Assembly: GCF_000827125.1 (NCBI RefSeq)
Contig: NZ_CP010311.1
Location: 1,302,001 to 1,366,000 of the forward strand
Reading direction: 5' to 3'
DNA: 64,000 bases
Source: Geoalkalibacter subterraneus
GTDB lineage: Bacteria > Desulfobacterota > Desulfuromonadia > Desulfuromonadales > Geoalkalibacteraceae
Each line of letters opens with the position of its first letter. The stretch's first letter is position 1. Both the position numbers and the translations under genes were made by a program. The notes beneath the pieces are model-generated. The model was not told the DNA's origin. It saw only the letters and a list, made by a program, of their open reading frames with translations, and did not search any database. Shown one piece after another: positions 1 through 64,000 of the stretch.

Positions 1-66
1 GTCGAATCGATGCCCGGAGAGGGGACAACCTTTCACATTCGTCTGCCTGTTGCACAGTCTGTATAA
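1..66 (+). CDS. Sensor histidine kinase, C-terminal end (partial)
   Basis: Only the last 21 codons are in the window; they end in TAA at 64-66. The tail contains PGEGTTFHIRLP, which matches the G2 box and closing strand of the HATPase domain of two-component kinases. The gene continues to the left. It stands just upstream of the nitrogen genes, so a nitrogen-sensing kinase (NtrB type, or a partner of an ANTAR response regulator) is an inference from position only. Confidence 0.75.
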   Translation, partial: VESMPGEGTTFHIRLPVAQSV

Positions 67-159
67 AAAAAAGGCAAAATTGCTTTTCGGTGAGGAAAAT
101 AATATCAGGTGAAAAACGAGCGAATATTATAAGTTGCCGAAATAGCTAAGTTTTCTCAG

Positions 160-176
160 TTGGCACGTTGAGTGCT
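160..176 (+). promoter_or_regulatory. Sigma-54 (RpoN) promoter for glnK-amtB
   Basis: TTGGCACG-N4-GTGCT has the invariant GG (162-163) and GC (174-175) spaced by exactly ten bases. It differs from the consensus TGGCACG-N4-TTGCW at one position. It lies about 180 bp before glnK, a gene commonly driven by RpoN. Transcription should start near 186-188, so the leader hairpins described next would be in the transcript. Confidence 0.75.
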
Positions 177-213
177 ATAAACCGGACAACCACGACAATC
201 AAACCTGGCGGGA

Positions 214-692
<479 letters not shown>

Positions 693-757
693 TCCCATGC
701 CGATCAGGTCCGTAAACGCTCAATGAGATCACTCAAAATTATTTCGGAGGTTCAGTC

Positions 758-2077
758 ATGAAAAAAATATTAACTCTTATCCTCGCTTTTTCGGCCTTGC
801 TGCTTTTGTCTTCACCGGCGCTGGCCCAGGTTGAGGTCGGGCCGGAGGTTGCCTTTATCCTCAATACTTTTTCGTTCCTGATCAGCGGCGTGCTGGTCAT
901 GTGGATGGCGGCGGGGTTCGCCATGCTTGAGGCAGGCATGGTGCGCACCAAAAACGTGGCGACCATCTGTCTGAAAAATATCTCGCTCTATTCCATCGCC
1001 GGCATCCTGTATTACCTGATCGGGTACAACCTCATGTACGCAGGAGTCGATGGCGGATTCTGGGGGAGTCTCGGTTTCTGGGGTCCCGATGACGCCGCAG
1101 CTCTGAGCGGTGATTTTTCGGCCGGTTATGCCAGCGGCTCCGACTGGTTCTTCCAGATGGTCTTTGTGGCAACAGCGGCTTCGGTTGTTTCCGGCACCGT
1201 TGCTGAGCGCATCCGCTTGTGGCCTTTCCTGATCTTTGTCGTTGTTCTCACCGGCCTGATCTATCCCATTCAGGGTGCCTGGAGTTGGGGCGGCGGCTGG
1301 CTGAGTGAGATGGGCTTCTCTGATTACGCCGGATCCACCATCGTTCATTCCGTGGGTGGCTGGGCAGCGCTGACCGGGGCACTCATCCTGGGGGCTCGCA
1401 AGGGGAAATATGGCATCGGCGGTCGTGTTAATCCCATGCCGGGCTCAAGCATGCCTCTGGCGACCCTGGGCACTTTTATCCTTTGGCTCGGCTGGTTCGG
1501 CTTCAACGGCGGTTCGGTGCTCGCTCTCGGTTCAGCTGATGCGGCCATCGAGATGTCGGTGGTCTACCTCAATACCAACCTGGCGGCCGCCGCAGGGCTG
1601 GTGGCGGCGATGATCGCCCTGCAGATGATCTACAAGCGGGTTGACCTCTCCATGGCTCTCAACGGTGCGCTGGCCGGTCTGGTCTCTATTACGGCAGGTC
1701 CGGCGACACCTTCACCCGGCGCCGCGGTGCTGATCGGTGCCGTCGGGGGTGTTCTGGTTGTTCTGGCCGTTCCCATTTTCGACAAGTTGCGCATCGATGA
1801 TGTGGTGGGTGCCCTCTCCGTCCACCTGGTGTGCGGCATATGGGGAACCCTGGCCGTTCCGTTCACCGATTCCGAAGCGAGCTTTGTTGCCCAGATCGTT
1901 GGCGTGGCAGCGGTCGGGGTGTTCGTCTCCCTCACCAGTTCACTGGTGTGGCTCGCACTGAAGTTCACCGTCGGAATCCGTGTTTCCCAGGAAGAAGAAA
2001 GTTCCGGGTCCGATACGGTCGAACTGGGCCTGGAAGCCTATCCCGAGTTCGGACGCGGCTCTCAGGGCCTGAAGTAA
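758..2077 (+). CDS. amtB: Ammonium transporter
   Basis: The 439-residue Amt family channel conducts ammonia/ammonium across the inner membrane and is blocked by GlnK. The N terminus is a cleavable signal peptide ending near ALA-Q (residues 21-24), followed by about eleven membrane helices. The twin pore histidines are visible at His197 (IVHSVGG) and His356 (VHLVCG). The short C-terminal tail rich in Glu and Ser would face the cytoplasm and meet GlnK. CGGAGG at 745-750 supports the start. It shares the glnK transcript. Confidence 0.96.
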   Translation: MKKILTLILAFSALLLLSSPALAQVEVGPEVAFILNTFSFLISGVLVMWMAAGFAMLEAGMVRTKNVATICLKNISLYSIAGILYYLIGYNLMYAGVDGGFWGSLGFWGPDDAAALSGDFSAGYASGSDWFFQMVFVATAASVVSGTVAERIRLWPFLIFVVVLTGLIYPIQGAWSWGGGWLSEMGFSDYAGSTIVHSVGGWAALTGALILGARKGKYGIGGRVNPMPGSSMPLATLGTFILWLGWFGFNGGSVLALGSADAAIEMSVVYLNTNLAAAAGLVAAMIALQMIYKRVDLSMALNGALAGLVSITAGPATPSPGAAVLIGAVGGVLVVLAVPIFDKLRIDDVVGALSVHLVCGIWGTLAVPFTDSEASFVAQIVGVAAVGVFVSLTSSLVWLALKFTVGIRVSQEEESSGSDTVELGLEAYPEFGRGSQGLK

Positions 2078-2098
2078 GTAAGTGTTTCTTTGACCATC

Positions 2099-2123
2099 GC
2101 CGGGCGGCATGGTGTCGCCCGGC
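2099..2123 (+). other. Strong intergenic hairpin between amtB and the porin gene
   Basis: GCCGGGCG (2099-2106) pairs perfectly with CGCCCGGC (2116-2123) around a nine-base loop. No T-run follows, so it is more likely an mRNA processing or stability element than a terminator. Confidence 0.5.
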
Positions 2124-2154
2124 GGATCGATTCATCGACACAAGGAGAAAAACA

Positions 2155-2911
2155 ATGACTGTGAAAAAATGGTACGCGGCTCTGTTTGTTGCCGTGATGA
2201 TGAGTACAACCCTGGCCAATGCCGCAGATGCCGCGATTGAAGTGTCCGGCGACGCCTATATCGGCATTTATGACAAGTATCTCTGGCGCGGAATCGATTT
2301 CAGCGCTGGGCAGCCCGTTTTGCAGGGGGGGGGCGGACGTCAGTTTTAAAGGGTTTACTCTCGGATTCTGGAGCAATATGCAGCTCAGCCATGGCGGCAC
2401 CGACGCCCTGGACAGCGGCGAGGTAACCGAAACGGATATTATTCTGGACTACACCTTCAGCCCGGTTGATGGCCTGGCGGTGAGTCTCGGCAATATTACT
2501 TACACGTTCAACATTGAAGACAGTGCCACCAACGAGGTGTATCTTGGGCTTGCCCTGGACACGCTTCTCTCCCCGAACCTGACGGTGTATTACGACTGGG
2601 ATGATGAAGAGGGCTTCTATTACACCCTGGATGTCAGTCACGGTTTTGCCCTGGCTGACAACCTCGACCTCGGCCTGAGTGCGCTGGTGAGCTACAGTGC
2701 GCAGAGCCCGGCGGTCTTTGCCGGCGACGGCAGTGATTTCTCTGATTGGAGCACTTACGAGTTGGGTTTGAGCCTTGATTATGCCGTGACCGATCAGATC
2801 GTTATTACTCCCTCGTTTCTGTGGTCCGACACGTTGAGTGATGATGCCGAGGATGTCGGGATGCTGGATGACGAAATCCTGGCCGGCGTCAGCGTGTCCT
2901 TGAATTTCTGA
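2155..2911 (+). pseudogene. TorF-family putative porin, frameshifted in a G9 tract
   Basis: From ATG 2155 (AAGGAGA just upstream) the reading runs through a signal peptide (MTVKKWYAALFVAVMMST, cleavage near ANA-A) and the motif YIGIYDKYLWRGIDFS, typical of the TorF/Gcw_chp outer-membrane proteins. It then hits a run of nine G at 2325-2333 and stops at 2347-2349 after 64 residues. With eight G it reads on as QGGADVSFKGFT to the stop at 2911, giving about 251 residues of alternating beta-strand sequence ending in VSVSLNF, a typical outer-membrane C terminus. The gene follows amtB and may belong to the same nitrogen regulon. Either it is switched on and off by slippage, or the tract contains a sequencing error, or it is a recent pseudogene. 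Confidence 0.8.
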
Positions 2912-2946
2912 ATCCGACCAATAAATCTGCCGGATAAAAATTTGGG

Positions 2947-2982
2947 AAAACCGCCTTTTCAATCAGGATAGGGCGGTTTTTT
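2947..2982 (+). terminator. Rho-independent terminator after the porin
   Basis: AAAACCGCC (2947-2955) pairs with GGCGGTTTT (2972-2980) and runs into six T (2977-2982). It closes the glnK-amtB-porin transcription unit. Confidence 0.85.
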
Positions 2983-3071
2983 CATTCTGCACAGAGGCAT
3001 GACAGGATGCATTCAGCTCCGGCTTGTGCTAGGATTTTTCTTTTTGACCACAATAACGGGGAGAATTATCC

Positions 3072-3860
3072 ATGTCCGGTATTCTGCGAAACAACCCTGT
3101 CAGCCATTTTTCGTTGGGATTTTTATACCCTTTTCGTGCCGCGCGCTATATTTCCCGTCATCCCACACTCTGGAAATTCGTGCTCATCCCTTTTCTGATC
3201 AACACCGTTGTTTTTTCCATTTCCGTATACTTCGGGCTTAATTTTTTCAGTGAAACCGTCGTAGCCCTCATCCCTACAGGTGAGGCCTGGTACTGGATGA
3301 TTCTTTATTACCTGAGCTGGGTGCTGGCCGCCGTGGTCACGGCGGTGCTTGTTTTTTTCTCCTTCATGGTGGTGGGCAACCTGATTGCTTCGCCGTTCAA
3401 TGACCTGCTCTCCGAACGAACGGAGGAGAAGTTGCGGGGCGGCATCAGCGAAACGCCCTTTTCCCTGCGGGAATTCCTGCTAGACGCGCGCTATGCCCTG
3501 GTTGAGGAGTTTAAAAAAATCAGCGTGTTCGTGCTGGCCATGGTGTTTGTTTTCGCATTCAATCTGCTGCCGGGATTCGGGACGCTGATCTACTCCGTTC
3601 TCTCCATTCTGATTACGCTTTTTTTCCTTTCGGTTGAATATACCGGCTACATTTTTTCCCGGCGGCGGGTGCCGTTTCGCGAACAGCGCCGCTACCTGCT
3701 GGGGAGAAAATTTCTCATGCTTGGATTCAGTACAAGCCTGCTGGTTATCCTTGCGATCCCTCTTGTGCAGTTTTTGTGCATTCCGATGGGGGTGGTGGGA
3801 GCTACCCTCTTGTGGGTCGATCACACAAGCCCGGAATTGGAAAAAAAATCCGGAGCCTGA
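3072..3860 (+). CDS. EI24 domain-containing membrane protein (CysZ-like)
   Basis: The 262-residue protein has about four long hydrophobic segments (near 35-55, 75-105, 155-185 and 220-245) and the EI24/CysZ-type stretch NLIASPFNDLLSERTE. Relatives include CysZ, a sulfate permease of the inner membrane, but the family is broad and the substrate here is not evident. The start at 3072 follows ACGGGGAG. No cysteine-biosynthesis genes lie nearby, so a role in sulfate uptake is not claimed. The next gene follows after about 70 bp on the same strand. Confidence 0.8.
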   Translation: MSGILRNNPVSHFSLGFLYPFRAARYISRHPTLWKFVLIPFLINTVVFSISVYFGLNFFSETVVALIPTGEAWYWMILYYLSWVLAAVVTAVLVFFSFMVVGNLIASPFNDLLSERTEEKLRGGISETPFSLREFLLDARYALVEEFKKISVFVLAMVFVFAFNLLPGFGTLIYSVLSILITLFFLSVEYTGYIFSRRRVPFREQRRYLLGRKFLMLGFSTSLLVILAIPLVQFLCIPMGVVGATLLWVDHTSPELEKKSGA

Positions 3861-3928
3861 AATCACCTGCAAACCTCTGCTTATTGAATGACAGGCCTTT
3901 ATTGCATGGCCGTTGACAGGAGATGTTG

Positions 3929-4723
3929 ATGAAAGAGATCGCTATAAAAGCCGCCCACGAAGGAGGCCGTGTCCTGCTGCAGAAATTCGGCGGTGTTCTC
4001 GATGTCGGCTTCAAGGGGGCCATCGATCTGGTCACGGAAGCCGACCGGGCCGCCGAAGAAGCGGTGGTGGGAATTATCCGCCATACCTTCCCGCGCCACG
4101 CGGTTCTGGCAGAGGAGGCCGAACATGGCCTCAGCGAAGGAGAGTACCGCTGGATCATTGACCCCCTGGATGGGACGACCAATTACACGCACGGGTTTCC
4201 CTGGTTCGCCGTGTCCATTGCCTTGGAAGTCCGCGGGGAGGTGGTTCTCGGCGTGGTTTACAACCCTGCGCACCAGGAATTGTTCGTTGCGGAAAAAGGG
4301 CAGGGGGCCTACTGCAACGCTGTGCAGATCCGCGTGTCTGAGACCCGGCGCCTCGACCGCAGTTTGCTGGCCACAGGCTTTCCATACGACCGCAAAGAGA
4401 GCGAGATCAACAACTACGATCATTTTGTGAATTTTCAGCAGGCGGCCCAGGCCTGCAGAAGGCCGGGTGCGGCCAGTCTCGACCTGGCCTACACCGCAGC
4501 CGGACGCTTTGACGGTTACTGGGAGATGAAACTCAAGCCCTGGGATGTCGCTGCGGGGCAGTTGCTGGTCAAAGAGGCGGGTGGTCGGATCAGCAATTTC
4601 GCCGGTGGCGATTTTGATATTTTCAGCCCAGAAATTCTGGCCAGCAACGGGGCCGTCCATGGAGCGATGGTCGAGGTTCTGCGGCGTGGCCGGTGCCCGC
4701 AATCTTTTACCTCTAAGACGTGA
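3929..4723 (+). CDS. suhB: Inositol monophosphatase family protein
   Basis: A Mg-dependent sugar or inositol phosphate phosphatase of 264 residues. The metal-binding motifs are present in order: AEEAEHG (about 57-63), IDPLDGTTN (about 74-82) and the C-terminal KPWDVAAG (about 200-207). An in-frame ATG at 3923 exists, but ATG 3929 has AGGAG six bases upstream and gives a normal length. The exact substrate (inositol-1-phosphate, fructose-1,6-bisphosphate or others) cannot be read from the sequence, so suhB is a family-level name. Confidence 0.88.
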   Translation: MKEIAIKAAHEGGRVLLQKFGGVLDVGFKGAIDLVTEADRAAEEAVVGIIRHTFPRHAVLAEEAEHGLSEGEYRWIIDPLDGTTNYTHGFPWFAVSIALEVRGEVVLGVVYNPAHQELFVAEKGQGAYCNAVQIRVSETRRLDRSLLATGFPYDRKESEINNYDHFVNFQQAAQACRRPGAASLDLAYTAAGRFDGYWEMKLKPWDVAAGQLLVKEAGGRISNFAGGDFDIFSPEILASNGAVHGAMVEVLRRGRCPQSFTSKT

Positions 4724-4849
4724 TTATTGGACAGACGGGGATTTGTCTCCTGCCGGAAAGTTGTTATAATAGCGACAGAAACGACCCGCCGCAGTCGTGG
4801 CGTAGTGCACAGTCGGCAGCGGTGGGTTCAGCAAGGCAAAGGAGGTCTT

Positions 4850-5065
4850 ATGCCCGAGAACAACACTGGTTCCGGAACGACTAGCGTCGACCCTCGCTTG
4901 GAAAATCGCATTGAGAAAGTCGAGCGTGATCTGGACATCATGGATCGGCACTCTCTGGAAATGTCCGAAACTGAGGAAGGCATCCAATCTTATATGAGGC
5001 GTTTGGATCGCGAGTATAAAGACAGTCACCTGCACAGTGTTCCAAAAGCACGCAAACACTCCTGA
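4850..5065 (+). CDS. Small hydrophilic protein of unknown function
   Basis: A 71-residue charged, helical protein without membrane segments or a signal peptide. The ATG at 4850 follows a consensus GGAGG at 4841-4845, which supports it as a real gene. The middle (LENRIEKVERDLDIMDRHS) has heptad-like spacing compatible with a short coiled coil. I do not recognise a family. It is followed by a strong bidirectional terminator and faces another coiled-coil protein. Confidence 0.65.
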   Translation: MPENNTGSGTTSVDPRLENRIEKVERDLDIMDRHSLEMSETEEGIQSYMRRLDREYKDSHLHSVPKARKHS

Positions 5066-5107
5066 GATCGCGCAGATAACCTCGATTGTAAAAATCTGCA
5101 TAACCTG

Positions 5108-5142
5108 AAAAAGGCTCCCCCGTTTTGCCGGGGAGCCTTTTT
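5108..5142. terminator. Bidirectional intrinsic terminator
   Basis: AAAAAGGCTCCCC (5108-5120) pairs with GGGGAGCCTTTTT (5130-5142). A-run and T-run flank the stem, so it works on both strands between the convergent genes ending at 5065 and 5181. Confidence 0.88.
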
Positions 5143-5180
5143 CAGCTTTAAAATCGATTGTTTGGAAGATTTTCTTTTTT

Positions 5181-5576
5181 TTATTGTTCGGAACCGGAAT
5201 CCGTTGCAGAGGCCTTTTCTTCCTTGAGGGCTTTGATCTCCTCCTCCAGTTGGATTGCCGATTGCTTGAGGTTGTCCAATTTGTTCAGAACCTGGCGCAC
5301 GTCTTCCTGATCGAGAGGATTCCCGGCTGCGTTTTCACGGGCCTGATCCACTTTGCGTCCCAGCTCGGCGTGAGCCTGGTCGATTTTCTTGCGTGTCGCG
5401 GCCAGATCAATTTTCTTCTGCACCATTTGCTTGTAGCGAACAGCGGTGGAGCTTGCCTGGTCGAGAGTTTTTCGTGTCGATTTCCACCAGTCGGATGCAC
5501 TCTTCTGTTTCTGTTGCTCCTGCTCTTCCACCTTTTCCTTCTGTTCCTGCTCCTGTTGGGGGTTGGTGTCGTTCAT
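5181..5576 (-). CDS. Coiled-coil protein of unknown function
   Basis: 131 residues, no signal peptide or membrane segment. The first 30 residues are Gln/Glu/Lys rich (QEQEQKEKVEEQEQQ); the middle (about 40-85) and the C-terminal part (about 95-122, LDNLKQSAIQLEEEIKALKE) look like two coiled coils. ATG at 5576 is preferred to the upstream in-frame start because GGGAGGAG lies just before it. The composition recalls small stress- or phasin-like helical proteins, but no family is claimed. Confidence 0.7.
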   Translation of the reverse strand: MNDTNPQQEQEQKEKVEEQEQQKQKSASDWWKSTRKTLDQASSTAVRYKQMVQKKIDLAATRKKIDQAHAELGRKVDQARENAAGNPLDQEDVRQVLNKLDNLKQSAIQLEEEIKALKEEKASATDSGSEQ

Positions 5577-5811
5577 CAATGCCTCCTCCCTGAAAGCGTC
5601 AAGTCCTGGCAACAGGCGGGGTGATGCACCCGCCTCCGGTCAAAGATCATGTATAGCCTAATAAAAATCCTAGCAGTTTTATTTATTTCGTCAAACTTCA
5701 AACCATTTGAGGTGCTTGCCCCGGCGGGCTATTTCGTCTAGACTCCTTAAATATCGTCCACATGGCAGTATGTTCACTTTTTAATCATTTTCAACCCCAT
5801 GGAGGTTCCCC

Positions 5812-6756
5812 GTGACGGCTGTTTCCGAACCCGGTACAACCAAGCTACAGATTGATCTGCGGCGCCATCTGCGTGAGCTTGATGAGGATCGCGATCTGAC
5901 CCGACTGATCTGTGAGGTCGCTGATGCATCAAAGTATATCGTCAACTCCATCCGCACTGGCGACCTGGGGGTGGCGGGTACTTCCAACCTGTACGGTGAA
6001 GATCAGTTGGCGCTCGATGTTCTCTCAGATCGTATCCTGAGAAAACGCCTGATTCATTCGGGAGTGGTGGCTACAATCCTCTCCGAGGAGACCAACGAAG
6101 TCATTGAAGTTGACCCGAACGGGAAATTTTCTGTGGCATTTGATCCCCTGGACGGTTCCTCCCTGGTTGATGTCAACCTGGCTGTCGGTACCATTGTCTC
6201 GATCTGCCGCGGGGGCAACCTCCTGCAGCCCGGGCGTGAGCAGGTGGCCGCCATGTATATTCTTTATGGCCCACGTACGACACTGGTTTATTCCACCGGG
6301 CGTGGCGTACATGAATTCCAGATGAACCACCTGATGGAGTATACCCTGACGACGGAGAATGTGCGCATCAAGCCGAGCGGACGCATCTACTCACCGGGCG
6401 GTCAGCGCAATCTCTACACTGAAGGAACGGAAAAATACGTCAGCTCTCTGGAGGAGAAGGGGTACAAGCTGCGTTACAGCGGCGGATTCGTGCCGGATAT
6501 CAACCAGGTGATGATGAAGGGGACCGGGATTTTCCTTTATCCCCATCTGCGCGACAATCCCCATGGAAAGCTGCGGTTGCTCTTCGAACTCAATCCCATG
6601 GCCTTTCTGATTGAGCAGGCCGGCGGCAAGGCCTCCACCGGCAAGCAGAGAATCCTGGATATTGAACCTCAGGGGATTGATGACAGGGCGCCTGTTTTTA
6701 TCGGCTGTCGCGAGGATGTGGAGACGGCTGAAGAATTGATTGCCAGATACGGCTGA
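5812..6756 (+). CDS. fbp: Class I fructose-1,6-bisphosphatase
   Basis: Hydrolyses fructose-1,6-bisphosphate to fructose-6-phosphate in gluconeogenesis. The 314-residue sequence carries the family metal and substrate motifs: GEDQLALDVLSD, LSEETNE (about 91-97), FDPLDGSS (about 109-116) and NPMAFLIEQAGGKAS near the C terminus. Translation starts at GTG 5812 after TGGAGG. The gene is convergent with ptsP. For an acetate-using anaerobe it would supply hexose phosphates for biosynthesis. Confidence 0.95.
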   Translation: MTAVSEPGTTKLQIDLRRHLRELDEDRDLTRLICEVADASKYIVNSIRTGDLGVAGTSNLYGEDQLALDVLSDRILRKRLIHSGVVATILSEETNEVIEVDPNGKFSVAFDPLDGSSLVDVNLAVGTIVSICRGGNLLQPGREQVAAMYILYGPRTTLVYSTGRGVHEFQMNHLMEYTLTTENVRIKPSGRIYSPGGQRNLYTEGTEKYVSSLEEKGYKLRYSGGFVPDINQVMMKGTGIFLYPHLRDNPHGKLRLLFELNPMAFLIEQAGGKASTGKQRILDIEPQGIDDRAPVFIGCREDVETAEELIARYG

Positions 6757-6786
6757 TCAGCAACACTGCGGGATCGCTGACCCGCA

Positions 6787-9201
6787 TCAGGAAACCTTGA
6801 TGCCGTGCGTGAGCAGGTCCCGGCGGATCTGCTCACGTACCAGGCTTCCCTCCTCGAGTTCCAGTGCCCTTTCGGCGATCTTCCGGGCATCGGCCAGACT
6901 GATTTTTCCCAGAAAGCCCTTGATCCGTGGGATGAAGGGCGCCGCCATGGAAAATTCGCGAAAACCCAGGCCCAGCAGCAGGGTCATGTGAATGGGATCG
7001 GTGGCCATCTCGCCGCAGATGCACAGGCCGATGCCGTTGCGCTCGGCGCATTGGCCGATATCCTTCAACACCTGCAACACTGCAGGATGAAGGGGGTCGT
7101 AGTACTTCGACACCAGCGGGTTGTTGCGGTCGGCCGCAAGTACGTATTGAATCAGATCGTTGGTGCCGAGGGCGAAAAAATCGACTTCACGGGCCAGCCG
7201 GTCGGCGAGATAGACGGCCGAAGGCACTTCGATCATCACCCCGACGGGAACCTTCTCCTTAAATTCAATTCCTTCCCTGGCCAGGTTTTCGCTGGCCTCT
7301 TTTATGATCCGGCGGCAACCGCGCAACTCATCCATTCCTGAAATCATCGGGAAAAGCAGCTTGACCGGTCCGTGCACACCGGCCATCAGGATGGCCTCGA
7401 TCTGGGTGCGGAAGATGTCGCGGTGATCCAGGGAAACCCGCACGGAGCGCCACCCCATGAACGGATTGTCTTCTTTGGGGGAGGTGAAGTAGGGAAGCGC
7501 TTTGTCCCCCCCGATATCGAGAGTGCGAATGGTGACCGGATCACCGCCGAACCCCTCGATAATACGGCGATAAAGGTGATACTGCTCATTTCGGTCCGGG
7601 AAGTCGCTGCGTGCCATATAGGGGAATTCGGTGCGGTAAAGGCCAACGCCGACCGCACCATTGCGACGGGCGATCGCCATGTCCCCGATCAGGCCGATAT
7701 TGGCGCGCAGGGTGAGTTCCACGCCGTCGCGCGTGCGTGCCGGTAGGTCGCGATACTTTTCCAGGCGGCTCGTCTCGCGGATGCGGTCCTGTTCAAGTCG
7801 CTCGAATTCGTCTTTGATCTGTTCCGAGGGGCTGATGTAGAGTGTGCCGGAATTGGCGTCAAGAATCAGCGGTTCATCGGGATGAATCAATTTCAGGGCG
7901 CTTTTTACGCCGACGATTGCCGGAATCCCCATGGATTTTGCCATGATGACGGCGTGGGAGTTTTTCTCGCCGGCCTCGGTGACGATGCCCTGGATCTTGG
8001 TATGATCGAGCGTCGCCATATCGGACGGGAGCAGTTCCTTCGCGACCAGAATGCCTGGATTTTTCAGATGGAGGTGATGGGTTTTTTGCCCGACGAGATT
8101 GGCCAGGATGCGTCGGCCGATGTCTTCCATGTCTGCGGCTCGTTCTCGCAGGTAGGCATCGTCCATGCGGCTGAAACCCTCGATGTATTCGGCCACCACT
8201 TTTTTCAGGGCATAGGGAGCGCTGTGTTGCTTGTCGCGAATTTCCCCTGTCAGCCGCTTAAGAAACCCCCGATCTTCAAGGATCATCAGATGCGTATGAA
8301 AGATGGCTGCGTCGTCCGCTGAAAAGCGGTCCGCCATGCGCTTTTCCAGGTAAAGAGTCTGGATGCGGGTTTTTTCCAGGGCGCCTTCAAGCTTTTCGCA
8401 CTCCTTCTCCGGGACGATTCCTTCCTCATCGAGAATATCGGCAAAGCCGAGCCGTTCATCGAGCAGATTGGCCGGCCCAATTGATACGCCGGGATAAGCC
8501 ACCGTACCGCGAAGCGTGCGATATTCCTGCTCGGCTCCGGCCTCCTCTGGCTCCTCGCGGCTCTGTTCCCGCAGATTTTTGCGGGTCATCTCCAGCTCAC
8601 GGGCGAAACGGTTGCTTTCCTCTTCTTTGCGGCGAATTGAATCAAGCAGACGGGCATTGACGACGATGGAGGAGACCTGGAAGGCGATCGTCGACAGGGC
8701 GCTGATCTCTTCGGGACTGAATTGGCGTGGTTCGACGGTCTGAATGGTGATAACGCCAATCGGTTCGCGGCGGTCGAAAAGAGGGATGCCGAGAAAAGTG
8801 TGGAAACGTTCTTCGCGCGTCTCCTTGAAATAGCGGTAACGGGGGTGCTTGTTGGGTTCAAGGATGGAGATGACGCGGCCATTTTCTATCGCCAGACCGG
8901 TCAGACCTTCATCGATACGCATCACGACACGACCGATCGCACGGCGGGAAAGACCTTTGGTGGCTCGCAGCCGGATACTCTGATGATCGTCTTCCAGCAG
9001 GTAGATCGAGCAGACCTCGGTGCGCATGCGCCGCGCCACCAGGGAAACGATATTGTTCAGCGTTTCATCGAGGTCATGAGACTGCAGGATAAGGGTGCTG
9101 ATATCCTCCAGGGTGGTGATGCCGAATGGTGCTTTTTTGCGATGAGGCGTCATAGGCTTCGTAGGTGCCGTTAAGGTTGGTTGTGAACGAAAAGCGACCA
9201 T
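6787..9201 (-). CDS. ptsP: Phosphoenolpyruvate-protein phosphotransferase PtsP (EI-Ntr)
   Basis: First enzyme of the nitrogen-type PTS: it takes phosphate from PEP and passes it to an HPr-like partner. Domains in order: N-terminal GAF sensor (about 25-170), coiled linker, EI-type phosphohistidine domain with the active-site His in EKNSHAVIMAKSMG (about 400), then the PEP-binding barrel with DIGGDKALPYF, GTNDLIQY and CGEMA. Length 804 is near the family norm (about 750-790). The start is uncertain: 9201 or the internal ATG at 9153; neither has a clear Shine-Dalgarno. A terminator hairpin and a sigma-54-like promoter lie directly upstream. Confidence 0.93.
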   Translation of the reverse strand: MVAFRSQPTLTAPTKPMTPHRKKAPFGITTLEDISTLILQSHDLDETLNNIVSLVARRMRTEVCSIYLLEDDHQSIRLRATKGLSRRAIGRVVMRIDEGLTGLAIENGRVISILEPNKHPRYRYFKETREERFHTFLGIPLFDRREPIGVITIQTVEPRQFSPEEISALSTIAFQVSSIVVNARLLDSIRRKEEESNRFARELEMTRKNLREQSREEPEEAGAEQEYRTLRGTVAYPGVSIGPANLLDERLGFADILDEEGIVPEKECEKLEGALEKTRIQTLYLEKRMADRFSADDAAIFHTHLMILEDRGFLKRLTGEIRDKQHSAPYALKKVVAEYIEGFSRMDDAYLRERAADMEDIGRRILANLVGQKTHHLHLKNPGILVAKELLPSDMATLDHTKIQGIVTEAGEKNSHAVIMAKSMGIPAIVGVKSALKLIHPDEPLILDANSGTLYISPSEQIKDEFERLEQDRIRETSRLEKYRDLPARTRDGVELTLRANIGLIGDMAIARRNGAVGVGLYRTEFPYMARSDFPDRNEQYHLYRRIIEGFGGDPVTIRTLDIGGDKALPYFTSPKEDNPFMGWRSVRVSLDHRDIFRTQIEAILMAGVHGPVKLLFPMISGMDELRGCRRIIKEASENLAREGIEFKEKVPVGVMIEVPSAVYLADRLAREVDFFALGTNDLIQYVLAADRNNPLVSKYYDPLHPAVLQVLKDIGQCAERNGIGLCICGEMATDPIHMTLLLGLGFREFSMAAPFIPRIKGFLGKISLADARKIAERALELEEGSLVREQIRRDLLTHGIKVS

Positions 9202-9233
9202 GGCATTTTAACGGACGAAGTCGGGACTTGCGA

Positions 9234-9277
9234 TAAAAAAACGCCGTACAGGGGGAGAGAGGGACCCTGTACGGCGT
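9234..9277 (-). terminator. Intrinsic terminator 33 bp upstream of ptsP
   Basis: On the minus strand ACGCCGTACAGGG pairs with CCCTGTACGGCGT (plus-strand 9241-9253 and 9265-9277) and is followed by seven T (9234-9240). A 13-bp perfect stem makes it a strong terminator. It lies over 300 bp after the upstream regulator gene. Confidence 0.85.
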
Positions 9278-9331
9278 AAAAGGGGCGGGATTCCGTTTGG
9301 GTAGGAGGAAATAGTCGAGCCCCGAGATACT
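9234..9331 (-). ncRNA. Candidate sigma-54-driven small RNA or attenuated ptsP leader
   Basis: A sigma-54-like promoter (9341-9357, minus strand) should start transcription near 9331; the strong terminator ends at 9234, giving a product of roughly 97 nt. It contains a pyrimidine stretch with CCUCC at about 9302-9308 (complementary to GGAGG at 9303-9307), resembling an anti-Shine-Dalgarno seed. It could be a trans-acting RNA or a leader that attenuates ptsP. Inferred only from promoter and terminator. Confidence 0.4.
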
Positions 9332-9340
9332 TTTCTCTTT

Positions 9341-9357
9341 AGCAGTATTCATGCCAA
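9341..9357 (-). promoter_or_regulatory. Sigma-54-like promoter, minus strand
   Basis: On the minus strand the sequence reads TTGGCATG-AATA-CTGCT, with the invariant GG and GC ten bases apart and one deviation in the -12 box. It is directed towards ptsP, the PTS-Ntr gene, and the terminator lies about 65 bp downstream. Confidence 0.55.
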
Positions 9358-9591
9358 AATTGAAAGGGGCGCAAATACACAAAGACGTTGAGCTTGCTTC
9401 GAGGCCTGTTCAGGCTGCTCTGCGCCTGTATTTTTTCTGAAAGACGCTAGTCGGAAGGGAAAATCGGGGAGTTCTGGGTACGTGACAAGTGTGTCTTTAG
9501 TGGCACATATGCGGAAGTGTCCGGGTTGAATTATGACGGATTGCCGGAATAATTGAAGCGAAAAGGCTGTGTCATAATTGGCCCACAAAAA
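9358..9591. other. Intergenic region with a spaced inverted repeat
   Basis: No convincing gene is visible. AATTATGAC (9529-9537) and GTCATAATT (9571-9579) form a perfect nine-base inverted repeat around 33 bp, just after the stop of the hydrogenase-like regulator. It could be an operator or an RNA stem. Confidence 0.3.
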
Positions 9592-11910
9592 TCAGGATCC
9601 GTCATTTGACGGAGAAGATGCGGCTTTTTTGAAGGCAGCTCCTTTCAGCCCATGCCGTTCCAGCATCCGATAAAATGTGCGGCGGGGAATGCTGGCGGTG
9701 CGAGCGGCTTTGGAGACATTTCCCCCGGCGTCCTCGAGATATTTTTTGAGCAGGCTTTTTTCTACAATCCTCAGATGTTTTTCTCTCTGTCCTCTCAAGG
9801 ATCCCTTCTCCTGCGCTTTGGCGGTGCCGCCAAGGAGCGGCTCCTCCAGTGCCAATTCGGAAAAGATGGTCGGCAGGTTTTCCAGGCGGACAATATTGTC
9901 CTGGGTCAGAACCGAGGCGCGTTCGATGATGTTCTGCAGTTCACGAATGTTGCCGGGCCAGTGATAGCGCAGCAAGGCGGCAATGGCGCGGTCTTCGATT
10001 CCTCGGATCGGTTTGTTGAGGCGCTTGCTGGCCGAGGCGAGAAAGTGGTGGACCAACTGCGGAAGTGATTCAGTGCGGTTGCGCAAAGGCGGCATGGTGA
10101 TGGTGAACACGTTGAGGCGATAAAAAAGGTCTTCGCGAAACCATCCCTCCTCGACCCCCTCTTCAAGGTTGCGATTGGTGGCGGCGATCAGCCGCACGTC
10201 AACTTCGGTCGGTCGGTTTCCGCCGACGGGCTTGATTTCGCCGCTGTCGAGAACCCGCAGCAGTTCCGCTTGCAGCTTGGGGGTGATGTCGCCGATTTCA
10301 TCCAGAAAAATCGTGCCGCCGTTGGCAGCTTCAAACAGCCCTTTTTTATCAGCAATGGCTCCGGTAAACGACCCACGCTTGTGTCCGAACAGCTCGCTTT
10401 CCAGCAGGCTGTCGGTCAAGGTGGTGCAGTTGACAGTGACCAGAGGCTTGTCGGCGCGATTGCTGTGCTGATGGATGGCGCGTGCGGTCAATTCTTTGCC
10501 GGTTCCGCTTTCGCCCCGGATAAGAACAGTGGTCGGGGTGGGGCCGACCTGGCGGATCAGCTTCAGGACGTCGCCGGTGCGGGGATCCTGCCCGATGATG
10601 GCGCTGTCGCCGAATTCCTGGGCCAGCGCGCGCTGAGCCAGCTCGTATTTCTGGGTCAGGATGACCCGGTCCTCTTCCAGCCGTTTGATGGAAAAGGGCA
10701 GGCACATCTCGTTGTCCGCCAGCCCCTGGTAAACCGCTGCCGCATGTTCGCGACAGGTCGGGTAACCGCAGGCGCCGCAGTCAAGTTCGTCCTCCTGGGT
10801 AAATTTGTTGGTGGCCTGCAGGATGGCGCGGATGCTCTCGCCGCTGGGGTTCTTCAGGTGTTTGAATTTGTTGGTGAACGATCTTTGAAGTGAAGGCCCG
10901 CTCGAGGCGGCTCCCTTCTTCTCCGGCAGATAGGGGACCTCATGACGCTGATGGAAAGCATCGATGATCAGGCTGCGTTTGGAAAAATTGGTGAGGCGAT
11001 TGTTTTTGCCGGGGCCGCCGATGCAGCCCCCTTCGCAGAAACGAATATCGACCCATTTTGGGGTGATGCGTTGGGCGGCAAGATCGCGGATGAGTTCAAG
11101 GGCACCCTGCTCTCCACCGGTCGAAACAAAATCAGCGTTGAGAAAATCGTTGTGAACGTCAAAGGCCTGAAACGGTCCGCCCGAGATGGGGAACAGGCGC
11201 CCCCGGTCGGGCTTGCGTCCGCTGAAGGGCGCATCTTTCATCCGTGTGGGGTCAAGGCCGCGGTCACGGAACATCTGGCTGAGTTCACGGTAAGTGAGCA
11301 CCATGTCCACCCCTCCGGCGACCTCTTCAGAGCTGACCTCGAATTTCCCCGCGATGCATGAGCTGATATAGACCACGGGCGTTTCTGCTCCCCGGGTCTG
11401 TTTGATGTGCCGTCCAATGGCCACCATGGGTGAAACAACCGGCATCAGATTACGCACCAGTTGCGGATAATGGCGTTCAATCAGGTCGACGATGGTGGGG
11501 CAGTGGCTCGAGATCAGGGGGCCGCGACCGCCGCTTTCAATCAGCTGCTGATACTGCCCGGCGATCAGTTCCACGCCCGCTGTGCCCTCGTAGATATCCG
11601 CGAAACCGAGCTTCTGCAGGCCGGCGACAAGCTGTCCGGGGCGCAGCTCACTGAAAAAAGCGGGATAGGAGCAACCCAGGATTGCCACGGGGGAGTTGTC
11701 GTTCTCGAGTATGCGCAGAGTCTGTGTGATGCAATCGGCGATCTGCTTTGCTTTCTGGGAGCAGACTTTAAGGCAGATTCCGCAACCGATGCAGCGATCA
11801 TGAATGACTTCAGCCCAGTGCTCCTTGACCTTGATGGCCTTGACCGGGCAGTTGCGGACGCAGGAATAACATTTGCGACATCTGTCTTTTGCGGTTTGAA
11901 TGGGCCCCAT
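9592..11910 (-). CDS. Sigma-54 activator with iron-only-hydrogenase-like sensory domain
   Basis: A 772-residue fusion. Order: two 4Fe-4S ferredoxin motifs (CRKCYSCVRNCP and CIGCGICLKVC, about 11-50); an iron-only-hydrogenase-like domain (about 70-330) with equivalents of the H-cluster loops at SSHCP (134-138), SSCIAGKFE (183-191) and CEGGC (about 292); an FeS four-cysteine domain (DCGACGYPTC, about 375); an AAA+ sigma-54 interaction domain with GESGTGKE and GSFTGA (about 510); and a C-terminal Fis-type helix-turn-helix. ATG 11910 follows GGAGG and leaves the ferredoxin at the very N terminus. The likely role is redox- or hydrogen-responsive activation of RpoN promoters; the targets are unknown. 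Two hydrogenase catalytic residues are replaced, which argues against enzyme activity. Confidence 0.88.
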   Translation of the reverse strand: MGPIQTAKDRCRKCYSCVRNCPVKAIKVKEHWAEVIHDRCIGCGICLKVCSQKAKQIADCITQTLRILENDNSPVAILGCSYPAFFSELRPGQLVAGLQKLGFADIYEGTAGVELIAGQYQQLIESGGRGPLISSHCPTIVDLIERHYPQLVRNLMPVVSPMVAIGRHIKQTRGAETPVVYISSCIAGKFEVSSEEVAGGVDMVLTYRELSQMFRDRGLDPTRMKDAPFSGRKPDRGRLFPISGGPFQAFDVHNDFLNADFVSTGGEQGALELIRDLAAQRITPKWVDIRFCEGGCIGGPGKNNRLTNFSKRSLIIDAFHQRHEVPYLPEKKGAASSGPSLQRSFTNKFKHLKNPSGESIRAILQATNKFTQEDELDCGACGYPTCREHAAAVYQGLADNEMCLPFSIKRLEEDRVILTQKYELAQRALAQEFGDSAIIGQDPRTGDVLKLIRQVGPTPTTVLIRGESGTGKELTARAIHQHSNRADKPLVTVNCTTLTDSLLESELFGHKRGSFTGAIADKKGLFEAANGGTIFLDEIGDITPKLQAELLRVLDSGEIKPVGGNRPTEVDVRLIAATNRNLEEGVEEGWFREDLFYRLNVFTITMPPLRNRTESLPQLVHHFLASASKRLNKPIRGIEDRAIAALLRYHWPGNIRELQNIIERASVLTQDNIVRLENLPTIFSELALEEPLLGGTAKAQEKGSLRGQREKHLRIVEKSLLKKYLEDAGGNVSKAARTASIPRRTFYRMLERHGLKGAAFKKAASSPSNDGS

Positions 11911-11966
11911 GTTGCCTCCGGGCGGGTGGTCTTTAAAAAACGGGAGAGGTGAGCAGGTGGACTGAT

Positions 11967-11994
11967 TCTGTACGATGGTGCAGCAACCTGTCAA
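11967..11994 (-). promoter_or_regulatory. Sigma-70-type promoter for the hydrogenase-like regulator
   Basis: On the minus strand TTGACA (11989-11994) and TACAGA (11967-11972) are 16 bp apart, about 55 bp upstream of the ATG at 11910. Confidence 0.5.
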
Positions 11995-12024
11995 GCGAGC
12001 CGATTCATGGTGCCCCGTCGTCGT

Positions 12025-13011
12025 TCAGGAGCGGCGGCGCCCGACTTCGTCACTGAAATGGCATGCACTGAAATGCCCCGGCGCTTGTTCAACAGGTTGC
12101 GGAGCCTGGTGGGCGCAGATGTCGCGGGCATAGGGGCAGCGCGGATGAAAAGTGCATCCGGTCGGCGGAGACAGGGGAGAGGGGATTTCTCCCTTGAGGG
12201 GAACGTGCGGGCGTCGGCGGTGAGGATCGGGTACCGGCACCGCCCCAAGTAGAGCCTCGGTATAAGGGTGGCGGGGGCGGCGGTAGAGACTCTCCGCCGG
12301 GGCCTGCTCTACGATAGCGCCCAGATACATGACGGCAACCCGGTCGCAGAAATGTTCCACCAGGGACAGGTCGTGGGCAATGAACAAGTAGGTCAGGCCG
12401 AACTCCTGCTGAAGGTCCTTGAGCAGATTGACGACCTGGGCCTGGATGGAGAGATCAAGGGCAGAAACGGGCTCGTCGGCGACGATCAGTTGCGGGTTTG
12501 GGGCCAGCGCGCGTGCAATGCCGATGCGTTGGCGCTGCCCGCCTGAAAATTCATGAGGGTAGCGTCCCGCATGATCGGCGCTCATGCCGACTTTTTCCAG
12601 CAGCTCCACGACCTGGTCCCGCAAGCCTGCTCCCTGGGCGCGCCCATGAATCTTGAAGGCTTCCGCAATCGCATCGCCGATGCGCATGCGAGGGTTGAGA
12701 GAAGCATAGGGATCCTGAAAGATCATCTGCATTGAGCGGCGTAAGGGACGCATGTGCTTGTTGGGCAGGCGGGTGATCTCCTGCCCCCGAAAAAAAATCT
12801 GGCCGCCATCGGCATCAAGCAGGCGCATGACCAGCTTGCCGGTGGTGGATTTCCCGCAGCCGGACTCCCCCACAAGCCCCAGTGACTCTCCGCCCTTCAA
12901 GTGCAGCGAGAGGTTATCGACGGCCCGCAGTTCCAGCTTGCGGGGGGAAAAGGGGGAGGCTTTGACCCAGAAGGATTTTCGCAGGTCGCGGATATCGAGC
13001 AATGGAGTCAT
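12025..13011 (-). CDS. Oligopeptide/dipeptide ABC transporter ATP-binding protein (OppF/DppF type)
   Basis: 328-residue ABC ATPase that would energise peptide or nickel import. Walker [11 protein letters not shown]-loop, signature FSGGQRQRIGIARAL, Walker B LIVADEPVSALD and the C-terminal oligopeptide extension with its cysteines (CTFHPRCPYARDIC), probably the Fe-S-binding segment of this family. ATG 13011 follows GGAGGG and overlaps the stop of the preceding ATPase by ATGA, so the two are translationally coupled. No permease or binding-protein gene is next to it, so the partner membrane subunits must be elsewhere. Confidence 0.9.
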   Translation of the reverse strand: MTPLLDIRDLRKSFWVKASPFSPRKLELRAVDNLSLHLKGGESLGLVGESGCGKSTTGKLVMRLLDADGGQIFFRGQEITRLPNKHMRPLRRSMQMIFQDPYASLNPRMRIGDAIAEAFKIHGRAQGAGLRDQVVELLEKVGMSADHAGRYPHEFSGGQRQRIGIARALAPNPQLIVADEPVSALDLSIQAQVVNLLKDLQQEFGLTYLFIAHDLSLVEHFCDRVAVMYLGAIVEQAPAESLYRRPRHPYTEALLGAVPVPDPHRRRPHVPLKGEIPSPLSPPTGCTFHPRCPYARDICAHQAPQPVEQAPGHFSACHFSDEVGRRRS

Positions 13012-13970
13012 TGTGCCCTCCAGCAGCGGACGAAATGACCCGAAGCCACCTCGGTCAATTCCGGCCTCTGCATGCTGCACCGAGGAAGGACTTCGGGGCA
13101 GCGCGCGGTAAAGGGGCACCCCTGCGGCATCTGCCGCGGGTCAGGGACCTGCCCCCCGATGGGAGCCAGCCGCGACTTCTTCTCACCCAGGCGCGGAACG
13201 CAGGCCAGAAGCCCGCGGGTGTAGGGATGGCGGGGATGGTCGTAAATTTGGATCACCGGTGCATATTCCATGATTAGGCCGGCGTACATGATGGCCACGC
13301 GATCCGCGCTTTCAGCGACAATGCCCAGGTCGTGGGTGATCAGAAGGGTTGCCATGTCGCGCTCCTGCTTGAGCCGCAGCAGAAGATCCATGATCTGCGC
13401 CTGGATCGTGACGTCAAGGGCGGTGGTGGGTTCATCGGCGATCAGGATGTCCGGATCGCAGGCCAGAGCCATGGCGATCATGACGCGCTGGCGCATGCCG
13501 CCCGACAGACTGTGCGGATATTCGCGCAGGCGTTGCCGCGCTGATGGAATCCCGACATCGTGCAGCAGTTTTTCCGCCTGATCGAGAGCCTGTGCGCCCC
13601 CGAGTTTTTTGTGCAGCTGCAGCACTTCCCCGATCTGGTCGCCGATGCGCAGAACCGGGTTGAGCGAGGTCATCGGTTCCTGGAATATCATGGAGATGCG
13701 GTTGCCGCGGATACGGCGCATTTCCTCGTTGGAAAGCTTCGCCAGATCGGCCCCCCGATAAAGGATGCGTCCTTCCACCATGCGCCCCGGTGGTGGGATC
13801 AGTCCCAGGATTGAAAGGGAGGTGATGGATTTACCACAGCCGGATTCGCCAACCAGCGCAAGAGTTTCGCGGGGGGACAAACTGAAGTCGATCCCGCGGA
13901 CCGCATGGACCGGACCGTTCTCGGTAAAAAAAGAGATGTGCAGGTTTTCAATTTCAAGCAGTTGTGTCAT
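13008..13970 (-). CDS. Oligopeptide/dipeptide ABC transporter ATP-binding protein (OppD/DppD type)
   Basis: 320-residue companion ATPase. It has Walker [10 protein letters not shown], signature [15 protein letters not shown], Walker [13 protein letters not shown], the switch histidine in LLITHDLG, and the C-terminal [14 protein letters not shown] cysteine segment. I start at ATG 13970; an upstream GTG at 14006 would add 12 residues. It forms a two-gene unit with the OppF-type gene, with a 4-bp overlap. Oligopeptide and dipeptide transport are both possible. Confidence 0.9.
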
Positions 13971-14072
13971 CGGTCCGTCCGGGAGAAAGGGAAACGTTTT
14001 GCGCACTGATTACAGTCGGCGCCCATGAATTTACCCTCTACACCGTAATGGGTCAAGAAATGGCCGAGGGCT

Positions 14073-14106
14073 CTTCTCATGACAACCTTCTTCTCATGAC
14101 AACCTC
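14073..14106. repeat. 17-bp tandem duplication in a divergent promoter region
   Basis: CTTCTCATGACAACCT is repeated directly with a 17-bp period (14073-14089 and 14090-14106) between the oppD-type gene and the PHP gene. A TAAACT box at 14114-14119 follows, so the repeat overlaps the expected -35 area. It could be a tandem operator or a chance duplication. Confidence 0.55.
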
Positions 14107-14191
14107 TTTTGTGCTAAACTCTCCAGTCAGTCGAACCCGTTGTTTTCTGGTTTTTTTCGTCACCCGTTGATCCGAAAGCTTATTCGATTAA

Positions 14192-15097
14192 ATGAAAATA
14201 CAAGAATTCAGTGCGCCCGGCACAAAGCCTCAGGGCCCATTGGCTGACCTGCATGTTCATACCACATATTCGGACGGACTTTTTTCTCCGGAAGAGGTTG
14301 TCGCCAAGGCGCGTCACAACGGGGTGCATGCACTGGCCATCTGCGACCATGACAATATCGATGGCATTGAACCTGCCATCGGCGCCGCTCGCGGCAGTGA
14401 TCTCGAGATTGTTGCCGGAGTGGAGTTGTCCAGTCAATGGCAGGATCTGCGCGATATCCACATTCTCGGATATGGCTTTGATCCTCATGCGCCGGAACTG
14501 TTTGGGGAATTGGCGGATTTTCGCGATTTCCGCGCGCGGCGCAATGAAATGATCGTGCAGCGCGTCAATGAAGTTCTTGCCGCAGAAGGGCGCACGCTGC
14601 TGGATTTCCGGCAGATCCGCCGCTCCGCGGGAGGGACTGTCGGACGCCCGCATATTGCACGCGCCCTCATCGAGGCCGGACATGTGCGCGACAACGATGA
14701 AGCCTTCAACCGCTACCTGGTGCGCTGCAATGTGGAAAAGCGTTTTTTCCCTGCCGACCAGGCGATTTCTCTGATTCATCGTGCAGGCGGGGTCGCAGTT
14801 CTGGCCCATCCCCCTTTGATCACGGATGATTCCCGCGTCCTGCTTCATTTGCTTGACGCTTTTGTCGGTCTGGGCCTTGATGGTATTGAGGCGTATAATA
14901 ATGCCGGATCCCTGGATGAGGTTGCCGAGTTGACGGCCTTGGGGCGGCAGCGAAAGCTAATTGTCACCGGTGGTTCGGATTTTCACGGATTTCCTGATAG
15001 TGCCGCCCGTATTGGATGGGCGCGAGGCGAGATCCCTATCCCCCTGTCATGCTGGCTGGAGGTTCGAGATTCTCTGGCTCAACGTGCGGCGGGGTGA
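14192..15097 (+). CDS. PHP domain phosphoesterase
   Basis: 301-residue PHP metal-dependent phosphatase of the YciV/TrpH type, which removes phosphate from 3',5'-nucleoside bisphosphates and trims RNA 5' ends. The metal ligands are visible in order: DLHVHTTYSDG (about 19-29), CDHDNIDG (about 50), GVELSS (about 75), a His-bearing HILGYG, VLAHPP (about 205) and the closing GGSDFHG (about 268). The gene stands alone, divergent from the ABC ATPases. Substrate assignment is by family only. Confidence 0.88.
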   Translation: MKIQEFSAPGTKPQGPLADLHVHTTYSDGLFSPEEVVAKARHNGVHALAICDHDNIDGIEPAIGAARGSDLEIVAGVELSSQWQDLRDIHILGYGFDPHAPELFGELADFRDFRARRNEMIVQRVNEVLAAEGRTLLDFRQIRRSAGGTVGRPHIARALIEAGHVRDNDEAFNRYLVRCNVEKRFFPADQAISLIHRAGGVAVLAHPPLITDDSRVLLHLLDAFVGLGLDGIEAYNNAGSLDEVAELTALGRQRKLIVTGGSDFHGFPDSAARIGWARGEIPIPLSCWLEVRDSLAQRAAG

Positions 15098-15133
15098 TGC
15101 TTCGCTGAATGCCGTGCTTTGAATAAAACTGTT

Positions 15134-15150
15134 CTGGCCCGGAAATTGCT
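15134..15150 (+). promoter_or_regulatory. Sigma-54-like promoter upstream of the DUF882 gene
   Basis: CTGGCCCG-GAAA-TTGCT has GG and GC ten bases apart and one deviation (C for A) from TGGCACG-N4-TTGCW. It ends 83 bp before the ATG at 15233 and points the right way. Confidence 0.55.
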
Positions 15151-15232
15151 CTTCAAGGGTGAGCCTGGTCGAAAAAAGTTCATTCCCTTTGCCTGAACAG
15201 ATTGAACAAGAATAGTTAAAAGGATTTGTTTT

Positions 15233-15805
15233 ATGTCCTCTGTTTTTACTGACCCTCGTATTTTTTCTGCTCGAATCGGAAGACGTGCGTTTATCGGCAG
15301 CCACCTGGCTGCTCTTGCCTGTATGGCCCTGCCGGTTTCAGTTTCCGCCCGGCAGGCTCCGGAACGCAGCCTCTCATTTTTCAATCTTCACACCGGCGAG
15401 AAGCTGGAAAACGCGGTCTATTGGGCCGAGGGTAGATACAACGACTCCGTCATGCGGGAGATTGAGCATATTCTGCGCGATTTTCGCCGGGACGAGGTTG
15501 CCCCGATTGATCCGCTTCTCCTCGATCAGTTGTTCGCGGTGCGCAGCACACTGGAATCATCCTCCCCGTTTAACATTATCTCCGGCTACCGGTCGCCGGA
15601 AACCAACAAGATGCTGCGGCAGCAAAGCAGTGGTGTGGCCAAGCGCAGTTACCATACCATCGGCCAGGCAGTAGACGTTCGCTTGCCCGGCCGCGACCTC
15701 AGGGCTCTTCGTCAGGCGGCTTGCAGGTTGAAAAAGGGGGGCGTTGGCTATTATCCGAAATCCGACTTCGTCCATCTCGACACCGGGCCGGTGCGCGTCT
15801 GGTGA
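15233..15805 (+). CDS. Tat-exported DUF882/YcbK-family murein peptidase
   Basis: 190 residues. The N terminus has a twin-arginine motif (GRRAFIG) followed by a hydrophobic stretch ending near VSA-R, so export by Tat is likely. The rest is a peptidase M15-like fold with SGYRSPETN (about 119), the zinc motif HTIGQAVDV (about 142) and the terminal FVHLDTG (His about 182). E. coli relatives (MepK/YcbK) cleave mDAP cross-links in peptidoglycan. A sigma-54-like promoter lies upstream. Confidence 0.87.
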   Translation: MSSVFTDPRIFSARIGRRAFIGSHLAALACMALPVSVSARQAPERSLSFFNLHTGEKLENAVYWAEGRYNDSVMREIEHILRDFRRDEVAPIDPLLLDQLFAVRSTLESSSPFNIISGYRSPETNKMLRQQSSGVAKRSYHTIGQAVDVRLPGRDLRALRQAACRLKKGGVGYYPKSDFVHLDTGPVRVW

Positions 15806-15909
15806 TCGAGTCCCGGTGAGTTATTGTTACCTCTCTGATCGTAAAAACGTTTGATAAAAAAATTATAATTTTGTATGATTGTTGAGGTCTCCGCAATCTC
15901 CTCTCCTTT

Positions 15910-18387
15910 GTGCTCTGTTCCGCCTGGGAAGGTGCTGGGGGTTCGAGATGTGTTCGGACCATGGTTTTGCTGGAGGACTCTGCCATCGCTACGCCAATAC
16001 AGGACCATCAGAATTCAGCCTTTCCAAACTGGGGATCGCCAAATGCTCTGGAGAACCGGCTTCTTGCCTGCTCCGGCATAAATTTCGCCGATCCTCGCGA
16101 TCGGACCTTCCTGCTGGTCAAGATTCGCTGGTTTCTTCTCGGACTGCTGGCGACAAGCTGCCTTGCTGCAGGATTTCTTTTTCTGCGAAGTCCTTATGGA
16201 TTCTTTCTCAGCCGCCCACAGCTTCTGGCTCTTTTTCTTTCCGTTGCCGTTATTCTCCTGCACAATGGCGCCGTTCATCTTTTCTACGATCGCCTTGCGC
16301 GTCCCATCTATGTAAATTCACTGCAGGTTCTTCTTGACCTGTCCATTGTGACTTTTCTGGTTCATTTCAGCGGGGGTGCCGCGAGCTGGTTCTGGCCGGT
16401 TTATCTTCTTGTGACTCTGGAGGCTGCCGTCCTTCTGGAACAGCCGCATCGGGTATGGTTCATGGGGCTTTCAGGGGCGCTGCTTTACGGCCTTGTTCTG
16501 CTGGGTGGTTATCAGGGCTGGTGGCCCAATGTCTCCATGCCGTTTGTCGATGAGAATCTGCATCAGAACGGGCTGCATCTTTTTCTGCTCTGGTTCTGGG
16601 TCAGTGTGCTCAATGCCGCTGTTGCGGTGGCGGGTGTTTTCCTGATGTCGGTCATTCGTCGAGAAAATCAGGAATTGCGCAACAGCCAGAAGGGGATGAG
16701 CGAATTTCTTGAAACAGCCAGTGATCTGATCTTCAATATCGATAAGGACGGCAGACTGCGGTTTGCCAACAGTGCCTGGCGACAGTCCATGGGGTATGAT
16801 GGACACGATCTGCAGAAACTCTACCTCAAGGATATCGTTCACCCTGAATTCCGGGAGAACTGCAGCCATGAGTTCGATCGCGTTCTGCGCGGCGAAGCCG
16901 GCCGCGTAACCAACGGCCGGCTGCTCAATCGCCATGATGAAGTGCTTGAAGTGGAAGGATCTTTGACCCGCTGCTGCCTGCATAATGATGGCCTTGGCAC
17001 GATCTGGGTCATCTGTCGTGACGTGACCGAGCACAAAAAGGCTCAGGCAGAACTTTACCGGCTGGCGCACTACGACCAGCTGACGGGTTTGCCTAATCGC
17101 GCTTTTTTTCTCGACCGGCTCAATCACTCCATTGCGCTGGCGCGGCGCCAGGGAAGACAGGTCGCCGTTCTTTTTCTCGACCTCGACCGTTTCAAGATTA
17201 TCAACGATACCCTGGGCCACGTTCTGGGCGACCGTTTACTGCGGGAGATGGGGCAGCGCCTGCATGGATGCATCCGTGAGGTGGATGCCGTGGCGCGCAT
17301 GGGGGGCGATGAATTTATCCTCTGTCTGGGGAATGTGGATGGCGCAGAGAGCGTCGAAAAGGTCGCGAAGAAAATCCTTAAAAATCTGGTGCGGCCTCTC
17401 TGCATTGACGGACATGAACTCTTCATTACCACCAGCATCGGCATCAGCCTGTTTCCCGACCATCACCAGGACGCCCAGAGCCTGATTAAAAAGGCCGACA
17501 TCGCCATGTACCACGCCAAGGCCCAGGGGCGGAACAATTATCAGCTTTACCGCGAGGAGATGGATTCAGACGTAGAAAAACGTCTGGTGCTTGAAACGGC
17601 GATCCGCAAAGCGCTGGAAATGGATCAGTTTCGCATTTTCTACCAGCCCAAGGTCGACATTGCTTCGGGCCGCATTACCGCCATGGAGGCGCTGCTGCGT
17701 TGGGATCACCCGGAGCTGGGGCTGCTGCCGCCCAACGAGTTCATTCCGCTGGCGGAGGAGACGGGATTGATTTTCTCCATAGGAGAGTGGGTTCTGCTCC
17801 AGGCCTGCATGCAGAATCGCCAGTGGCAGCAGCGGGGACTGCCGCGAATGCGGGTCGCGGTCAACATCTCCGGCTACCAGCTGCAGCAGCGGGAATTCAT
17901 CGATATCGTGCGACGGGTTCTTGATGAATCCGGGCTCGCCCCCTGCGATCTTGAAATCGAAGTCACCGAAACGGTGGTCATGCAGAACCCGGAATCTGCG
18001 GTGGCGATTCTCAATCAGCTCAGGGATCTGGGCGTTATGATCGCCATTGACGATTTCGGCACAGGTTATTCATCTCTTGCGCATCTCAAGCGCTTTTCGG
18101 TCAACACCCTGAAGATCGACAAGTCATTTGTGCGCGACGTCGAATTCGATGCCACTGATGCCGCTATCGCTACGGCCATCATCTCCATGGGCAACAGTTT
18201 GAAGCTCCAGGTGATTGCCGAAGGGGTCGAAACTGAAGGCCAGTTGGACTTTCTGAGGGACCACCGCTGTCAGGAGATGCAGGGGTATCTCTTCAGCAAG
18301 CCGCTGCCTGCCGAAGAAATCGAGCATTTTCTCCTGCAGGTGGACCGCCGCGGACCTGATCCCAGGTTCCATGAGTGCGAGCAATAG
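15910..18387 (+). CDS. Membrane-bound PAS-GGDEF-EAL cyclic di-GMP protein
   Basis: Up to 825 residues. After about 70 residues come five or six membrane helices (about 70-255), then a PAS domain (about 265-375), a GGDEF domain with intact RMGGDEF (about 465), and an EAL domain with MEALLRW (about 590) plus the downstream catalytic motifs DDFGTGYSS and KIDKSFV. It could make and degrade cyclic di-GMP; which activity dominates is not evident. The start is uncertain: GTG 15910 gives the longest form and ATG 15961 is an alternative; neither has a clear ribosome site. It is followed after 14 bp by a small membrane protein gene. Confidence 0.9.
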   Translation: MLCSAWEGAGGSRCVRTMVLLEDSAIATPIQDHQNSAFPNWGSPNALENRLLACSGINFADPRDRTFLLVKIRWFLLGLLATSCLAAGFLFLRSPYGFFLSRPQLLALFLSVAVILLHNGAVHLFYDRLARPIYVNSLQVLLDLSIVTFLVHFSGGAASWFWPVYLLVTLEAAVLLEQPHRVWFMGLSGALLYGLVLLGGYQGWWPNVSMPFVDENLHQNGLHLFLLWFWVSVLNAAVAVAGVFLMSVIRRENQELRNSQKGMSEFLETASDLIFNIDKDGRLRFANSAWRQSMGYDGHDLQKLYLKDIVHPEFRENCSHEFDRVLRGEAGRVTNGRLLNRHDEVLEVEGSLTRCCLHNDGLGTIWVICRDVTEHKKAQAELYRLAHYDQLTGLPNRAFFLDRLNHSIALARRQGRQVAVLFLDLDRFKIINDTLGHVLGDRLLREMGQRLHGCIREVDAVARMGGDEFILCLGNVDGAESVEKVAKKILKNLVRPLCIDGHELFITTSIGISLFPDHHQDAQSLIKKADIAMYHAKAQGRNNYQLYREEMDSDVEKRLVLETAIRKALEMDQFRIFYQPKVDIASGRITAMEALLRWDHPELGLLPPNEFIPLAEETGLIFSIGEWVLLQACMQNRQWQQRGLPRMRVAVNISGYQLQQREFIDIVRRVLDESGLAPCDLEIEVTETVVMQNPESAVAILNQLRDLGVMIAIDDFGTGYSSLAHLKRFSVNTLKIDKSFVRDVEFDATDAAIATAIISMGNSLKLQVIAEGVETEGQLDFLRDHRCQEMQGYLFSKPLPAEEIEHFLLQVDRRGPDPRFHECEQ

Positions 18388-18401
18388 GGGGATGAGTCGA
18401 A

Positions 18402-18893
18402 ATGCGAAATTCCAGCACCCGCAGAGGCGTTGAGCGCCGGCGAAAACCCGACATCTGGGTCCGCTCTCTGGAACTCCTGGTTGTCATCGGCTGGTTGCTG
18501 ATGCTGGCCGCAGTTCTGGTTTTGTCAAAAGCCAAGCCGCAGGTCGAAACATTTTTCGACCGCTATTACGATATTCCTCTGCGCACCAGTTGGGATGTTG
18601 AACTGCTCGGTTACCTGCAGGGGATGATGTATCTCGGGCTTTTTCTGGGGGTTGCCGGGATGCTGGTCAACTGGCGCCGCGGCAGGCGGGCGGAAGATGA
18701 AATAAGAGTCTCTTTTGTGCTGCTGGTCATTCTGTCGGCGATCGGTCTTCTTCTGCCTCACCTGCAATCCTTTGAGGAGTCACATCCCCAGGGTGTGCTC
18801 CAGCAGAATTTTCAGGCCGATGGCAAAAAGCACCACGCCCCCGAAAATTTCCACCCGCGGCCCCCACAGGCCGCTGATGCGCCTCCCAAGTAG
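18402..18893 (+). CDS. Small membrane protein of unknown function
   Basis: 163 residues with three predicted membrane helices (about 24-44, 68-88 and 103-121), a basic N terminus and a hydrophilic tail. Start ATG 18402 is 14 bp after the GGDEF-EAL gene, so the two are probably co-transcribed. The last 38 codons lie antisense to the end of mntP, a 114-bp convergent overlap, and that tail is rich in His and Pro without recognisable structure. The true gene may once have ended near 18775. No family recognised. Confidence 0.65.
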   Translation: MRNSSTRRGVERRRKPDIWVRSLELLVVIGWLLMLAAVLVLSKAKPQVETFFDRYYDIPLRTSWDVELLGYLQGMMYLGLFLGVAGMLVNWRRGRRAEDEIRVSFVLLVILSAIGLLLPHLQSFEESHPQGVLQQNFQADGKKHHAPENFHPRPPQAADAPPK

Positions 18894-19346
18894 CATGCCC
18901 GCCAGAGTGAACACCCCCGCCACTACGGCGATGATCAGCGCCGGAAACCAGATCGTGACACCCAGCATCCCCAGCGACAGCCCCACCGCCAGCGCGTCGA
19001 TGCTGGTGGCGATGGAGAGCATGATCAGGGTCAGACCGCGTGTCGGATCGCGTGGGTCACGCAGCGCCTGCTCTTCCCTGAAGGCTTCGTAGATCATCTT
19101 GCCGCCGATAAAGGCGAGAAGAATAAAGGCAATCCAGTGATCGTAGGCGGCAATCCAGCGTTGCACGCTCAATCCGGCCAGCCAGCCGATGATCGGCATC
19201 ATCCCCTGGAACAACCCGAAGTGAAAACTCAGGCGAAACAGGTGCCCGCCGGTAAGCCGCTTCAGGGTCAGGCCCGCACCCAGCGCCACGGCGAAGGCAT
19301 CCATGGCCAGGGCCGCGGCCAGCCCGAAGAGGGTCAGAAAGTCCAT
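18780..19346 (-). CDS. mntP: Manganese efflux pump MntP
   Basis: 188-residue inner-membrane exporter that protects the cell from excess Mn(II). Six membrane helices; the two symmetric aspartate motifs AAALAMDAFAVALG (Asp16) and SIATSIDALAVGLS (about Asp120) are diagnostic. I see no yybP-ykoY-type Mn riboswitch in the short space upstream, which instead holds the ablB terminator. Its relevance here may be Mn(IV) reduction by the host, but that is inference. Confidence 0.93.
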   Translation of the reverse strand: MDFLTLFGLAAALAMDAFAVALGAGLTLKRLTGGHLFRLSFHFGLFQGMMPIIGWLAGLSVQRWIAAYDHWIAFILLAFIGGKMIYEAFREEQALRDPRDPTRGLTLIMLSIATSIDALAVGLSLGMLGVTIWFPALIIAVVAGVFTLAGMLLGRRISGLWGPRVEIFGGVVLFAIGLKILLEHTLGM

Positions 19347-19361
19347 TCAATTATCCCACGC

Positions 19362-19400
19362 AAAAAAGAATCCCGCGAAACGTCGGTTCCGCGGGATTCT
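19362..19400 (-). terminator. Intrinsic terminator after ablB
   Basis: On the minus strand AGAATCCCGCG and CGCGGGATTCT (plus 19367-19377 and 19390-19400) form an 11-bp stem followed by six T. It separates ablAB from mntP. Confidence 0.88.
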
Positions 19401-19450
19401 GTCCTGCATTGCCTGCCCTGTCAAGGGGCAGGGCGCTTATGGTTCTCCGA

Positions 19451-20284
19451 TCAAAGTGCCTTGTGCCAGATATTCATGCTTTCAAGTTCGCCCGAGATAT
19501 CGGTGTTGTGCGTCAGCGTGCCGCTGTAGCTGTAACCGTGCTTGGCAAAGGTGATGTTCATGCCGAAGCTGTAGGCGCGCGCAATGGTGTAGGCAGTATG
19601 GTACTCCTGGCGCCGCAACTCGTCTTCCATCTCCGCCAGCAGCACCTGGGCCAGACCGGCGCCGCGATAATCGGGCAGGGTGGCAAAATCGGTCATCTCC
19701 GCATTGCGCTCATCCGGGTAGGTTTCGGCGGAAGAGATTGCCGCCAGCTTATCGCCCTCCCAGGTTCCCCAGTACAGGATGTTGTCATCCATGGTCTCCC
19801 GCAGGTAGTCGGGATCATGGATGGGGAAGGGGTAGCTTGCAAAGACCTCACGGTAAACCTCGGCCATGGCTTCGGCGTCAGCATGTTCGAGTCGACGCAG
19901 CTCAAATCCAGGTTTAAGCTCGGGGCAGGCAGGCTGCCCGGCTTTGGATTGTGCAGTCTCGATGATTTCGCGCACCGTTTGCGGCTTTTTCTCTTTCCTG
20001 CGTTTGTCGCAGAAGTATTTTCCTAAAAAAGCGGCATCTTTGGATCCGTTGAAAAACTGCGGAATCCGTGCTTCGACCTGGTAGCCTGCCTCAGTGAAAA
20101 CCGGTCGGGCTTCATCGGGGACCTTGGCGAATATTTTGGTGTAGCCATTGCTCTGTGCAAGGCTGTCAAGTTTGCCCACCAGTTCGACACTGTCGCGCGG
20201 ATCGAGCTTCATCAGGTAAACGCGATTGTTGTTCTTGCCGTGCTGTATCTGGGAGCGTCCCAGACGCTCGATAATATCACTCAT
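19451..20284 (-). CDS. ablB: Beta-lysine N6-acetyltransferase
   Basis: 277-residue GNAT-type enzyme that acetylates beta-lysine to N-epsilon-acetyl-beta-lysine, a compatible solute used by methanogens and some salt-tolerant bacteria. The acetyl-CoA-binding region is in the C-terminal half ([16 protein letters not shown], about 205-220). The start overlaps the end of ablA by 8 bp, which means translational coupling and supports the pathway assignment. Confidence 0.93.
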
Positions 20285-21590
20285 GGTTTCTCCTGTCGAT
20301 ACGGGCGTTGTTCTCGGGAGTCAGAGAGATGGTTTCATCATGATCCGACAGCAGCATCTCGATGCCGGTCGCCCGGTATTCCTCGGCATCGTCGAGCTTG
20401 AGGTGAAGCCGGCAGTCGTCGCACTTGCGATCGCAGAAAGTGGCTTCATAGCTGTCGGGCTCCTGGTACGTGGTGATGACGCCTTCGTAGTTGCGCAGCA
20501 CCACTTTGTTGGTTGAAAGAGAGATCAGGTAATTGGGGTTCAGGGGAATCTTCCCCCCGCCGCCCGGCGCGTCAATGACATAGGTCGGTACGGCGAAGCC
20601 GCTGGTGTGGCCGATAAGGCTTTCCATGATTTCGATTCCCTTACCCACCGGGGTGCGGAAGTGGGTGAGTCCTTCCGACAGGTCGCACTGATAGAGGTAG
20701 TAGGGACGCACGCGGTTATGCACCAGCTTGTGCACTAGAGACTTGATCACGCGGGGGCAGTCATTGACGCCGGCCAGCAGCACGGTCTGATTGCCCAGCG
20801 GGATGCCCCCATCAGCCAGCTTGCGGATTGCCTGCTTGCTCGATGTGGTGATCTCGCGCGGGTGGTTGAAGTGGGTGTTGAGCCACAGCGGCTGATGCTT
20901 CTTGAGGATCTCGACCAGTTCGTCGGTGATCCGGTAGGGCAGCACCACCGGCATGCGGGAGCCGATGCGAATGATCTGGACATGCTCGATCTTGCGGACC
21001 TCGGTCAGAATCCAGTCGAGGTAATCGTCGTTGAGCATCAGCGGGTCGCCGCCGGAGAGCAGGACATCGCGCACTTCGGGATGATTGCGGATATAGTCCA
21101 GCCCCTGTTGCAGTTCCTCCCGCCCGGGAATGGAGTCCTGATCGCCCACCTTGCGCTTGCGGGTGCAGTGACGGCAGTACATGCTGCACACGTTGCTGAT
21201 GTGAAACAGCACCCGGTCAGGGTAGCGATGGGTGATCCCCGGCGCCGGGCTGTCGGTGTCCTCCGCCAGCGGGTCGGCCATGTCGCAGCCGCCGATATCC
21301 AGTTCGGCAGGGGAAGGAAAGGCCTGTTTGAAAACAGGGCAGTTATGGTAATCCTCCGCGTCGATCAGCGACATATAGTAGGGGGTGACCGAAAGCGGGA
21401 ACTTGCTCAGAGTCTCTTCCAGTTTACTGCGCTCCTCGGCGGGAAATTTGATGTCGAGCAGATTTTCAAACGTATCGATGGATTCCACCGAATGGCGCAG
21501 TTGCCAGTGCCAGTCTTTCCAGTTGGAAATTTCAGAGTTTTCATTGATTTTGCGAGCGATGTTTTGCTGAGTCTGATCGTAAATTGCCAT
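20277..21590 (-). CDS. ablA: Lysine 2,3-aminomutase
   Basis: 437-residue radical SAM, PLP-dependent enzyme converting L-alpha-lysine to L-beta-lysine, the first step of the acetyl-beta-lysine osmolyte pathway. The cluster motif CSMYCRHC (about 136-143), the SAM-binding GGDP, and the PLP lysine in [13 protein letters not shown] (about 350) are present. Cysteines near the C terminus (CDRKCDDC) match the zinc site of this family. The start has AGGAG at a good distance. A clear sigma-70 promoter lies upstream. Confidence 0.95.
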
Positions 21591-21651
21591 GAAGAAATAG
21601 GCTCCTTGTATGATTGAAGAACAGAGAAGTTTTCCGTAAAAACGACATAGT

Positions 21652-21680
21652 ATTTTAGTATGGACGAGATGTTATGTCAA
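21652..21680 (-). promoter_or_regulatory. Sigma-70 promoter for ablAB
   Basis: On the minus strand TTGACA (21675-21680) and TAAAAT (21652-21657) are 17 bp apart. An imperfect palindrome, CATA(g)TA-TTT-TA(g)TATG (21646-21662), overlaps the -10 box and could be an operator for osmotic control. Confidence 0.7.
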
Positions 21681-21886
21681 ATTTGCCCGAAAACCTTTGT
21701 TATGATTGCCTTGATTCAGGACGGCATGACATGTTGATTCAGACGATGGGCGGATGCTGGAAAACTATAAGCTCATGCAATTGAGATCAAAGCATTATGC
21801 AGGGGTAGATTGTGAGGGATTGGCGTCGCTGAAAAAAATGACGGGAAGAGGGGAGAAGGTATTCTTCTGAAGGAGATGGTAAGGGT
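21681..21886. other. Intergenic region without a visible gene
   Basis: Between the ablA promoter and the hairpin after the cyclophilin gene I see no ORF with a ribosome site, no tRNA and no clear repeat. Confidence 0.4.
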
Positions 21887-21916
21887 GAACCGGCGCATAT
21901 CGGATTGCGCCGGTTC
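21887..21916 (-). terminator. Hairpin after the cyclophilin gene (no T-run)
   Basis: GAACCGGCGCA (21887-21897) pairs with TGCGCCGGTTC (21906-21916), a perfect 11-bp stem, 15 bp after the stop of the minus-strand cyclophilin gene. There is no U-tract, so termination would be imperfect. Confidence 0.5.
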
Positions 21917-21930
21917 ACTGCAAGGCAGCC

Positions 21931-22443
21931 TTATTCGACGACTGAAACCTGTTCCATGACTACGGCTGTTTTCGGGACGTCCTGATGGAAACCGACGGTC
22001 GTGGTCGCCGTGTTCCGGATGGCATCCACCGTTTTCATGCCGTCGACCACGCGGCCGAAAACCGCATATCCGTAGCCATTGGCCGTTTTGTCGCGGTGGT
22101 TGAGGAAATCGTTGTCTGCGACATTGATGAAGAACTGGGAGGTTGCGCTGTCGACCACCTGGGTGCGGGCCATGGCGATGGTGCCGCGCTGGTTGGTCAG
22201 ACCGTTGTCCGCCTCGTTTTTGATGGACTTTCCGCTTTTTTTCTCTTTCATGTCCGGCGTCATGCCTCCGCCCTGAATCATGAAGCCGTCGATGACGCGG
22301 TGGAAAATGGTACCGTCATAAAAGCCGCTGCGCACGTACTCGAGAAAGTTCTCGACCGTGATCGGTGCTTTTTCGGCATCGAGTTCAAGGGTGATGTCGC
22401 CGAGATTGGTTTTGATCAGAACCGTCGGGTTTTTCTTGTCCAT
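21931..22443 (-). CDS. ppiB: Peptidyl-prolyl cis-trans isomerase (cyclophilin type)
   Basis: 170-residue cytosolic cyclophilin catalysing proline isomerisation during folding. Family signatures include [13 protein letters not shown] (active-site Arg, about 48-60), the [17 protein letters not shown] stretch (about 92-108) and the late VFGRVVDGM. No signal peptide, so it is the PpiB rather than the PpiA type. It begins just downstream of the cold-shock gene terminator. Confidence 0.92.
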
Positions 22444-22467
22444 GGGGGAGTCTCTCCAGGGGGTTAA

Positions 22468-22499
22468 TAAAAAAGCTCCACGGCGGTACCGTGGAGCTT
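22468..22499 (-). terminator. Intrinsic terminator after the cold-shock gene
   Basis: On the minus strand AAGCTCCACGG pairs with CCGTGGAGCTT (plus 22473-22483 and 22489-22499) and is followed by a T-run (22468-22474). It separates the cold-shock gene from ppiB. Confidence 0.87.
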
Positions 22500-22521
22500 A
22501 GGGAACGGGGTTACTTGAGTT

Positions 22522-22722
22522 TTAGAGTTTAACGACGTTGCTGGCCTGCGGGCCTTTCTGTCCTTCGGTTACCTCGAACTCGACCCGATCACCCTCCAGC
22601 AGGGATTTGAAACCCTCGCCCTGGATAGCGGAGAAGTGAACGAAAACATCCGGACCGTTCTCCTGCTCGATGAAACCAAAACCCTTTGCGTCGTTAAACC
22701 ATTTTACTGTCCCTTCAGCCAT
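22522..22722 (-). CDS. Cold-shock domain protein
   Basis: 66-residue single-stranded nucleic-acid-binding protein of the CspA family, an RNA chaperone. RNP1 (KGFGFI) and RNP2 (VFVHF) are intact, starting [10 protein letters not shown]. The ATG at 22722 has AAGGAG upstream; a longer in-frame reading to 22866 is not supported. Which paralogue (cspA, cspC, etc.) cannot be said. Confidence 0.95.
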
Positions 22723-22793
22723 CTTTTGCTCCTTGCATTCCGGGGAGTCTCCTCCCCCGTTTTTCCTGGTGCAGTCTCCTTTGCCTTCGGCAT

Positions 22794-22827
22794 AAAAAAA
22801 CCGCGCAGTCGCATGGACTGTGCGGTT
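22794..22827 (-). terminator. Intrinsic terminator after the PKD lipoprotein gene
   Basis: On the minus strand AACCGC-A-CAGTC pairs with GACTG-C-GCGGTT (plus 22799-22810 and 22815-22827, one internal mismatch) and runs into seven T (22794-22800). It lies about 130 bp after the stop at 22957 and about 70 bp before the cold-shock gene. Confidence 0.8.
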
Positions 22828-22956
22828 CATTAGCTTTGCCGAAAAAACAAAGTGAGTGCTGCACAACCTTGCCAGACGCAGACCTTTATAAAACAGGTGC
22901 GCCGTGAAGGCAAGGGGTTATTGAAGAAAAGAAATCATTTTTTGTCCATTTCTGAT

Positions 22957-25900
22957 TCAGTCCGTATCCTTTATTGTGAGCTTCAGTGTCGATGTGGCGC
23001 TGAGTCCGTTAGGGTCAGTGGCAATCAGAGTGACCTGTATCGTGCGGTCCGAGGTCATATCGGGCAGGGTGCCGGTGATACGCCCCGTATTGGCATTCAC
23101 CGCGAGGCCCGCTGGCAGATTGATCGCTTCGAAGGTGAGCGGCTGTGCATTGGGCTCAAGAAAGCCCGCTGCGCCGTCGATATCAACACCTGTGCCTTCA
23201 TTTTGTGACAGGGGCGGCAACGGGCGGGCAAGGGGGGCCACGTTGCCATCCGGGCCGGTTTTGATCAGCAGTATATCCTGCAGCCCCTGGCCGATGGATG
23301 CTGTGTTGCCGCCGATCAGGTAGCCACCGTCCATGGCTTGTGTGATTGACCAGGATTGATCGCTTGCCGTTCCGCCATAAGTATGTTGCCAGATTTGATT
23401 ACCTTCCCCGTCTGTTCTGATCAGCAGGATGTCCGGATTAAGGGCGCTGTGCCCATAGGAAAGGGTCGTGCCGATCAGGGCAAAACCCCCGTCGTCGCAG
23501 AGTGCAACCGCATGCGTTTCGTCGTGCGCTGTTCCGCCAAGGGCGATTTCCTTCTCGACGCGCAGTTCCCCGGATGCGTCGTTTGAAATAATGACAAAAT
23601 AGAAATCACCATTGCTGTCCTGGTGGGATTCGGTATAGCCGACGGCAATATAACGATTGCTGTTGCCGATGCGACGCAGATCGTAGAATTCATCATAGAG
23701 TCCCGGCTCACCCAGCGTCAGGCTGGAAAGCTGGTTTCCGTCAGCGTCGATTTCTACAATGTATGCGTCCCCTCGGGCTTTGTCCGCGTAGGAATCGGTG
23801 AAGCCGGCGACCAGGAATCCGCTGCCGTCGGGTTTCTCGGCAATGCCCCAGGCATCTTCTACCAACTCGCCGCCGTAACTTCTCTCCCAGGCAACTTCCC
23901 CTCCTGCTGTCTGCTTGATCACATACATGTTGGCGTCATTGACGCCTTGGGGCGCCAGATCGGGAGACTGGGTATAACCGGCCAGGATCAAGCCGCCGTC
24001 CGCTGTCGGAAGAACGACCTGGGCCTGATCCAGATCGGTGCTGCCGTAGGTTTTTTGATTAAGCTGAACTCCCCGGCTCGTGGTTTCAACCAGGTAGGCA
24101 TCGCCTGCGCCGGATGAATCCCCGGTTTCCTCTCCAAAGGAGTTGCTGAAGCCGGCCAGGTAGAACCCCCCGTCAGGCTTCGCGGCGAGACTCCAGAGCT
24201 CCTCTGCTCCCGCTCCGCCGTAAACTTCTCGCCAGATCTCATTCCCTGCCGAGTCCGTAGCGATCAGCACCATGTCGTAATCGCCCTGTTCAGCGATACT
24301 CGGTGAATTGGATTCGCCGCCGATGATATAACCTGAGCCATCCTCAAGTTCATGCACCGGGCCGCCGAAATCTACCCCCGCACCGCCGTAGGTGCGCATG
24401 AAGGTGTTCACCGCCGTGATTTCCACGATGAACTCATCGCTTGAAAAAAATTCGTCATCGACGGTGAGTCCGATGCGGTAGCTGCCGGGGACATCCGGTG
24501 TGAAGCTGACTATCTGCCCTTGTGGAGAGGAGAGTTCCGCCATACTTGCCGCCGGGGGATCAAAAGTCCAGGAATAGGTCAATGTGTTGCCTTGCGGAGC
24601 ATGACTGTCGCCTGCGTTCAAGGTAACTTCGGCACCGAGTCCGACGCTGCGATCCGGGCCCGCATCGGCCACGGGGCGCGAAATGGCGGTGATGATCACG
24701 GTATCCGGGTCGCTGTCGAGGGTACCGTCATTGACAGTCAGTGCCACGTCATAGCGACCGTCCCGGTCCGGGGTAAAGGATGCCTCGGGGGATGACGGGG
24801 ACTGGATAATGTCCGCATCTTCAAGCAGGCTGTCGGCTGGTCGGTTGGTAAAGCTCCAGTGGAAAGTCAGCGGGTCGCTGTCCGGGTCGAAGCTGTCCGA
24901 TCCGTTGAGATAGACGGTCTCGCCCGTGTCGGCCACGGTGTTGTCTCCTGCATCGGCTACAGGCTGCTGGTCCGGCGCCGGAACGACTTCGACTATCGCC
25001 TGAGCGGTGTGGCTGTCGAGTCCGTCATCGACCGTCAGGATCAGGGTGTAGAGCCCTGTCTGCAAGGGGGTGAAGCGAGTGGTCTTTTGGTCGGCACCCT
25101 CAAGGGAGAGAACGGTTCCCTCTGCGTCGCGCACCTGCCAGCTGTAAACGATCGGCTGAGGTCCCGTGTCGGGATCACTGCTGGCGCTGCCGTCAAGCGT
25201 GACGTGGCTGCCGAGGTAGGTTTGGCGGTTGGCGCCGGCATCTGCGACGGGTGGCGCATTGACCTGAATCTCAACCGTATCCGGTTCGCTGTTGAGTTGA
25301 CCGTTGTTGACAATCAGTTGTGCCAAATAGATGCCAGCGAGGTCGGGGGTAAAATGTGGTGTCGCAGCGTTATTATTAGATAACACCGTCCCGGTGGATG
25401 GGGTCGAAAGCAGGGACCAGGAAAAAAAGAGGTCCTCTTCGTTCTCGGTGCGGCTGCCCCGGCCGTCCAGCAGGACTTCATCTCCGATTGAAACCAGTTG
25501 ATCCTCCCCGGCGTCGGCCACCGGACGGATCAGGTTGTTATCCTGTTCCGTCGCAGTGACGGTCGCCAGGCTGGCCGTACTTTCAATCCGGCCATCACTG
25601 ACGATTAATTCTATGCGGTATTCTCCCTCCGTATCCGGTGTCAGATAGGTTGCGGATGAGGTGCTGTTGGTCAGGGCGCTTTGGCTTCCCGCAGGCTTGT
25701 GCAGCAGTTGCCAGCGGTAGCTGAGGCTGTCGCCGTCGGGGTCCGTACTTTGAGAGCCGTCGAGATAGGTGCGCACCCCAACTGAGGTCTCGACCTCTTC
25801 GGGCGTTATTATGGCCTCTGGTGGTGTGTTTGCCCCGGGCGGGGATGCTGTAACGGTCAAAGTCTGAAGGGGGCTTGTCAGTTCACCGTCGCTAACCTGC

Positions 25901-26802
25901 AGCGCAACGGTATATTCGCCCTGCAGGTCCGCTGTGAGGTAGACCCTGTCATCGGACGACCCTGACAGCACCGCTGAGCTTCCCGGAGGTTTTTCGGTCA
26001 ATTCCCAGGTAAAGGAGAGCAGGTCATTGTCGGGGTCGCTGCTGGACCTGCCGTCAAAAAGCAGCGCCTCGCCAATTATGGAGCGCGTGCTTTCTGTAAT
26101 GATTGAGGCGGAAGGCGGGCGATTATCCGGAAGACCTTCAGCGAAAACTGTTATTTGTCTGGTGTCGGAATTTTGGCTGGAAGAGACCGTCAGGCTGATG
26201 ACATGCTCTCCCGGCAGAGCCGTTGTCAGAATCGTTTCAGGTTCATCGAAAGCAGACAGGGAGGCGCCGCCGGGTTCATCGACAATCCTCCATGCGAAAG
26301 ACAGTTCGTCTGGGTCGATGCCTGAAATAGGAATGGCGCTCAGGCGCGTGGACTGGCCGGCGGTGATGGTGGGGGATTGCACCGAGATGCCGCCCTTGAG
26401 GTTTTCGCCCGCTGAAAGGACCAGCGTAGCGGGGCTGCTGTCTGAAAAACCGTCGCTGGCAACCAGAGTGACTGTATAGCTGCCTTCGGTGTCCAGGGTC
26501 AACTGGGTGACGGCGTCTCCGGGATTTGTCAGTTCTGCAGAGCTTCCCTCGGGTTTGCTCGTCAGGTCCCAGGAGAATGTCAGGGGATCCCCGTCCGGGT
26601 CGCTGCTGTTTGCCGCGCTTAGAGTAACTGTTTCGCCTGTCTGAGTGTTGATGAGATCCGCACTGATTCGCGCAATCGGGGCCGTGTTGCCCGGTTGCGG
26701 AATAATAGGGTCTCCGCCGCTGCCACCCCCGCCTCCGCAGGCGGCAAGAAATAAACTCAAAATCAGGGGGATCAAGCTGTGGGGATTGTATTTTTTGTGC
26801 AT
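22957..26802 (-). CDS. Giant PKD-repeat, predicted beta-propeller lipoprotein
   Basis: 1281 residues, probably anchored on the cell surface: the start MHKKYNPHSLIPLILSLFLAAC is a lipoprotein signal with lipobox LAAC, followed by a GGGGGSGG linker. Then come eight PKD/Ig-like domains of about 95 residues (about 30-840; recurring VADAG, SSDPDGDPLTFSW and GSYTVTL motifs). Next are seven repeats of about 50 residues opening with (T/V/S)YGGAG-like motifs (about 845-1190), consistent with a seven-blade propeller, and a C-terminal putative Ig domain with DPNGLSATSTLKL. ATG 26802 is preferred to the upstream start because GGAGGTG precedes it. Adhesion or carbohydrate binding is a family-level guess. 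It has its own terminator. Confidence 0.85.
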   Translation of the reverse strand: MHKKYNPHSLIPLILSLFLAACGGGGGSGGDPIIPQPGNTAPIARISADLINTQTGETVTLSAANSSDPDGDPLTFSWDLTSKPEGSSAELTNPGDAVTQLTLDTEGSYTVTLVASDGFSDSSPATLVLSAGENLKGGISVQSPTITAGQSTRLSAIPISGIDPDELSFAWRIVDEPGGASLSAFDEPETILTTALPGEHVISLTVSSSQNSDTRQITVFAEGLPDNRPPSASIITESTRSIIGEALLFDGRSSSDPDNDLLSFTWELTEKPPGSSAVLSGSSDDRVYLTADLQGEYTVALQVSDGELTSPLQTLTVTASPPGANTPPEAIITPEEVETSVGVRTYLDGSQSTDPDGDSLSYRWQLLHKPAGSQSALTNSTSSATYLTPDTEGEYRIELIVSDGRIESTASLATVTATEQDNNLIRPVADAGEDQLVSIGDEVLLDGRGSRTENEEDLFFSWSLLSTPSTGTVLSNNNAATPHFTPDLAGIYLAQLIVNNGQLNSEPDTVEIQVNAPPVADAGANRQTYLGSHVTLDGSASSDPDTGPQPIVYSWQVRDAEGTVLSLEGADQKTTRFTPLQTGLYTLILTVDDGLDSHTAQAIVEVVPAPDQQPVADAGDNTVADTGETVYLNGSDSFDPDSDPLTFHWSFTNRPADSLLEDADIIQSPSSPEASFTPDRDGRYDVALTVNDGTLDSDPDTVIITAISRPVADAGPDRSVGLGAEVTLNAGDSHAPQGNTLTYSWTFDPPAASMAELSSPQGQIVSFTPDVPGSYRIGLTVDDEFFSSDEFIVEITAVNTFMRTYGGAGVDFGGPVHELEDGSGYIIGGESNSPSIAEQGDYDMVLIATDSAGNEIWREVYGGAGAEELWSLAAKPDGGFYLAGFSNSFGEETGDSSGAGDAYLVETTSRGVQLNQKTYGSTDLDQAQVVLPTADGGLILAGYTQSPDLAPQGVNDANMYVIKQTAGGEVAWERSYGGELVEDAWGIAEKPDGSGFLVAGFTDSYADKARGDAYIVEIDADGNQLSSLTLGEPGLYDEFYDLRRIGNSNRYIAVGYTESHQDSNGDFYFVIISNDASGELRVEKEIALGGTAHDETHAVALCDDGGFALIGTTLSYGHSALNPDILLIRTDGEGNQIWQHTYGGTASDQSWSITQAMDGGYLIGGNTASIGQGLQDILLIKTGPDGNVAPLARPLPPLSQNEGTGVDIDGAAGFLEPNAQPLTFEAINLPAGLAVNANTGRITGTLPDMTSDRTIQVTLIATDPNGLSATSTLKLTIKDTD

Positions 26803-26953
26803 GCGCACCTCCGCGCTCGGTTTTTGCAGAAAATATCGTGAGTCAACCAAAAATTTAACGGTATTTTTCCGGCTTGTTCGATGCACGCCCTGTGCCTCAA
26901 TGTTGAGACGGTCGATAGATTATGTTCTTTTTGATCCATTTGCATCTTTTAGG

Positions 26954-26982
26954 TTGCAAATTCTGAAGCTGCATGTTAAGAG
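26954..26982 (+). promoter_or_regulatory. Possible sigma-70 promoter for tRNA-Pro/tRNA-Arg
   Basis: TTGCAA (26954-26959) and TAAGAG (26977-26982) are 17 bp apart, 15 bp before the mature tRNA-Pro start. Confidence 0.4.
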
Positions 26983-26996
26983 AACATCCCTTACGT

Positions 26997-27073
<77 letters not shown>

Positions 27074-27083
27074 TTTTTTCAAA

Positions 27084-27160
<77 letters not shown>

Positions 27161-27196
27161 TTTGTGCCGTGCCAGGCGGTGATTTGAAGTTTGTGA

Positions 27197-27226
27197 TTGA
27201 CAAACCGCGAAACGCTTGGCTAGTAT
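27197..27226 (+). promoter_or_regulatory. Sigma-70 promoter for tRNA-His
   Basis: TTGACA (27197-27202) and TAGTAT (27221-27226) are 18 bp apart, 23 bp upstream of the tRNA-His gene. Confidence 0.65.
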
Positions 27227-27249
27227 CTGTTTTCGTTTTCACTATCATG

Positions 27250-27325
27250 GTGGGTGTAGCTCAGTTGGTAGAGCACTGGATTGTGGCTCCAGTTGTCGTG
27301 GGTTCAAATCCCATCACTCACCCCA
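27250..27325 (+). tRNA. tRNA-His (anticodon GTG)
   Basis: Acceptor GTGGGTG/CACTCAC, anticodon stem CTGGA/TCCAG around loop TTGTGGC, T-loop TTCAAAT and encoded CCA. The extra G at 27249 pairs with the discriminator C at 27322, the G-1:C73 identity element of histidine tRNA. Confidence 0.95.
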
Positions 27326-27337
27326 AGTAATAAGATG

Positions 27338-27370
27338 GGCCCGCTTCGGGTTAACGGGGCGGGCCTTTTT
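27338..27370 (+). terminator. Intrinsic terminator after tRNA-His
   Basis: GGCCCGC (27338-27344) pairs with GCGGGCC (27359-27365), followed by five T. Confidence 0.8.
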
Positions 27371-27510
27371 CATGATGCGGCGCGAATCACGATTCGATCG
27401 CGACCCGACCCAGGCATCAGCATGGCGGAAGAGGCTGTTTGCTGATTGGGTCTTTTCCTCCAGGGTTCCTTTGTTCTTGCCAACCCTTTTGAAAAAATCC
27501 TTCGTTCTGC

Positions 27511-27593
27511 GCGAGAGTGGCGGAATTGGCAGACGCACTGGATTTAGGATCCAGCGGGCAACCGTGGGGGTTCGACTCCCCCCTCTCGCACCA
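27511..27593 (+). tRNA. tRNA-Leu (anticodon TAG)
   Basis: 83-nt class II tRNA with acceptor GCGAGAG/CTCTCGC, anticodon stem CTGGA/TCCAG around loop TTTAGGA, a long variable arm, T-loop TTCGACT and encoded CCA. Confidence 0.95.
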
Positions 27594-27715
27594 ATTTCTT
27601 TTCGGACTTGTGATCCGCCTTCCGCGCCGGTTCAGGAATGTCAATCCGGTTGGACTCCCCGGCAGATGCCGCGGGGGGCTTTTCGTTTATTAAATAATTC
27701 AGCGAGGTCAACGGC

Positions 27716-29050
27716 ATGAGTGGTGTGAATGTCAAGGTTGAAGACGTCAACAGCGTCAAGAAGAAGCTGCAATTTGAAATTGAAGCTGCAAAGGTCGATG
27801 CCGAAATCGAAAAAGCTTACAGGAAAATCGGCAAGACGGCTAAAATGAAGGGCTTTCGCCCCGGCAAGGTGCCGCGCAGCGTGCTGGAGAAATATTATGC
27901 CGCCGACATGGAGCACCAGGTTCTCAATCGCCTGATCAACGACAGCTACCTGCAGGCGTTGATGGACAACAAGATCGCTGCCGTTTCCGATCCGGAGATG
28001 CTCGACAGTGGTTCGATCGAAAAAGGCAGCCCGTTTACCTATTCACTGCTGGTTGAAGTCAAGCCTGAAATTGAAGTGAAGGACTACGAAGGACTGGTCA
28101 TCGAGAAGGAAAAGTTCGAGTTCGATGAGAAGTTTGTCGATGAGCAGATCGCCGAGATGCGCAATTCCCGTGCGGAAACGGTGGTCAGCGAACATGACAA
28201 GGCTCGCGGTGGAGATATCGCGGTAATTGATTTTGAAGGCTTTGTTGACGGTGAGGCCTTTCAGAACGGTTCTGCTGAAAACTATGAACTTGAACTCGGC
28301 TCCGGTACATTTCTTCCCGGCTTTGAGGAGCAGATTGAAGGGATGGGCCGCGGCGACGAGCGTGAGATCGAGGTTGAGTTTCCCCAGGACTATGGCGTTG
28401 AAGATCTCGCCGGCAAGCCGGCTGTCTTCAAGGTTACGCTCAATGAGATTAAAGAGCGCCGGCTGCCGGAGATCGACGATGCATTCGCTCAGCAGTTCGG
28501 TGCCGAGAATGTTGATGCGTTACGCGAAAAGATTAAGGAAGCCCATATCACCCAGGAGACCCGCCGCATAGAAGCCGAGATGCGCGAGCGCGTGATCCAG
28601 GCTCTGCTCGAGCGCAACTCCATCGAGGTTCCCGATGTCATGGTCGCCGACCAGCTTAAGCAGATGTACGAAGACGCACGGCGGCGGCTGAGCTACCAGG
28701 GAATGTCCATGGAAATGCTCGGCATGAACGAAGATATGTTTGCCGAGCAGTACCATGAGCAGGCCGCCGATCAGGTCAAGGGAGCACTTCTGCTTGAAGC
28801 AGTGGCCCGTCAGGAAGACATTAAGGTTGATGACTCGGAAATGACTGCTAAAATGCAGGAAGTAAGCGAAATGGTCGGTGTGCCGGTTGAAGAGGTGCAG
28901 AAGCGCTACGCCGAAGGCGATGTGCGCCGTGCGCTGGCTTCGCGCGTTGTTGAAGACAAGGTGTTTGACTTTCTGCTTGAAAAAGCGCAGGTGAACGAAG
29001 TCGCCAAAGAAGACCTGGGCGAGGCGGCCGCCGAGGAAGAGGAGGGCTGA
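27716..29050 (+). CDS. tig: Trigger factor, ribosome-associated chaperone
   Basis: 444-residue chaperone and prolyl isomerase acting on nascent chains at the ribosome exit. The ribosome-binding signature [17 protein letters not shown] lies at about residues 44-60; the FKBP-type domain follows (about 160-245, with [12 protein letters not shown]) and the long helical C-terminal domain ends in an acidic tail (AAEEEEG). It starts the tig-clpP-clpX-lon series; clpP follows after 4 bp. Confidence 0.96.
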
Positions 29051-29054
29051 TCCC

Positions 29055-29639
29055 ATGGCCGTAATCCCATTTGTTATTGAGCAGACCGGTCGCGGAGAGC
29101 GATCCTACGATATTTATTCGCGCCTGCTGAAAGATCGAATCATCTTTATCGGCGGGTCTATCGAGGATCAGATGGCGAACCTGATTATCGCGCAGTTGCT
29201 GTTCCTCGAATCGGAGGACCCCGACAAGGATATCTTTCTCTACATCAATTCCCCGGGCGGGGTGGTGACTTCCGGGATGGCTATTTACGATACCATGCAG
29301 TACCTTAAGGCTCCGGTTTCGACGATTTGCGTCGGCCAGGCTGCCAGCATGGCCGCGGTCCTGCTCGCCGCTGGAACGGCCGGCAAGAGATTTGCATTGC
29401 CACATGCACGGATCATGATCCACCAACCCCTGGGGGGATTTCAGGGTCAGGCATCCGACATCAGCATTCACGCGCGGGAAATCCTGCGCATGCGCGAGAC
29501 CCTCAATGACGTTCTCGCTCAGCATACCGGTCAGCCTGTTGAGCGGATTTCGCAGGACACCGAGCGCGATTACTTTATGGATAGCGAGGCCGCGCGTAAA
29601 TATGGTATCATTGACCAAATGGTAGAAAGGAAGTCGTGA
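29055..29639 (+). CDS. clpP: ATP-dependent Clp protease proteolytic subunit
   Basis: 194-residue serine protease forming the tetradecameric chamber fed by ClpX. The catalytic triad is visible: Ser in [14 protein letters not shown] (about 98), His in RIMIHQP (about 123) and Asp in ERDYFM (about 172). The N-terminal propeptide region is short. It is tightly linked to tig (4 bp) and clpX (about 43 bp). Confidence 0.97.
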
Positions 29640-29682
29640 GACTTCCGCGGTTTTTTTCAAAGCTCAACTCGGAGGGTAATTC

Positions 29683-30933
29683 GTGAGTCAAAATGATGAC
29701 AAGGGCGGCGCTCTCACCTGTTCATTCTGTGGCAAGTCCCAGGATGAGGTGAAAAAGCTGATCGCCGGACCGACGGTCTACATCTGCGATGAGTGCATCG
29801 AACTGTGCAACGATATCATCGACGAGGAGGCCAAGCTGGAAGAAGCCGGCGGGTCCACCATGGATCGCCTCCCCAAGCCTTCTGAAATCAGGGCTGTGCT
29901 CGATGATTTTGTCATTGGTCAGGAGAGGGCCAAAAAGACTCTTTCGGTCGCGGTTTACAATCACTACAAGCGGGTTGAGTTTGCTACAAAACCCTCGGAT
30001 GTGGAGATCCAGAAGAGCAACATCCTTCTGCTCGGCCCGACCGGCAGCGGCAAAACCCTTCTTGCCCAGACCCTGGCGCGGGTTCTCAATGTGCCCTTCG
30101 CCATCGCCGATGCCACCAATCTTACCGAGGCCGGTTATGTCGGCGAAGATGTCGAGAATATTATCCTCAACCTGTTGCAGGCGGCCGATTACGACCTGGA
30201 AAAAGCACAGAAGGGGATCATTTATATCGACGAGGTTGACAAGATCGCCCGCAAGTCCGATTCCCCTTCCATTACACGCGATGTTTCCGGGGAAGGGGTG
30301 CAGCAGGCCTTGCTCAAAATCATCGAGGGGACCATGGCCAGCGTGCCTCCCAAAGGGGGGCGCAAGCACCCGCAGCAGGAATTCCTCAAGGTCGACACAA
30401 CCAATATCCTGTTTATCTGTGGAGGTGCCTTCTCCGGTCTTGAGAGCATCATCTCTCAGCGGACCGGCAGCAAAAGCATGGGGTTCGGCGCTGATATCAA
30501 AAATAAAAAGGACATCAATCTCGGCGAAATTCTGGAGCAGGTCGAGCCGGGAGATCTGCTCAAATTCGGGCTCATTCCCGAATTCATAGGCCGGCTGCCG
30601 GTGGTGGCGACCCTGGATGAGCTGGACGAGGAGGCGCTGATCGCCATCCTCAAAGAGCCCAAAAACGCTTTGGTCAAGCAGTACCAGAAGCTGTTTGAAA
30701 TGGAGGCGGTCAGCCTCAAATTCACCGATGGGGCGCTTGTAGCCATCGCCCGTGAAGCGCTCAAACGCAAGACGGGGGCGCGTGGTCTGCGCTCAATCCT
30801 TGAAAACTCCATGCTCGACGTGATGTACGATATCCCTTCTCAGGATCGCGTTAAGGAAGTTGTGGTGAACGAGGACGTTATCGCCGGCAAATCGCGGCCG
30901 ATGGTCTTGTTTGAATGTGCCGAGTCTGCGTAA
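29683..30933 (+). CDS. clpX: ATP-dependent Clp protease ATP-binding subunit
   Basis: 416-residue unfoldase. N-terminal zinc-binding domain with CSFCGK and CDECIELC (about 12-41), AAA+ Walker A GPTGSGKT (about 118), Walker [10 protein letters not shown], the IGF-type loop region, and the [11 protein letters not shown] sensor 2 region. GTG start at 29683 is supported by GGAGGG upstream. Co-transcribed with clpP. Confidence 0.97.
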
Positions 30934-30984
30934 CTCAGCAGTTGTGCACGTTTTTTCTTTTTACCCGATGCGATGCGATGAGAT

Positions 30985-33402
30985 ATGGCTGAGATGACCG
31001 ACACATCCGATCTTCCGGATTTTGATACCAATCGCCTGGCGCTTCTGCCCCTGCGGGATATTGTCGTTTTCCCGCACATGGTGGTTCCGCTTTTTGTCGG
31101 TCGGGCAAAGTCGATTCAGGCGATAGAGAGTGCCATGGAGAAGGGCAAGACCCTTTTTCTGGTGACTCAGAAAAATGCCAAGGTCGACGATCCGGAATTT
31201 GAGGATCTTTACGAAATCGGAACCCTGTGTCAGATCATCCAGGTGCTCAAGCTGCCCGACGGCACGGTCAAGGTGTTGGTCGAGGGGCGACAGCGCGCCC
31301 GAATCCTGCGCTTCATTCCTGACGATAATGCGCTCTATGCCGACGTCGAGGAGCTCGCCGAGGATGTTTCCGAATCCCCGACGGCCGAGGCGCTGATCCG
31401 TGGGATTAACGACACCTTCGAGAAATATGTCGGCCTGAGTAAGAAAGTGCCGCCTGAAATGGTCTCCTCTGTTTCCGGCATTCTCGATCCCTCACGTCTG
31501 GCCGATACCATTGTGGCCCACCTCAATATCGGTATCGATGATAAACAGGCGATTCTCTCTGCTCTAGACCCCCACGAACGTCTGGAAAAGCTGCTTGGTC
31601 TCATGGAGAAAGAGATTGAGATTCTTGAGATCGAGAAGCGCATCCGGACCCGGGTCAAAAGCCAGATGGAGCGCAGCCAGAAGGAATACTACCTCAACGA
31701 GCAGATGCGCGCGATTCAGAAGGAGTTGGGGGAGAAGGACGAATTCAAGCAGGAGCTGCGGGCTCTTGAGGAAAAAATAAAGAAAAAGAAGATGTCCAAG
31801 GAGGCCACGGACAAGGCCCTGGGCGAGTTGCGCAAACTCAAGATGATGTCGCCCATGTCCGCGGAAGCCACCGTGGTGCGCAATTACCTTGACTGGCTGA
31901 TTTCTCTGCCATGGCGCAAGGCAACGCGAGACAACCTCGATATCGAGCGCGCCGAGGATATCCTGGAAGCCGATCATTACGGGCTGAAAAAGGTCAAGGA
32001 GCGGATCCTTGAATACCTTGCAGTGCAGGCCCTGGTTAAAAAAATCAAGGGCCCGATTCTTTGCCTTGTCGGACCTCCCGGTGTCGGCAAAACCTCCCTC
32101 GGTCGTTCCATCGCAAAATCTCTCGGGCGTGAATTCACCCGGATCTCACTGGGTGGGGTGCGCGATGAATCTGAAATCAGGGGCCATCGTCGCACCTACA
32201 TTGGGGCGATGCCGGGCAAGATCATACAGAATCTGCGCAAGGTAGGTTCGCGCAACCCCGTATTTCTGCTGGATGAAATCGACAAGATGAGCACCGATTT
32301 CCGGGGGGACCCTTCCGCTGCGCTCCTCGAAGTCCTAGATCCAGAACAGAACCATGCCTTCAACGATCATTTCCTGGACGTTGATTACGACTTGTCGAAT
32401 GTCCTGTTTGTGGCCACGGCCAATACGCTCTATTCTATCCCAAGGCCTCTGCAGGATCGGATGGAGATTATCCGCATCGAAGGCTATACCGAGGAAGAGA
32501 AGCTCAATATCGCAACCAAATACCTGATTCCCAAGCAGATCGAAGCCCATGGCCTGGTTCCTGAGCGGGTCAAGTTCAGTGAGGCGGCTCTGCTGGAGAT
32601 TATCAGACGCTACACCCGCGAGGCCGGGGTGCGCAGTCTTGAACGCGAAATTGCTTCTATCTGCCGCAAGATGGCGCGCGAAACCGTGACCAGCAAGGAT
32701 AAGCGCAAACGCTTTCAAATTACCCTGCAGTCGCTCAAGCGCTATCTCGGTGTACCGCGATTCCGTTACGGATTGCGCGAGGATGAAAGCCGAATCGGTC
32801 TGGCCACCGGTCTTGCCTGGACCGAAGTCGGCGGGGAGTTGCTGACCATAGAAACGACGGTCCTTCCCGGGCAGGGCAAGTTGACGGTCACGGGTAAGCT
32901 TGGGGAAGTGATGCGCGAGTCTGCACAGGCCGCCATCAGTTACGTTCGCTCCCGGTGGCGTGAACTTGAGTTGCCGCGCGATTTCTATTCGCGACTCGAT
33001 ATTCATATTCACGTTCCTGAGGGGGCGATCCCCAAGGATGGCCCCTCTGCCGGCATCACCATGGCGACCGCTCTGGCTTCAGCCTTTACCGGCCGTCCCA
33101 TTGATCGAAATATGGCCATGACAGGGGAAATTACCCTGCGGGGCAGGGTCCTTGCTATCGGTGGCCTAAAAGAAAAGTTGCTTGCGGCGAAAAGAGGTGG
33201 TATAAACCGAATTCTTATCCCGGAAGACAACAGAAAAGATCTTGACGAAGTGCCCTCTGTTATACTTAAATCGCTGGAGGTCATGCCCGTCAGCCACATG
33301 GATCAGGTTCTTGAAGTCGCTCTGCTCGACAAGGTGCCTGGTCATACGTTGAGTGGCGAGATTGATAGCGCTGAACAGGAAAACGAGGCTGTTCACCACT
33401 AG
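30985..33402 (+). CDS. lon: ATP-dependent endopeptidase Lon
   Basis: 805-residue LonA protease removing damaged and regulatory proteins. N-terminal substrate domain ([19 protein letters not shown]), AAA+ module with [11 protein letters not shown] (about 360) and LLDEIDKM, and the proteolytic domain with the catalytic serine in [10 protein letters not shown] (about 684) and the lysine in [11 protein letters not shown] (about 727). It follows clpX after about 50 bp and precedes hup, the usual order. Confidence 0.97.
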
Positions 33403-33425
33403 CCCCTGATGTCCGGAAAAAGCGC

Positions 33426-33455
33426 TTGACACCCCTTTCGGACTTCTGTTATAAG
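33426..33455 (+). promoter_or_regulatory. Sigma-70 promoter for hup
   Basis: TTGACA (33426-33431) and TATAAG (33450-33455) are 18 bp apart; shifting the -10 to TTATAA gives 17. It is near consensus, as expected for an abundant protein. Confidence 0.75.
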
Positions 33456-33507
33456 TATCGCGTTTTATCGGGGGGTTTAAATATCCTTAATGCATGGAGG
33501 TATTATT

Positions 33508-33780
33508 GTGACTAAAGCGGATCTTGTAAACTCGATGGCGGAAAAAGCAGGTTTGACCAAGGCGGAAGCCGAGCGGGCTCTGAAAGCTTTCACCGATACC
33601 ATCGAAGATGCTCTCAAGGCCGGCGACAAGGTCGCTCTGGTCGGTTTCGGAACCTTCAGCGTCGGTGAGCGCGCTGCACGCACCGGTCAGAACCCCCAGA
33701 CTGGTGAGAAAATTGAGATCGCTGCCGCCAAGGTGCCCAAGTTCAAGGCCGGCAAGGCTCTCAAGGATTCCATCAACTAA
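33508..33780 (+). CDS. hup: HU-family DNA-binding protein
   Basis: 90-residue nucleoid protein that binds and bends DNA as a dimer. It has the family start [24 protein letters not shown] in the hinge, and the beta-arm region [14 protein letters not shown]. The GTG at 33508 is chosen because GGAGG ends seven bases upstream; an ATG at 33490 would add six odd residues. It has its own strong promoter. Confidence 0.95.
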
Positions 33781-33907
33781 AAGCGTTTATCCATTCTGTT
33801 ACCGGTTTTTCCAAACCTGGTGCTCAGAATAAAAGGTGGGCATTGATGTCCCTTATCAACGATGCCTGCCTTCTTTTTGCTTTAAAATCTGGAATAATGG
33901 ATCTTCA

Positions 33908-33984
33908 GGGGCTGTAGTAGAGTCGGTTACAACGCCGGCCTGTCACGCCGGAGGTCGCGGGTTCGAGTCCCGTCAGCCCCGCCA
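33908..33984 (+). tRNA. tRNA-Asp (anticodon GTC), copy 1
   Basis: 77-nt cloverleaf with acceptor GGGGCTG/CAGCCCC, anticodon stem CCGGC/GCCGG around loop CTGTCAC, T-loop TTCGAGT and encoded CCA. The D-stem GTAG/CAAC contains an A-A mismatch. Confidence 0.95.
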
Positions 33985-34003
33985 TTCCATTTTCTCGATA
34001 TGT

Positions 34004-34079
34004 GGGCGAATAGCTCAGCTGGGAGAGCATCGGCCTTACAAGCCGAGGGTCACAGGTTCGAGCCCTGTTTCGCCCACCA
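34004..34079 (+). tRNA. tRNA-Val (anticodon TAC)
   Basis: 76-nt cloverleaf with acceptor GGGCGAA/TTCGCCC, anticodon stem TCGGC/GCCGA around loop CTTACAA, T-loop TTCGAGC and encoded CCA. Confidence 0.95.
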
Positions 34080-34100
34080 CTTTTAAAATTTATTGACCCA

Positions 34101-34177
34101 GGGGCTGTAGTAGAGTCGGTTACAACGCCGGCCTGTCACGCCGGAGGTCGCGGGTTCGAGTCCCGTCAGCCCCGCCA
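34101..34177 (+). tRNA. tRNA-Asp (anticodon GTC), copy 2
   Basis: Identical over its full 77 nt to the copy at 33908-33984, including the D-stem A-A mismatch. The three genes Asp-Val-Asp are evenly spaced and end in one terminator, so they form one transcript. Confidence 0.95.
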
Positions 34178-34182
34178 TTTTG

Positions 34183-34219
34183 AAAAGCGACACCCTGAGA
34201 CCGGGGCGTCGCTTTTTTT
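34183..34219 (+). terminator. Intrinsic terminator after the tRNA cluster
   Basis: AAAAGCGAC (34183-34191) pairs with GTCGCTTTT (34208-34216), continuing into a run of seven T. Confidence 0.85.
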
Positions 34220-34332
34220 ATTTTTCGTTTCATTCTTCTTCTTTTCTTCTTCCCTGTTCTTGACCCGATCATCAACTTCCCGCTAATATCTAGATAATAT
34301 TTATTAAACATGGACAATGGTGCGGGTGCTTT

Positions 34333-35370
34333 ATGCTGAAACACATTTTTCGGGTTTTTCTACTGTCTCATTTGCTCCTCACTCTGGGGTGCGCTGGTGT
34401 CGGCAGTGGCCGGACTGCCTGGCCTCCTGATGCAATTGGTCCTGCCTGGCCTTCTGATTCTCCCCGTGTCCGTTTTCTTACATCGTTTCCCGATACTCCC
34501 GATTCAGAGGAGGGGCAGGGGAGACGGCTCTCCCGTTTTATCTTTGGTGAAGATCAAACTCCTCATCCTTTGATTAATCCGGTAGGAGTGGCTGCTGACG
34601 GGGGCGGTCGCGTCTGGATTGCCGATCCCGGAGGGCGAATTGTACACGCCTTTGATCTATCCCGGGGGCGGTCGTCGGTGATGGGGCAGGTTAATGGCGT
34701 GGCCCTGGGGGCACCTGCGGGCCTGGCGCTGGATGCCGACCGCGACCGGCTTTACCTTGCAGACGCCCAGCTCAACCAGGTTTTTATCCTGCGACCTGAC
34801 GGTTCCTATGTTGGGGAAATTACGCCCCCGAATTCTTTTGGGCGTCCAGCCGGACTGGCCATTGACCCTGTCGGTAATCTGTATGTTGCCGACGTCACCC
34901 AGGGGAAGGTGTTTGTTTTCTCCCCGGAAGGGGTTTTTATCCGTGCGCTGGGCAGTCATAAAACACCGAACGGTCTTTTCCTGCGGCCCATTGCCGTTGC
35001 TGTCAGCGACCAGGGGCATGTTGCGGTTCTCGATGCCATGAATTTCCGGGTTGAAATTTTCGGTCCCGATTGGCTGCCTCAAGGTGTGGTGGGGGGACTT
35101 GGCGATTCGCCCGGGCTTTTCGCACGGCCGCGTGGACTTGCCTTCGACGGTGACGGTAATCTTTATGTGGCTGATGCTGCTTTTGACAATATTCAGATTT
35201 TTGACCTGGAAGGGCGCCTGTTGCTCTATTTCGGTAAATCGGGGGATGAAGCGGGTCAATTCTGTCTGCCTGCCGGACTTTACCATGATGGCGCAAATCG
35301 ACTATATGCCGTTGATTCCTGTAATTATCGCGTTCAGATTTTTGAGTATCTGCCGATTGGCGGGCTTTAA
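34333..35370 (+). CDS. NHL-repeat lipoprotein
   Basis: 345 residues. A lipoprotein signal (lipobox LTLGC, Cys20) is followed by an NHL-type propeller with at least five repeats of the form PAGLALD-DRLYLADAQLNQV (about 80-340). Such proteins are typical neighbours of multihaem cytochromes in Geobacter-like bacteria and may act as scaffolds at the outer membrane or in the periplasm. It precedes two cytochrome genes in the same direction. The exact function is unknown. Confidence 0.85.
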   Translation: MLKHIFRVFLLSHLLLTLGCAGVGSGRTAWPPDAIGPAWPSDSPRVRFLTSFPDTPDSEEGQGRRLSRFIFGEDQTPHPLINPVGVAADGGGRVWIADPGGRIVHAFDLSRGRSSVMGQVNGVALGAPAGLALDADRDRLYLADAQLNQVFILRPDGSYVGEITPPNSFGRPAGLAIDPVGNLYVADVTQGKVFVFSPEGVFIRALGSHKTPNGLFLRPIAVAVSDQGHVAVLDAMNFRVEIFGPDWLPQGVVGGLGDSPGLFARPRGLAFDGDGNLYVADAAFDNIQIFDLEGRLLLYFGKSGDEAGQFCLPAGLYHDGANRLYAVDSCNYRVQIFEYLPIGGL

Positions 35371-35486
35371 CCCTTGTGGCGGATTGTTTTTTGCATAAAG
35401 GAAAAGAGCTTTTCCACAAAATCTTTGCCTAGTTGGTGCATTGAATGAGGTTCTTAATACTCTTGTATCATTTTTTCGGGGTTCGT

Positions 35487-36305
35487 ATGAAGCGCTTCTG
35501 GTTTGCAGCCTTGCTTGTTTCCCTTTGGGGCGGCCTCTCTTATGGCGCCACCATCGATACCAAGAGTCTTGGGCACAATGGCGGAGAAAATGCGCACCCG
35601 CACAATCTCTCGAGTCTGAATACCGGCGGAGTCGACAGCATTCACGCTCCGGCCGGCGGAGAAACCCAGATCTGCAAGTTCTGCCATACACCCCACGGTG
35701 CGGCTTCTAGACCTCTCTGGAATCGACCGGATCCGGTCGGTCCAAATGGCGATGGGTCTTTTCCGTTATATGGAGGAAGTTCCTTGGTCATTGATGACGC
35801 CGGGGTGGTAGGTGATTCGAAATACGGACAGAATACCTATCCGAACGGCGCTTCACGCATGTGCATGTCCTGCCATGACGGGGTGACCGCCATCGGCCAG
35901 GTGGTCAGTGAGCCTGCTGAGCTGGCTAATCTTCAAATGTCTATTGAAGGCACCATCGATCTGTCTGTTTCGCATCCCATCTCATTTGTTTATGACACCA
36001 CTGTCGCCGGTCTGATCAATGCGCAGAAAAATGACGGCGGAACAAATACCTATCAACTGCCCAGCAGCAACGGATTGCTGGATGGTCAGAACCGGATGCA
36101 GTGTAATACGTGCCATAATCCCCATGTGGACACCCGAGATGGGGTTTATAACCTCCCTATGTGGCGTAAATACACCGGTGTTGAAAATGATGATTATGAA
36201 TGGACCTGCAGCCAGTGTCATATTGGTGGGCCGACAAGTGCCGGTATATTATGGGGGAGTCCGGGGAGTCCGACTATTAACGACCATCATGATCTGATTC
36301 CATGA
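35487..36305 (+). CDS. Tetrahaem c-type cytochrome
   Basis: 272 residues with a signal peptide (MKRFWFAALLVSLWGG, cleavage near YGA-T) and four CXXCH haem-binding motifs: CKFCH, CMSCH, CNTCH and CSQCH. It is exported and presumably carries electrons in the periplasm or at the outer surface. An upstream in-frame ATG at 35445 would add 14 residues; I prefer 35487 because it gives a conventional signal peptide. The next cytochrome gene follows after 13 bp. Confidence 0.88.
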   Translation: MKRFWFAALLVSLWGGLSYGATIDTKSLGHNGGENAHPHNLSSLNTGGVDSIHAPAGGETQICKFCHTPHGAASRPLWNRPDPVGPNGDGSFPLYGGSSLVIDDAGVVGDSKYGQNTYPNGASRMCMSCHDGVTAIGQVVSEPAELANLQMSIEGTIDLSVSHPISFVYDTTVAGLINAQKNDGGTNTYQLPSSNGLLDGQNRMQCNTCHNPHVDTRDGVYNLPMWRKYTGVENDDYEWTCSQCHIGGPTSAGILWGSPGSPTINDHHDLIP

Positions 36306-36318
36306 AAACGACCCTGAT

Positions 36319-37452
36319 ATGAGCACGAGCCTTATGTTCAGAAACCGATATTTTATCCTGCTGGCAGGAATTGCAATCTTCTGCAGTCTGGGTGCTGCAT
36401 CTCTCGACGCGGCACCTCGCTCTCAGAGCCGCCTTGCCGGCGTCCATGGCGAACCGGGGCTGCTGCCCAAGTCCTGCCGTGCATGCCATCGCGGGATGGC
36501 CATAGCAGTGCAGGGCGAAGAGCGCTTGTGTCTTAACTGTCACGGGACAGGCGGCGATCGCAGCCGTATGATCTCCGGCGGCTATCTCGATCCGGGGAAA
36601 ATACGCGGCTCGTTGCATGACATCGGACAGGAACTGCGCAAACCTTACAATCACCCGGTCCTGAGCGTTCGCGGAGTCCATAACGCGCGCGAGGAGTTGC
36701 CCGAAGATTCCGCCAGTGCTGCGCGTCATTCCGAGTGCGTCGACTGTCATGCCCCCCATGACCTCACACGCGATGAACCCTTTCGCGGCATCGGCGGGCG
36801 GCGGGTCGGTAATTTTTATGCCCCCATTGAGCATGAATATGAGCTCTGCTACCGCTGCCACGCCGAAAGCGCCAACCTGCCGCCGCGCTTCACCAACAAA
36901 CATGCCGAATTCAAGACCACCAACCCTTCTTACCACCCGGTGGAAGGGGAGGGGGCCAGCGCTTATGTGATCAGCCTCAAAGACCCCTACGTGGGGCGCA
37001 AAACTGCGCCGGGAGAGAGGTCCACCATCACCTGCGGCGATTGCCACGGCAGTGATGATCCCGGTGGTCCGGCCGGGCCTCACGGAAGCCGTTTCCGCGG
37101 ACTTCTGGTGCGCAACTACGAGATGGAGGACGGCCGCCCGGAATCCGACTACGCTTATGCCCTGTGCTATGGCTGCCACGATCGCACCAGCATCCTCAAT
37201 GACGAGAGTTTCCCGCTGCATGCGCTGCACATCCAGGGGCGCTCCGGGGTCAGGGATTCGGGAACGAGTTGTTTTTCCTGTCATGACGCTCATGGCAGCA
37301 CCCGCTATCCGTCCCTGATTCGATTCAATGATCGGGTTGTTAAGCCCAACGCGGCGGGAAAGCTTTCCTTTGATCCGCAGGGGACCGGGGCGCGTCGTGG
37401 TAGTTGTTCGCTACGCTGCCATGGGGTGGAGCACGATGAGAAATCATATTAA
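36319..37452 (+). CDS. Multihaem c-type cytochrome (seven CXXCH plus one CX3CH)
   Basis: 377 residues with an N-terminal signal (FILLAGIAIFCSLGAASLDA). Haem motifs in order: CRACH, CLNCH, CVDCH, CYRCH, CGDCH, CYGCH, CFSCH, and near the C terminus an unusual CSLRCH with three residues between the cysteines. Up to eight haems are possible. It probably acts with the preceding tetrahaem cytochrome in extracellular electron transfer; the following secretion genes begin 89 bp later. Confidence 0.88.
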   Translation: MSTSLMFRNRYFILLAGIAIFCSLGAASLDAAPRSQSRLAGVHGEPGLLPKSCRACHRGMAIAVQGEERLCLNCHGTGGDRSRMISGGYLDPGKIRGSLHDIGQELRKPYNHPVLSVRGVHNAREELPEDSASAARHSECVDCHAPHDLTRDEPFRGIGGRRVGNFYAPIEHEYELCYRCHAESANLPPRFTNKHAEFKTTNPSYHPVEGEGASAYVISLKDPYVGRKTAPGERSTITCGDCHGSDDPGGPAGPHGSRFRGLLVRNYEMEDGRPESDYAYALCYGCHDRTSILNDESFPLHALHIQGRSGVRDSGTSCFSCHDAHGSTRYPSLIRFNDRVVKPNAAGKLSFDPQGTGARRGSCSLRCHGVEHDEKSY

Positions 37453-37541
37453 TCACAGTATAAAAACACCCTTTGCCAAGTGGCCGCGCAGGCCGGGAAT
37501 TAGGTTTTCCTTTAGTTGGGCGATGTGGTATTTTCTGGCCC

Positions 37542-38750
37542 ATGCCAACGTTTAGGTGCAAAATCGGATTGGCCGATGGCCGGGTGGTCGAAAAGGACTT
37601 CGATGCCCCCAACCGGCAGCTGCTGAGAGACAATCTCGAAGAGCAGGGTTTTTATGTCTTTTCCATCAAAAAAGATCTCCTGAGATTTTTTTCTTTCAGT
37701 AATGCCGGCGGCGGGCGCCTCTCCGGACAGCGGTTTCTGTCTTTCAATCAGGAGCTGCTGGTGCTGATCCGCTCGGGATTGCCGATTCTTCAGGTACTCG
37801 ATACCCTGATGGAGCGCATGGAATCGCCTGCAGTGCTGGCTGTTCTGCGCCAGGTGCGTGAAGACGTCAAGGGGGGGGCTTCCCTCTCCGACGCATTTGA
37901 AAAATTTCCGAATTATTTCCCTTATCTCTACATTGCTTCGATTCGGGCGGGCGAAAGAACCGGTGACCTGCCTGTTACGCTGGCTCGCTACCTCGAATAC
38001 CAGCGCCGCATGGAAGCGATCAAGGCGCGCATTCGCAGTGCTTCGTTCTACCCGGCTTTTCTCACCGGTGTGGTAACGGTGGTCGTGTTGTTCCTGATGG
38101 TCTGGGTGGTGCCGCGTTTTACTTCTATCTATGCCGATGCGGACGTGGAACTGCCGTTAATGACCCGCATCGTGATCGGCGCCGCCGAGGGGATGGTGAG
38201 CTATCTGCCGGTGGTCCTGGTTGTGTTGCTCCTCCTTGGAGTCGCTGCTAGAATCTTTCTTTGCTCTGAAAAGGGGCTCCTTCTGCGCGATCGGCTTCTG
38301 CTGCGACTTCCTTTCTTCGGGCGCCTTTTGAGTGATTACGCTATTTCGAGTTTCTGCCGTACCTTCAGCACGACCCTTTCCGGCGGTATTCCCGCTGTCG
38401 AGGCGATGCGTATGTCGAGGGCGACTCTGAATAACCGAGACCTTGAGACGCGTATGCTCGACGCCGTGCGTCGGGTGGAGGAGGGGGTGGCGATTGCGCC
38501 GTCTTTTGAAAAAGCTGGTTTTTTCCCCCCTGTTGCCTTGCGCATGATCGGTGTGGGAGAAACCACCGGTGCGTTGGCGGAGATGCTGACCGAAGTGTCT
38601 GATTACTATGAAATGCAGGTCGGGGGGCGTCTCGACAAACTGACGACTCTGGTAGAGCCAGTCATGATGCTGGTGATGGGGGTTTTGATCGGCGGCATTG
38701 TGCTCGCCATGTATTTTCCTATCTTCCAGCTTGCAGGGACCGTAGGTTAG
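37542..38750 (+). CDS. gspF: Type II secretion system inner-membrane protein GspF
   Basis: 402-residue polytopic platform protein of type II secretion or type IV pilus machines. Two T2SF domains (about 45-170 and 255-380) with the motifs GLPILQVLDTL, GASLSDAFEKFP and the C-terminal VEPVMMLVMGVLIGGIVLAMY, plus three membrane helices. I start at ATG 37542 (MPTFRCKIG), the usual GspF beginning; an earlier in-frame ATG at 37473 is less likely. The gene order gspF-gspE opens the cluster. Confidence 0.9.
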   Translation: MPTFRCKIGLADGRVVEKDFDAPNRQLLRDNLEEQGFYVFSIKKDLLRFFSFSNAGGGRLSGQRFLSFNQELLVLIRSGLPILQVLDTLMERMESPAVLAVLRQVREDVKGGASLSDAFEKFPNYFPYLYIASIRAGERTGDLPVTLARYLEYQRRMEAIKARIRSASFYPAFLTGVVTVVVLFLMVWVVPRFTSIYADADVELPLMTRIVIGAAEGMVSYLPVVLVVLLLLGVAARIFLCSEKGLLLRDRLLLRLPFFGRLLSDYAISSFCRTFSTTLSGGIPAVEAMRMSRATLNNRDLETRMLDAVRRVEEGVAIAPSFEKAGFFPPVALRMIGVGETTGALAEMLTEVSDYYEMQVGGRLDKLTTLVEPVMMLVMGVLIGGIVLAMYFPIFQLAGTVG

Positions 38751-38762
38751 GATGGCTGCCGC

Positions 38763-40484
38763 GTGAAATATGAACGTAAGAAAATCGGTGAAATCCTGGT
38801 GGAGTTGAGCGCGATCGCTCCTGCCCAGGTCGAATTGATTCTGCAGCGCATGCCGGCCTCAGCCCGGAAATTTGGAGAAACGGGGGTCGATGAGGGGCTT
38901 TACAGTGAAGATGTCCTGGCCCAGGCTCTCGCTCTGCAGTTTCATCTTGATTATGTCGATCTTGGTACCGTTCCTCCCGACGCACACCTCCTGGCTTCGC
39001 TGCCGGTAGGACTTGCCCACAAGCATCAGTTTCTCCCGCTCGATACCCGTGAAGACGCGCTGGTGGTGGCAATTCATGATCCCACCGATATTGAAAACCT
39101 CGATCAACTGGAGATGATACTCGACAGGCCCCTTATCCTGAAGGTTGCGCCGAAAAGCCGTATTTTACGCCTGCTGGAGAGCAATGAAGGGTCGCAGCGC
39201 GTTCTGCGCGAGGCTTCCGAGGATTTCAAGCTTCAGCTGGTCAAAGAAACGGAAAAAGGCGAGGAGGTTCTCTCCCTCGATAAGCTCACTGCCGATACCA
39301 GCCCGGTCATCCGCCTGATCGATTCGACCCTCTACGACGGGCTCAAACGGCGGGCCAGCGACATCCACATCGAAACGGGCCTCGACGGGGTTGCCATCAA
39401 GTACAGGGTCGACGGTGTACTTTACCAGGCGACCGAACCCCTTGATACACGTTTTCAGGGGCCGATCATCTCACGCCTCAAGGTCATGAGCGAACTCGAT
39501 ATTTCCGAGCGGCGCATCCCGCAGGACGGACGTTTCAAGGTGCGGGTCGGCGGTCGCTCCATCGATTTTCGCGTTTCCATCATGCCGAGCATCTTCGGCG
39601 AGGATGCCGTTATCCGTATTCTCGACAAGGAATCCATCGCTGCCGACTTCAAGGGGTTGAGTCTCGAGGTTCTCGGCATTACGCCACGGGAAATCTCTCG
39701 TTTCCGCCGCAAGATCCGCGAGCCCTACGGCATGGTTCTGGTCACAGGCCCCACCGGCAGCGGCAAAACCACCACCCTTTATGCGGCCCTCACGGAGATC
39801 AATTCCCAGGAGGAAAAGATCATTACCATTGAGGATCCGGTGGAGTATCAGCTAAAAGGAATTGTGCAGATCCCCGTCAATGAAAAAAAGGGCTTGACCT
39901 TCGCCCGCGGCCTGCGTTCCATTCTGCGGCACGATCCCGACAAGATCATGGTCGGGGAAATCCGCGATCCGGAAACGGCGCAGATTGCGGTTCAGTCTGC
40001 GCTGACCGGACACCTGGTTTTCACCACCGTGCATGCCAACAACGTGTTTGATGTTCTGGGTCGCTTTCTCCACATGGGGATCGATCCCTATAATTTCGTC
40101 AGCTGCCTGAACATGGTTCTGGCTCAGCGCCTGGTACGCCGCATCTGCCCCCACTGCCGAAGGCCGGCAAAGGTCGAAGCGGATGAAATTGCCGAGGCGG
40201 GACTTGACCCCGACCGTTATCGGGATCATGAGTTTTTCGAGGGAGAGGGTTGCAAAGAGTGCCGTGGCATGGGATTTCTCGGCCGCAGCGCCATTGTTGA
40301 GATGCTCGAACTCAGTGATGACATGCGCGAGTTGATTTTGACCAAAGCACCGGTCACGCAGCTCAAAAAAGCGGCATCGGCGGCAGGGACGGTCTTTCTG
40401 CGTGAGGCGGCCGTTGAAAAAGTCCTCGAAGGCGTATCCACTTTTCGCGAAATCAACCGCGTAACTTTTGTGGAAAGGGGTTGA
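38763..40484 (+). CDS. gspE: Type II secretion/pilus assembly ATPase GspE
   Basis: 573-residue cytoplasmic ATPase powering pseudopilus assembly. N-terminal MshEN-like domain (about 1-150), Walker [13 protein letters not shown] (about 325), Asp box, Walker B IMVGEIRDPETA, His box LVFTTVHANN, and the zinc-binding CPHC...CKEC near 465-500. GTG start at 38763. It is followed at once by the PilM-like gene, so the cluster is one operon. Confidence 0.93.
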   Translation: MKYERKKIGEILVELSAIAPAQVELILQRMPASARKFGETGVDEGLYSEDVLAQALALQFHLDYVDLGTVPPDAHLLASLPVGLAHKHQFLPLDTREDALVVAIHDPTDIENLDQLEMILDRPLILKVAPKSRILRLLESNEGSQRVLREASEDFKLQLVKETEKGEEVLSLDKLTADTSPVIRLIDSTLYDGLKRRASDIHIETGLDGVAIKYRVDGVLYQATEPLDTRFQGPIISRLKVMSELDISERRIPQDGRFKVRVGGRSIDFRVSIMPSIFGEDAVIRILDKESIAADFKGLSLEVLGITPREISRFRRKIREPYGMVLVTGPTGSGKTTTLYAALTEINSQEEKIITIEDPVEYQLKGIVQIPVNEKKGLTFARGLRSILRHDPDKIMVGEIRDPETAQIAVQSALTGHLVFTTVHANNVFDVLGRFLHMGIDPYNFVSCLNMVLAQRLVRRICPHCRRPAKVEADEIAEAGLDPDRYRDHEFFEGEGCKECRGMGFLGRSAIVEMLELSDDMRELILTKAPVTQLKKAASAAGTVFLREAAVEKVLEGVSTFREINRVTFVERG

Positions 40485-40489
40485 TCCTC

Positions 40490-41392
40490 GTGCTGCGTCG
40501 TCTTTTTCCCGGGCTGAGAATTTCGCAGGAAGGGGTGCATGCCGTGGCCTTGTGCCGCCGAAGGAAGGTGCACCATCTCCGCGCCGCCCGCCGCCTCAGC
40601 TTCGACACGGGAGTGGTGGTTCCTTCCCGGCGTGAACCCAATGTTAAACGGCCGGATGCATTTGTCGAGGCACTGACCGATGTGCTGTGCCCCATGACGG
40701 GGCGCGAAGATCGCATTGCCCTGTCGCTGCCTGATGCCAGCGGACACATTGTCCTGACGCAATTGGACACCCCCTTTAAAAGTCGCGAGGAGGGGCGCGA
40801 TATCTTGGGTTGGCAACTCAAAAAAAATCTACCTGGAGAATGGAAAGACATTCACCTTGACTTTCAGGTGCTACGCCGTGAGGATTCAGGGCGACAACAA
40901 GTCCTTGCAGCGATGATCGATCGCGCCGTGCTGAGCCAGTATGAAGAGTTGGTCATCCGGGCCGGCTTCCACGCGGCCCAGGTCGGATTTCACTCCCTTG
41001 ATCTGTACGCCTATTATCGCTCCAGACTGGAGATGGGGGGAGATTTTGTTCTGATCGGCGTTGAAGGATCGACGCTGAGCGTTGAGATCTTTCAGGACGA
41101 CGTTCCGGTTTTTTACCGCGTGCGCTCCATTATCGAGGATGCCGACCAGGTTTTTCAGGAACTCAACCGCAGTCTCTCCGGCGTGCGATCCGCTCAGCGG
41201 GGCAGGGTGTTTCTCCATAGCGATTGGACGGAAAAAGACTCTCTCAGTCAGGTTCTTAAAGCACTTTTCGATAAGGAACCGGTCGTGCTCGACCCTCAGT
41301 TGTCCCGCATGGTTGAACCCGAACACCAACAGCAATTTACTGCAGACGCAAAACTGGCATCAGCGATCGGCGCCGCCGAAAGAATGATGTGA
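40490..41392 (+). CDS. PilM-like cytoplasmic actin-fold component
   Basis: 300-residue protein in the position of PilM/GspL. The middle region (KSREEGRDILGWQLKKNLPG) and the later VLIGVEGSTLSVEIF resemble the PilM actin-like ATPase family, which links the ATPase to the membrane PilN-PilO complex. The start is uncertain: GTG 40490 just after gspE, or a TTG at 40481 overlapping its stop. The divergence is large, so the assignment rests partly on gene order. Confidence 0.7.
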   Translation: MLRRLFPGLRISQEGVHAVALCRRRKVHHLRAARRLSFDTGVVVPSRREPNVKRPDAFVEALTDVLCPMTGREDRIALSLPDASGHIVLTQLDTPFKSREEGRDILGWQLKKNLPGEWKDIHLDFQVLRREDSGRQQVLAAMIDRAVLSQYEELVIRAGFHAAQVGFHSLDLYAYYRSRLEMGGDFVLIGVEGSTLSVEIFQDDVPVFYRVRSIIEDADQVFQELNRSLSGVRSAQRGRVFLHSDWTEKDSLSQVLKALFDKEPVVLDPQLSRMVEPEHQQQFTADAKLASAIGAAERMM

Positions 41393-41399
41393 GCCGGCC

Positions 41400-41960
41400 A
41401 TGAAGATTTCGCTCAACCTTGCAACTCGCACCTATGTCAACCGGCGTGCTCTCTATGCTTTGTATGCCCTGCTGGCGGTGTTGCTGGTCTTCTGGCTCGG
41501 CCTCAGTCTTTCCTCCTGGCAGAAGGACCATACTGAAATCGGCCGGCTTGAGGAGCAGTTGCAGCAGGTTCGCGAACAACTCGGCGGGTTGGGGGACGAA
41601 GGGGCCCCCCCGTTTGATTCAACCGATTATCAGGTTCTGCTTGATGATCTTGCTTTCGCCGACGATATTCTGGCGCGGGATGCTTTCCGCTGGACCCGGC
41701 TTTTTCTGCGGTTGGAGCAACTTCTGCCCGAGGGAGCTTCTCTGCGCAGCTTGCGTCCCGAACATCGCGAACGGGCACTGAGCCTGACGGCCGTTGCCCG
41801 GGGAAATGAACAGATGAATCGTTTCATCGATCAGTTGATGGCGTCTGAAGATTTGAATCAGGTCTATCTGCTGAGCCAGGAAAGAGCCGAAGTGACAGAC
41901 CCTGCCGGGCAAAAACGGCCCGCAGTGCGATTCTCCCTCCTTATTCAGGAGGCTTTCTGA
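41400..41960 (+). CDS. PilN-like inner-membrane assembly protein
   Basis: 186 residues: a short cytoplasmic N terminus with ISLNLATRTYVNRR, the conserved PilN segment that docks into PilM; one membrane helix (about 20-40); a coiled coil; and a periplasmic ferredoxin-like domain. The ATG is 8 bp after the PilM-like gene, and the stop overlaps the next start by one base. Confidence 0.78.
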   Translation: MKISLNLATRTYVNRRALYALYALLAVLLVFWLGLSLSSWQKDHTEIGRLEEQLQQVREQLGGLGDEGAPPFDSTDYQVLLDDLAFADDILARDAFRWTRLFLRLEQLLPEGASLRSLRPEHRERALSLTAVARGNEQMNRFIDQLMASEDLNQVYLLSQERAEVTDPAGQKRPAVRFSLLIQEAF

Positions 41961-42529
41961 TGGCCCGCGCTTCACTCCTCGCAGCTTTTTGGCGGCAGAA
42001 CCGTCTCGTTCCGGTTCTGCTCCTTGTGCTGCTTTTGATCAACACTGGCCTGCAAGTGTGGCGGGTTCGGATGGTGCGGCCGCAGGTTGCTCAGCTCCGG
42101 CAAAACCTTGAGCGGCAACAGCAGGAGCTGGAGCGGATGAGACAGCTCGGAGCCCGACAGGATTCCCCTGAAGCCGTTTACCGGCGCGGGCGCGAAGATC
42201 TTTCCAGGTTTTACGCAATGATCCCGGCCAACAGCGACCTGACCGGTTTGATTGAAGAACTTTTTAATATGGCCCACAGGGCGGGTCTGGAAATTGATCG
42301 CATCGGTTATGACCCACAGAAACTGGAGGAGCGGCCTCTTCTGGCGTACAGCCTGATGTTTTCCGTCAGCGGCAATTATGAGCAGCTCAAAAGTTTTGTG
42401 TATGACATTGAGACTTCGTCCCGGCTGATTACTTTGGACGAGATCACTCTGAGTGGCGCTGGCGGGGGGGATCGCCCCGTTTTGCTCAACCTGCGGTTTA
42501 CGACCTATTTTCATGCGGATCCAACATGA
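41960..42529 (+). CDS. PilO-like inner-membrane assembly protein
   Basis: 189 residues: one membrane helix (about 17-33), a periplasmic coiled coil (LRQNLERQQQELERMRQ) and a C-terminal PilO-type domain with YSLMFSVSGNYEQLKSFVYDIE. It pairs with the PilN-like protein. Its stop overlaps the next start (ATGA). Confidence 0.8.
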   Translation: MARASLLAAFWRQNRLVPVLLLVLLLINTGLQVWRVRMVRPQVAQLRQNLERQQQELERMRQLGARQDSPEAVYRRGREDLSRFYAMIPANSDLTGLIEELFNMAHRAGLEIDRIGYDPQKLEERPLLAYSLMFSVSGNYEQLKSFVYDIETSSRLITLDEITLSGAGGGDRPVLLNLRFTTYFHADPT

Positions 42530-43224
42530 CTCGTCAGGGGAAAATTCTTCTTGTCTGTTTGGTTGGTCTCCTCTTGGCACTGGGCTATTCCTACTTCCGG
42601 GCGCCGGAGCAGCAGCGGGTCGTGCGCACTGAAGAGGAGACTGCAAAAGGGCGCGTGAAGCCGACCAAAGCCTCAACCCCCCGGGAAGGGAAATCGGGGG
42701 AGGATAGTTTGCCGCGTCTTCGACTCGAACCCGACCCGGGTCGGGAAGACCGGGGCGGTGAGTATGTTCAAACGGGAAAGGATCTCTTTGCGCCCCTGTA
42801 TTCCGGCGGCGTGAAAACACCGCCGCCTCCCGCCCCTGCCGAAATATCCCCTGCGGTCATGGGGACTGAACCGGAAGAAAATCCGGCAGATTTGATGCCG
42901 GCGGTTTCTGCGGTTCCGGCGTTTGAATCCGCAGCTCAGCCCGCCCGTTTTGAGGTGCTGGGTTATCTGGAGATTGAAAATCGCCGGGTGGTTTTTCTTG
43001 AAACGGGTGGAGAAGTTTTCCTGGCTCGAAGGGGGGAGTCGTTCGGCGATGATTTCCGGGTGGTGGAAATGAACGACGAACGTCTGGTTGTTTCACAGCG
43101 GGGCGTGCCCCGAACCATCACCCTTGAACTGGAGGGAGAACAGGGTGTGATCGGGTTTGGGAGCGCCGCACCCTTTTCGGATAAGGGACGCAATGTTGTT
43201 CCCGAAACGCGACGTTTCCGGTAA
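42526..43224 (+). CDS. PilP/GspC-like periplasmic linker protein
   Basis: 232 residues: an N-terminal membrane anchor (about 8-22), a long Pro/Glu-rich linker (about 30-130) and a compact C-terminal domain (about 140-215; FEVLGYLEIENRRVVFLE, VFLARRGESFGDDFRV) resembling the PilP or GspC homology region that meets the secretin. Overlap with the upstream gene shows co-translation. Whether PilP or GspC is the better name is open. Confidence 0.72.
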   Translation: MTRQGKILLVCLVGLLLALGYSYFRAPEQQRVVRTEEETAKGRVKPTKASTPREGKSGEDSLPRLRLEPDPGREDRGGEYVQTGKDLFAPLYSGGVKTPPPPAPAEISPAVMGTEPEENPADLMPAVSAVPAFESAAQPARFEVLGYLEIENRRVVFLETGGEVFLARRGESFGDDFRVVEMNDERLVVSQRGVPRTITLELEGEQGVIGFGSAAPFSDKGRNVVPETRRFR

Positions 43225-43347
43225 CTTGACAGAGCAGAGGCTTTCCAGGCCGTCGAAACAGGCTCCTCAGGGAAAAAACGGGGCCATACTGTCTGGAGCA
43301 AAGTAGATCGTGGCATATAAATTATCCCAGACAGGGGCTAGGGTGAA

Positions 43348-45957
43348 ATGAAGATGAACTTGACCAAGCCGTTGTGCCGAGTCGTTGCCTTTCTGGCGGT
43401 TTTGATGCTGCTGGCCTCGGGTTGTGCGCCTGGTACCCGGCACTTTGAGCAGGGCCGGCAGCTAATGGCCGAGCAGAAATATGACAAAGCGGTGGAATAT
43501 TTCACCTTGGCTCTACAGGAAGAGAAACAGAACAATTATTATCGCCTCAAGCTGCAGGAAGCCCGCATGCAGGCCGCCAAGTTTTATTTTGAGCAGGGGC
43601 TGCGGGCGAAAGAAGCTGGCCGCACGGCCGACGCCATGGAAAAATTCCAGGTGGCGCTGGCCTTCAACCCCACCATGGAAACGGCCGCGCAGGAGCTGCA
43701 GCGCGTTCGCCGCATGGTTCAGGCTCAAACACTGGTCGAAGATGCCGAGCAGTTTTTCCGTGCACGCAAATATCTGCAGGCCAAACGTATTCTCAACCGC
43801 GTGCTGGAGATCGACCCCGGGAATGAACGCGCTCAGGCTCTCATGGAAAAAGTTGCGGATGCGAAGTTGACCGTGATTGACGGTCAGGAGCTTGAGATCG
43901 CCTCCGGCAAGCCGATCACCTTGAAATTCAATGAAGCCAACCTGCGGGATGTCTTCCAGATACTGTCTCAGCTTTCAGGGATCAACTTCCTTTTCGATGA
44001 AGATCTCAAGGAAGAAAAGGTCACCGTTTATCTCGAAGAGGCCACCTTCGCACAGGCCCTTGAACTGTTGATGAAGATGAACGGTCTCGACAAGAAAGTT
44101 CTCAATCCCAAGACTATTCTGCTCTACGCCAAGACCAAGGATAAGGAAAAACAGTACCAGGACCAGATCATCCAGACCTTCTATCTTTCCAATATCGATG
44201 CGAAGAAGGCCGTCAACCTGCTGCGCACCATGCTGCAGCTGCGCAAGATCTTTGTCCATGAGGAGCTCAATGCTCTGGTCATCCGCGACACCCCGGATGT
44301 GGTGCGGTTGTCGCAGCAGGTCCTCCAGGCCGCGGATCGCGCCGACTCGGAAGTGGTCTTCGATGTTGAGTTGATCGAAGTCAGTCGCGGGGATGATACG
44401 ACGCTCGGCGCTCAGCTCAGTGCCTACTCCGTTGGCCTGGGCATGGCCAACGAGGGGGGGGACAACATCGTATCGAGCAGTCTGAGTTCAGGTACCGAAA
44501 CGGGAAATCTGGTCAGCAGCGCCAGTTCACTGGAATCCTTCTACACCCTGCCGTCGGCGACCTTCGATTTCGCCAAGACTCTCACCGACACCGAATTGCT
44601 GGCCAGCCCCAAAATCCGGGTGAAGAACAAGGAGAAGGCCAAGGTGCACATTGGGACGCGCGAGCCGGTGATCACGGTCACGATCAACGGCGACAACCGC
44701 TCCGACAATGTTCAGTACGTCGATATCGGCGTGAAGCTGAATGTCGAGCCAAATATCCAACTCGACGATCATGTCGTTACCAAGCTCAACCTCGAAGTCA
44801 GCAGTATCTCCGATCGTCGCACCCTGGAGAGCGGCACCTCGGTTTTCACCATTACGACCACCAATGCCGAAAGCGTGCTGAGTCTCAAGGAAGGCGAACG
44901 CACGGTCATTGGCGGGTTGATCCGCGATACGAAAAGCTCCACCACCAAGAGCATACCGGGGCTTGGGGATCTGCCGCTGGTGGGACGTTTGTTTACTCAC
45001 CAAACCCAGAATGATCAGAAAAGGGAGATTCTGCTCTCGATTACACCCCATATTGTCAGAAATGTTGAGATGCCCCTGGCCAATGTCGCGACCATCTGGT
45101 CCGGGGGAGAAGACGAACTCAAGGCCGGGCCAAACTTCGGGTCGTTCCTGCCGGATTTTGCGCCCGAGCTGGAGAAGGGCAATCCTTCGCCTGTCCCGCG
45201 GCTGACTAAACCGTCCGAGCCCGATCTGCCGCGTCCCGAGTCTGCCCGTCAGGACGAAGCCGACCGGCAGGAGAGCCCCATGGAGGGTGGCAAGCCTCAG
45301 GATGGAACGCTTCCAGAGGATGTAGAGGGGTCTCAGGCTTTGTCTTCGCGCCAGGTCGAAGAGAGTGAGGTGTCGACTATCCCTGAGGAAGTTAGGCAAG
45401 AAGAGCGGTTCGCTACCGCTTTGCCCCGGGGTGAAGCCCCGCAACCGGCCGAGCCGCCATCCGCAGAACCCTGGATTGCTGCTTCCACCGATGCGGAGAT
45501 TGAGCGCGTCGACCTGCCGCCACTGGAAATTGCCGCGCCGCAGACCCCGGGCCGACTCTTTTTCACGGGTCCGGAACTGGTCGAAACGGGGAAAACCCTG
45601 ACTCTGAGTCTCAACGTGGCCGAGGTTGACAGCCTCTACAGTGCGCCCCTTTATGTCACCTATGATCCGGAAAAGTTTGAATTTTTGCGAGCGCGCGAGG
45701 GGGATTTTCTCAGACAGGGGGATCGCCCCACGATTTTCACCACCAGCGTTTCCGCCGAACCGGGGCTGATCATCGTCGGCTACAAGCAGGGCACCGGCGG
45801 AAGCGGGGCGAGCGGATCGGGCGAGCTGTTCAACCTGGAGATGCGTGCCAAAACCCCCGGAACGACGGAAATCGGCTTGAAGCGCATCAACTTCCGAGAT
45901 CCTGGCGGAGAGCGGCTGCAGATTGAGGCTTCATCCAAAATTGTCGAGATCAGATGA
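43348..45957 (+). CDS. gspD: TPR-secretin-cohesin fusion lipoprotein (GspD-like)
   Basis: 869 residues forming the outer-membrane pore. Order: lipoprotein signal with lipobox LASGC (Cys about 26), tetratricopeptide-like repeats (about 30-175), an STN/N0-like domain (FNEANLRDVFQILSQLSGINF, about 193), NolW/N1 regions, the secretin barrel domain (VELIEVSRGDDT to ILLSITPHIVRN, about 345-575), a Pro/Glu-rich linker (about 590-720) and a C-terminal cohesin-like beta domain (about 725-869; LFFTGPELVETGKTLTLSL to SSKIVEIR). A cohesin on a secretin is unusual and suggests a docked substrate or surface partner. The ATG at 43348 is followed by a second ATG at 43354. Confidence 0.9.
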   Translation: MKMNLTKPLCRVVAFLAVLMLLASGCAPGTRHFEQGRQLMAEQKYDKAVEYFTLALQEEKQNNYYRLKLQEARMQAAKFYFEQGLRAKEAGRTADAMEKFQVALAFNPTMETAAQELQRVRRMVQAQTLVEDAEQFFRARKYLQAKRILNRVLEIDPGNERAQALMEKVADAKLTVIDGQELEIASGKPITLKFNEANLRDVFQILSQLSGINFLFDEDLKEEKVTVYLEEATFAQALELLMKMNGLDKKVLNPKTILLYAKTKDKEKQYQDQIIQTFYLSNIDAKKAVNLLRTMLQLRKIFVHEELNALVIRDTPDVVRLSQQVLQAADRADSEVVFDVELIEVSRGDDTTLGAQLSAYSVGLGMANEGGDNIVSSSLSSGTETGNLVSSASSLESFYTLPSATFDFAKTLTDTELLASPKIRVKNKEKAKVHIGTREPVITVTINGDNRSDNVQYVDIGVKLNVEPNIQLDDHVVTKLNLEVSSISDRRTLESGTSVFTITTTNAESVLSLKEGERTVIGGLIRDTKSSTTKSIPGLGDLPLVGRLFTHQTQNDQKREILLSITPHIVRNVEMPLANVATIWSGGEDELKAGPNFGSFLPDFAPELEKGNPSPVPRLTKPSEPDLPRPESARQDEADRQESPMEGGKPQDGTLPEDVEGSQALSSRQVEESEVSTIPEEVRQEERFATALPRGEAPQPAEPPSAEPWIAASTDAEIERVDLPPLEIAAPQTPGRLFFTGPELVETGKTLTLSLNVAEVDSLYSAPLYVTYDPEKFEFLRAREGDFLRQGDRPTIFTTSVSAEPGLIIVGYKQGTGGSGASGSGELFNLEMRAKTPGTTEIGLKRINFRDPGGERLQIEASSKIVEIR

Positions 45958-45964
45958 CCCTGAC

Positions 45965-46453
45965 ATGAAACTTACGCGGTTGGCTGCAAAATCGGCGGGC
46001 CTGACCTTCATCGAGCTGGTGCTGGCCATGGCTATTCTGTCTGTCCTGGCCGCTGTGGCTCTGCCTTTAGCGGAGATAAGCGTCAAGCGCAGCAAGGAGA
46101 TCGAACTTCAGCGCGCTCTGCGCGATATCCGCGAGGCCATCGATGCCTACCATGATGACTGGGTGCGTGCGGTGGCGGAGCAGAAGATCACGCCGAGTGT
46201 CGACGATACCGGATACCCTGAAGAGCTGGAGGAACTGGTTGATGGAAAGGAGTGGGGGGATCTTTTCTCCTTTAAGCGCCGTTATCTGCGACGCATCCCC
46301 CGCGACCCCTTCGATCGTTACGGCGAGGGCTGGGGGCTGCGTTCCTACGAGGATGATCCCGATTCGATGGTCCACAGCGGCAGCGATATCTATGATGTTT
46401 ATTCTCTCAGCGACGGCATCGCCCTGGATGGGACGCCCTACAACACCTGGTAG
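45965..46453 (+). CDS. Type II secretion pseudopilin
   Basis: 162-residue pseudopilin. The class III signal is processed before LTFIE (AG-LTFIELVLAMAILSVLAA), with the conserved Glu at +5, so it is a substrate of prepilin peptidase. The C-terminal globular part has the DPFD and DG motifs found in GspG-like minor pilins (calcium-binding region). I start at ATG 45965, eight bases after the secretin stop. Two pseudopilin genes are in tandem. Confidence 0.88.
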   Translation: MKLTRLAAKSAGLTFIELVLAMAILSVLAAVALPLAEISVKRSKEIELQRALRDIREAIDAYHDDWVRAVAEQKITPSVDDTGYPEELEELVDGKEWGDLFSFKRRYLRRIPRDPFDRYGEGWGLRSYEDDPDSMVHSGSDIYDVYSLSDGIALDGTPYNTW

Positions 46454-46471
46454 ATTCATGAGGTTTTACAC

Positions 46472-46876
46472 GTGCGCATGACCCCCGAATACGGTCGGGC
46501 CGGTTTTACCCTGATCGAACTGATGATCGTCATGACGATCCTGGGTATTCTGATGACCATCGCCGTGCCGAGTTACAAGCACAGCGTCATCAAGGCCCGC
46601 GAAACGGCACTGGCGGAGAACCTCTACCAGATGCGTCAGGCGATCGACGCCTATTTTGCCGACCGCGCCCGCTATCCCGACTCTCTGGACTCCCTGGTGG
46701 AGGCGCGTTACCTGCGGGCGGTTCCTGACGACCCGTTTACCCAGTCTGCGGATACCTGGGAGACCGTTCCCCCTGAGCCTCTTGAAGATGGAGAGCTGGC
46801 AGAAGGCGGGGTGTTCGATGTATTCAGCGGCAGCGATATGGTGGGATTGAACGGTGTGCCGTACAGCGAGTGGTGA
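46472..46876 (+). CDS. Type II secretion pseudopilin (GspG/OxpG-like)
   Basis: 134-residue pseudopilin with the processing site AG-FTLIELMIVMTILGILMTIAVP and the C-terminal YLRAVPDDPF and FDVFSGSD motifs of the major pseudopilin GspG. GTG 46472 is used as start; ATG 46478 is an alternative. It is the last secretion gene before ftsE. In Geobacter sulfurreducens a gene of this type (OxpG) is needed to export an outer-surface multicopper protein. Confidence 0.88.
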   Translation: MRMTPEYGRAGFTLIELMIVMTILGILMTIAVPSYKHSVIKARETALAENLYQMRQAIDAYFADRARYPDSLDSLVEARYLRAVPDDPFTQSADTWETVPPEPLEDGELAEGGVFDVFSGSDMVGLNGVPYSEW

Positions 46877-46922
46877 CCCCAACCCAGGAGCTTGACGCGG
46901 CCGGTTTATTGCCGAGGATGTC

Positions 46923-47588
46923 ATGATTCAGATCTACAATGTCTGTAAAAATTATTCGAAGGACAGCGCCGCCCTCGACCAGATCACCCTCAAGATCCCG
47001 AAAGGGGATTTTGTATTTATCACCGGGCCGTCAGGCGCCGGAAAATCGACCCTTCTCAAGCTCCTTTATGCCGGCGAGCGCCCCAACCGCGGGCAGATAC
47101 TGATTGACGGACGCAACGTCACACGCATGAGCGGGCGCCAGGTCCCTTTTCTGCGGCGCAAGATGGGAGTCGTCTTTCAGGATTTCAAACTGATTGCCGG
47201 GCGCACCATCTATGAAAATGTGGCTTTCGCACTTGAAGTCCAGGGGCGCAAGCGCTATGAAATCAGCAAAAAGGTCTATGCCGCCCTTAAAAACGTGGGG
47301 CTTGAGCACAAGCTCAACCGCTACCCTCTGGAACTCTCGGGGGGAGAACAGCAGCGTGTTGCCGTGGCCCGGGCGCTGGTCGTCGACCCGATGATCCTCA
47401 TTGCCGATGAGCCCACCGGCAATCTCGACCCGGAAACCACTATCGAGTTGATGGAACTGTTCAAAAGCGCCAATGCCCGGGGGTCGACGGTCCTGATGGC
47501 GACGCATGACCGCGACCTGATCCGGCGCTATCCCCGCCGCATCGTCACCCTGGAGAACGGGCGTCTGACGGAAGACCGCGAGGTCTGA
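46923..47588 (+). CDS. ftsE: Cell division ATP-binding protein FtsE
   Basis: 221-residue ABC ATPase that works with FtsX at the septum to switch on peptidoglycan amidases. Walker A GPSGAGKST (about 37), signature LSGGEQQRVAVARAL (about 139), Walker B LIADEPTGNLD. It starts just after the pseudopilin gene and is followed by ftsX after about 30 bp. Confidence 0.95.
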   Translation: MIQIYNVCKNYSKDSAALDQITLKIPKGDFVFITGPSGAGKSTLLKLLYAGERPNRGQILIDGRNVTRMSGRQVPFLRRKMGVVFQDFKLIAGRTIYENVAFALEVQGRKRYEISKKVYAALKNVGLEHKLNRYPLELSGGEQQRVAVARALVVDPMILIADEPTGNLDPETTIELMELFKSANARGSTVLMATHDRDLIRRYPRRIVTLENGRLTEDREV

Positions 47589-47620
47589 GGGCGCAGGGCT
47601 GGTTGGAGAGAGTAGAGACT

Positions 47621-48514
47621 GTGGACACTTTTCGTTATTTTATCCGCCGCGCGGTGCGCAACATGCGCCAGAGCCCTTTTCTCTGCATCGCTGCAGTGGC
47701 CACCACTGCGCTGGCGCTTGCGATCGTCGGTTTTTTCGCCATTATCGTTTTCAACGTCGAGAAGCTGACCTCCCGTTGGGGGGAGGAGGTTGAAGTCATT
47801 GCCTATCTCGACGAGGTGCCCGAAACCGAGGTGCTGCAAAAACGGATCGCCCAGATCGAGGCCATGCCCGAGGTGGATCGGGTCAACCTGGTGACGCGGG
47901 CTCAGGCTTTCGAGCGTTTTCGCGAACGCCTAGGCCCCCATGCGGAGCTTCTTGACGGCGTGGACCCCGAAATTCTCCCGGCTTCGCTGGAGATTTCGCT
48001 AAGCCCCGATCTACGGGACCGCCAAGGCGTGGATCAGCTTGTGGCAAGCCTCAAGCAGCAGGCCGGTCTCTCCGACCTGCGCTACGGTCACGAATGGCTG
48101 GCCAAGTTCGAATCATTCATGTCCCTGGTGAGGCTGGTTGGCGTCATCCTTGGGGGCTTTCTGCTTTTTGCCGCGCTGTTCATTGTCTCCAACACCATTC
48201 GCCTGACCCTGTTCGCGCGGCGGGAAGAGCTTGAAATCATGGCCCTGGTCGGCGCGACTCCTTTATTCATCAAGATCCCTTTCATTATCGAGGGGGCGGT
48301 GCAGGGGGTGGCAGGTGGCCTGCTGGCATTGACCGGGGTGTACCTGGTTTTTGCCCTTTTTCTGCAACAGGGGCTTCAGACCGTCCTTCTTGCGGCAGGG
48401 GGGCAGCAGGTGGTTTTTCTCCCCTCCGCTTATCTGGTGGGTTTGATTCTGCTGGGATTGCTGCTTGGCATCGGCGGCAGCCTCGGCGCGCTGCGCAAGT
48501 TCGTGCGGATCTGA
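47621..48514 (+). CDS. ftsX: Cell division protein FtsX
   Basis: 297-residue membrane partner of FtsE with four helices (about 20-45, 165-190, 220-240 and 265-290) and a periplasmic loop (about 50-160) that contacts the EnvC-type activator. I start at GTG 47621, with GGAGAG upstream; a TTG at 47603 would add six residues. It is co-transcribed with ftsE and envC. Confidence 0.92.
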   Translation: MDTFRYFIRRAVRNMRQSPFLCIAAVATTALALAIVGFFAIIVFNVEKLTSRWGEEVEVIAYLDEVPETEVLQKRIAQIEAMPEVDRVNLVTRAQAFERFRERLGPHAELLDGVDPEILPASLEISLSPDLRDRQGVDQLVASLKQQAGLSDLRYGHEWLAKFESFMSLVRLVGVILGGFLLFAALFIVSNTIRLTLFARREELEIMALVGATPLFIKIPFIIEGAVQGVAGGLLALTGVYLVFALFLQQGLQTVLLAAGGQQVVFLPSAYLVGLILLGLLLGIGGSLGALRKFVRI

Positions 48515-48518
48515 AGTT

Positions 48519-49667
48519 ATGCCCCTTTACCTGCGCATCTTCATCATTCTTTGCTTTGTTTTTCTGACTTCCCTCTCGGTTTTCGGCCAGGCGCAGGACC
48601 TGGCTGAGACGCGTCAAACGCTGGAGCGCATTCAGGAGCGCATCAAATCCACCCGCTCCGATCTCGAACAGATAAAATCTCATTCAGGCTCTCTGCGGCG
48701 GCAGCTTGAAGCCGTGCGCGACGATCTGGAACGACTCAACCGGCAACTGGGCGAGCTGGAGCGTTCGCGGGAGGATCTGGCCCGACGCATCAAGGACAAC
48801 CAACGTCAGGCTGATGAAGCGCAGAGGCGCATCGAGGATTTACGCGCCAAGGTTGAGCAGCGGCTGGTGGTTTTGTACAAGGAAGGGGAAAGCGGCCCCT
48901 TGAGCCTGATCTTCTCTCCCCAGTCTCCGGCCCGTCAGGCCGAACAGTACGATTACATGGCGCGCATTCTTGAATATGACCGCGAACTGCTGGAGCAGTT
49001 TCGCGCAGATGTGCGTGAGCTGGAACAGGTACGTTCACGCCTGCTCGCTTTGCGCGATGAGCAGCAGCAGGTGCTTAATGCAACACGGCAGAACCGCGAT
49101 ACCGCTCGGGATGCGGCGCGATTGCAGGAGCAGCTTCTTTCTGCCGCCCGCCAGGAGCAAAAAGCGCTCAGCAGCCAACTGGATGAACTCAAGGATCAGG
49201 CCAGGGGATTGTCGGAACTGGTCAAAAAACTTGAATCGCAGCAGGCCCGGGCGTATACTGACAGCGGCAATTTCGTTGATCTTAAAGGGCATTTGCCCTG
49301 GCCGGTGGAGGGCCGGGTCACCTACGGTTTCGGGCAGCAGAAGCACCCGCAGCTCGGCACCACCTTCGACAGTCACGGCATCGAAATTGCCATCGATTCA
49401 GCTCAACCCGTTAAAGCGGTGGCCGATGGTCGCGTCATCTACGCCAACTGGTTCAAGGGGTACGGCAATCTGCTGATCCTCGATCATGGCAACAGTTATT
49501 ATACCCTGTATGCCCAGAATGCCCGGTTGACCAAAGGGGTCGACGACGTGGTCGCGCGCGGTGAAACCATCGGCTTCTCCGGGCTGCCAGGCAGCAATGG
49601 GATCTATTTCGAAATCCGTAAGGGAGGAACTCCCCAGGATCCCGGTCCATGGCTACGTAAAAGGTAA
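48519..49667 (+). CDS. envC: Murein hydrolase activator EnvC
   Basis: 382 residues: signal peptide (FIILCFVFLTSLSVFG), a long coiled coil (about 30-240) and a C-terminal M23/LytM domain (about 275-380). The LytM domain is degenerate: the usual HPGID is SHGIE and the HxH site reads YAQN, so it cannot hold zinc. That fits a non-catalytic activator of AmiB/AmiC-type amidases, controlled by FtsEX. The start is four bases after ftsX. Confidence 0.9.
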   Translation: MPLYLRIFIILCFVFLTSLSVFGQAQDLAETRQTLERIQERIKSTRSDLEQIKSHSGSLRRQLEAVRDDLERLNRQLGELERSREDLARRIKDNQRQADEAQRRIEDLRAKVEQRLVVLYKEGESGPLSLIFSPQSPARQAEQYDYMARILEYDRELLEQFRADVRELEQVRSRLLALRDEQQQVLNATRQNRDTARDAARLQEQLLSAARQEQKALSSQLDELKDQARGLSELVKKLESQQARAYTDSGNFVDLKGHLPWPVEGRVTYGFGQQKHPQLGTTFDSHGIEIAIDSAQPVKAVADGRVIYANWFKGYGNLLILDHGNSYYTLYAQNARLTKGVDDVVARGETIGFSGLPGSNGIYFEIRKGGTPQDPGPWLRKR

Positions 49668-49766
49668 ATTTTTCCTGTCGCCGCACCGTTGTTCCGCTTC
49701 TATCCACCCGGTTTATGCGAATAAACCGGGTTCGCCATTTCTCAACGCTTGATCGGAGGTCATTTG

Positions 49767-51071
49767 ATGCCCCCACGTAAACGTTCCTCAGGTTTGCTCA
49801 TCATTCTGGCGGTTGTGCTTCTCGGTGGATTTTCCTTTGGAAATTTCAGCCGCTGTGCGCAGGCCGACAGTACGAAGGAATATCAGGAGCTGGATCTTTT
49901 CACCGATGTCCTGGCGCTGGTGCGCAAAAGCTATGTCGAAGAGGTGCCGCTGAAGGATCTGATCTACGGTGCCATCAATGGCATGCTGGCTTCCCTTGAT
50001 CCTCACAGCTCCTTTCTGCCGCCGGATATGTACCAGGAAATGAAGATCGATACCCGCGGTGAATTCGGCGGACTCGGCATCGAGATCACCATCCGCAACG
50101 GCATCCTCACCATCGTCTCGCCGATTGAGGATACCCCGGCCTTCCGCGCCGGTCTGCAGGCTGGAGACGAGATCGTTAAAATTGAAGACCGGATGACCAA
50201 AAACATGACCATTATGGACGCGGTCAAACTGATGCGCGGCAAGCCCGGCACCGACATTACCATCTCCGTCATGCGGGAAGAGTTCGACAAGCCGAAGGAA
50301 TTCACCCTGACCCGCGAAATTATCAAGGTCCGTAGCGTCAAGGCCCGCACCCTTGAAGACGGGTACGGTTATATCCGCCTTGTCCAGTTTCAGGAGCGTA
50401 CCGCCGACGACCTGCGTGCCGCACTGAAGCAGATTCACAAGGAAAATCCCGATGGTCTGGCCGGGTTGATTCTCGATTTGCGCAACAACCCGGGCGGCCT
50501 TCTCGATCAGGCCGTAGCGGTGTCTGATGTCTTTCTCTCCGAGGGGTTGATCGTTTATACCGAGGGGCGCGACCAGAACAGCCATTTGCGGTTCAGCGCG
50601 CGGGGCAACGGGTCCGAGGCCGATTACCCGCTGGTTGTGCTGATCAACGGCGGCAGTGCCAGCGCCTCGGAGATCGTGGCCGGCGCCCTGCAGGATCACA
50701 AGCGCGGCATTGTGATGGGGACGCCGAGCTTCGGCAAAGGGTCGGTGCAGACAATCATCCCGCTTGGCGATGACTCAGGCCTGCGTTTGACCACGGCCCG
50801 TTACTATACCCCCTCGGGTCGCTCGATCCAGGCCCAGGGCATTCAGCCGGATATTGAAGTGCGCTCCGCCACCCTGACGGAAAAGGCCGAAGGGTTTGCG
50901 TTCCGGGAGGAGGATCTCGCCAAGCACTTCGAATCATCTACGGAAGATAACGGTAAAACCGCTGATTTTGAATTGGATGAAGAGTCGCGCAAAGATTATC
51001 AGTTGATGCGTGCTCTTGATCTTCTCAAAGGGTGGCGTATTCTTAAAAACCTTGATCGGCAGGCCGCCTGA
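49767..51071 (+). CDS. ctpA: Carboxyl-terminal processing protease
   Basis: 434-residue exported S41 serine protease. N-terminal signal or anchor (about 10-28), PDZ domain (about 90-165; GGLGIEI and GLQAGDEIVKI) and the S41 domain with the Ser-Lys dyad in GGSASASEIVAGAL (Ser about 306) and PSFGKGSVQ (Lys about 331). ATG 49767 follows CGGAGG. In the relatives it lies in the same order after envC and before the deacetylase. Confidence 0.94.
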   Translation: MPPRKRSSGLLIILAVVLLGGFSFGNFSRCAQADSTKEYQELDLFTDVLALVRKSYVEEVPLKDLIYGAINGMLASLDPHSSFLPPDMYQEMKIDTRGEFGGLGIEITIRNGILTIVSPIEDTPAFRAGLQAGDEIVKIEDRMTKNMTIMDAVKLMRGKPGTDITISVMREEFDKPKEFTLTREIIKVRSVKARTLEDGYGYIRLVQFQERTADDLRAALKQIHKENPDGLAGLILDLRNNPGGLLDQAVAVSDVFLSEGLIVYTEGRDQNSHLRFSARGNGSEADYPLVVLINGGSASASEIVAGALQDHKRGIVMGTPSFGKGSVQTIIPLGDDSGLRLTTARYYTPSGRSIQAQGIQPDIEVRSATLTEKAEGFAFREEDLAKHFESSTEDNGKTADFELDEESRKDYQLMRALDLLKGWRILKNLDRQAA

Positions 51072-51093
51072 ATCAGGATAACAACCTTTTTTC

Positions 51094-51119
51094 GAAGGGG
51101 GGCTTGACCCCCCTTTTCG
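51094..51119 (+). other. Hairpin between ctpA and the deacetylase gene
   Basis: CGAAGGGGGG pairs with CCCCCCTTTTCG around a CTTGA loop. It lies 9 bp before the next ATG and would cover its ribosome site, so it could damp translation or cause partial termination. Confidence 0.4.
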
Positions 51120-51127
51120 CAGGTTTT

Positions 51128-52423
51128 ATGGCACCCGCTAAAAAGAAAGCGCCGAGCAAGGCGTCCTCCGGCAAGACCCCGCCCAAGACCCCGCCCAAGA
51201 AAACGGCGAAGAAAGCGGCCCAGAAGGCGGCAAAGAAAGCGCCGCAGAAGACGACGCCCGCCGCTTCTGGCGGAAAGTCACCCCGAAGCAGGAACCCTAA
51301 GGTCACAGCAGGGGAACTCAAGATCTGGGTGGCGCTGCTGTGCGTTGTGATTTTCCTTGTGGCCGCAGTGGCGCTTCTGCAAAAAGCACGCAAGGTTTTT
51401 GACCCGGGGGACGCCGACCCTGTTCCCGTTGCATCCACCGAGGTTGAAAAACTCGGTTTCGAGCAGGCCCGCACCATTTTCGAGCAGGCCATGGATGAGA
51501 TCGTCGATGGCCCCTCTGTCGAACGTACGCGCAGCACTGACAGCGTCGCCTATCGGATTCTGAACGAGGATTTGTCGCAGGAGGAATTCACCCATCTCGA
51601 AGCCGTGCTGGGCGCCAGTCCGGGACAGTGGCGGCTCAACCGTCCGCAAACCGGGCATCTCGTTGCCAGGGCGGAGGACAGGTGGCAGTTCGAACTGCTG
51701 TTCGTAACGCCTCCCTCCCCGCCGCCTTTGGAGAACGTTGAGCAGGGCCCGCGGGTGGCCATCATCATGGATGATATGGGCAATGACACCTTCAGCACTC
51801 GGGAGCTGCTGGCCATCGACCTCGAGGTGACGTTTGCCGTTCTGCCGGAAACCGAATCTTCAACTGAGACAGCGCGACTGGCTCATGCACAGGGGCGCGA
51901 GGTGATGCTGCACCTGCCCATGGAGCCGATCGGCTATCCTCAACCCAATCCGGGACGAAACGCCCTGCTGATCAGCTTGTCCGCCGAGCAGATCCGGGCG
52001 CGCATGGCTTCCTATCTTCAGCAGGTACCCCATGCCGTCGGCGGCAACAATCACATGGGGTCGCGCTTTACCCAGCATGAGGAGGGGATGCGGGTGGTGC
52101 TCGATGAGCTGGCCCGGCATAACCTCTTTTTTGTCGACAGCCTGACCACCAACGGTTCGGTCACCCGTCGCTTGGCCGCGGATCGCGGTGTGCCTTTCGG
52201 GCGTCGCAGCCTTTTTCTGGATAATGATGCTGATGTGGAAAAAGTCCGCCAGCAGATCCGCAAGCTGATCAGCCTGGCGTTGCGAGAAGGAGAGGCGGTA
52301 GGAATCTGTCACCCCTATCCGGAAACGATGGAAGCGCTACGGCGCGAACAGGAGTCTTTCGCCGCCGCAGGCGTCAAGGTGGTTCCCATGTCGCATCTGG
52401 TAAGGTCGCTGCCGCGATCCTGA
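51128..52423 (+). CDS. YibQ-type divergent polysaccharide deacetylase
   Basis: 431 residues: a highly basic Lys/Ala/Pro-rich cytoplasmic N terminus (about 1-65), one membrane helix (about 72-92), then a periplasmic region and a divergent polysaccharide-deacetylase (PF04748-like) domain (about 210-425) with VAIIMDDMGND, VMLHLPMEP, GGNNHMGSRFT and GICHPYPET. The function of this family is not established; it regularly follows envC and ctpA in cell-wall clusters, which suggests a part in septal peptidoglycan turnover. The poly-Lys tail is unusual. Confidence 0.88.
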   Translation: MAPAKKKAPSKASSGKTPPKTPPKKTAKKAAQKAAKKAPQKTTPAASGGKSPRSRNPKVTAGELKIWVALLCVVIFLVAAVALLQKARKVFDPGDADPVPVASTEVEKLGFEQARTIFEQAMDEIVDGPSVERTRSTDSVAYRILNEDLSQEEFTHLEAVLGASPGQWRLNRPQTGHLVARAEDRWQFELLFVTPPSPPPLENVEQGPRVAIIMDDMGNDTFSTRELLAIDLEVTFAVLPETESSTETARLAHAQGREVMLHLPMEPIGYPQPNPGRNALLISLSAEQIRARMASYLQQVPHAVGGNNHMGSRFTQHEEGMRVVLDELARHNLFFVDSLTTNGSVTRRLAADRGVPFGRRSLFLDNDADVEKVRQQIRKLISLALREGEAVGICHPYPETMEALRREQESFAAAGVKVVPMSHLVRSLPRS

Positions 52424-52453
52424 CAAGGAGCGGTCCGATGTCATGAGGTGTTT

Positions 52454-53368
52454 TCAGGTAGCGGATTGGGAAGGCAGCGCGTCTGATTCAGAATCGTCCG
52501 TAAAGTTTTCAGCTGCCTGCTCATCGGCGTTCTTCAAGCTCTCTCTTTCAGCTTCGAGCTGAGCGATGATTGACGCGATGCGTCGCCGGGGCGTTTTGTG
52601 CATATCGTCGAACACCTGGCTGGCCAGGTGGATAAACTGCTGATGCACCTCGGTGTTGCGACCGTAGCTCAGGACGGGATGGATTTTCCCTTCCGGGTTG
52701 GTGTTGAGAGACTCGACCTTGGGACTCTTGGAAATAAAACCATCCAGGCAGCGATAACCTCGGTTGATGGCGTAAGCGCGCAGCAGTTCCTGGGTGTTTT
52801 TGAACGGCCCATCGAAGCGGATGCGCGAATCGACCAGGCAGGGAAGGATGCGAAGCGGACGGCGCGAGAGACCCTGCTGATCGAAAAAATCGTACAGATT
52901 GCGGCAGTTCTCCAGCGAGGGGGCGTCTTTGACCGGCACGATGACCCGGTCGGCGGCGAACAGGGCATTGCGGGTCAGGATATCCAGATCAGGGCGGGTG
53001 TCGACGATGACAACCCCGCTCAGGCTGGCGCCCGCCAGCCCCAGGGCCAGATCGGCGACGCTGTGTACGCTGCCGCGCAAGGTTTCCGTATCGCGCCAGG
53101 AGGGGATGAAGCAGACGCCGTACTGCCCCAGTTCGATCAGATCTTCAACGCCGTGGTCACCTGTGAGAAGATCACGGACCGTGGCACGCTCCCGCCCCCG
53201 GCCGATGCGGAACATGCGGTCGACGCTGAAGTGGTTGTCGAAGCTCAGCAGCGTCACCGGCAGATCTTCGTCGATGGCCTTGAGGTAGATGGCCAGATTG
53301 GTGGCCAAGGTCGTTTTTCCGACCCCGCCTTTCTCGCTGGAAATGGTGACCACGTAAGGGCCGGTCAT
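52454..53368 (-). CDS. ParA/MinD-family ATPase
   Basis: 304-residue SIMIBI-class ATPase with deviant Walker A KGGVGKTT (about 13-20), switch region SFDNHFS and VVIVDTRPDLD. The last 70 residues are a helical, acidic tail (ESLKNADEQAAENFTDDSESD) beyond the ATPase fold. There is no ParB partner nearby. Cellular cargo positioning, plasmid-like segregation or polar localisation are possible. It is convergent with the deacetylase gene and divergent from xseA. Confidence 0.85.
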   Translation of the reverse strand: MTGPYVVTISSEKGGVGKTTLATNLAIYLKAIDEDLPVTLLSFDNHFSVDRMFRIGRGRERATVRDLLTGDHGVEDLIELGQYGVCFIPSWRDTETLRGSVHSVADLALGLAGASLSGVVIVDTRPDLDILTRNALFAADRVIVPVKDAPSLENCRNLYDFFDQQGLSRRPLRILPCLVDSRIRFDGPFKNTQELLRAYAINRGYRCLDGFISKSPKVESLNTNPEGKIHPVLSYGRNTEVHQQFIHLASQVFDDMHKTPRRRIASIIAQLEAERESLKNADEQAAENFTDDSESDALPSQSAT

Positions 53369-53530
53369 GCAGCGTCTCCTTGTAGAACGAACTTGAGGTT
53401 TCCTGCGAACTCCCGTTCAGAGCAGGTATTTCGCCGGCTATCTTGGGCCATTCGCCGCCGTGTGTCAACGGCCTGTCGCCCGGATCGCCCTGTTTCCTCC
53501 GTACTTCACCGTACTTTTTCAGGTTTGCCC

Positions 53531-54730
53531 ATGTCTGAATCCCTGCCATTGCTTTCTGTCGCGCGTCTGGTGGCACTGCTGCGCGAAACCGTTGAGGATA
53601 ATTTTGTCCAGGTGCTGGTCGAAGGCGAAATTTCCAACTATGCCCGCCCGCCCTCAGGCCACGCCTATTTCACACTGAAAGATGACAAGGCACAGCTGCG
53701 TTCCGTGATGTTTCGTCCCTACAACCGCCTTCTGCGCTTCGTGCCTGAAAACGGCATGCAGGTCATCTGCGGCGGGCGCATCAGTCTTTACGAGCCGCGC
53801 GGCGAGTTGCAGATGGTCGTCGAAACCATGGAGCCCAAGGGGCTCGGCGGCCTGCAGGTGGCCTTTGCGCAGCTCAAAGAACGATTGGAGAGCGAAGGGT
53901 TGTTTGCGCCGGAGCGCAAGCGCCCCCTGCCGGGCTTCCCGCGCTGCATCGGGGTGGTAACATCTGCCTCCGGTGCAGCGATTCACGACATCCTCAATGT
54001 GCTGCGCCGCCGCCTGACCGGCGTGAGGATCATTCTGCGGCCGGCCCAGGTGCAGGGCAGGGGAGCTGCGGCCGACATTGCCTCCGGCATCGCCGACCTC
54101 AATCGGCAGGGCGAGGCCGACGTCCTTATCGTCGGCCGGGGCGGCGGTAGCCTTGAGGATCTGTGGGCCTTCAACGAGGAGGAGGTGGCCCGTGCCATTT
54201 ATGCCTCGCACATTCCCGTCATCAGCGCCGTCGGCCATGAGACCGATGTCACCATCGCGGACCTGGTGGCCGACCTGCGTGCGCCCACTCCCAGCGCCGC
54301 TGCTGAAATGGTGGCCAAGAGCCGCCTTGAACTTGAAGGTCACCTCGATCACCTGTCCATGCGCCTTGCCTCCCAGATGCGTTCCCGTTTGAACCTGCTG
54401 GAGGAGAGGGTCGAAGGGCTGGCCCGGCGTCTGCGTTCGCCCATCGAAGATCTGCAGCAGTGCCGCGGTCGAATCGATGAACTCGAACAGCGCCTGCAGA
54501 AGCAGATGGTCAGAGAAGTCGCGACCCGGCACGAGAAACTTGGCGCATTGACCGGACGCCTGGACGCCTTGAGCCCCCTCGGCGTCCTCAAGCGCGGCTA
54601 TGCCATCGTGATGCACAGCGAGAGCGGCGAGGCGGTCCGCCGTGCCGAGGCGGTGGCGCTCGGCGATCCCCTGCATATCCGGTTGAAACAGGGACATCTG
54701 CAGGCCCGGGTGACGGAGGTGGAACCCTGA
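53531..54730 (+). CDS. xseA: Exodeoxyribonuclease VII large subunit
   Basis: 399 residues; degrades single-stranded DNA to oligonucleotides together with XseB. N-terminal OB domain (ISNYARPPSGHAYFTLKDDKAQLR, about 40-65), catalytic domain with GVVTSASGAAIHDI, VGRGGGSLEDLWAFN and SAVGHETDVTIADLVADLRAPTPSAAAE, a coiled-coil region and the C-terminal VLKRGYAIV motif. It is shorter than E. coli XseA (456). I start at ATG 53531; the open frame extends upstream but only because it runs antisense to the ParA gene. Confidence 0.94.
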   Translation: MSESLPLLSVARLVALLRETVEDNFVQVLVEGEISNYARPPSGHAYFTLKDDKAQLRSVMFRPYNRLLRFVPENGMQVICGGRISLYEPRGELQMVVETMEPKGLGGLQVAFAQLKERLESEGLFAPERKRPLPGFPRCIGVVTSASGAAIHDILNVLRRRLTGVRIILRPAQVQGRGAAADIASGIADLNRQGEADVLIVGRGGGSLEDLWAFNEEEVARAIYASHIPVISAVGHETDVTIADLVADLRAPTPSAAAEMVAKSRLELEGHLDHLSMRLASQMRSRLNLLEERVEGLARRLRSPIEDLQQCRGRIDELEQRLQKQMVREVATRHEKLGALTGRLDALSPLGVLKRGYAIVMHSESGEAVRRAEAVALGDPLHIRLKQGHLQARVTEVEP

Positions 54731-54786
54731 GTGCGTTCCCTGTCCGTTTTCCTTGAAACCAGTCATTGACGCACTCGCAAAAAATC

Positions 54787-54816
54787 TTGACCCGACCCGG
54801 TCAGGGTGTCAATAAT
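54787..54816 (+). promoter_or_regulatory. Sigma-70-like promoter for xseB-ispA-dxs
   Basis: TTGACC (54787-54792) and AATAAT (54811-54816) are 18 bp apart. The spacer contains an imperfect inverted repeat, TGACCCGACC/GGTCAGGGTGTCA, overlapping the -35 box. Confidence 0.5.
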
Positions 54817-54874
54817 CTCTATTTGCCCCAAAAGTCCCGTTTCTGTTCGGGCTTTGTGCAAGGAGACGCTCACT

Positions 54875-55117
54875 ATGCAGGACCCCGATTTCGAAAAAGC
54901 TCTCAAGCAGCTGGAGGATGCCGTCACAAAACTTGAAAGCGGCGAGCTTTCCCTGGAAGAATCGCTGCGCTGCTTCGAAGACGGCGTTCGTTCGGCTCGG
55001 CAGTGCCGCACTGCGCTTGATTCCATGCAGACACGGGTCGAGCAGCTGCTGAAGAAAAGCGACGGAAAGATTGAAACCGCCGCGTTGCACTTCGACGATG
55101 AAAATGGACAAGACTGA
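54875..55117 (+). CDS. xseB: Exodeoxyribonuclease VII small subunit
   Basis: 80-residue helical subunit that binds XseA in several copies. Signature FEKALKQLEDAVTKLESGELSLEESLRCFEDGV is typical; ATG 54875 follows AAGGAGA. It sits before ispA and dxs, an order conserved in many proteobacteria. Confidence 0.95.
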   Translation: MQDPDFEKALKQLEDAVTKLESGELSLEESLRCFEDGVRSARQCRTALDSMQTRVEQLLKKSDGKIETAALHFDDENGQD

Positions 55118-55127
55118 GGGAGGATTC

Positions 55128-56018
55128 GTGGATCTCAAGGCTTATCTCAAGCAAAAGGCCGCGCTGGTGGATGAGGCGATCATGCGCTATCTGCCGGCGC
55201 CCGACACCATGCCCGCCAAATTGCACCAGGCCATGCGCTATTCGGTCATGGCCGGCGGAAAGCGGGTGCGCCCGGTGCTGATGCTCGCGGCCTGCGCGGC
55301 GGTGGGCGGCAATGAAAAGAATGCGCTTCCGGCGGCCTGCGCCATGGAAATGATCCATACCTATTCGCTGATTCATGACGATCTGCCCGCCATGGACGAC
55401 GACGATTTCCGCCGTGGGCGCCCGACCAACCACAAGGTTTATGGCGAGGCGACCGCCATCCTGGCCGGCGATGCCCTGCTGACCGAAGCTTTCATTCTGC
55501 TCAGCGACGCCAGGATCAATTCTGATGTACCACCCGAGGTTCTGTTGCGGGTCTGCAGCACCATCGCCCGCTGCGCCGGTTCCATGGGGATGGTGGGCGG
55601 ACAGGTGGTGGATATGGAATCGGAAGGGAAGGAGATTGATTTCCCGACCCTCGAATATATCCACACCCACAAGACCGGTGCCCTGATTCTGGCGGCCATT
55701 CAAAGTGGCGCCCTGATCGGCGGCGCCGATGAAAAGACTTTTGATGCGTTAAAACGCTACGGCGGCGCGGTGGGGCTGGCCTTCCAGGTTGCCGACGACA
55801 TTCTCGACGTGGTCGGCGACAGCCAGGCCCTGGGCAAAAGCGCCGGCCGCGACCACGCGCGCGGCAAAAACACTTATCCGGCCCTGATCGGGCTTGACGC
55901 CAGCCGCTCCCGGGCGCGCGACCTGGTCAATGTCGCGCACCAGGCGATTGAGCCTTTGGGCGAGGCCGCCGAACCACTGCGCGCCATCGCCTCCTATATC
56001 ATCGAACGTGAGACCTGA
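55128..56018 (+). CDS. ispA: Polyprenyl (farnesyl/geranyl) diphosphate synthase
   Basis: 296-residue trans-isoprenyl diphosphate synthase making the C15 precursor of quinones and cell-wall carrier lipid. First aspartate motif [10 protein letters not shown] (about 85), second motif DDILD (about 224), GGKRVRP near residue 45. GTG 55128 is used because GGGAGG precedes it, 10 bp after xseB. It is followed by dxs. Confidence 0.95.
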
Positions 56019-56053
56019 GAACCCAGGCCTTAAACAGTATAGTGGAATCCGAT

Positions 56054-57925
56054 ATGAATCTGCTTGAACAAATCCACTCACCAGCCGATCTGCGCAAGCT
56101 CCCCAAAGAGCAGCTCCCTGCCCTGGCAGAGGAGATCCGACGGTTTGTTATCGAGACGGTCGCCAAAAACGGAGGGCATCTCTCCAGCAACCTCGGCGTC
56201 ATTGAGCTGACCCTCGCCCTGCATCGAGCCTTTGATACTCCAAGCGACCGCATCGTATGGGACGTCGGGCATCAGGCCTACACTCACAAGCTGATCACCG
56301 GCCGCAAGGCGAAATTCTGCTCGCTGCGTCAGGTCGACGGCCTCAGCGGTTTTCCCAAGCGCGACGAAAGCGAGTACGACTGCTTCGACGTTGGCCATGC
56401 CAGCACCTCTATCTCCGCAGCTCTCGGCATGGCCTGCGCACGCGATGCCACAGGCGGCAGGGAGAAGGTGGTGGCGGTGATCGGCGACGGCTCCCTCACC
56501 GGCGGATTGGCCTTCGAAGGGCTCAACCAGGCCGGGCACCTCAAGAAGGATTTCATCCTCATCCTCAACGACAACGAGATGTCGATATCTCCCAATGTCG
56601 GGGCGGTGTCCTCCTTTCTGAGCCGCAAAATGACCTCCGACCTGTTCATCAAGTTCAAGAAGGAGACCGAGAATTTTCTCACCCATCTGCCCGGGTTCGG
56701 CCGCGATCTGCTCAGCCTGGCCAAGCGCGCGGAAGACTCCCTCAAAGGATTTCTCACCCCCGGCATGCTGTTCGAGGCTTTCGGCTTCGATTACATCGGT
56801 CCCATCGACGGGCACAACCTCGAGGAACTCGAAGAAACCCTGCGTAATGTCAAAAGACTCAACGGTCCCGTGCTGGTACATGTGCTCACCCGCAAGGGCA
56901 AGGGTTTTGCCGCCGCCGAGTCCGATCCAGCCACGTTTCACGGCGTTGGCCCCTATGATGCCCAGACCGGAGTTGTGCATAAAAAAGCCGGTGCCGCGCC
57001 CAGCTATACATCGATCTTCGGCGAGACTCTGGTGAAGATGGCGCAAGAGGATAAGCGCCTGGTAGCGATCACAGCCGCCATGCTCGAAGGCACCGGCCTG
57101 AAAGCCTTTGCCGAGCGATTCCCCGAGCGTTTCTTCGATGTCGGCATTGCCGAGCAGCATGCGGTTACCTTCGCCGCAGGGCTTGCCTGCCGCGGCATGC
57201 GGCCGGTGGTGGCGATTTACTCCACCTTCCTGCAACGCGCCTACGACAACGTCCTGCACGACGTCTGCCTGCAGAATCTACCGGTGACATTTGCCATGGA
57301 TCGCGGCGGGCTGGTCGGCGCCGACGGCCCTACCCACCACGGGGTGTTCGATTATTCCTATCTGCGCCACATCCCCAACCTGGTTTTCATGGTGCCGCGC
57401 GACGAAGTCGCCCTGCAGCGCACCATGGCCACGGCGCTGCAGCACGACGGCCCCTTCGCCTACCGCTATCCCCGCGGCGAATCCGAGGGCCTGCCTCAGC
57501 CCACCGAAATTACCCCCGCGCCCATCGGCCGCGGCGAGAAGCTGCGTGACGGCAAAGACGGCGTGATCTTCGCCATCGGCACCATGGTCGGCGAAGCGCT
57601 CAAAGCCGCTGAAGCTCTTGCCGGCGAAGGGCTGGAACTGGCCGTCGTGGACGCCGTGTTCCTCAAACCCCTCGACCGCGACCTGATGCTCGAAGAAGCG
57701 CGGCGCACCGGCCGCGTCATCACTGCCGAAGAAAACGTCCTGCAGGGCGGCTTCGGCTCCGCCGTACTCGAACTGTTCGAACAGGAACAGGTCGATTCCG
57801 TCCGCACCCTGTGCATCGGCCTGCCCGACGAATTTGTCGAGCAGGGGACCCAGCAGCAGCTGCGCCAACGCCACGGCATCGACGCTGCGGGCATGGCCGA
57901 ACGCATCCGCAAGTGGTACGCGTAA
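56054..57925 (+). CDS. dxs: 1-deoxy-D-xylulose-5-phosphate synthase
   Basis: 623-residue thiamine-diphosphate enzyme that condenses pyruvate and glyceraldehyde-3-phosphate, the first step of the MEP isoprenoid pathway. Motifs: [25 protein letters not shown], the TPP site [23 protein letters not shown] and the C-terminal transketolase domain with [28 protein letters not shown] 56054 is preferred to GTG 56042. It closes the xseB-ispA-dxs unit. Confidence 0.96.
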
Positions 57926-57991
57926 ACCGGCCGAGTCAATCCCAAAAATTCATTTCTGAAATAAAGGCGAGCCGCTTAGTATCACAGGAAA

Positions 57992-58143
57992 CCCCCTGGC
58001 TTTGCCGGGGGACCCTAAAAGTTTGACATTTGCGGGAGTATGGTTCACCCCGTCATTACGGTTCTAAGTTTTTGACTTTGCGATTGCGTTAAAGCCCCTT
58101 TGAGGGGCTAGCAATCGCTTAAAGCCCCCAGTTTGACTGGGGG
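57992..58143. repeat. Cluster of three palindromes, IS200/IS605-end-like
   Basis: Three hairpins occur within about 150 bp: CCCCCTGGC/GCCGGGGG (57992-58011), a two-part stem GCGATTGC/GCAATCGC enclosing AGCCCC/GGGGCT (58080-58118) and CCCCCAG/CTGGGGG (58125-58143). The first and last, with their short loops and AAAGCCCCC context, resemble the subterminal hairpins of IS200/IS605-type elements. No transposase gene lies between them, so it may be a palindrome-associated miniature element or a remnant. Confidence 0.45.
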
Positions 58144-58372
58144 ATACTTACTTTGATATAAGGAGCTCTCCTTTTTTTAATGATCTCCCTAGGCTCATCT
58201 AAGGTTTTTCGAAGGGCAAAATAAGGGATTCCCTGATTGTTTTCTTGTATATGGTGGAGTAGGGTGGGAAGAAAGAATTGGGTTGTGAGACTTATTGTGT
58301 CACGTTGCTATGAGGTAATTTCTTCATAGAAGAAATCCGAAGGTGAAATATGATGTTCTGAGAGAGGGGATT
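58144..58372. other. AT-richer region before the cas operon
   Basis: No gene, tRNA or CRISPR repeat is visible. It should contain the cas promoter, but I see no box set good enough to name. Base composition is clearly lower in G+C than in the flanking genes. Confidence 0.35.
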
Positions 58373-60565
58373 ATGCATCATTACTATGCCCATTCATCTG
58401 ACAATCCCGACAAATCAGAATGGCAAAAGCTACCCGATCATTTGAATAACACGGCCGCGCTGGCCGAACGTTTTGCGGCGGTCTTCAGCGCCGGGCAATG
58501 GGGGCGGCTGGCGGGTTTACTGCACGATGCCGGAAAGGCCACGCCCCGTTTCACCGCGCGGCTGGAAGGTAATTCAGCACGGGTCGATCATTCCACCTTC
58601 GGAGCGCAATTGGCCCGGGATCGGCTGGGTCGCCTCGGAGTCCTCCTGTCCTACGTCGTTGCCGGACATCACGGTGGCCTCCCCGACGGCGGTGGGCAGG
58701 AAGGCAAACTGCATTTTCGGTTGAAGCACGCCAAGATGCCACCCGACGTAGAACTGCTGCCGGACGTCGACCTGCGCGGCGATCTTCTTCCGCCCTTCAA
58801 GCTTCCCGCCGAGCGTAAGGCGTTCAGCCTGGCATTTTTCACGCGGATGATTTTTTCCTGCCTGGTCGATGCCGATTTTCTCGACACCGAAGCCTTCTGC
58901 GCGCCGGAAAAAGCCCGGCAGCGTGCCCCCGAGGCAGATGGGGATCTGTTCAAACATTTGCAGCGAAGCCTGGCGGAATTTCTTGCCGACAAAGCCCGCA
59001 CGGCTGTCCCCACCCCCGTCAACGACCTGCGCCGCGCCATCCTCTCCCAATGTCGGCAAAAAGCCGGCCAACCCCAGGGGTTTTTCTCCCTGACCGTGCC
59101 CACCGGCGGGGGCAAAACCTTTTCCTCCTTGGCCTTCGCCCTGGATCATGCGGTTGTCCATGGTCTGCGTCGCGTCATCTATGCCATTCCCTTCACCTCC
59201 ATCATCGAGCAGAACGCCAGGGAATTTAAGGCGGCACTGGGCTCTGACTATGTTCTGGAGCACCACTGTAATTACAAGGAAAGCGATGATCCGGAAGAAA
59301 GCGCCTACAACCGCCGCCGCGGGTTGGCCAGTGAAAACTGGGATGCCCCGCTTGTCGTGACCACCAACGTGCAATTCTTCGAATCGCTGTTCAGCAACAA
59401 GTCATCGCGCTGCCGCAAGCTGCACAACATCGCCGGCAGCGTCATCGTGCTCGATGAGGCCCAGGCGATTCCCACCGACTACCTTGAACCCTGCCTTGCC
59501 GCGCTGCGCGAACTGGTCGAACGGTACGGTTGTTCCGTGGTTCTGTGCACGGCGACCCAACCGGCGCTCGACGACGGCAGCCTGCGCATGGCGTTGCCGC
59601 GCGTTCAGGAAATCGTGGATGACCCCCAAGGGCTCTATCAAAACCTGCGGCGCACGCAGGTGCATCTGATCGGGAAAGTCTCCGATAAGGATCTCGCCGC
59701 GCGCGTTGACGCCGAACGCCAGGTGCTGTGCATCGTCTCCACCAAGAAACAGGCGCGCACTCTCTTCGAGAAAGTCCGTCAGTCTGGAGAAGAAGGCACC
59801 TTCCATCTCTCGACTAACATGTATCCCATTCATCGGCGACGTATCCTTGAAGAAATCCGCACCCGCCTCAGGGAGAAAAAAGCCTGTCGCCTGGTGGCCA
59901 CCTCTCTTGTCGAAGCGGGAGTCGATCTCGATTTTCCGGTCGTTTATCGCGCCATGGCCGGTCTGGATTCCATTGCCCAGGCGGCAGGACGCTGCAACCG
60001 CGAGGGACGGCTTCCGGAGAAAGGCAAGGTGTTTGTCTTCGAAGCCGAAAATCCCCCGCGCATGCCCTGGATCAGGCGTTGCGCGTCGCGCGCCGCCGAA
60101 ACCCTGCGCGCCTTGCCGGAGGCTGATCCCTTGGGGCTTGAGGCCATGCACCGTTATTTCGAACTGCTCTACGATGTGGAAGATCCGGACAAAAAGCAGA
60201 TTATGGATTTGCTCAATCCAAAGCAACTGACCGGCGAACTGATTCTGCCTTTCCGCGAAGCGGCCCAGGCCTTCCGGTTCATCGAGGAGGACACCGTCGG
60301 CGTCATCGTCGCCCTGGACGCCGAGGCGCGTGAGCTTGTCCACGAATTGCGCCACACCCCCTATCCGCGCGCCACCCTGAGAAAATTGCAGCAATACACG
60401 GTCGCGGTGCGCTCCAGGGAGTTCGCGGCATTGCAAGGCGCAGGCGCCCTGGAGATGGTCCTCAGGGATTTCCCGCTGCTGTGCAATGACTCGGCGTACA
60501 GCGAAGACGTGGGGTTATGCGTTGATGGCAGCGAAGTGCGGGAACCACGGGAGTTGATTCTGTAA
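58373..60565 (+). CDS. cas3: CRISPR-associated helicase/nuclease Cas3
   Basis: 730-residue effector nuclease that unwinds and degrades target DNA after Cascade binding. N-terminal HD nuclease domain with LLHDAGK (His51-Asp52), VDHSTFGAQLA and AGHHGG; helicase with Walker A VPTGGGKTFSS (about 232), the DEAQ box, CTATQP, and motif VI AQAAGRCNREG. ATG 58373 follows GAGGGG and gives the usual Cas3 start. It is the first gene of the operon. Confidence 0.95.
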   Translation: MHHYYAHSSDNPDKSEWQKLPDHLNNTAALAERFAAVFSAGQWGRLAGLLHDAGKATPRFTARLEGNSARVDHSTFGAQLARDRLGRLGVLLSYVVAGHHGGLPDGGGQEGKLHFRLKHAKMPPDVELLPDVDLRGDLLPPFKLPAERKAFSLAFFTRMIFSCLVDADFLDTEAFCAPEKARQRAPEADGDLFKHLQRSLAEFLADKARTAVPTPVNDLRRAILSQCRQKAGQPQGFFSLTVPTGGGKTFSSLAFALDHAVVHGLRRVIYAIPFTSIIEQNAREFKAALGSDYVLEHHCNYKESDDPEESAYNRRRGLASENWDAPLVVTTNVQFFESLFSNKSSRCRKLHNIAGSVIVLDEAQAIPTDYLEPCLAALRELVERYGCSVVLCTATQPALDDGSLRMALPRVQEIVDDPQGLYQNLRRTQVHLIGKVSDKDLAARVDAERQVLCIVSTKKQARTLFEKVRQSGEEGTFHLSTNMYPIHRRRILEEIRTRLREKKACRLVATSLVEAGVDLDFPVVYRAMAGLDSIAQAAGRCNREGRLPEKGKVFVFEAENPPRMPWIRRCASRAAETLRALPEADPLGLEAMHRYFELLYDVEDPDKKQIMDLLNPKQLTGELILPFREAAQAFRFIEEDTVGVIVALDAEARELVHELRHTPYPRATLRKLQQYTVAVRSREFAALQGAGALEMVLRDFPLLCNDSAYSEDVGLCVDGSEVREPRELIL

Positions 60566-60574
60566 CTTGGTTGA

Positions 60575-63009
<2,435 letters not shown>

Positions 63010-63012
63010 ACC

Positions 63013-63873
63013 ATGACCGCTATCGCCAATCGCTACGAATTCGTGCTGCTCTTCGATGTGCAAAACGGCAACCCCAACGGCGACCCCGACGCCGGCAACA
63101 TGCCGCGCATCGACCCGGAAACCGGCCATGGGCTGGTGACCGATGTCTGCCTGAAGCGCAAGATCCGCAACCATGTGGCTCTGGCCCGGGACGGCGCCGA
63201 AGGCTACAACATTTACGTGCAGGAAAAAGCAGTGCTCAATCAGACCAACCAATTGGCCTATAAAGCTTTCGACCTGAAGGCCGAAACCAAAAAACTGCCC
63301 AAGAAACTTGAGGACGCGCAGAAGGTGACCGGCTGGATGTGCGCCAATTTTTTCGATATCCGTAGCTTCGGCGCGGTGATGACCACCGAAGTCAACTGCG
63401 GTCAGGTGCGCGGCCCGGTGCAGTTGGCGTTTGCCAAGAGTGTTGAGCCCATCGTGCCTCAGGAAATCAGCATCACCCGCATGGCCGTCACCAACGAAAA
63501 AGACCTTGAAAAAGAGCGCACCATGGGCCGCAAGCACATCGTTCCTTACGGGCTCTATGTCGCGCAGGGTTTTGTGTCCGCGCCCCTGGCGCAAAAGACC
63601 GGCTTCAGCGAAGACGATCTGGAACTTCTCTGGGATGCGCTCATCAACATGTTTGAACACGATCGCTCGGCGGCGCGGGGCGTGATGAGCAGCCGCAAGC
63701 TTTTTGTATTCAAGCACCGAGACAAACTGGGCAACGCCCCCGCGCACAAGTTGTTCGACCTGATACGCGTCGAGCGCGCCGCAGGGTCGCAGGGGCCTGC
63801 CCGATCGTTCACGGATTTCGATGTAACCGTCGGTGCAGCGCCCACCGGGGTAGAAATACTCAAACCTCTTTAG
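63013..63873 (+). CDS. cas7c: Type I-C Cascade backbone Cas7c (Csd2)
   Basis: 286-residue RAMP that coats the crRNA spacer. Typical motifs: FVLLFDVQNGNPNGDPDAGNMPR (residues 10-32), TDVCLKRKIRN, VRGPVQLAFAKSVEPI, MGRKHIVPYGLYVAQGFVS and RSAARGVMSSRKLFVFKH. It starts 3 bp after cas8c. The next expected gene, cas4, does not begin directly after it. Confidence 0.95.
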   Translation: MTAIANRYEFVLLFDVQNGNPNGDPDAGNMPRIDPETGHGLVTDVCLKRKIRNHVALARDGAEGYNIYVQEKAVLNQTNQLAYKAFDLKAETKKLPKKLEDAQKVTGWMCANFFDIRSFGAVMTTEVNCGQVRGPVQLAFAKSVEPIVPQEISITRMAVTNEKDLEKERTMGRKHIVPYGLYVAQGFVSAPLAQKTGFSEDDLELLWDALINMFEHDRSAARGVMSSRKLFVFKHRDKLGNAPAHKLFDLIRVERAAGSQGPARSFTDFDVTVGAAPTGVEILKPL

Positions 63874-63874
63874 G

Positions 63875-63917
63875 CAACACTAGGGCGGTTTTGCCTTTGT
63901 GCCCTGGTTGTGCCAAG
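63875..63917 (+). other. Imperfect inverted repeat after cas7c
   Basis: GGCAACACTAGGGC (63875-63888) and GCCCTGGTTGTGCC (about 63901-63914) are imperfect complements just after the cas7c stop. They could form a hairpin that weakens readthrough or mark an insertion end. Confidence 0.3.
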
Positions 63918-63920
63918 CGA

Positions 63921-64000
63921 TGAAGCATCATCGCTGTATTCATTGTTTATGGGAAGGGAGGGGACAGGCTGTCCCTCTCCCTGAGGGAATGCAATCCGTG
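63921..64000 (+). other. Open frame running off the right edge
   Basis: ATG 63921 opens MKHHRCIHCLWEGRGQAV with no stop before the window ends. It does not resemble Cas4 N termini I know. It also contains a palindrome GGGACAG-GC-TGTCCC. Too short to judge. Confidence 0.2.

Follow-up and report, generated by a model that had tools for sequence, protein, structure and literature searches.

A cohesin domain on the Pul-type secretin of Geoalkalibacter subterraneus, a possible docking arm of the secretion pore

The genome of Geoalkalibacter subterraneus harbours, in a stretch of 64,000 nucleotides that was analysed as a whole (the window), a gene for a secretin with an additional domain at its C-terminus. 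The original prediction, made from the sequence, read this domain as a cohesin, a dockerin-binding module, which could hold exported proteins or other machine parts at the outer membrane. The locus raises the question of whether the secretin tail is a cohesin, on which side of the membrane it lies, and what it would hold there.

The open reading frame in question was predicted to encode a secretin with N-terminal TPRs, and the Pfam matches to TPR_2, Secretin_N and Secretin agree with this. The following features were assigned to it.

43348-45957, plus strand: TPR secretin (Pul/GspD-like) with C-terminal cohesin, 869 amino acids
43348-43425, plus strand: predicted signal peptide with the probable lipobox LASG-C26, from a reading of the sequence
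43426-43887, plus strand: TPR region, residues 27-180 (Pfam TPR_2, E 1.3e-9, and TPR_19)
43921-44133, plus strand: N0/STN domain, residues 192-262 (Pfam STN, stretch 212-262, E 9.3e-7)
44173-44346, plus strand: Secretin_N domain, residues 276-333 (Pfam, E 1.5e-9)
44578-45060, plus strand: secretin barrel domain, residues 411-571 (Pfam Secretin, E 1.4e-38)
45094-45147, plus strand: conserved motif right behind the barrel, IWSGGEDELKAGPNFGSF (IWSGGED...GPNFGSF), residues 583-600, from the alignment of relatives
45163-45537, plus strand: variable Pro/Glu-rich linker, residues 606-730 (17.5% identity and 58% coverage among relatives)
45538-45954, plus strand: cohesin domain, residues 731-869, reaching the C-terminus (Pfam, AF2 model, fold and profile searches)

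The protein is likely a lipoprotein secretin. Its domains (Secretin, N0 and Secretin_N) and the T2SS cluster around its gene are those of a T2SS/Pul secretin. It scores below every secretin equivalog cut-off, including PilQ (149.1 against 284.35 bits) and GspD TIGR02517 (156.9 against 351.35 bits), and as it falls under the latter it is read as an atypical T2SS (Pul) secretin and not classed as a classical GspD. The closest relative found, at 67%, belongs to a Geoalkalibacter MAG (L057). The motif behind the barrel is missing in Geobacter-type secretins.

The tail matches PF00963 (Cohesin) at residues 746-844 with an E value of 5.5e-11 and 43.3 bits, where the cut-off is 24.1; PF00963 matches nothing else in the 3.72 Mb genome. 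The last 143 residues, modelled with AF2 from a 69-row alignment, form a beta-sandwich with a mean pLDDT of 95.5. The best 50 matches of this model in the PDB were all cohesins, both with Foldseek (E 1.4e-10 to 4.5e-7) and with VIA-align (Z 12.0-17.9), the latter led by 2xdh, an archaeal non-cellulosomal cohesin (Z 17.9, rmsd 1.6 A over 125 residues). A search with a profile built from 69 relatives found only cohesins among the PDB sequences at E <= 0.01. The comparison of the single sequence with the PDB was weak (best E 0.56), as it would be if a generic beta-sandwich had wrongly been called a cohesin; nonetheless, profile and fold matches hit cohesins alone, and the fold comparison refutes this hardly credible reading. 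Since Pfam, the model and the fold matches all identify a cohesin, the secretin tail is a true cohesin, far beyond chance. The prediction had placed the cohesin in the last 145 residues, close to the folded part at about residues 731-869 (behind the linker of about 125 residues), and had named an HMM search as a check and a structure prediction without a cohesin match as a refutation; the PF00963 score and the structure comparison, which excludes a non-cohesin fold, both support it.

The cohesin tail is near-universal on the secretins of the class, and no local oddity. Species genomes were scanned and yielded 80 secretin loci from Desulfuromonadales and Geobacterales, and the cohesin was present at full coverage in all 68 full-length relatives from these orders that were aligned with the window secretin. 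Mean identity to the window protein among relatives of the Desulfuromonadales type is 41.7% in the cohesin, compared with 29.9% in the TPRs and 17.5% in the linker. A cohesin is missing from a single full secretin, that of L098 (the same gene as L252, G009:C113), which ends within the linker and is immediately followed by the pseudopilin gene. PF00963 was matched in 83 of the 136 genomes of the own order, Desulfuromonadales, nearly always in secretin-sized frames, and this is an undercount, as genome G044 has a secretin cohesin without a PF00963 match. G044 was considered as a cohesin-less genome and rejected as a false negative, because a protein search aligns its full secretin including the cohesin. 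Many of the own-order genomes without a match have no close secretin at all. Outside the class, cohesin-bearing secretins were found in two genomes of another class of the same phylum (L138, L139).

The secretin gene is surrounded by genes of a T2SS and of the cell envelope, as follows.

37473-38750, plus strand: GspF/PilC-like platform protein (T2SSF E 3.2e-56; GspF E 2.1e-95)
38763-40484, plus strand: GspE/PilB-like ATPase with MshEN domain (profile matches)
40481-41392, plus strand: PilM/GspL-like protein (PilM_2 E 3e-4, under the cut-off; TIGR01175 E 1.3e-7)
41400-41960, plus strand: PilN-like protein (E 6.3e-10)
41960-42529, plus strand: PilO/GspM-like protein (PilO E 4.2e-12; GspM E 7.5e-9)
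42526-43224, plus strand: probable GspC/PilP-like periplasmic protein, assigned by position and sequence with no family match
45959-46453, plus strand: pseudopilin, start codon uncertain (N_methyl E 3.2e-5)
46472-46876, plus strand: GspG-like pseudopilin (E 4.1e-13, under the equivalog cut-off; N_methyl E 1.1e-8)
46923-47588, plus strand: FtsE-like ATPase (ABC_tran E 3.4e-37), adjoining ftsX
47603-48514, plus strand: FtsX (FtsX_ECD E 1.6e-12)
48465-49667, plus strand: EnvC-like M23 peptidase, start codon uncertain (Peptidase_M23 E 2.6e-22)
49749-51071, plus strand: CtpA-like S41 protease (E 1.4e-59)
51072-51103, no strand: 32-base gap, empty here and the site of a cohesin-Ig-dockerin gene in some Geobacterales (synteny with L114 and L122)
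51104-52423, plus strand: divergent polysaccharide deacetylase (PF04748 E 3.1e-81)

The Pul T2SS of Geobacteraceae is required to secrete the multicopper oxidase OmpB and adjoins cell-division genes (PMC3543383). Similarly, T2SS genes stand beside cell-division genes in the window, and the gene order is that of Geobacterales relatives. In contrast, the literature searched on the Pul T2SS holds no mention of a secretin cohesin or a dockerin partner. Elsewhere in the window, two tRNA clusters are present at 26997-27593 and 33908-34177 (Pro, Arg, His, Leu; Asp, Val, Asp), and Type I-C CRISPR-Cas genes (cas3, cas5d, csd1 (cas8c) and cas7, by Pfam) lie toward its end at 58343-63873.

No dockerin was found within the 64-kb window, as the original prediction had also stated. 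A first order-wide PF00404 search gave the impression of no dockerin at all, which was overturned by a match in the own genome and by its relatives. This candidate, G000:C1:936637-937500, encodes about 288 residues with a signal peptide, a Pro-rich stretch, a domain of about 90 residues and two dockerin repeats, with two Ca2+ (EF) loops as in a two-repeat dockerin. With its neighbours it reaches 34.3 bits with PF00404, over the cut-off, and in one protein-level run 22.2 bits against the cut-off of 22.9. Its gene lies far from the secretin gene. Each of the other five genomes of the family has a homolog. Two weak dockerin matches of the same genome, an RHS-repeat protein (L055) and an EF-hand membrane protein (L056), were read and rejected. 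The proteome search for dockerins that had been proposed as a check thus returned one exported candidate, which is conserved in the family and has relatives near the T2SS in several Geobacterales. With this PF00404 candidate, a dockerin partner is plausible; on the other hand, most own-order genomes with a cohesin have no detectable dockerin.

More distant homologs of the Ig-dockerin protein consist of a signal peptide, an own cohesin, a linker, an Ig-like domain and a dockerin, and are referred to here as adaptors. The N-terminal cohesin is kept in most of the Geobacterales members read. In the model, the middle domain folds into an Ig-like sandwich of the invasin/filamin type and the dockerin part has low confidence; the PDB matches of this model are filled by the Ig domain. 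A profile of the adaptor tail matches EF-hand proteins and the dockerins 2y3n_B and 5lxv_B over nearly its full length, and PF00404 was matched at E <= 0.1 in eight out of ten selected Geobacterales tails. Of 36 sequences, 35 have the second Ca2+ loop and the remaining one is truncated; the first loop is intact only in some. The Ig-dockerin profile was found in 117 of the 277 genomes of the class, of which 10 belong to the 136 of the own order and 107 to the 141 of other orders, chiefly Geobacterales. Few own-order genomes are added to these ten by PF00404 or by the second dockerin profile.

Among the Geobacterales loci, 17 extend 7.5 kb or more downstream of the secretin, and four of these (L114, L121, L122, L133) have the adaptor gene 5-6 kb away in that direction, on the strand of the secretin gene. 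At a chance rate of 0.0019 per genome, such linkage has a probability of 3e-8 for four independent cases and of 4e-6 if two related cases are counted once (three cases). The placement was read gene by gene in three of these loci: in L122 the adaptor gene has the S41 protease and the polysaccharide deacetylase as its immediate neighbours, in L114 it is placed one small gene further along, and in L133 it follows the M23 peptidase region. A deacetylase-like gene also follows the adaptor gene in G418 (L190), and linked places were found as well in G160 and G287. At another Geobacterales locus, the gene directly upstream of the cohesin-Ig-dockerin gene encodes an OmpB-like multicopper oxidase with InlB-type repeats (L201:2981-7477).

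In two genomes, genes adjoining that of the adaptor encode large secreted proteins whose C-terminal part is a dockerin-like domain of about 70 residues with the pattern GDxNGDGxVxxADALxALQxAxG...GDVAPLVNGxPxPDGxIxxxDALxILRKxVGL. This second dockerin-like domain was found in 104 of the 277 class genomes, with 1-17 copies each, and only in four of the 136 own-order genomes; its profile gave no match in the own genome. In nearly all proteins read, the domain ends at most three residues from the C-terminus, and its carriers are Ig-, cadherin-, TSP3- or fibronectin-like, some with sub-threshold PF00404 matches. Examples of such adhesin-like proteins are L200:8363-11686 and L199:12663-16757, with many more at Geobacterales loci (L233-L249). 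Three of the four own-order genomes with the domain also have the adaptor (p 0.001). The domain is apparently a lineage-specific C-terminal tag in Geobacterales. Small lipoproteins with a cohesin-like C-terminal sequence (L200:7818-8354, L199:11464-12636) are encoded between the adaptor and the tagged genes; Pfam found no cohesin in them, and profiles gave no support.

The abundance of these large adhesin-like proteins in Geobacterales would suit a cohesin that reaches outside and retains secreted dockerin proteins on the cell surface. However, pilotins, which act from the periplasm, bind T2SS secretins at their C-terminal S domain (PMC9239104). Furthermore, in a secretin of the same family (L112:3937-6999) the cohesin is followed by an OmpA-type domain (E 3e-14), which points to the periplasm too, and no protein with the second domain was found in the own genome; retention at the surface is very unlikely. 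OmpA-type domains bind peptidoglycan. Because of the pilotin-bound S domain and this natural fusion, the secretin cohesin is probably periplasmic and would hold its partners on that side. The proposal that the cohesin holds exported proteins gains from its presence on a secretin and from a plausible dockerin partner; its outer-surface version loses ground, as the C-terminus is probably periplasmic.

Our preferred reading is that the cohesin is a docking arm on a flexible linker, one per subunit of the Pul pore, with a probability of about 0.48. The linker would leave the barrel on the periplasmic side, so that each secretin subunit holds out one cohesin in the periplasm. The dockerin of the exported Ig-dockerin protein would bind to it, presumably in a Ca2+-dependent way, and tie this protein to the ring. 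In Geobacterales, the adaptor's own N-terminal cohesin could in turn hold large dockerin-tagged secreted proteins. The resulting chain would be similar to the enzyme-scaffoldin-anchor chain of cellulosomes, but anchored on a secretion pore, and in the own genome it would be reduced to the secretin cohesin and the one Ig-dockerin protein.

The cohesin fold, the class-wide tail, the exported Ig-dockerin protein of the own genome and the cluster-linked adaptor in several Geobacterales were counted in favour of the docking arm. In cohesins of the Desulfuromonadales type, outward residues of the canonical dockerin-binding sheet differ from those of the other sheet (1.64 vs 2.77 bits, p 0.001; residues assigned as inward or outward by strand pattern, without coordinates). 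This more conserved dockerin-binding face suggests a partner on that face. Counted against the docking arm were the presence of the adaptor in 10 of 136 own-order genomes versus the Pfam cohesin in 83 of 136, the distance of the own dockerin gene, the low-confidence dockerin model, the differing CipA contact residues and the Geobacter-type cohesins, in which conservation is no higher on the canonical face than on the other sheet although the adaptor is common there. As for the contact residues, Asn37 and Asp39 of CipA, two type I contact positions, correspond to Ser and Pro in the window cohesin. A general co-occurrence of cohesin and dockerin in the own order was considered and dropped as not significant, their presence being uncorrelated (p 0.19).

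Since most own-order genomes keep the cohesin without a detected dockerin, a dockerin-independent partner is nearly as likely. The cohesin would then be a structural module whose putative universal partner, such as a Pul component, a neighbouring subunit or peptidoglycan, helps to assemble or anchor the pore, and dockerin proteins would be later, patchy additions. This is consistent with a tail kept in genomes where three profiles find no dockerin, with the OmpA domain behind the cohesin in L112, with the wall-remodelling genes in the cluster, and with the conserved outer face in Desulfuromonadales, which implies a partner even without a dockerin. Other secretins are likewise fastened to the wall by additional domains or partners, such as the SPOR-like domain of LspD and GspB/OutB (PMC9239104). 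Nevertheless, a structural module leaves unexplained why a cohesin-Ig-dockerin gene stands in the same cluster in several Geobacterales and why the Ig-dockerin protein is kept in all six genomes of the own family.

An extension of the docking arm is doubtful. Here, Geobacterales and a few Desulfuromonadales would use a two-step cohesin-dockerin code, in which the C-terminal dockerin tag is read by a periplasmic adaptor that docks on the secretin ring, so that substrates would be chosen by a transferable tag; the window organism would have a reduced form.

Cohesins outside cellulosomes are already known. Non-cellulosomal PF00963 cohesins such as those of Archaeoglobus fulgidus (2xdh) and Clostridium perfringens (2vo8) have the same fold and domain size, whereas here the cohesin forms the C-terminus of an outer-membrane secretin and is present once per pore subunit. 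Cellulosome anchoring joins enzyme-borne dockerins to the cohesins of a scaffoldin, whose X-dockerin binds a cell-surface cohesin. The parts described here resemble it in the anchored cohesin, the adaptor (cohesin, Ig-like domain and dockerin) and the large proteins with a C-terminal dockerin-like domain, but they are parts predicted from sequence, the anchor is a secretin, and the adaptor contains just one cohesin and, in many cases, one intact Ca2+ loop. This is no cellulosome: the own genome has a single cohesin, and the tagged proteins elsewhere are mainly Ig- or adhesin-like, with no sign of cellulose degradation. Legionella LspD carries a SPOR-like domain on the secretin, and the GspB/OutB scaffold ties the secretin to the wall (PMC9239104); these are likewise extra modules on or with a secretin for periplasmic attachment, but the cohesin has a different fold and sits at the opposite end of the protein.

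Non-cellulosomal cohesins and this T2SS are known; apparently new are the cohesin on a T2SS secretin, its class-wide spread and the linked adaptor. These three were not described in the literature searched, and an earlier mention in Peer 2009 on non-cellulosomal cohesins is possible. How type II systems choose their substrates and hold folded proteins is an old open question, and by analogy the list of parts suggests that this pore may use a clasp to hold other proteins. With such a clasp on nearly every pore of this kind in a metal-reducing class, and candidate ligands encoded near it in some genomes, one form of the question is directly testable in Geobacter, where the Pul/OxpG system is required for OmpB export for Fe(III) oxide reduction. 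If the reading is true, cohesin-dockerin chemistry would extend from cellulose degradation to envelope machinery. Further cohesin matches were observed in the own order: cohesin and dockerin matches lie close together, off the secretin, at small separate loci in G028:C32 and G034:C1:881047-882040, and in one further genome a cohesin match (G047:C55:65192-65491) falls within an open frame that is 13,892 codons long.
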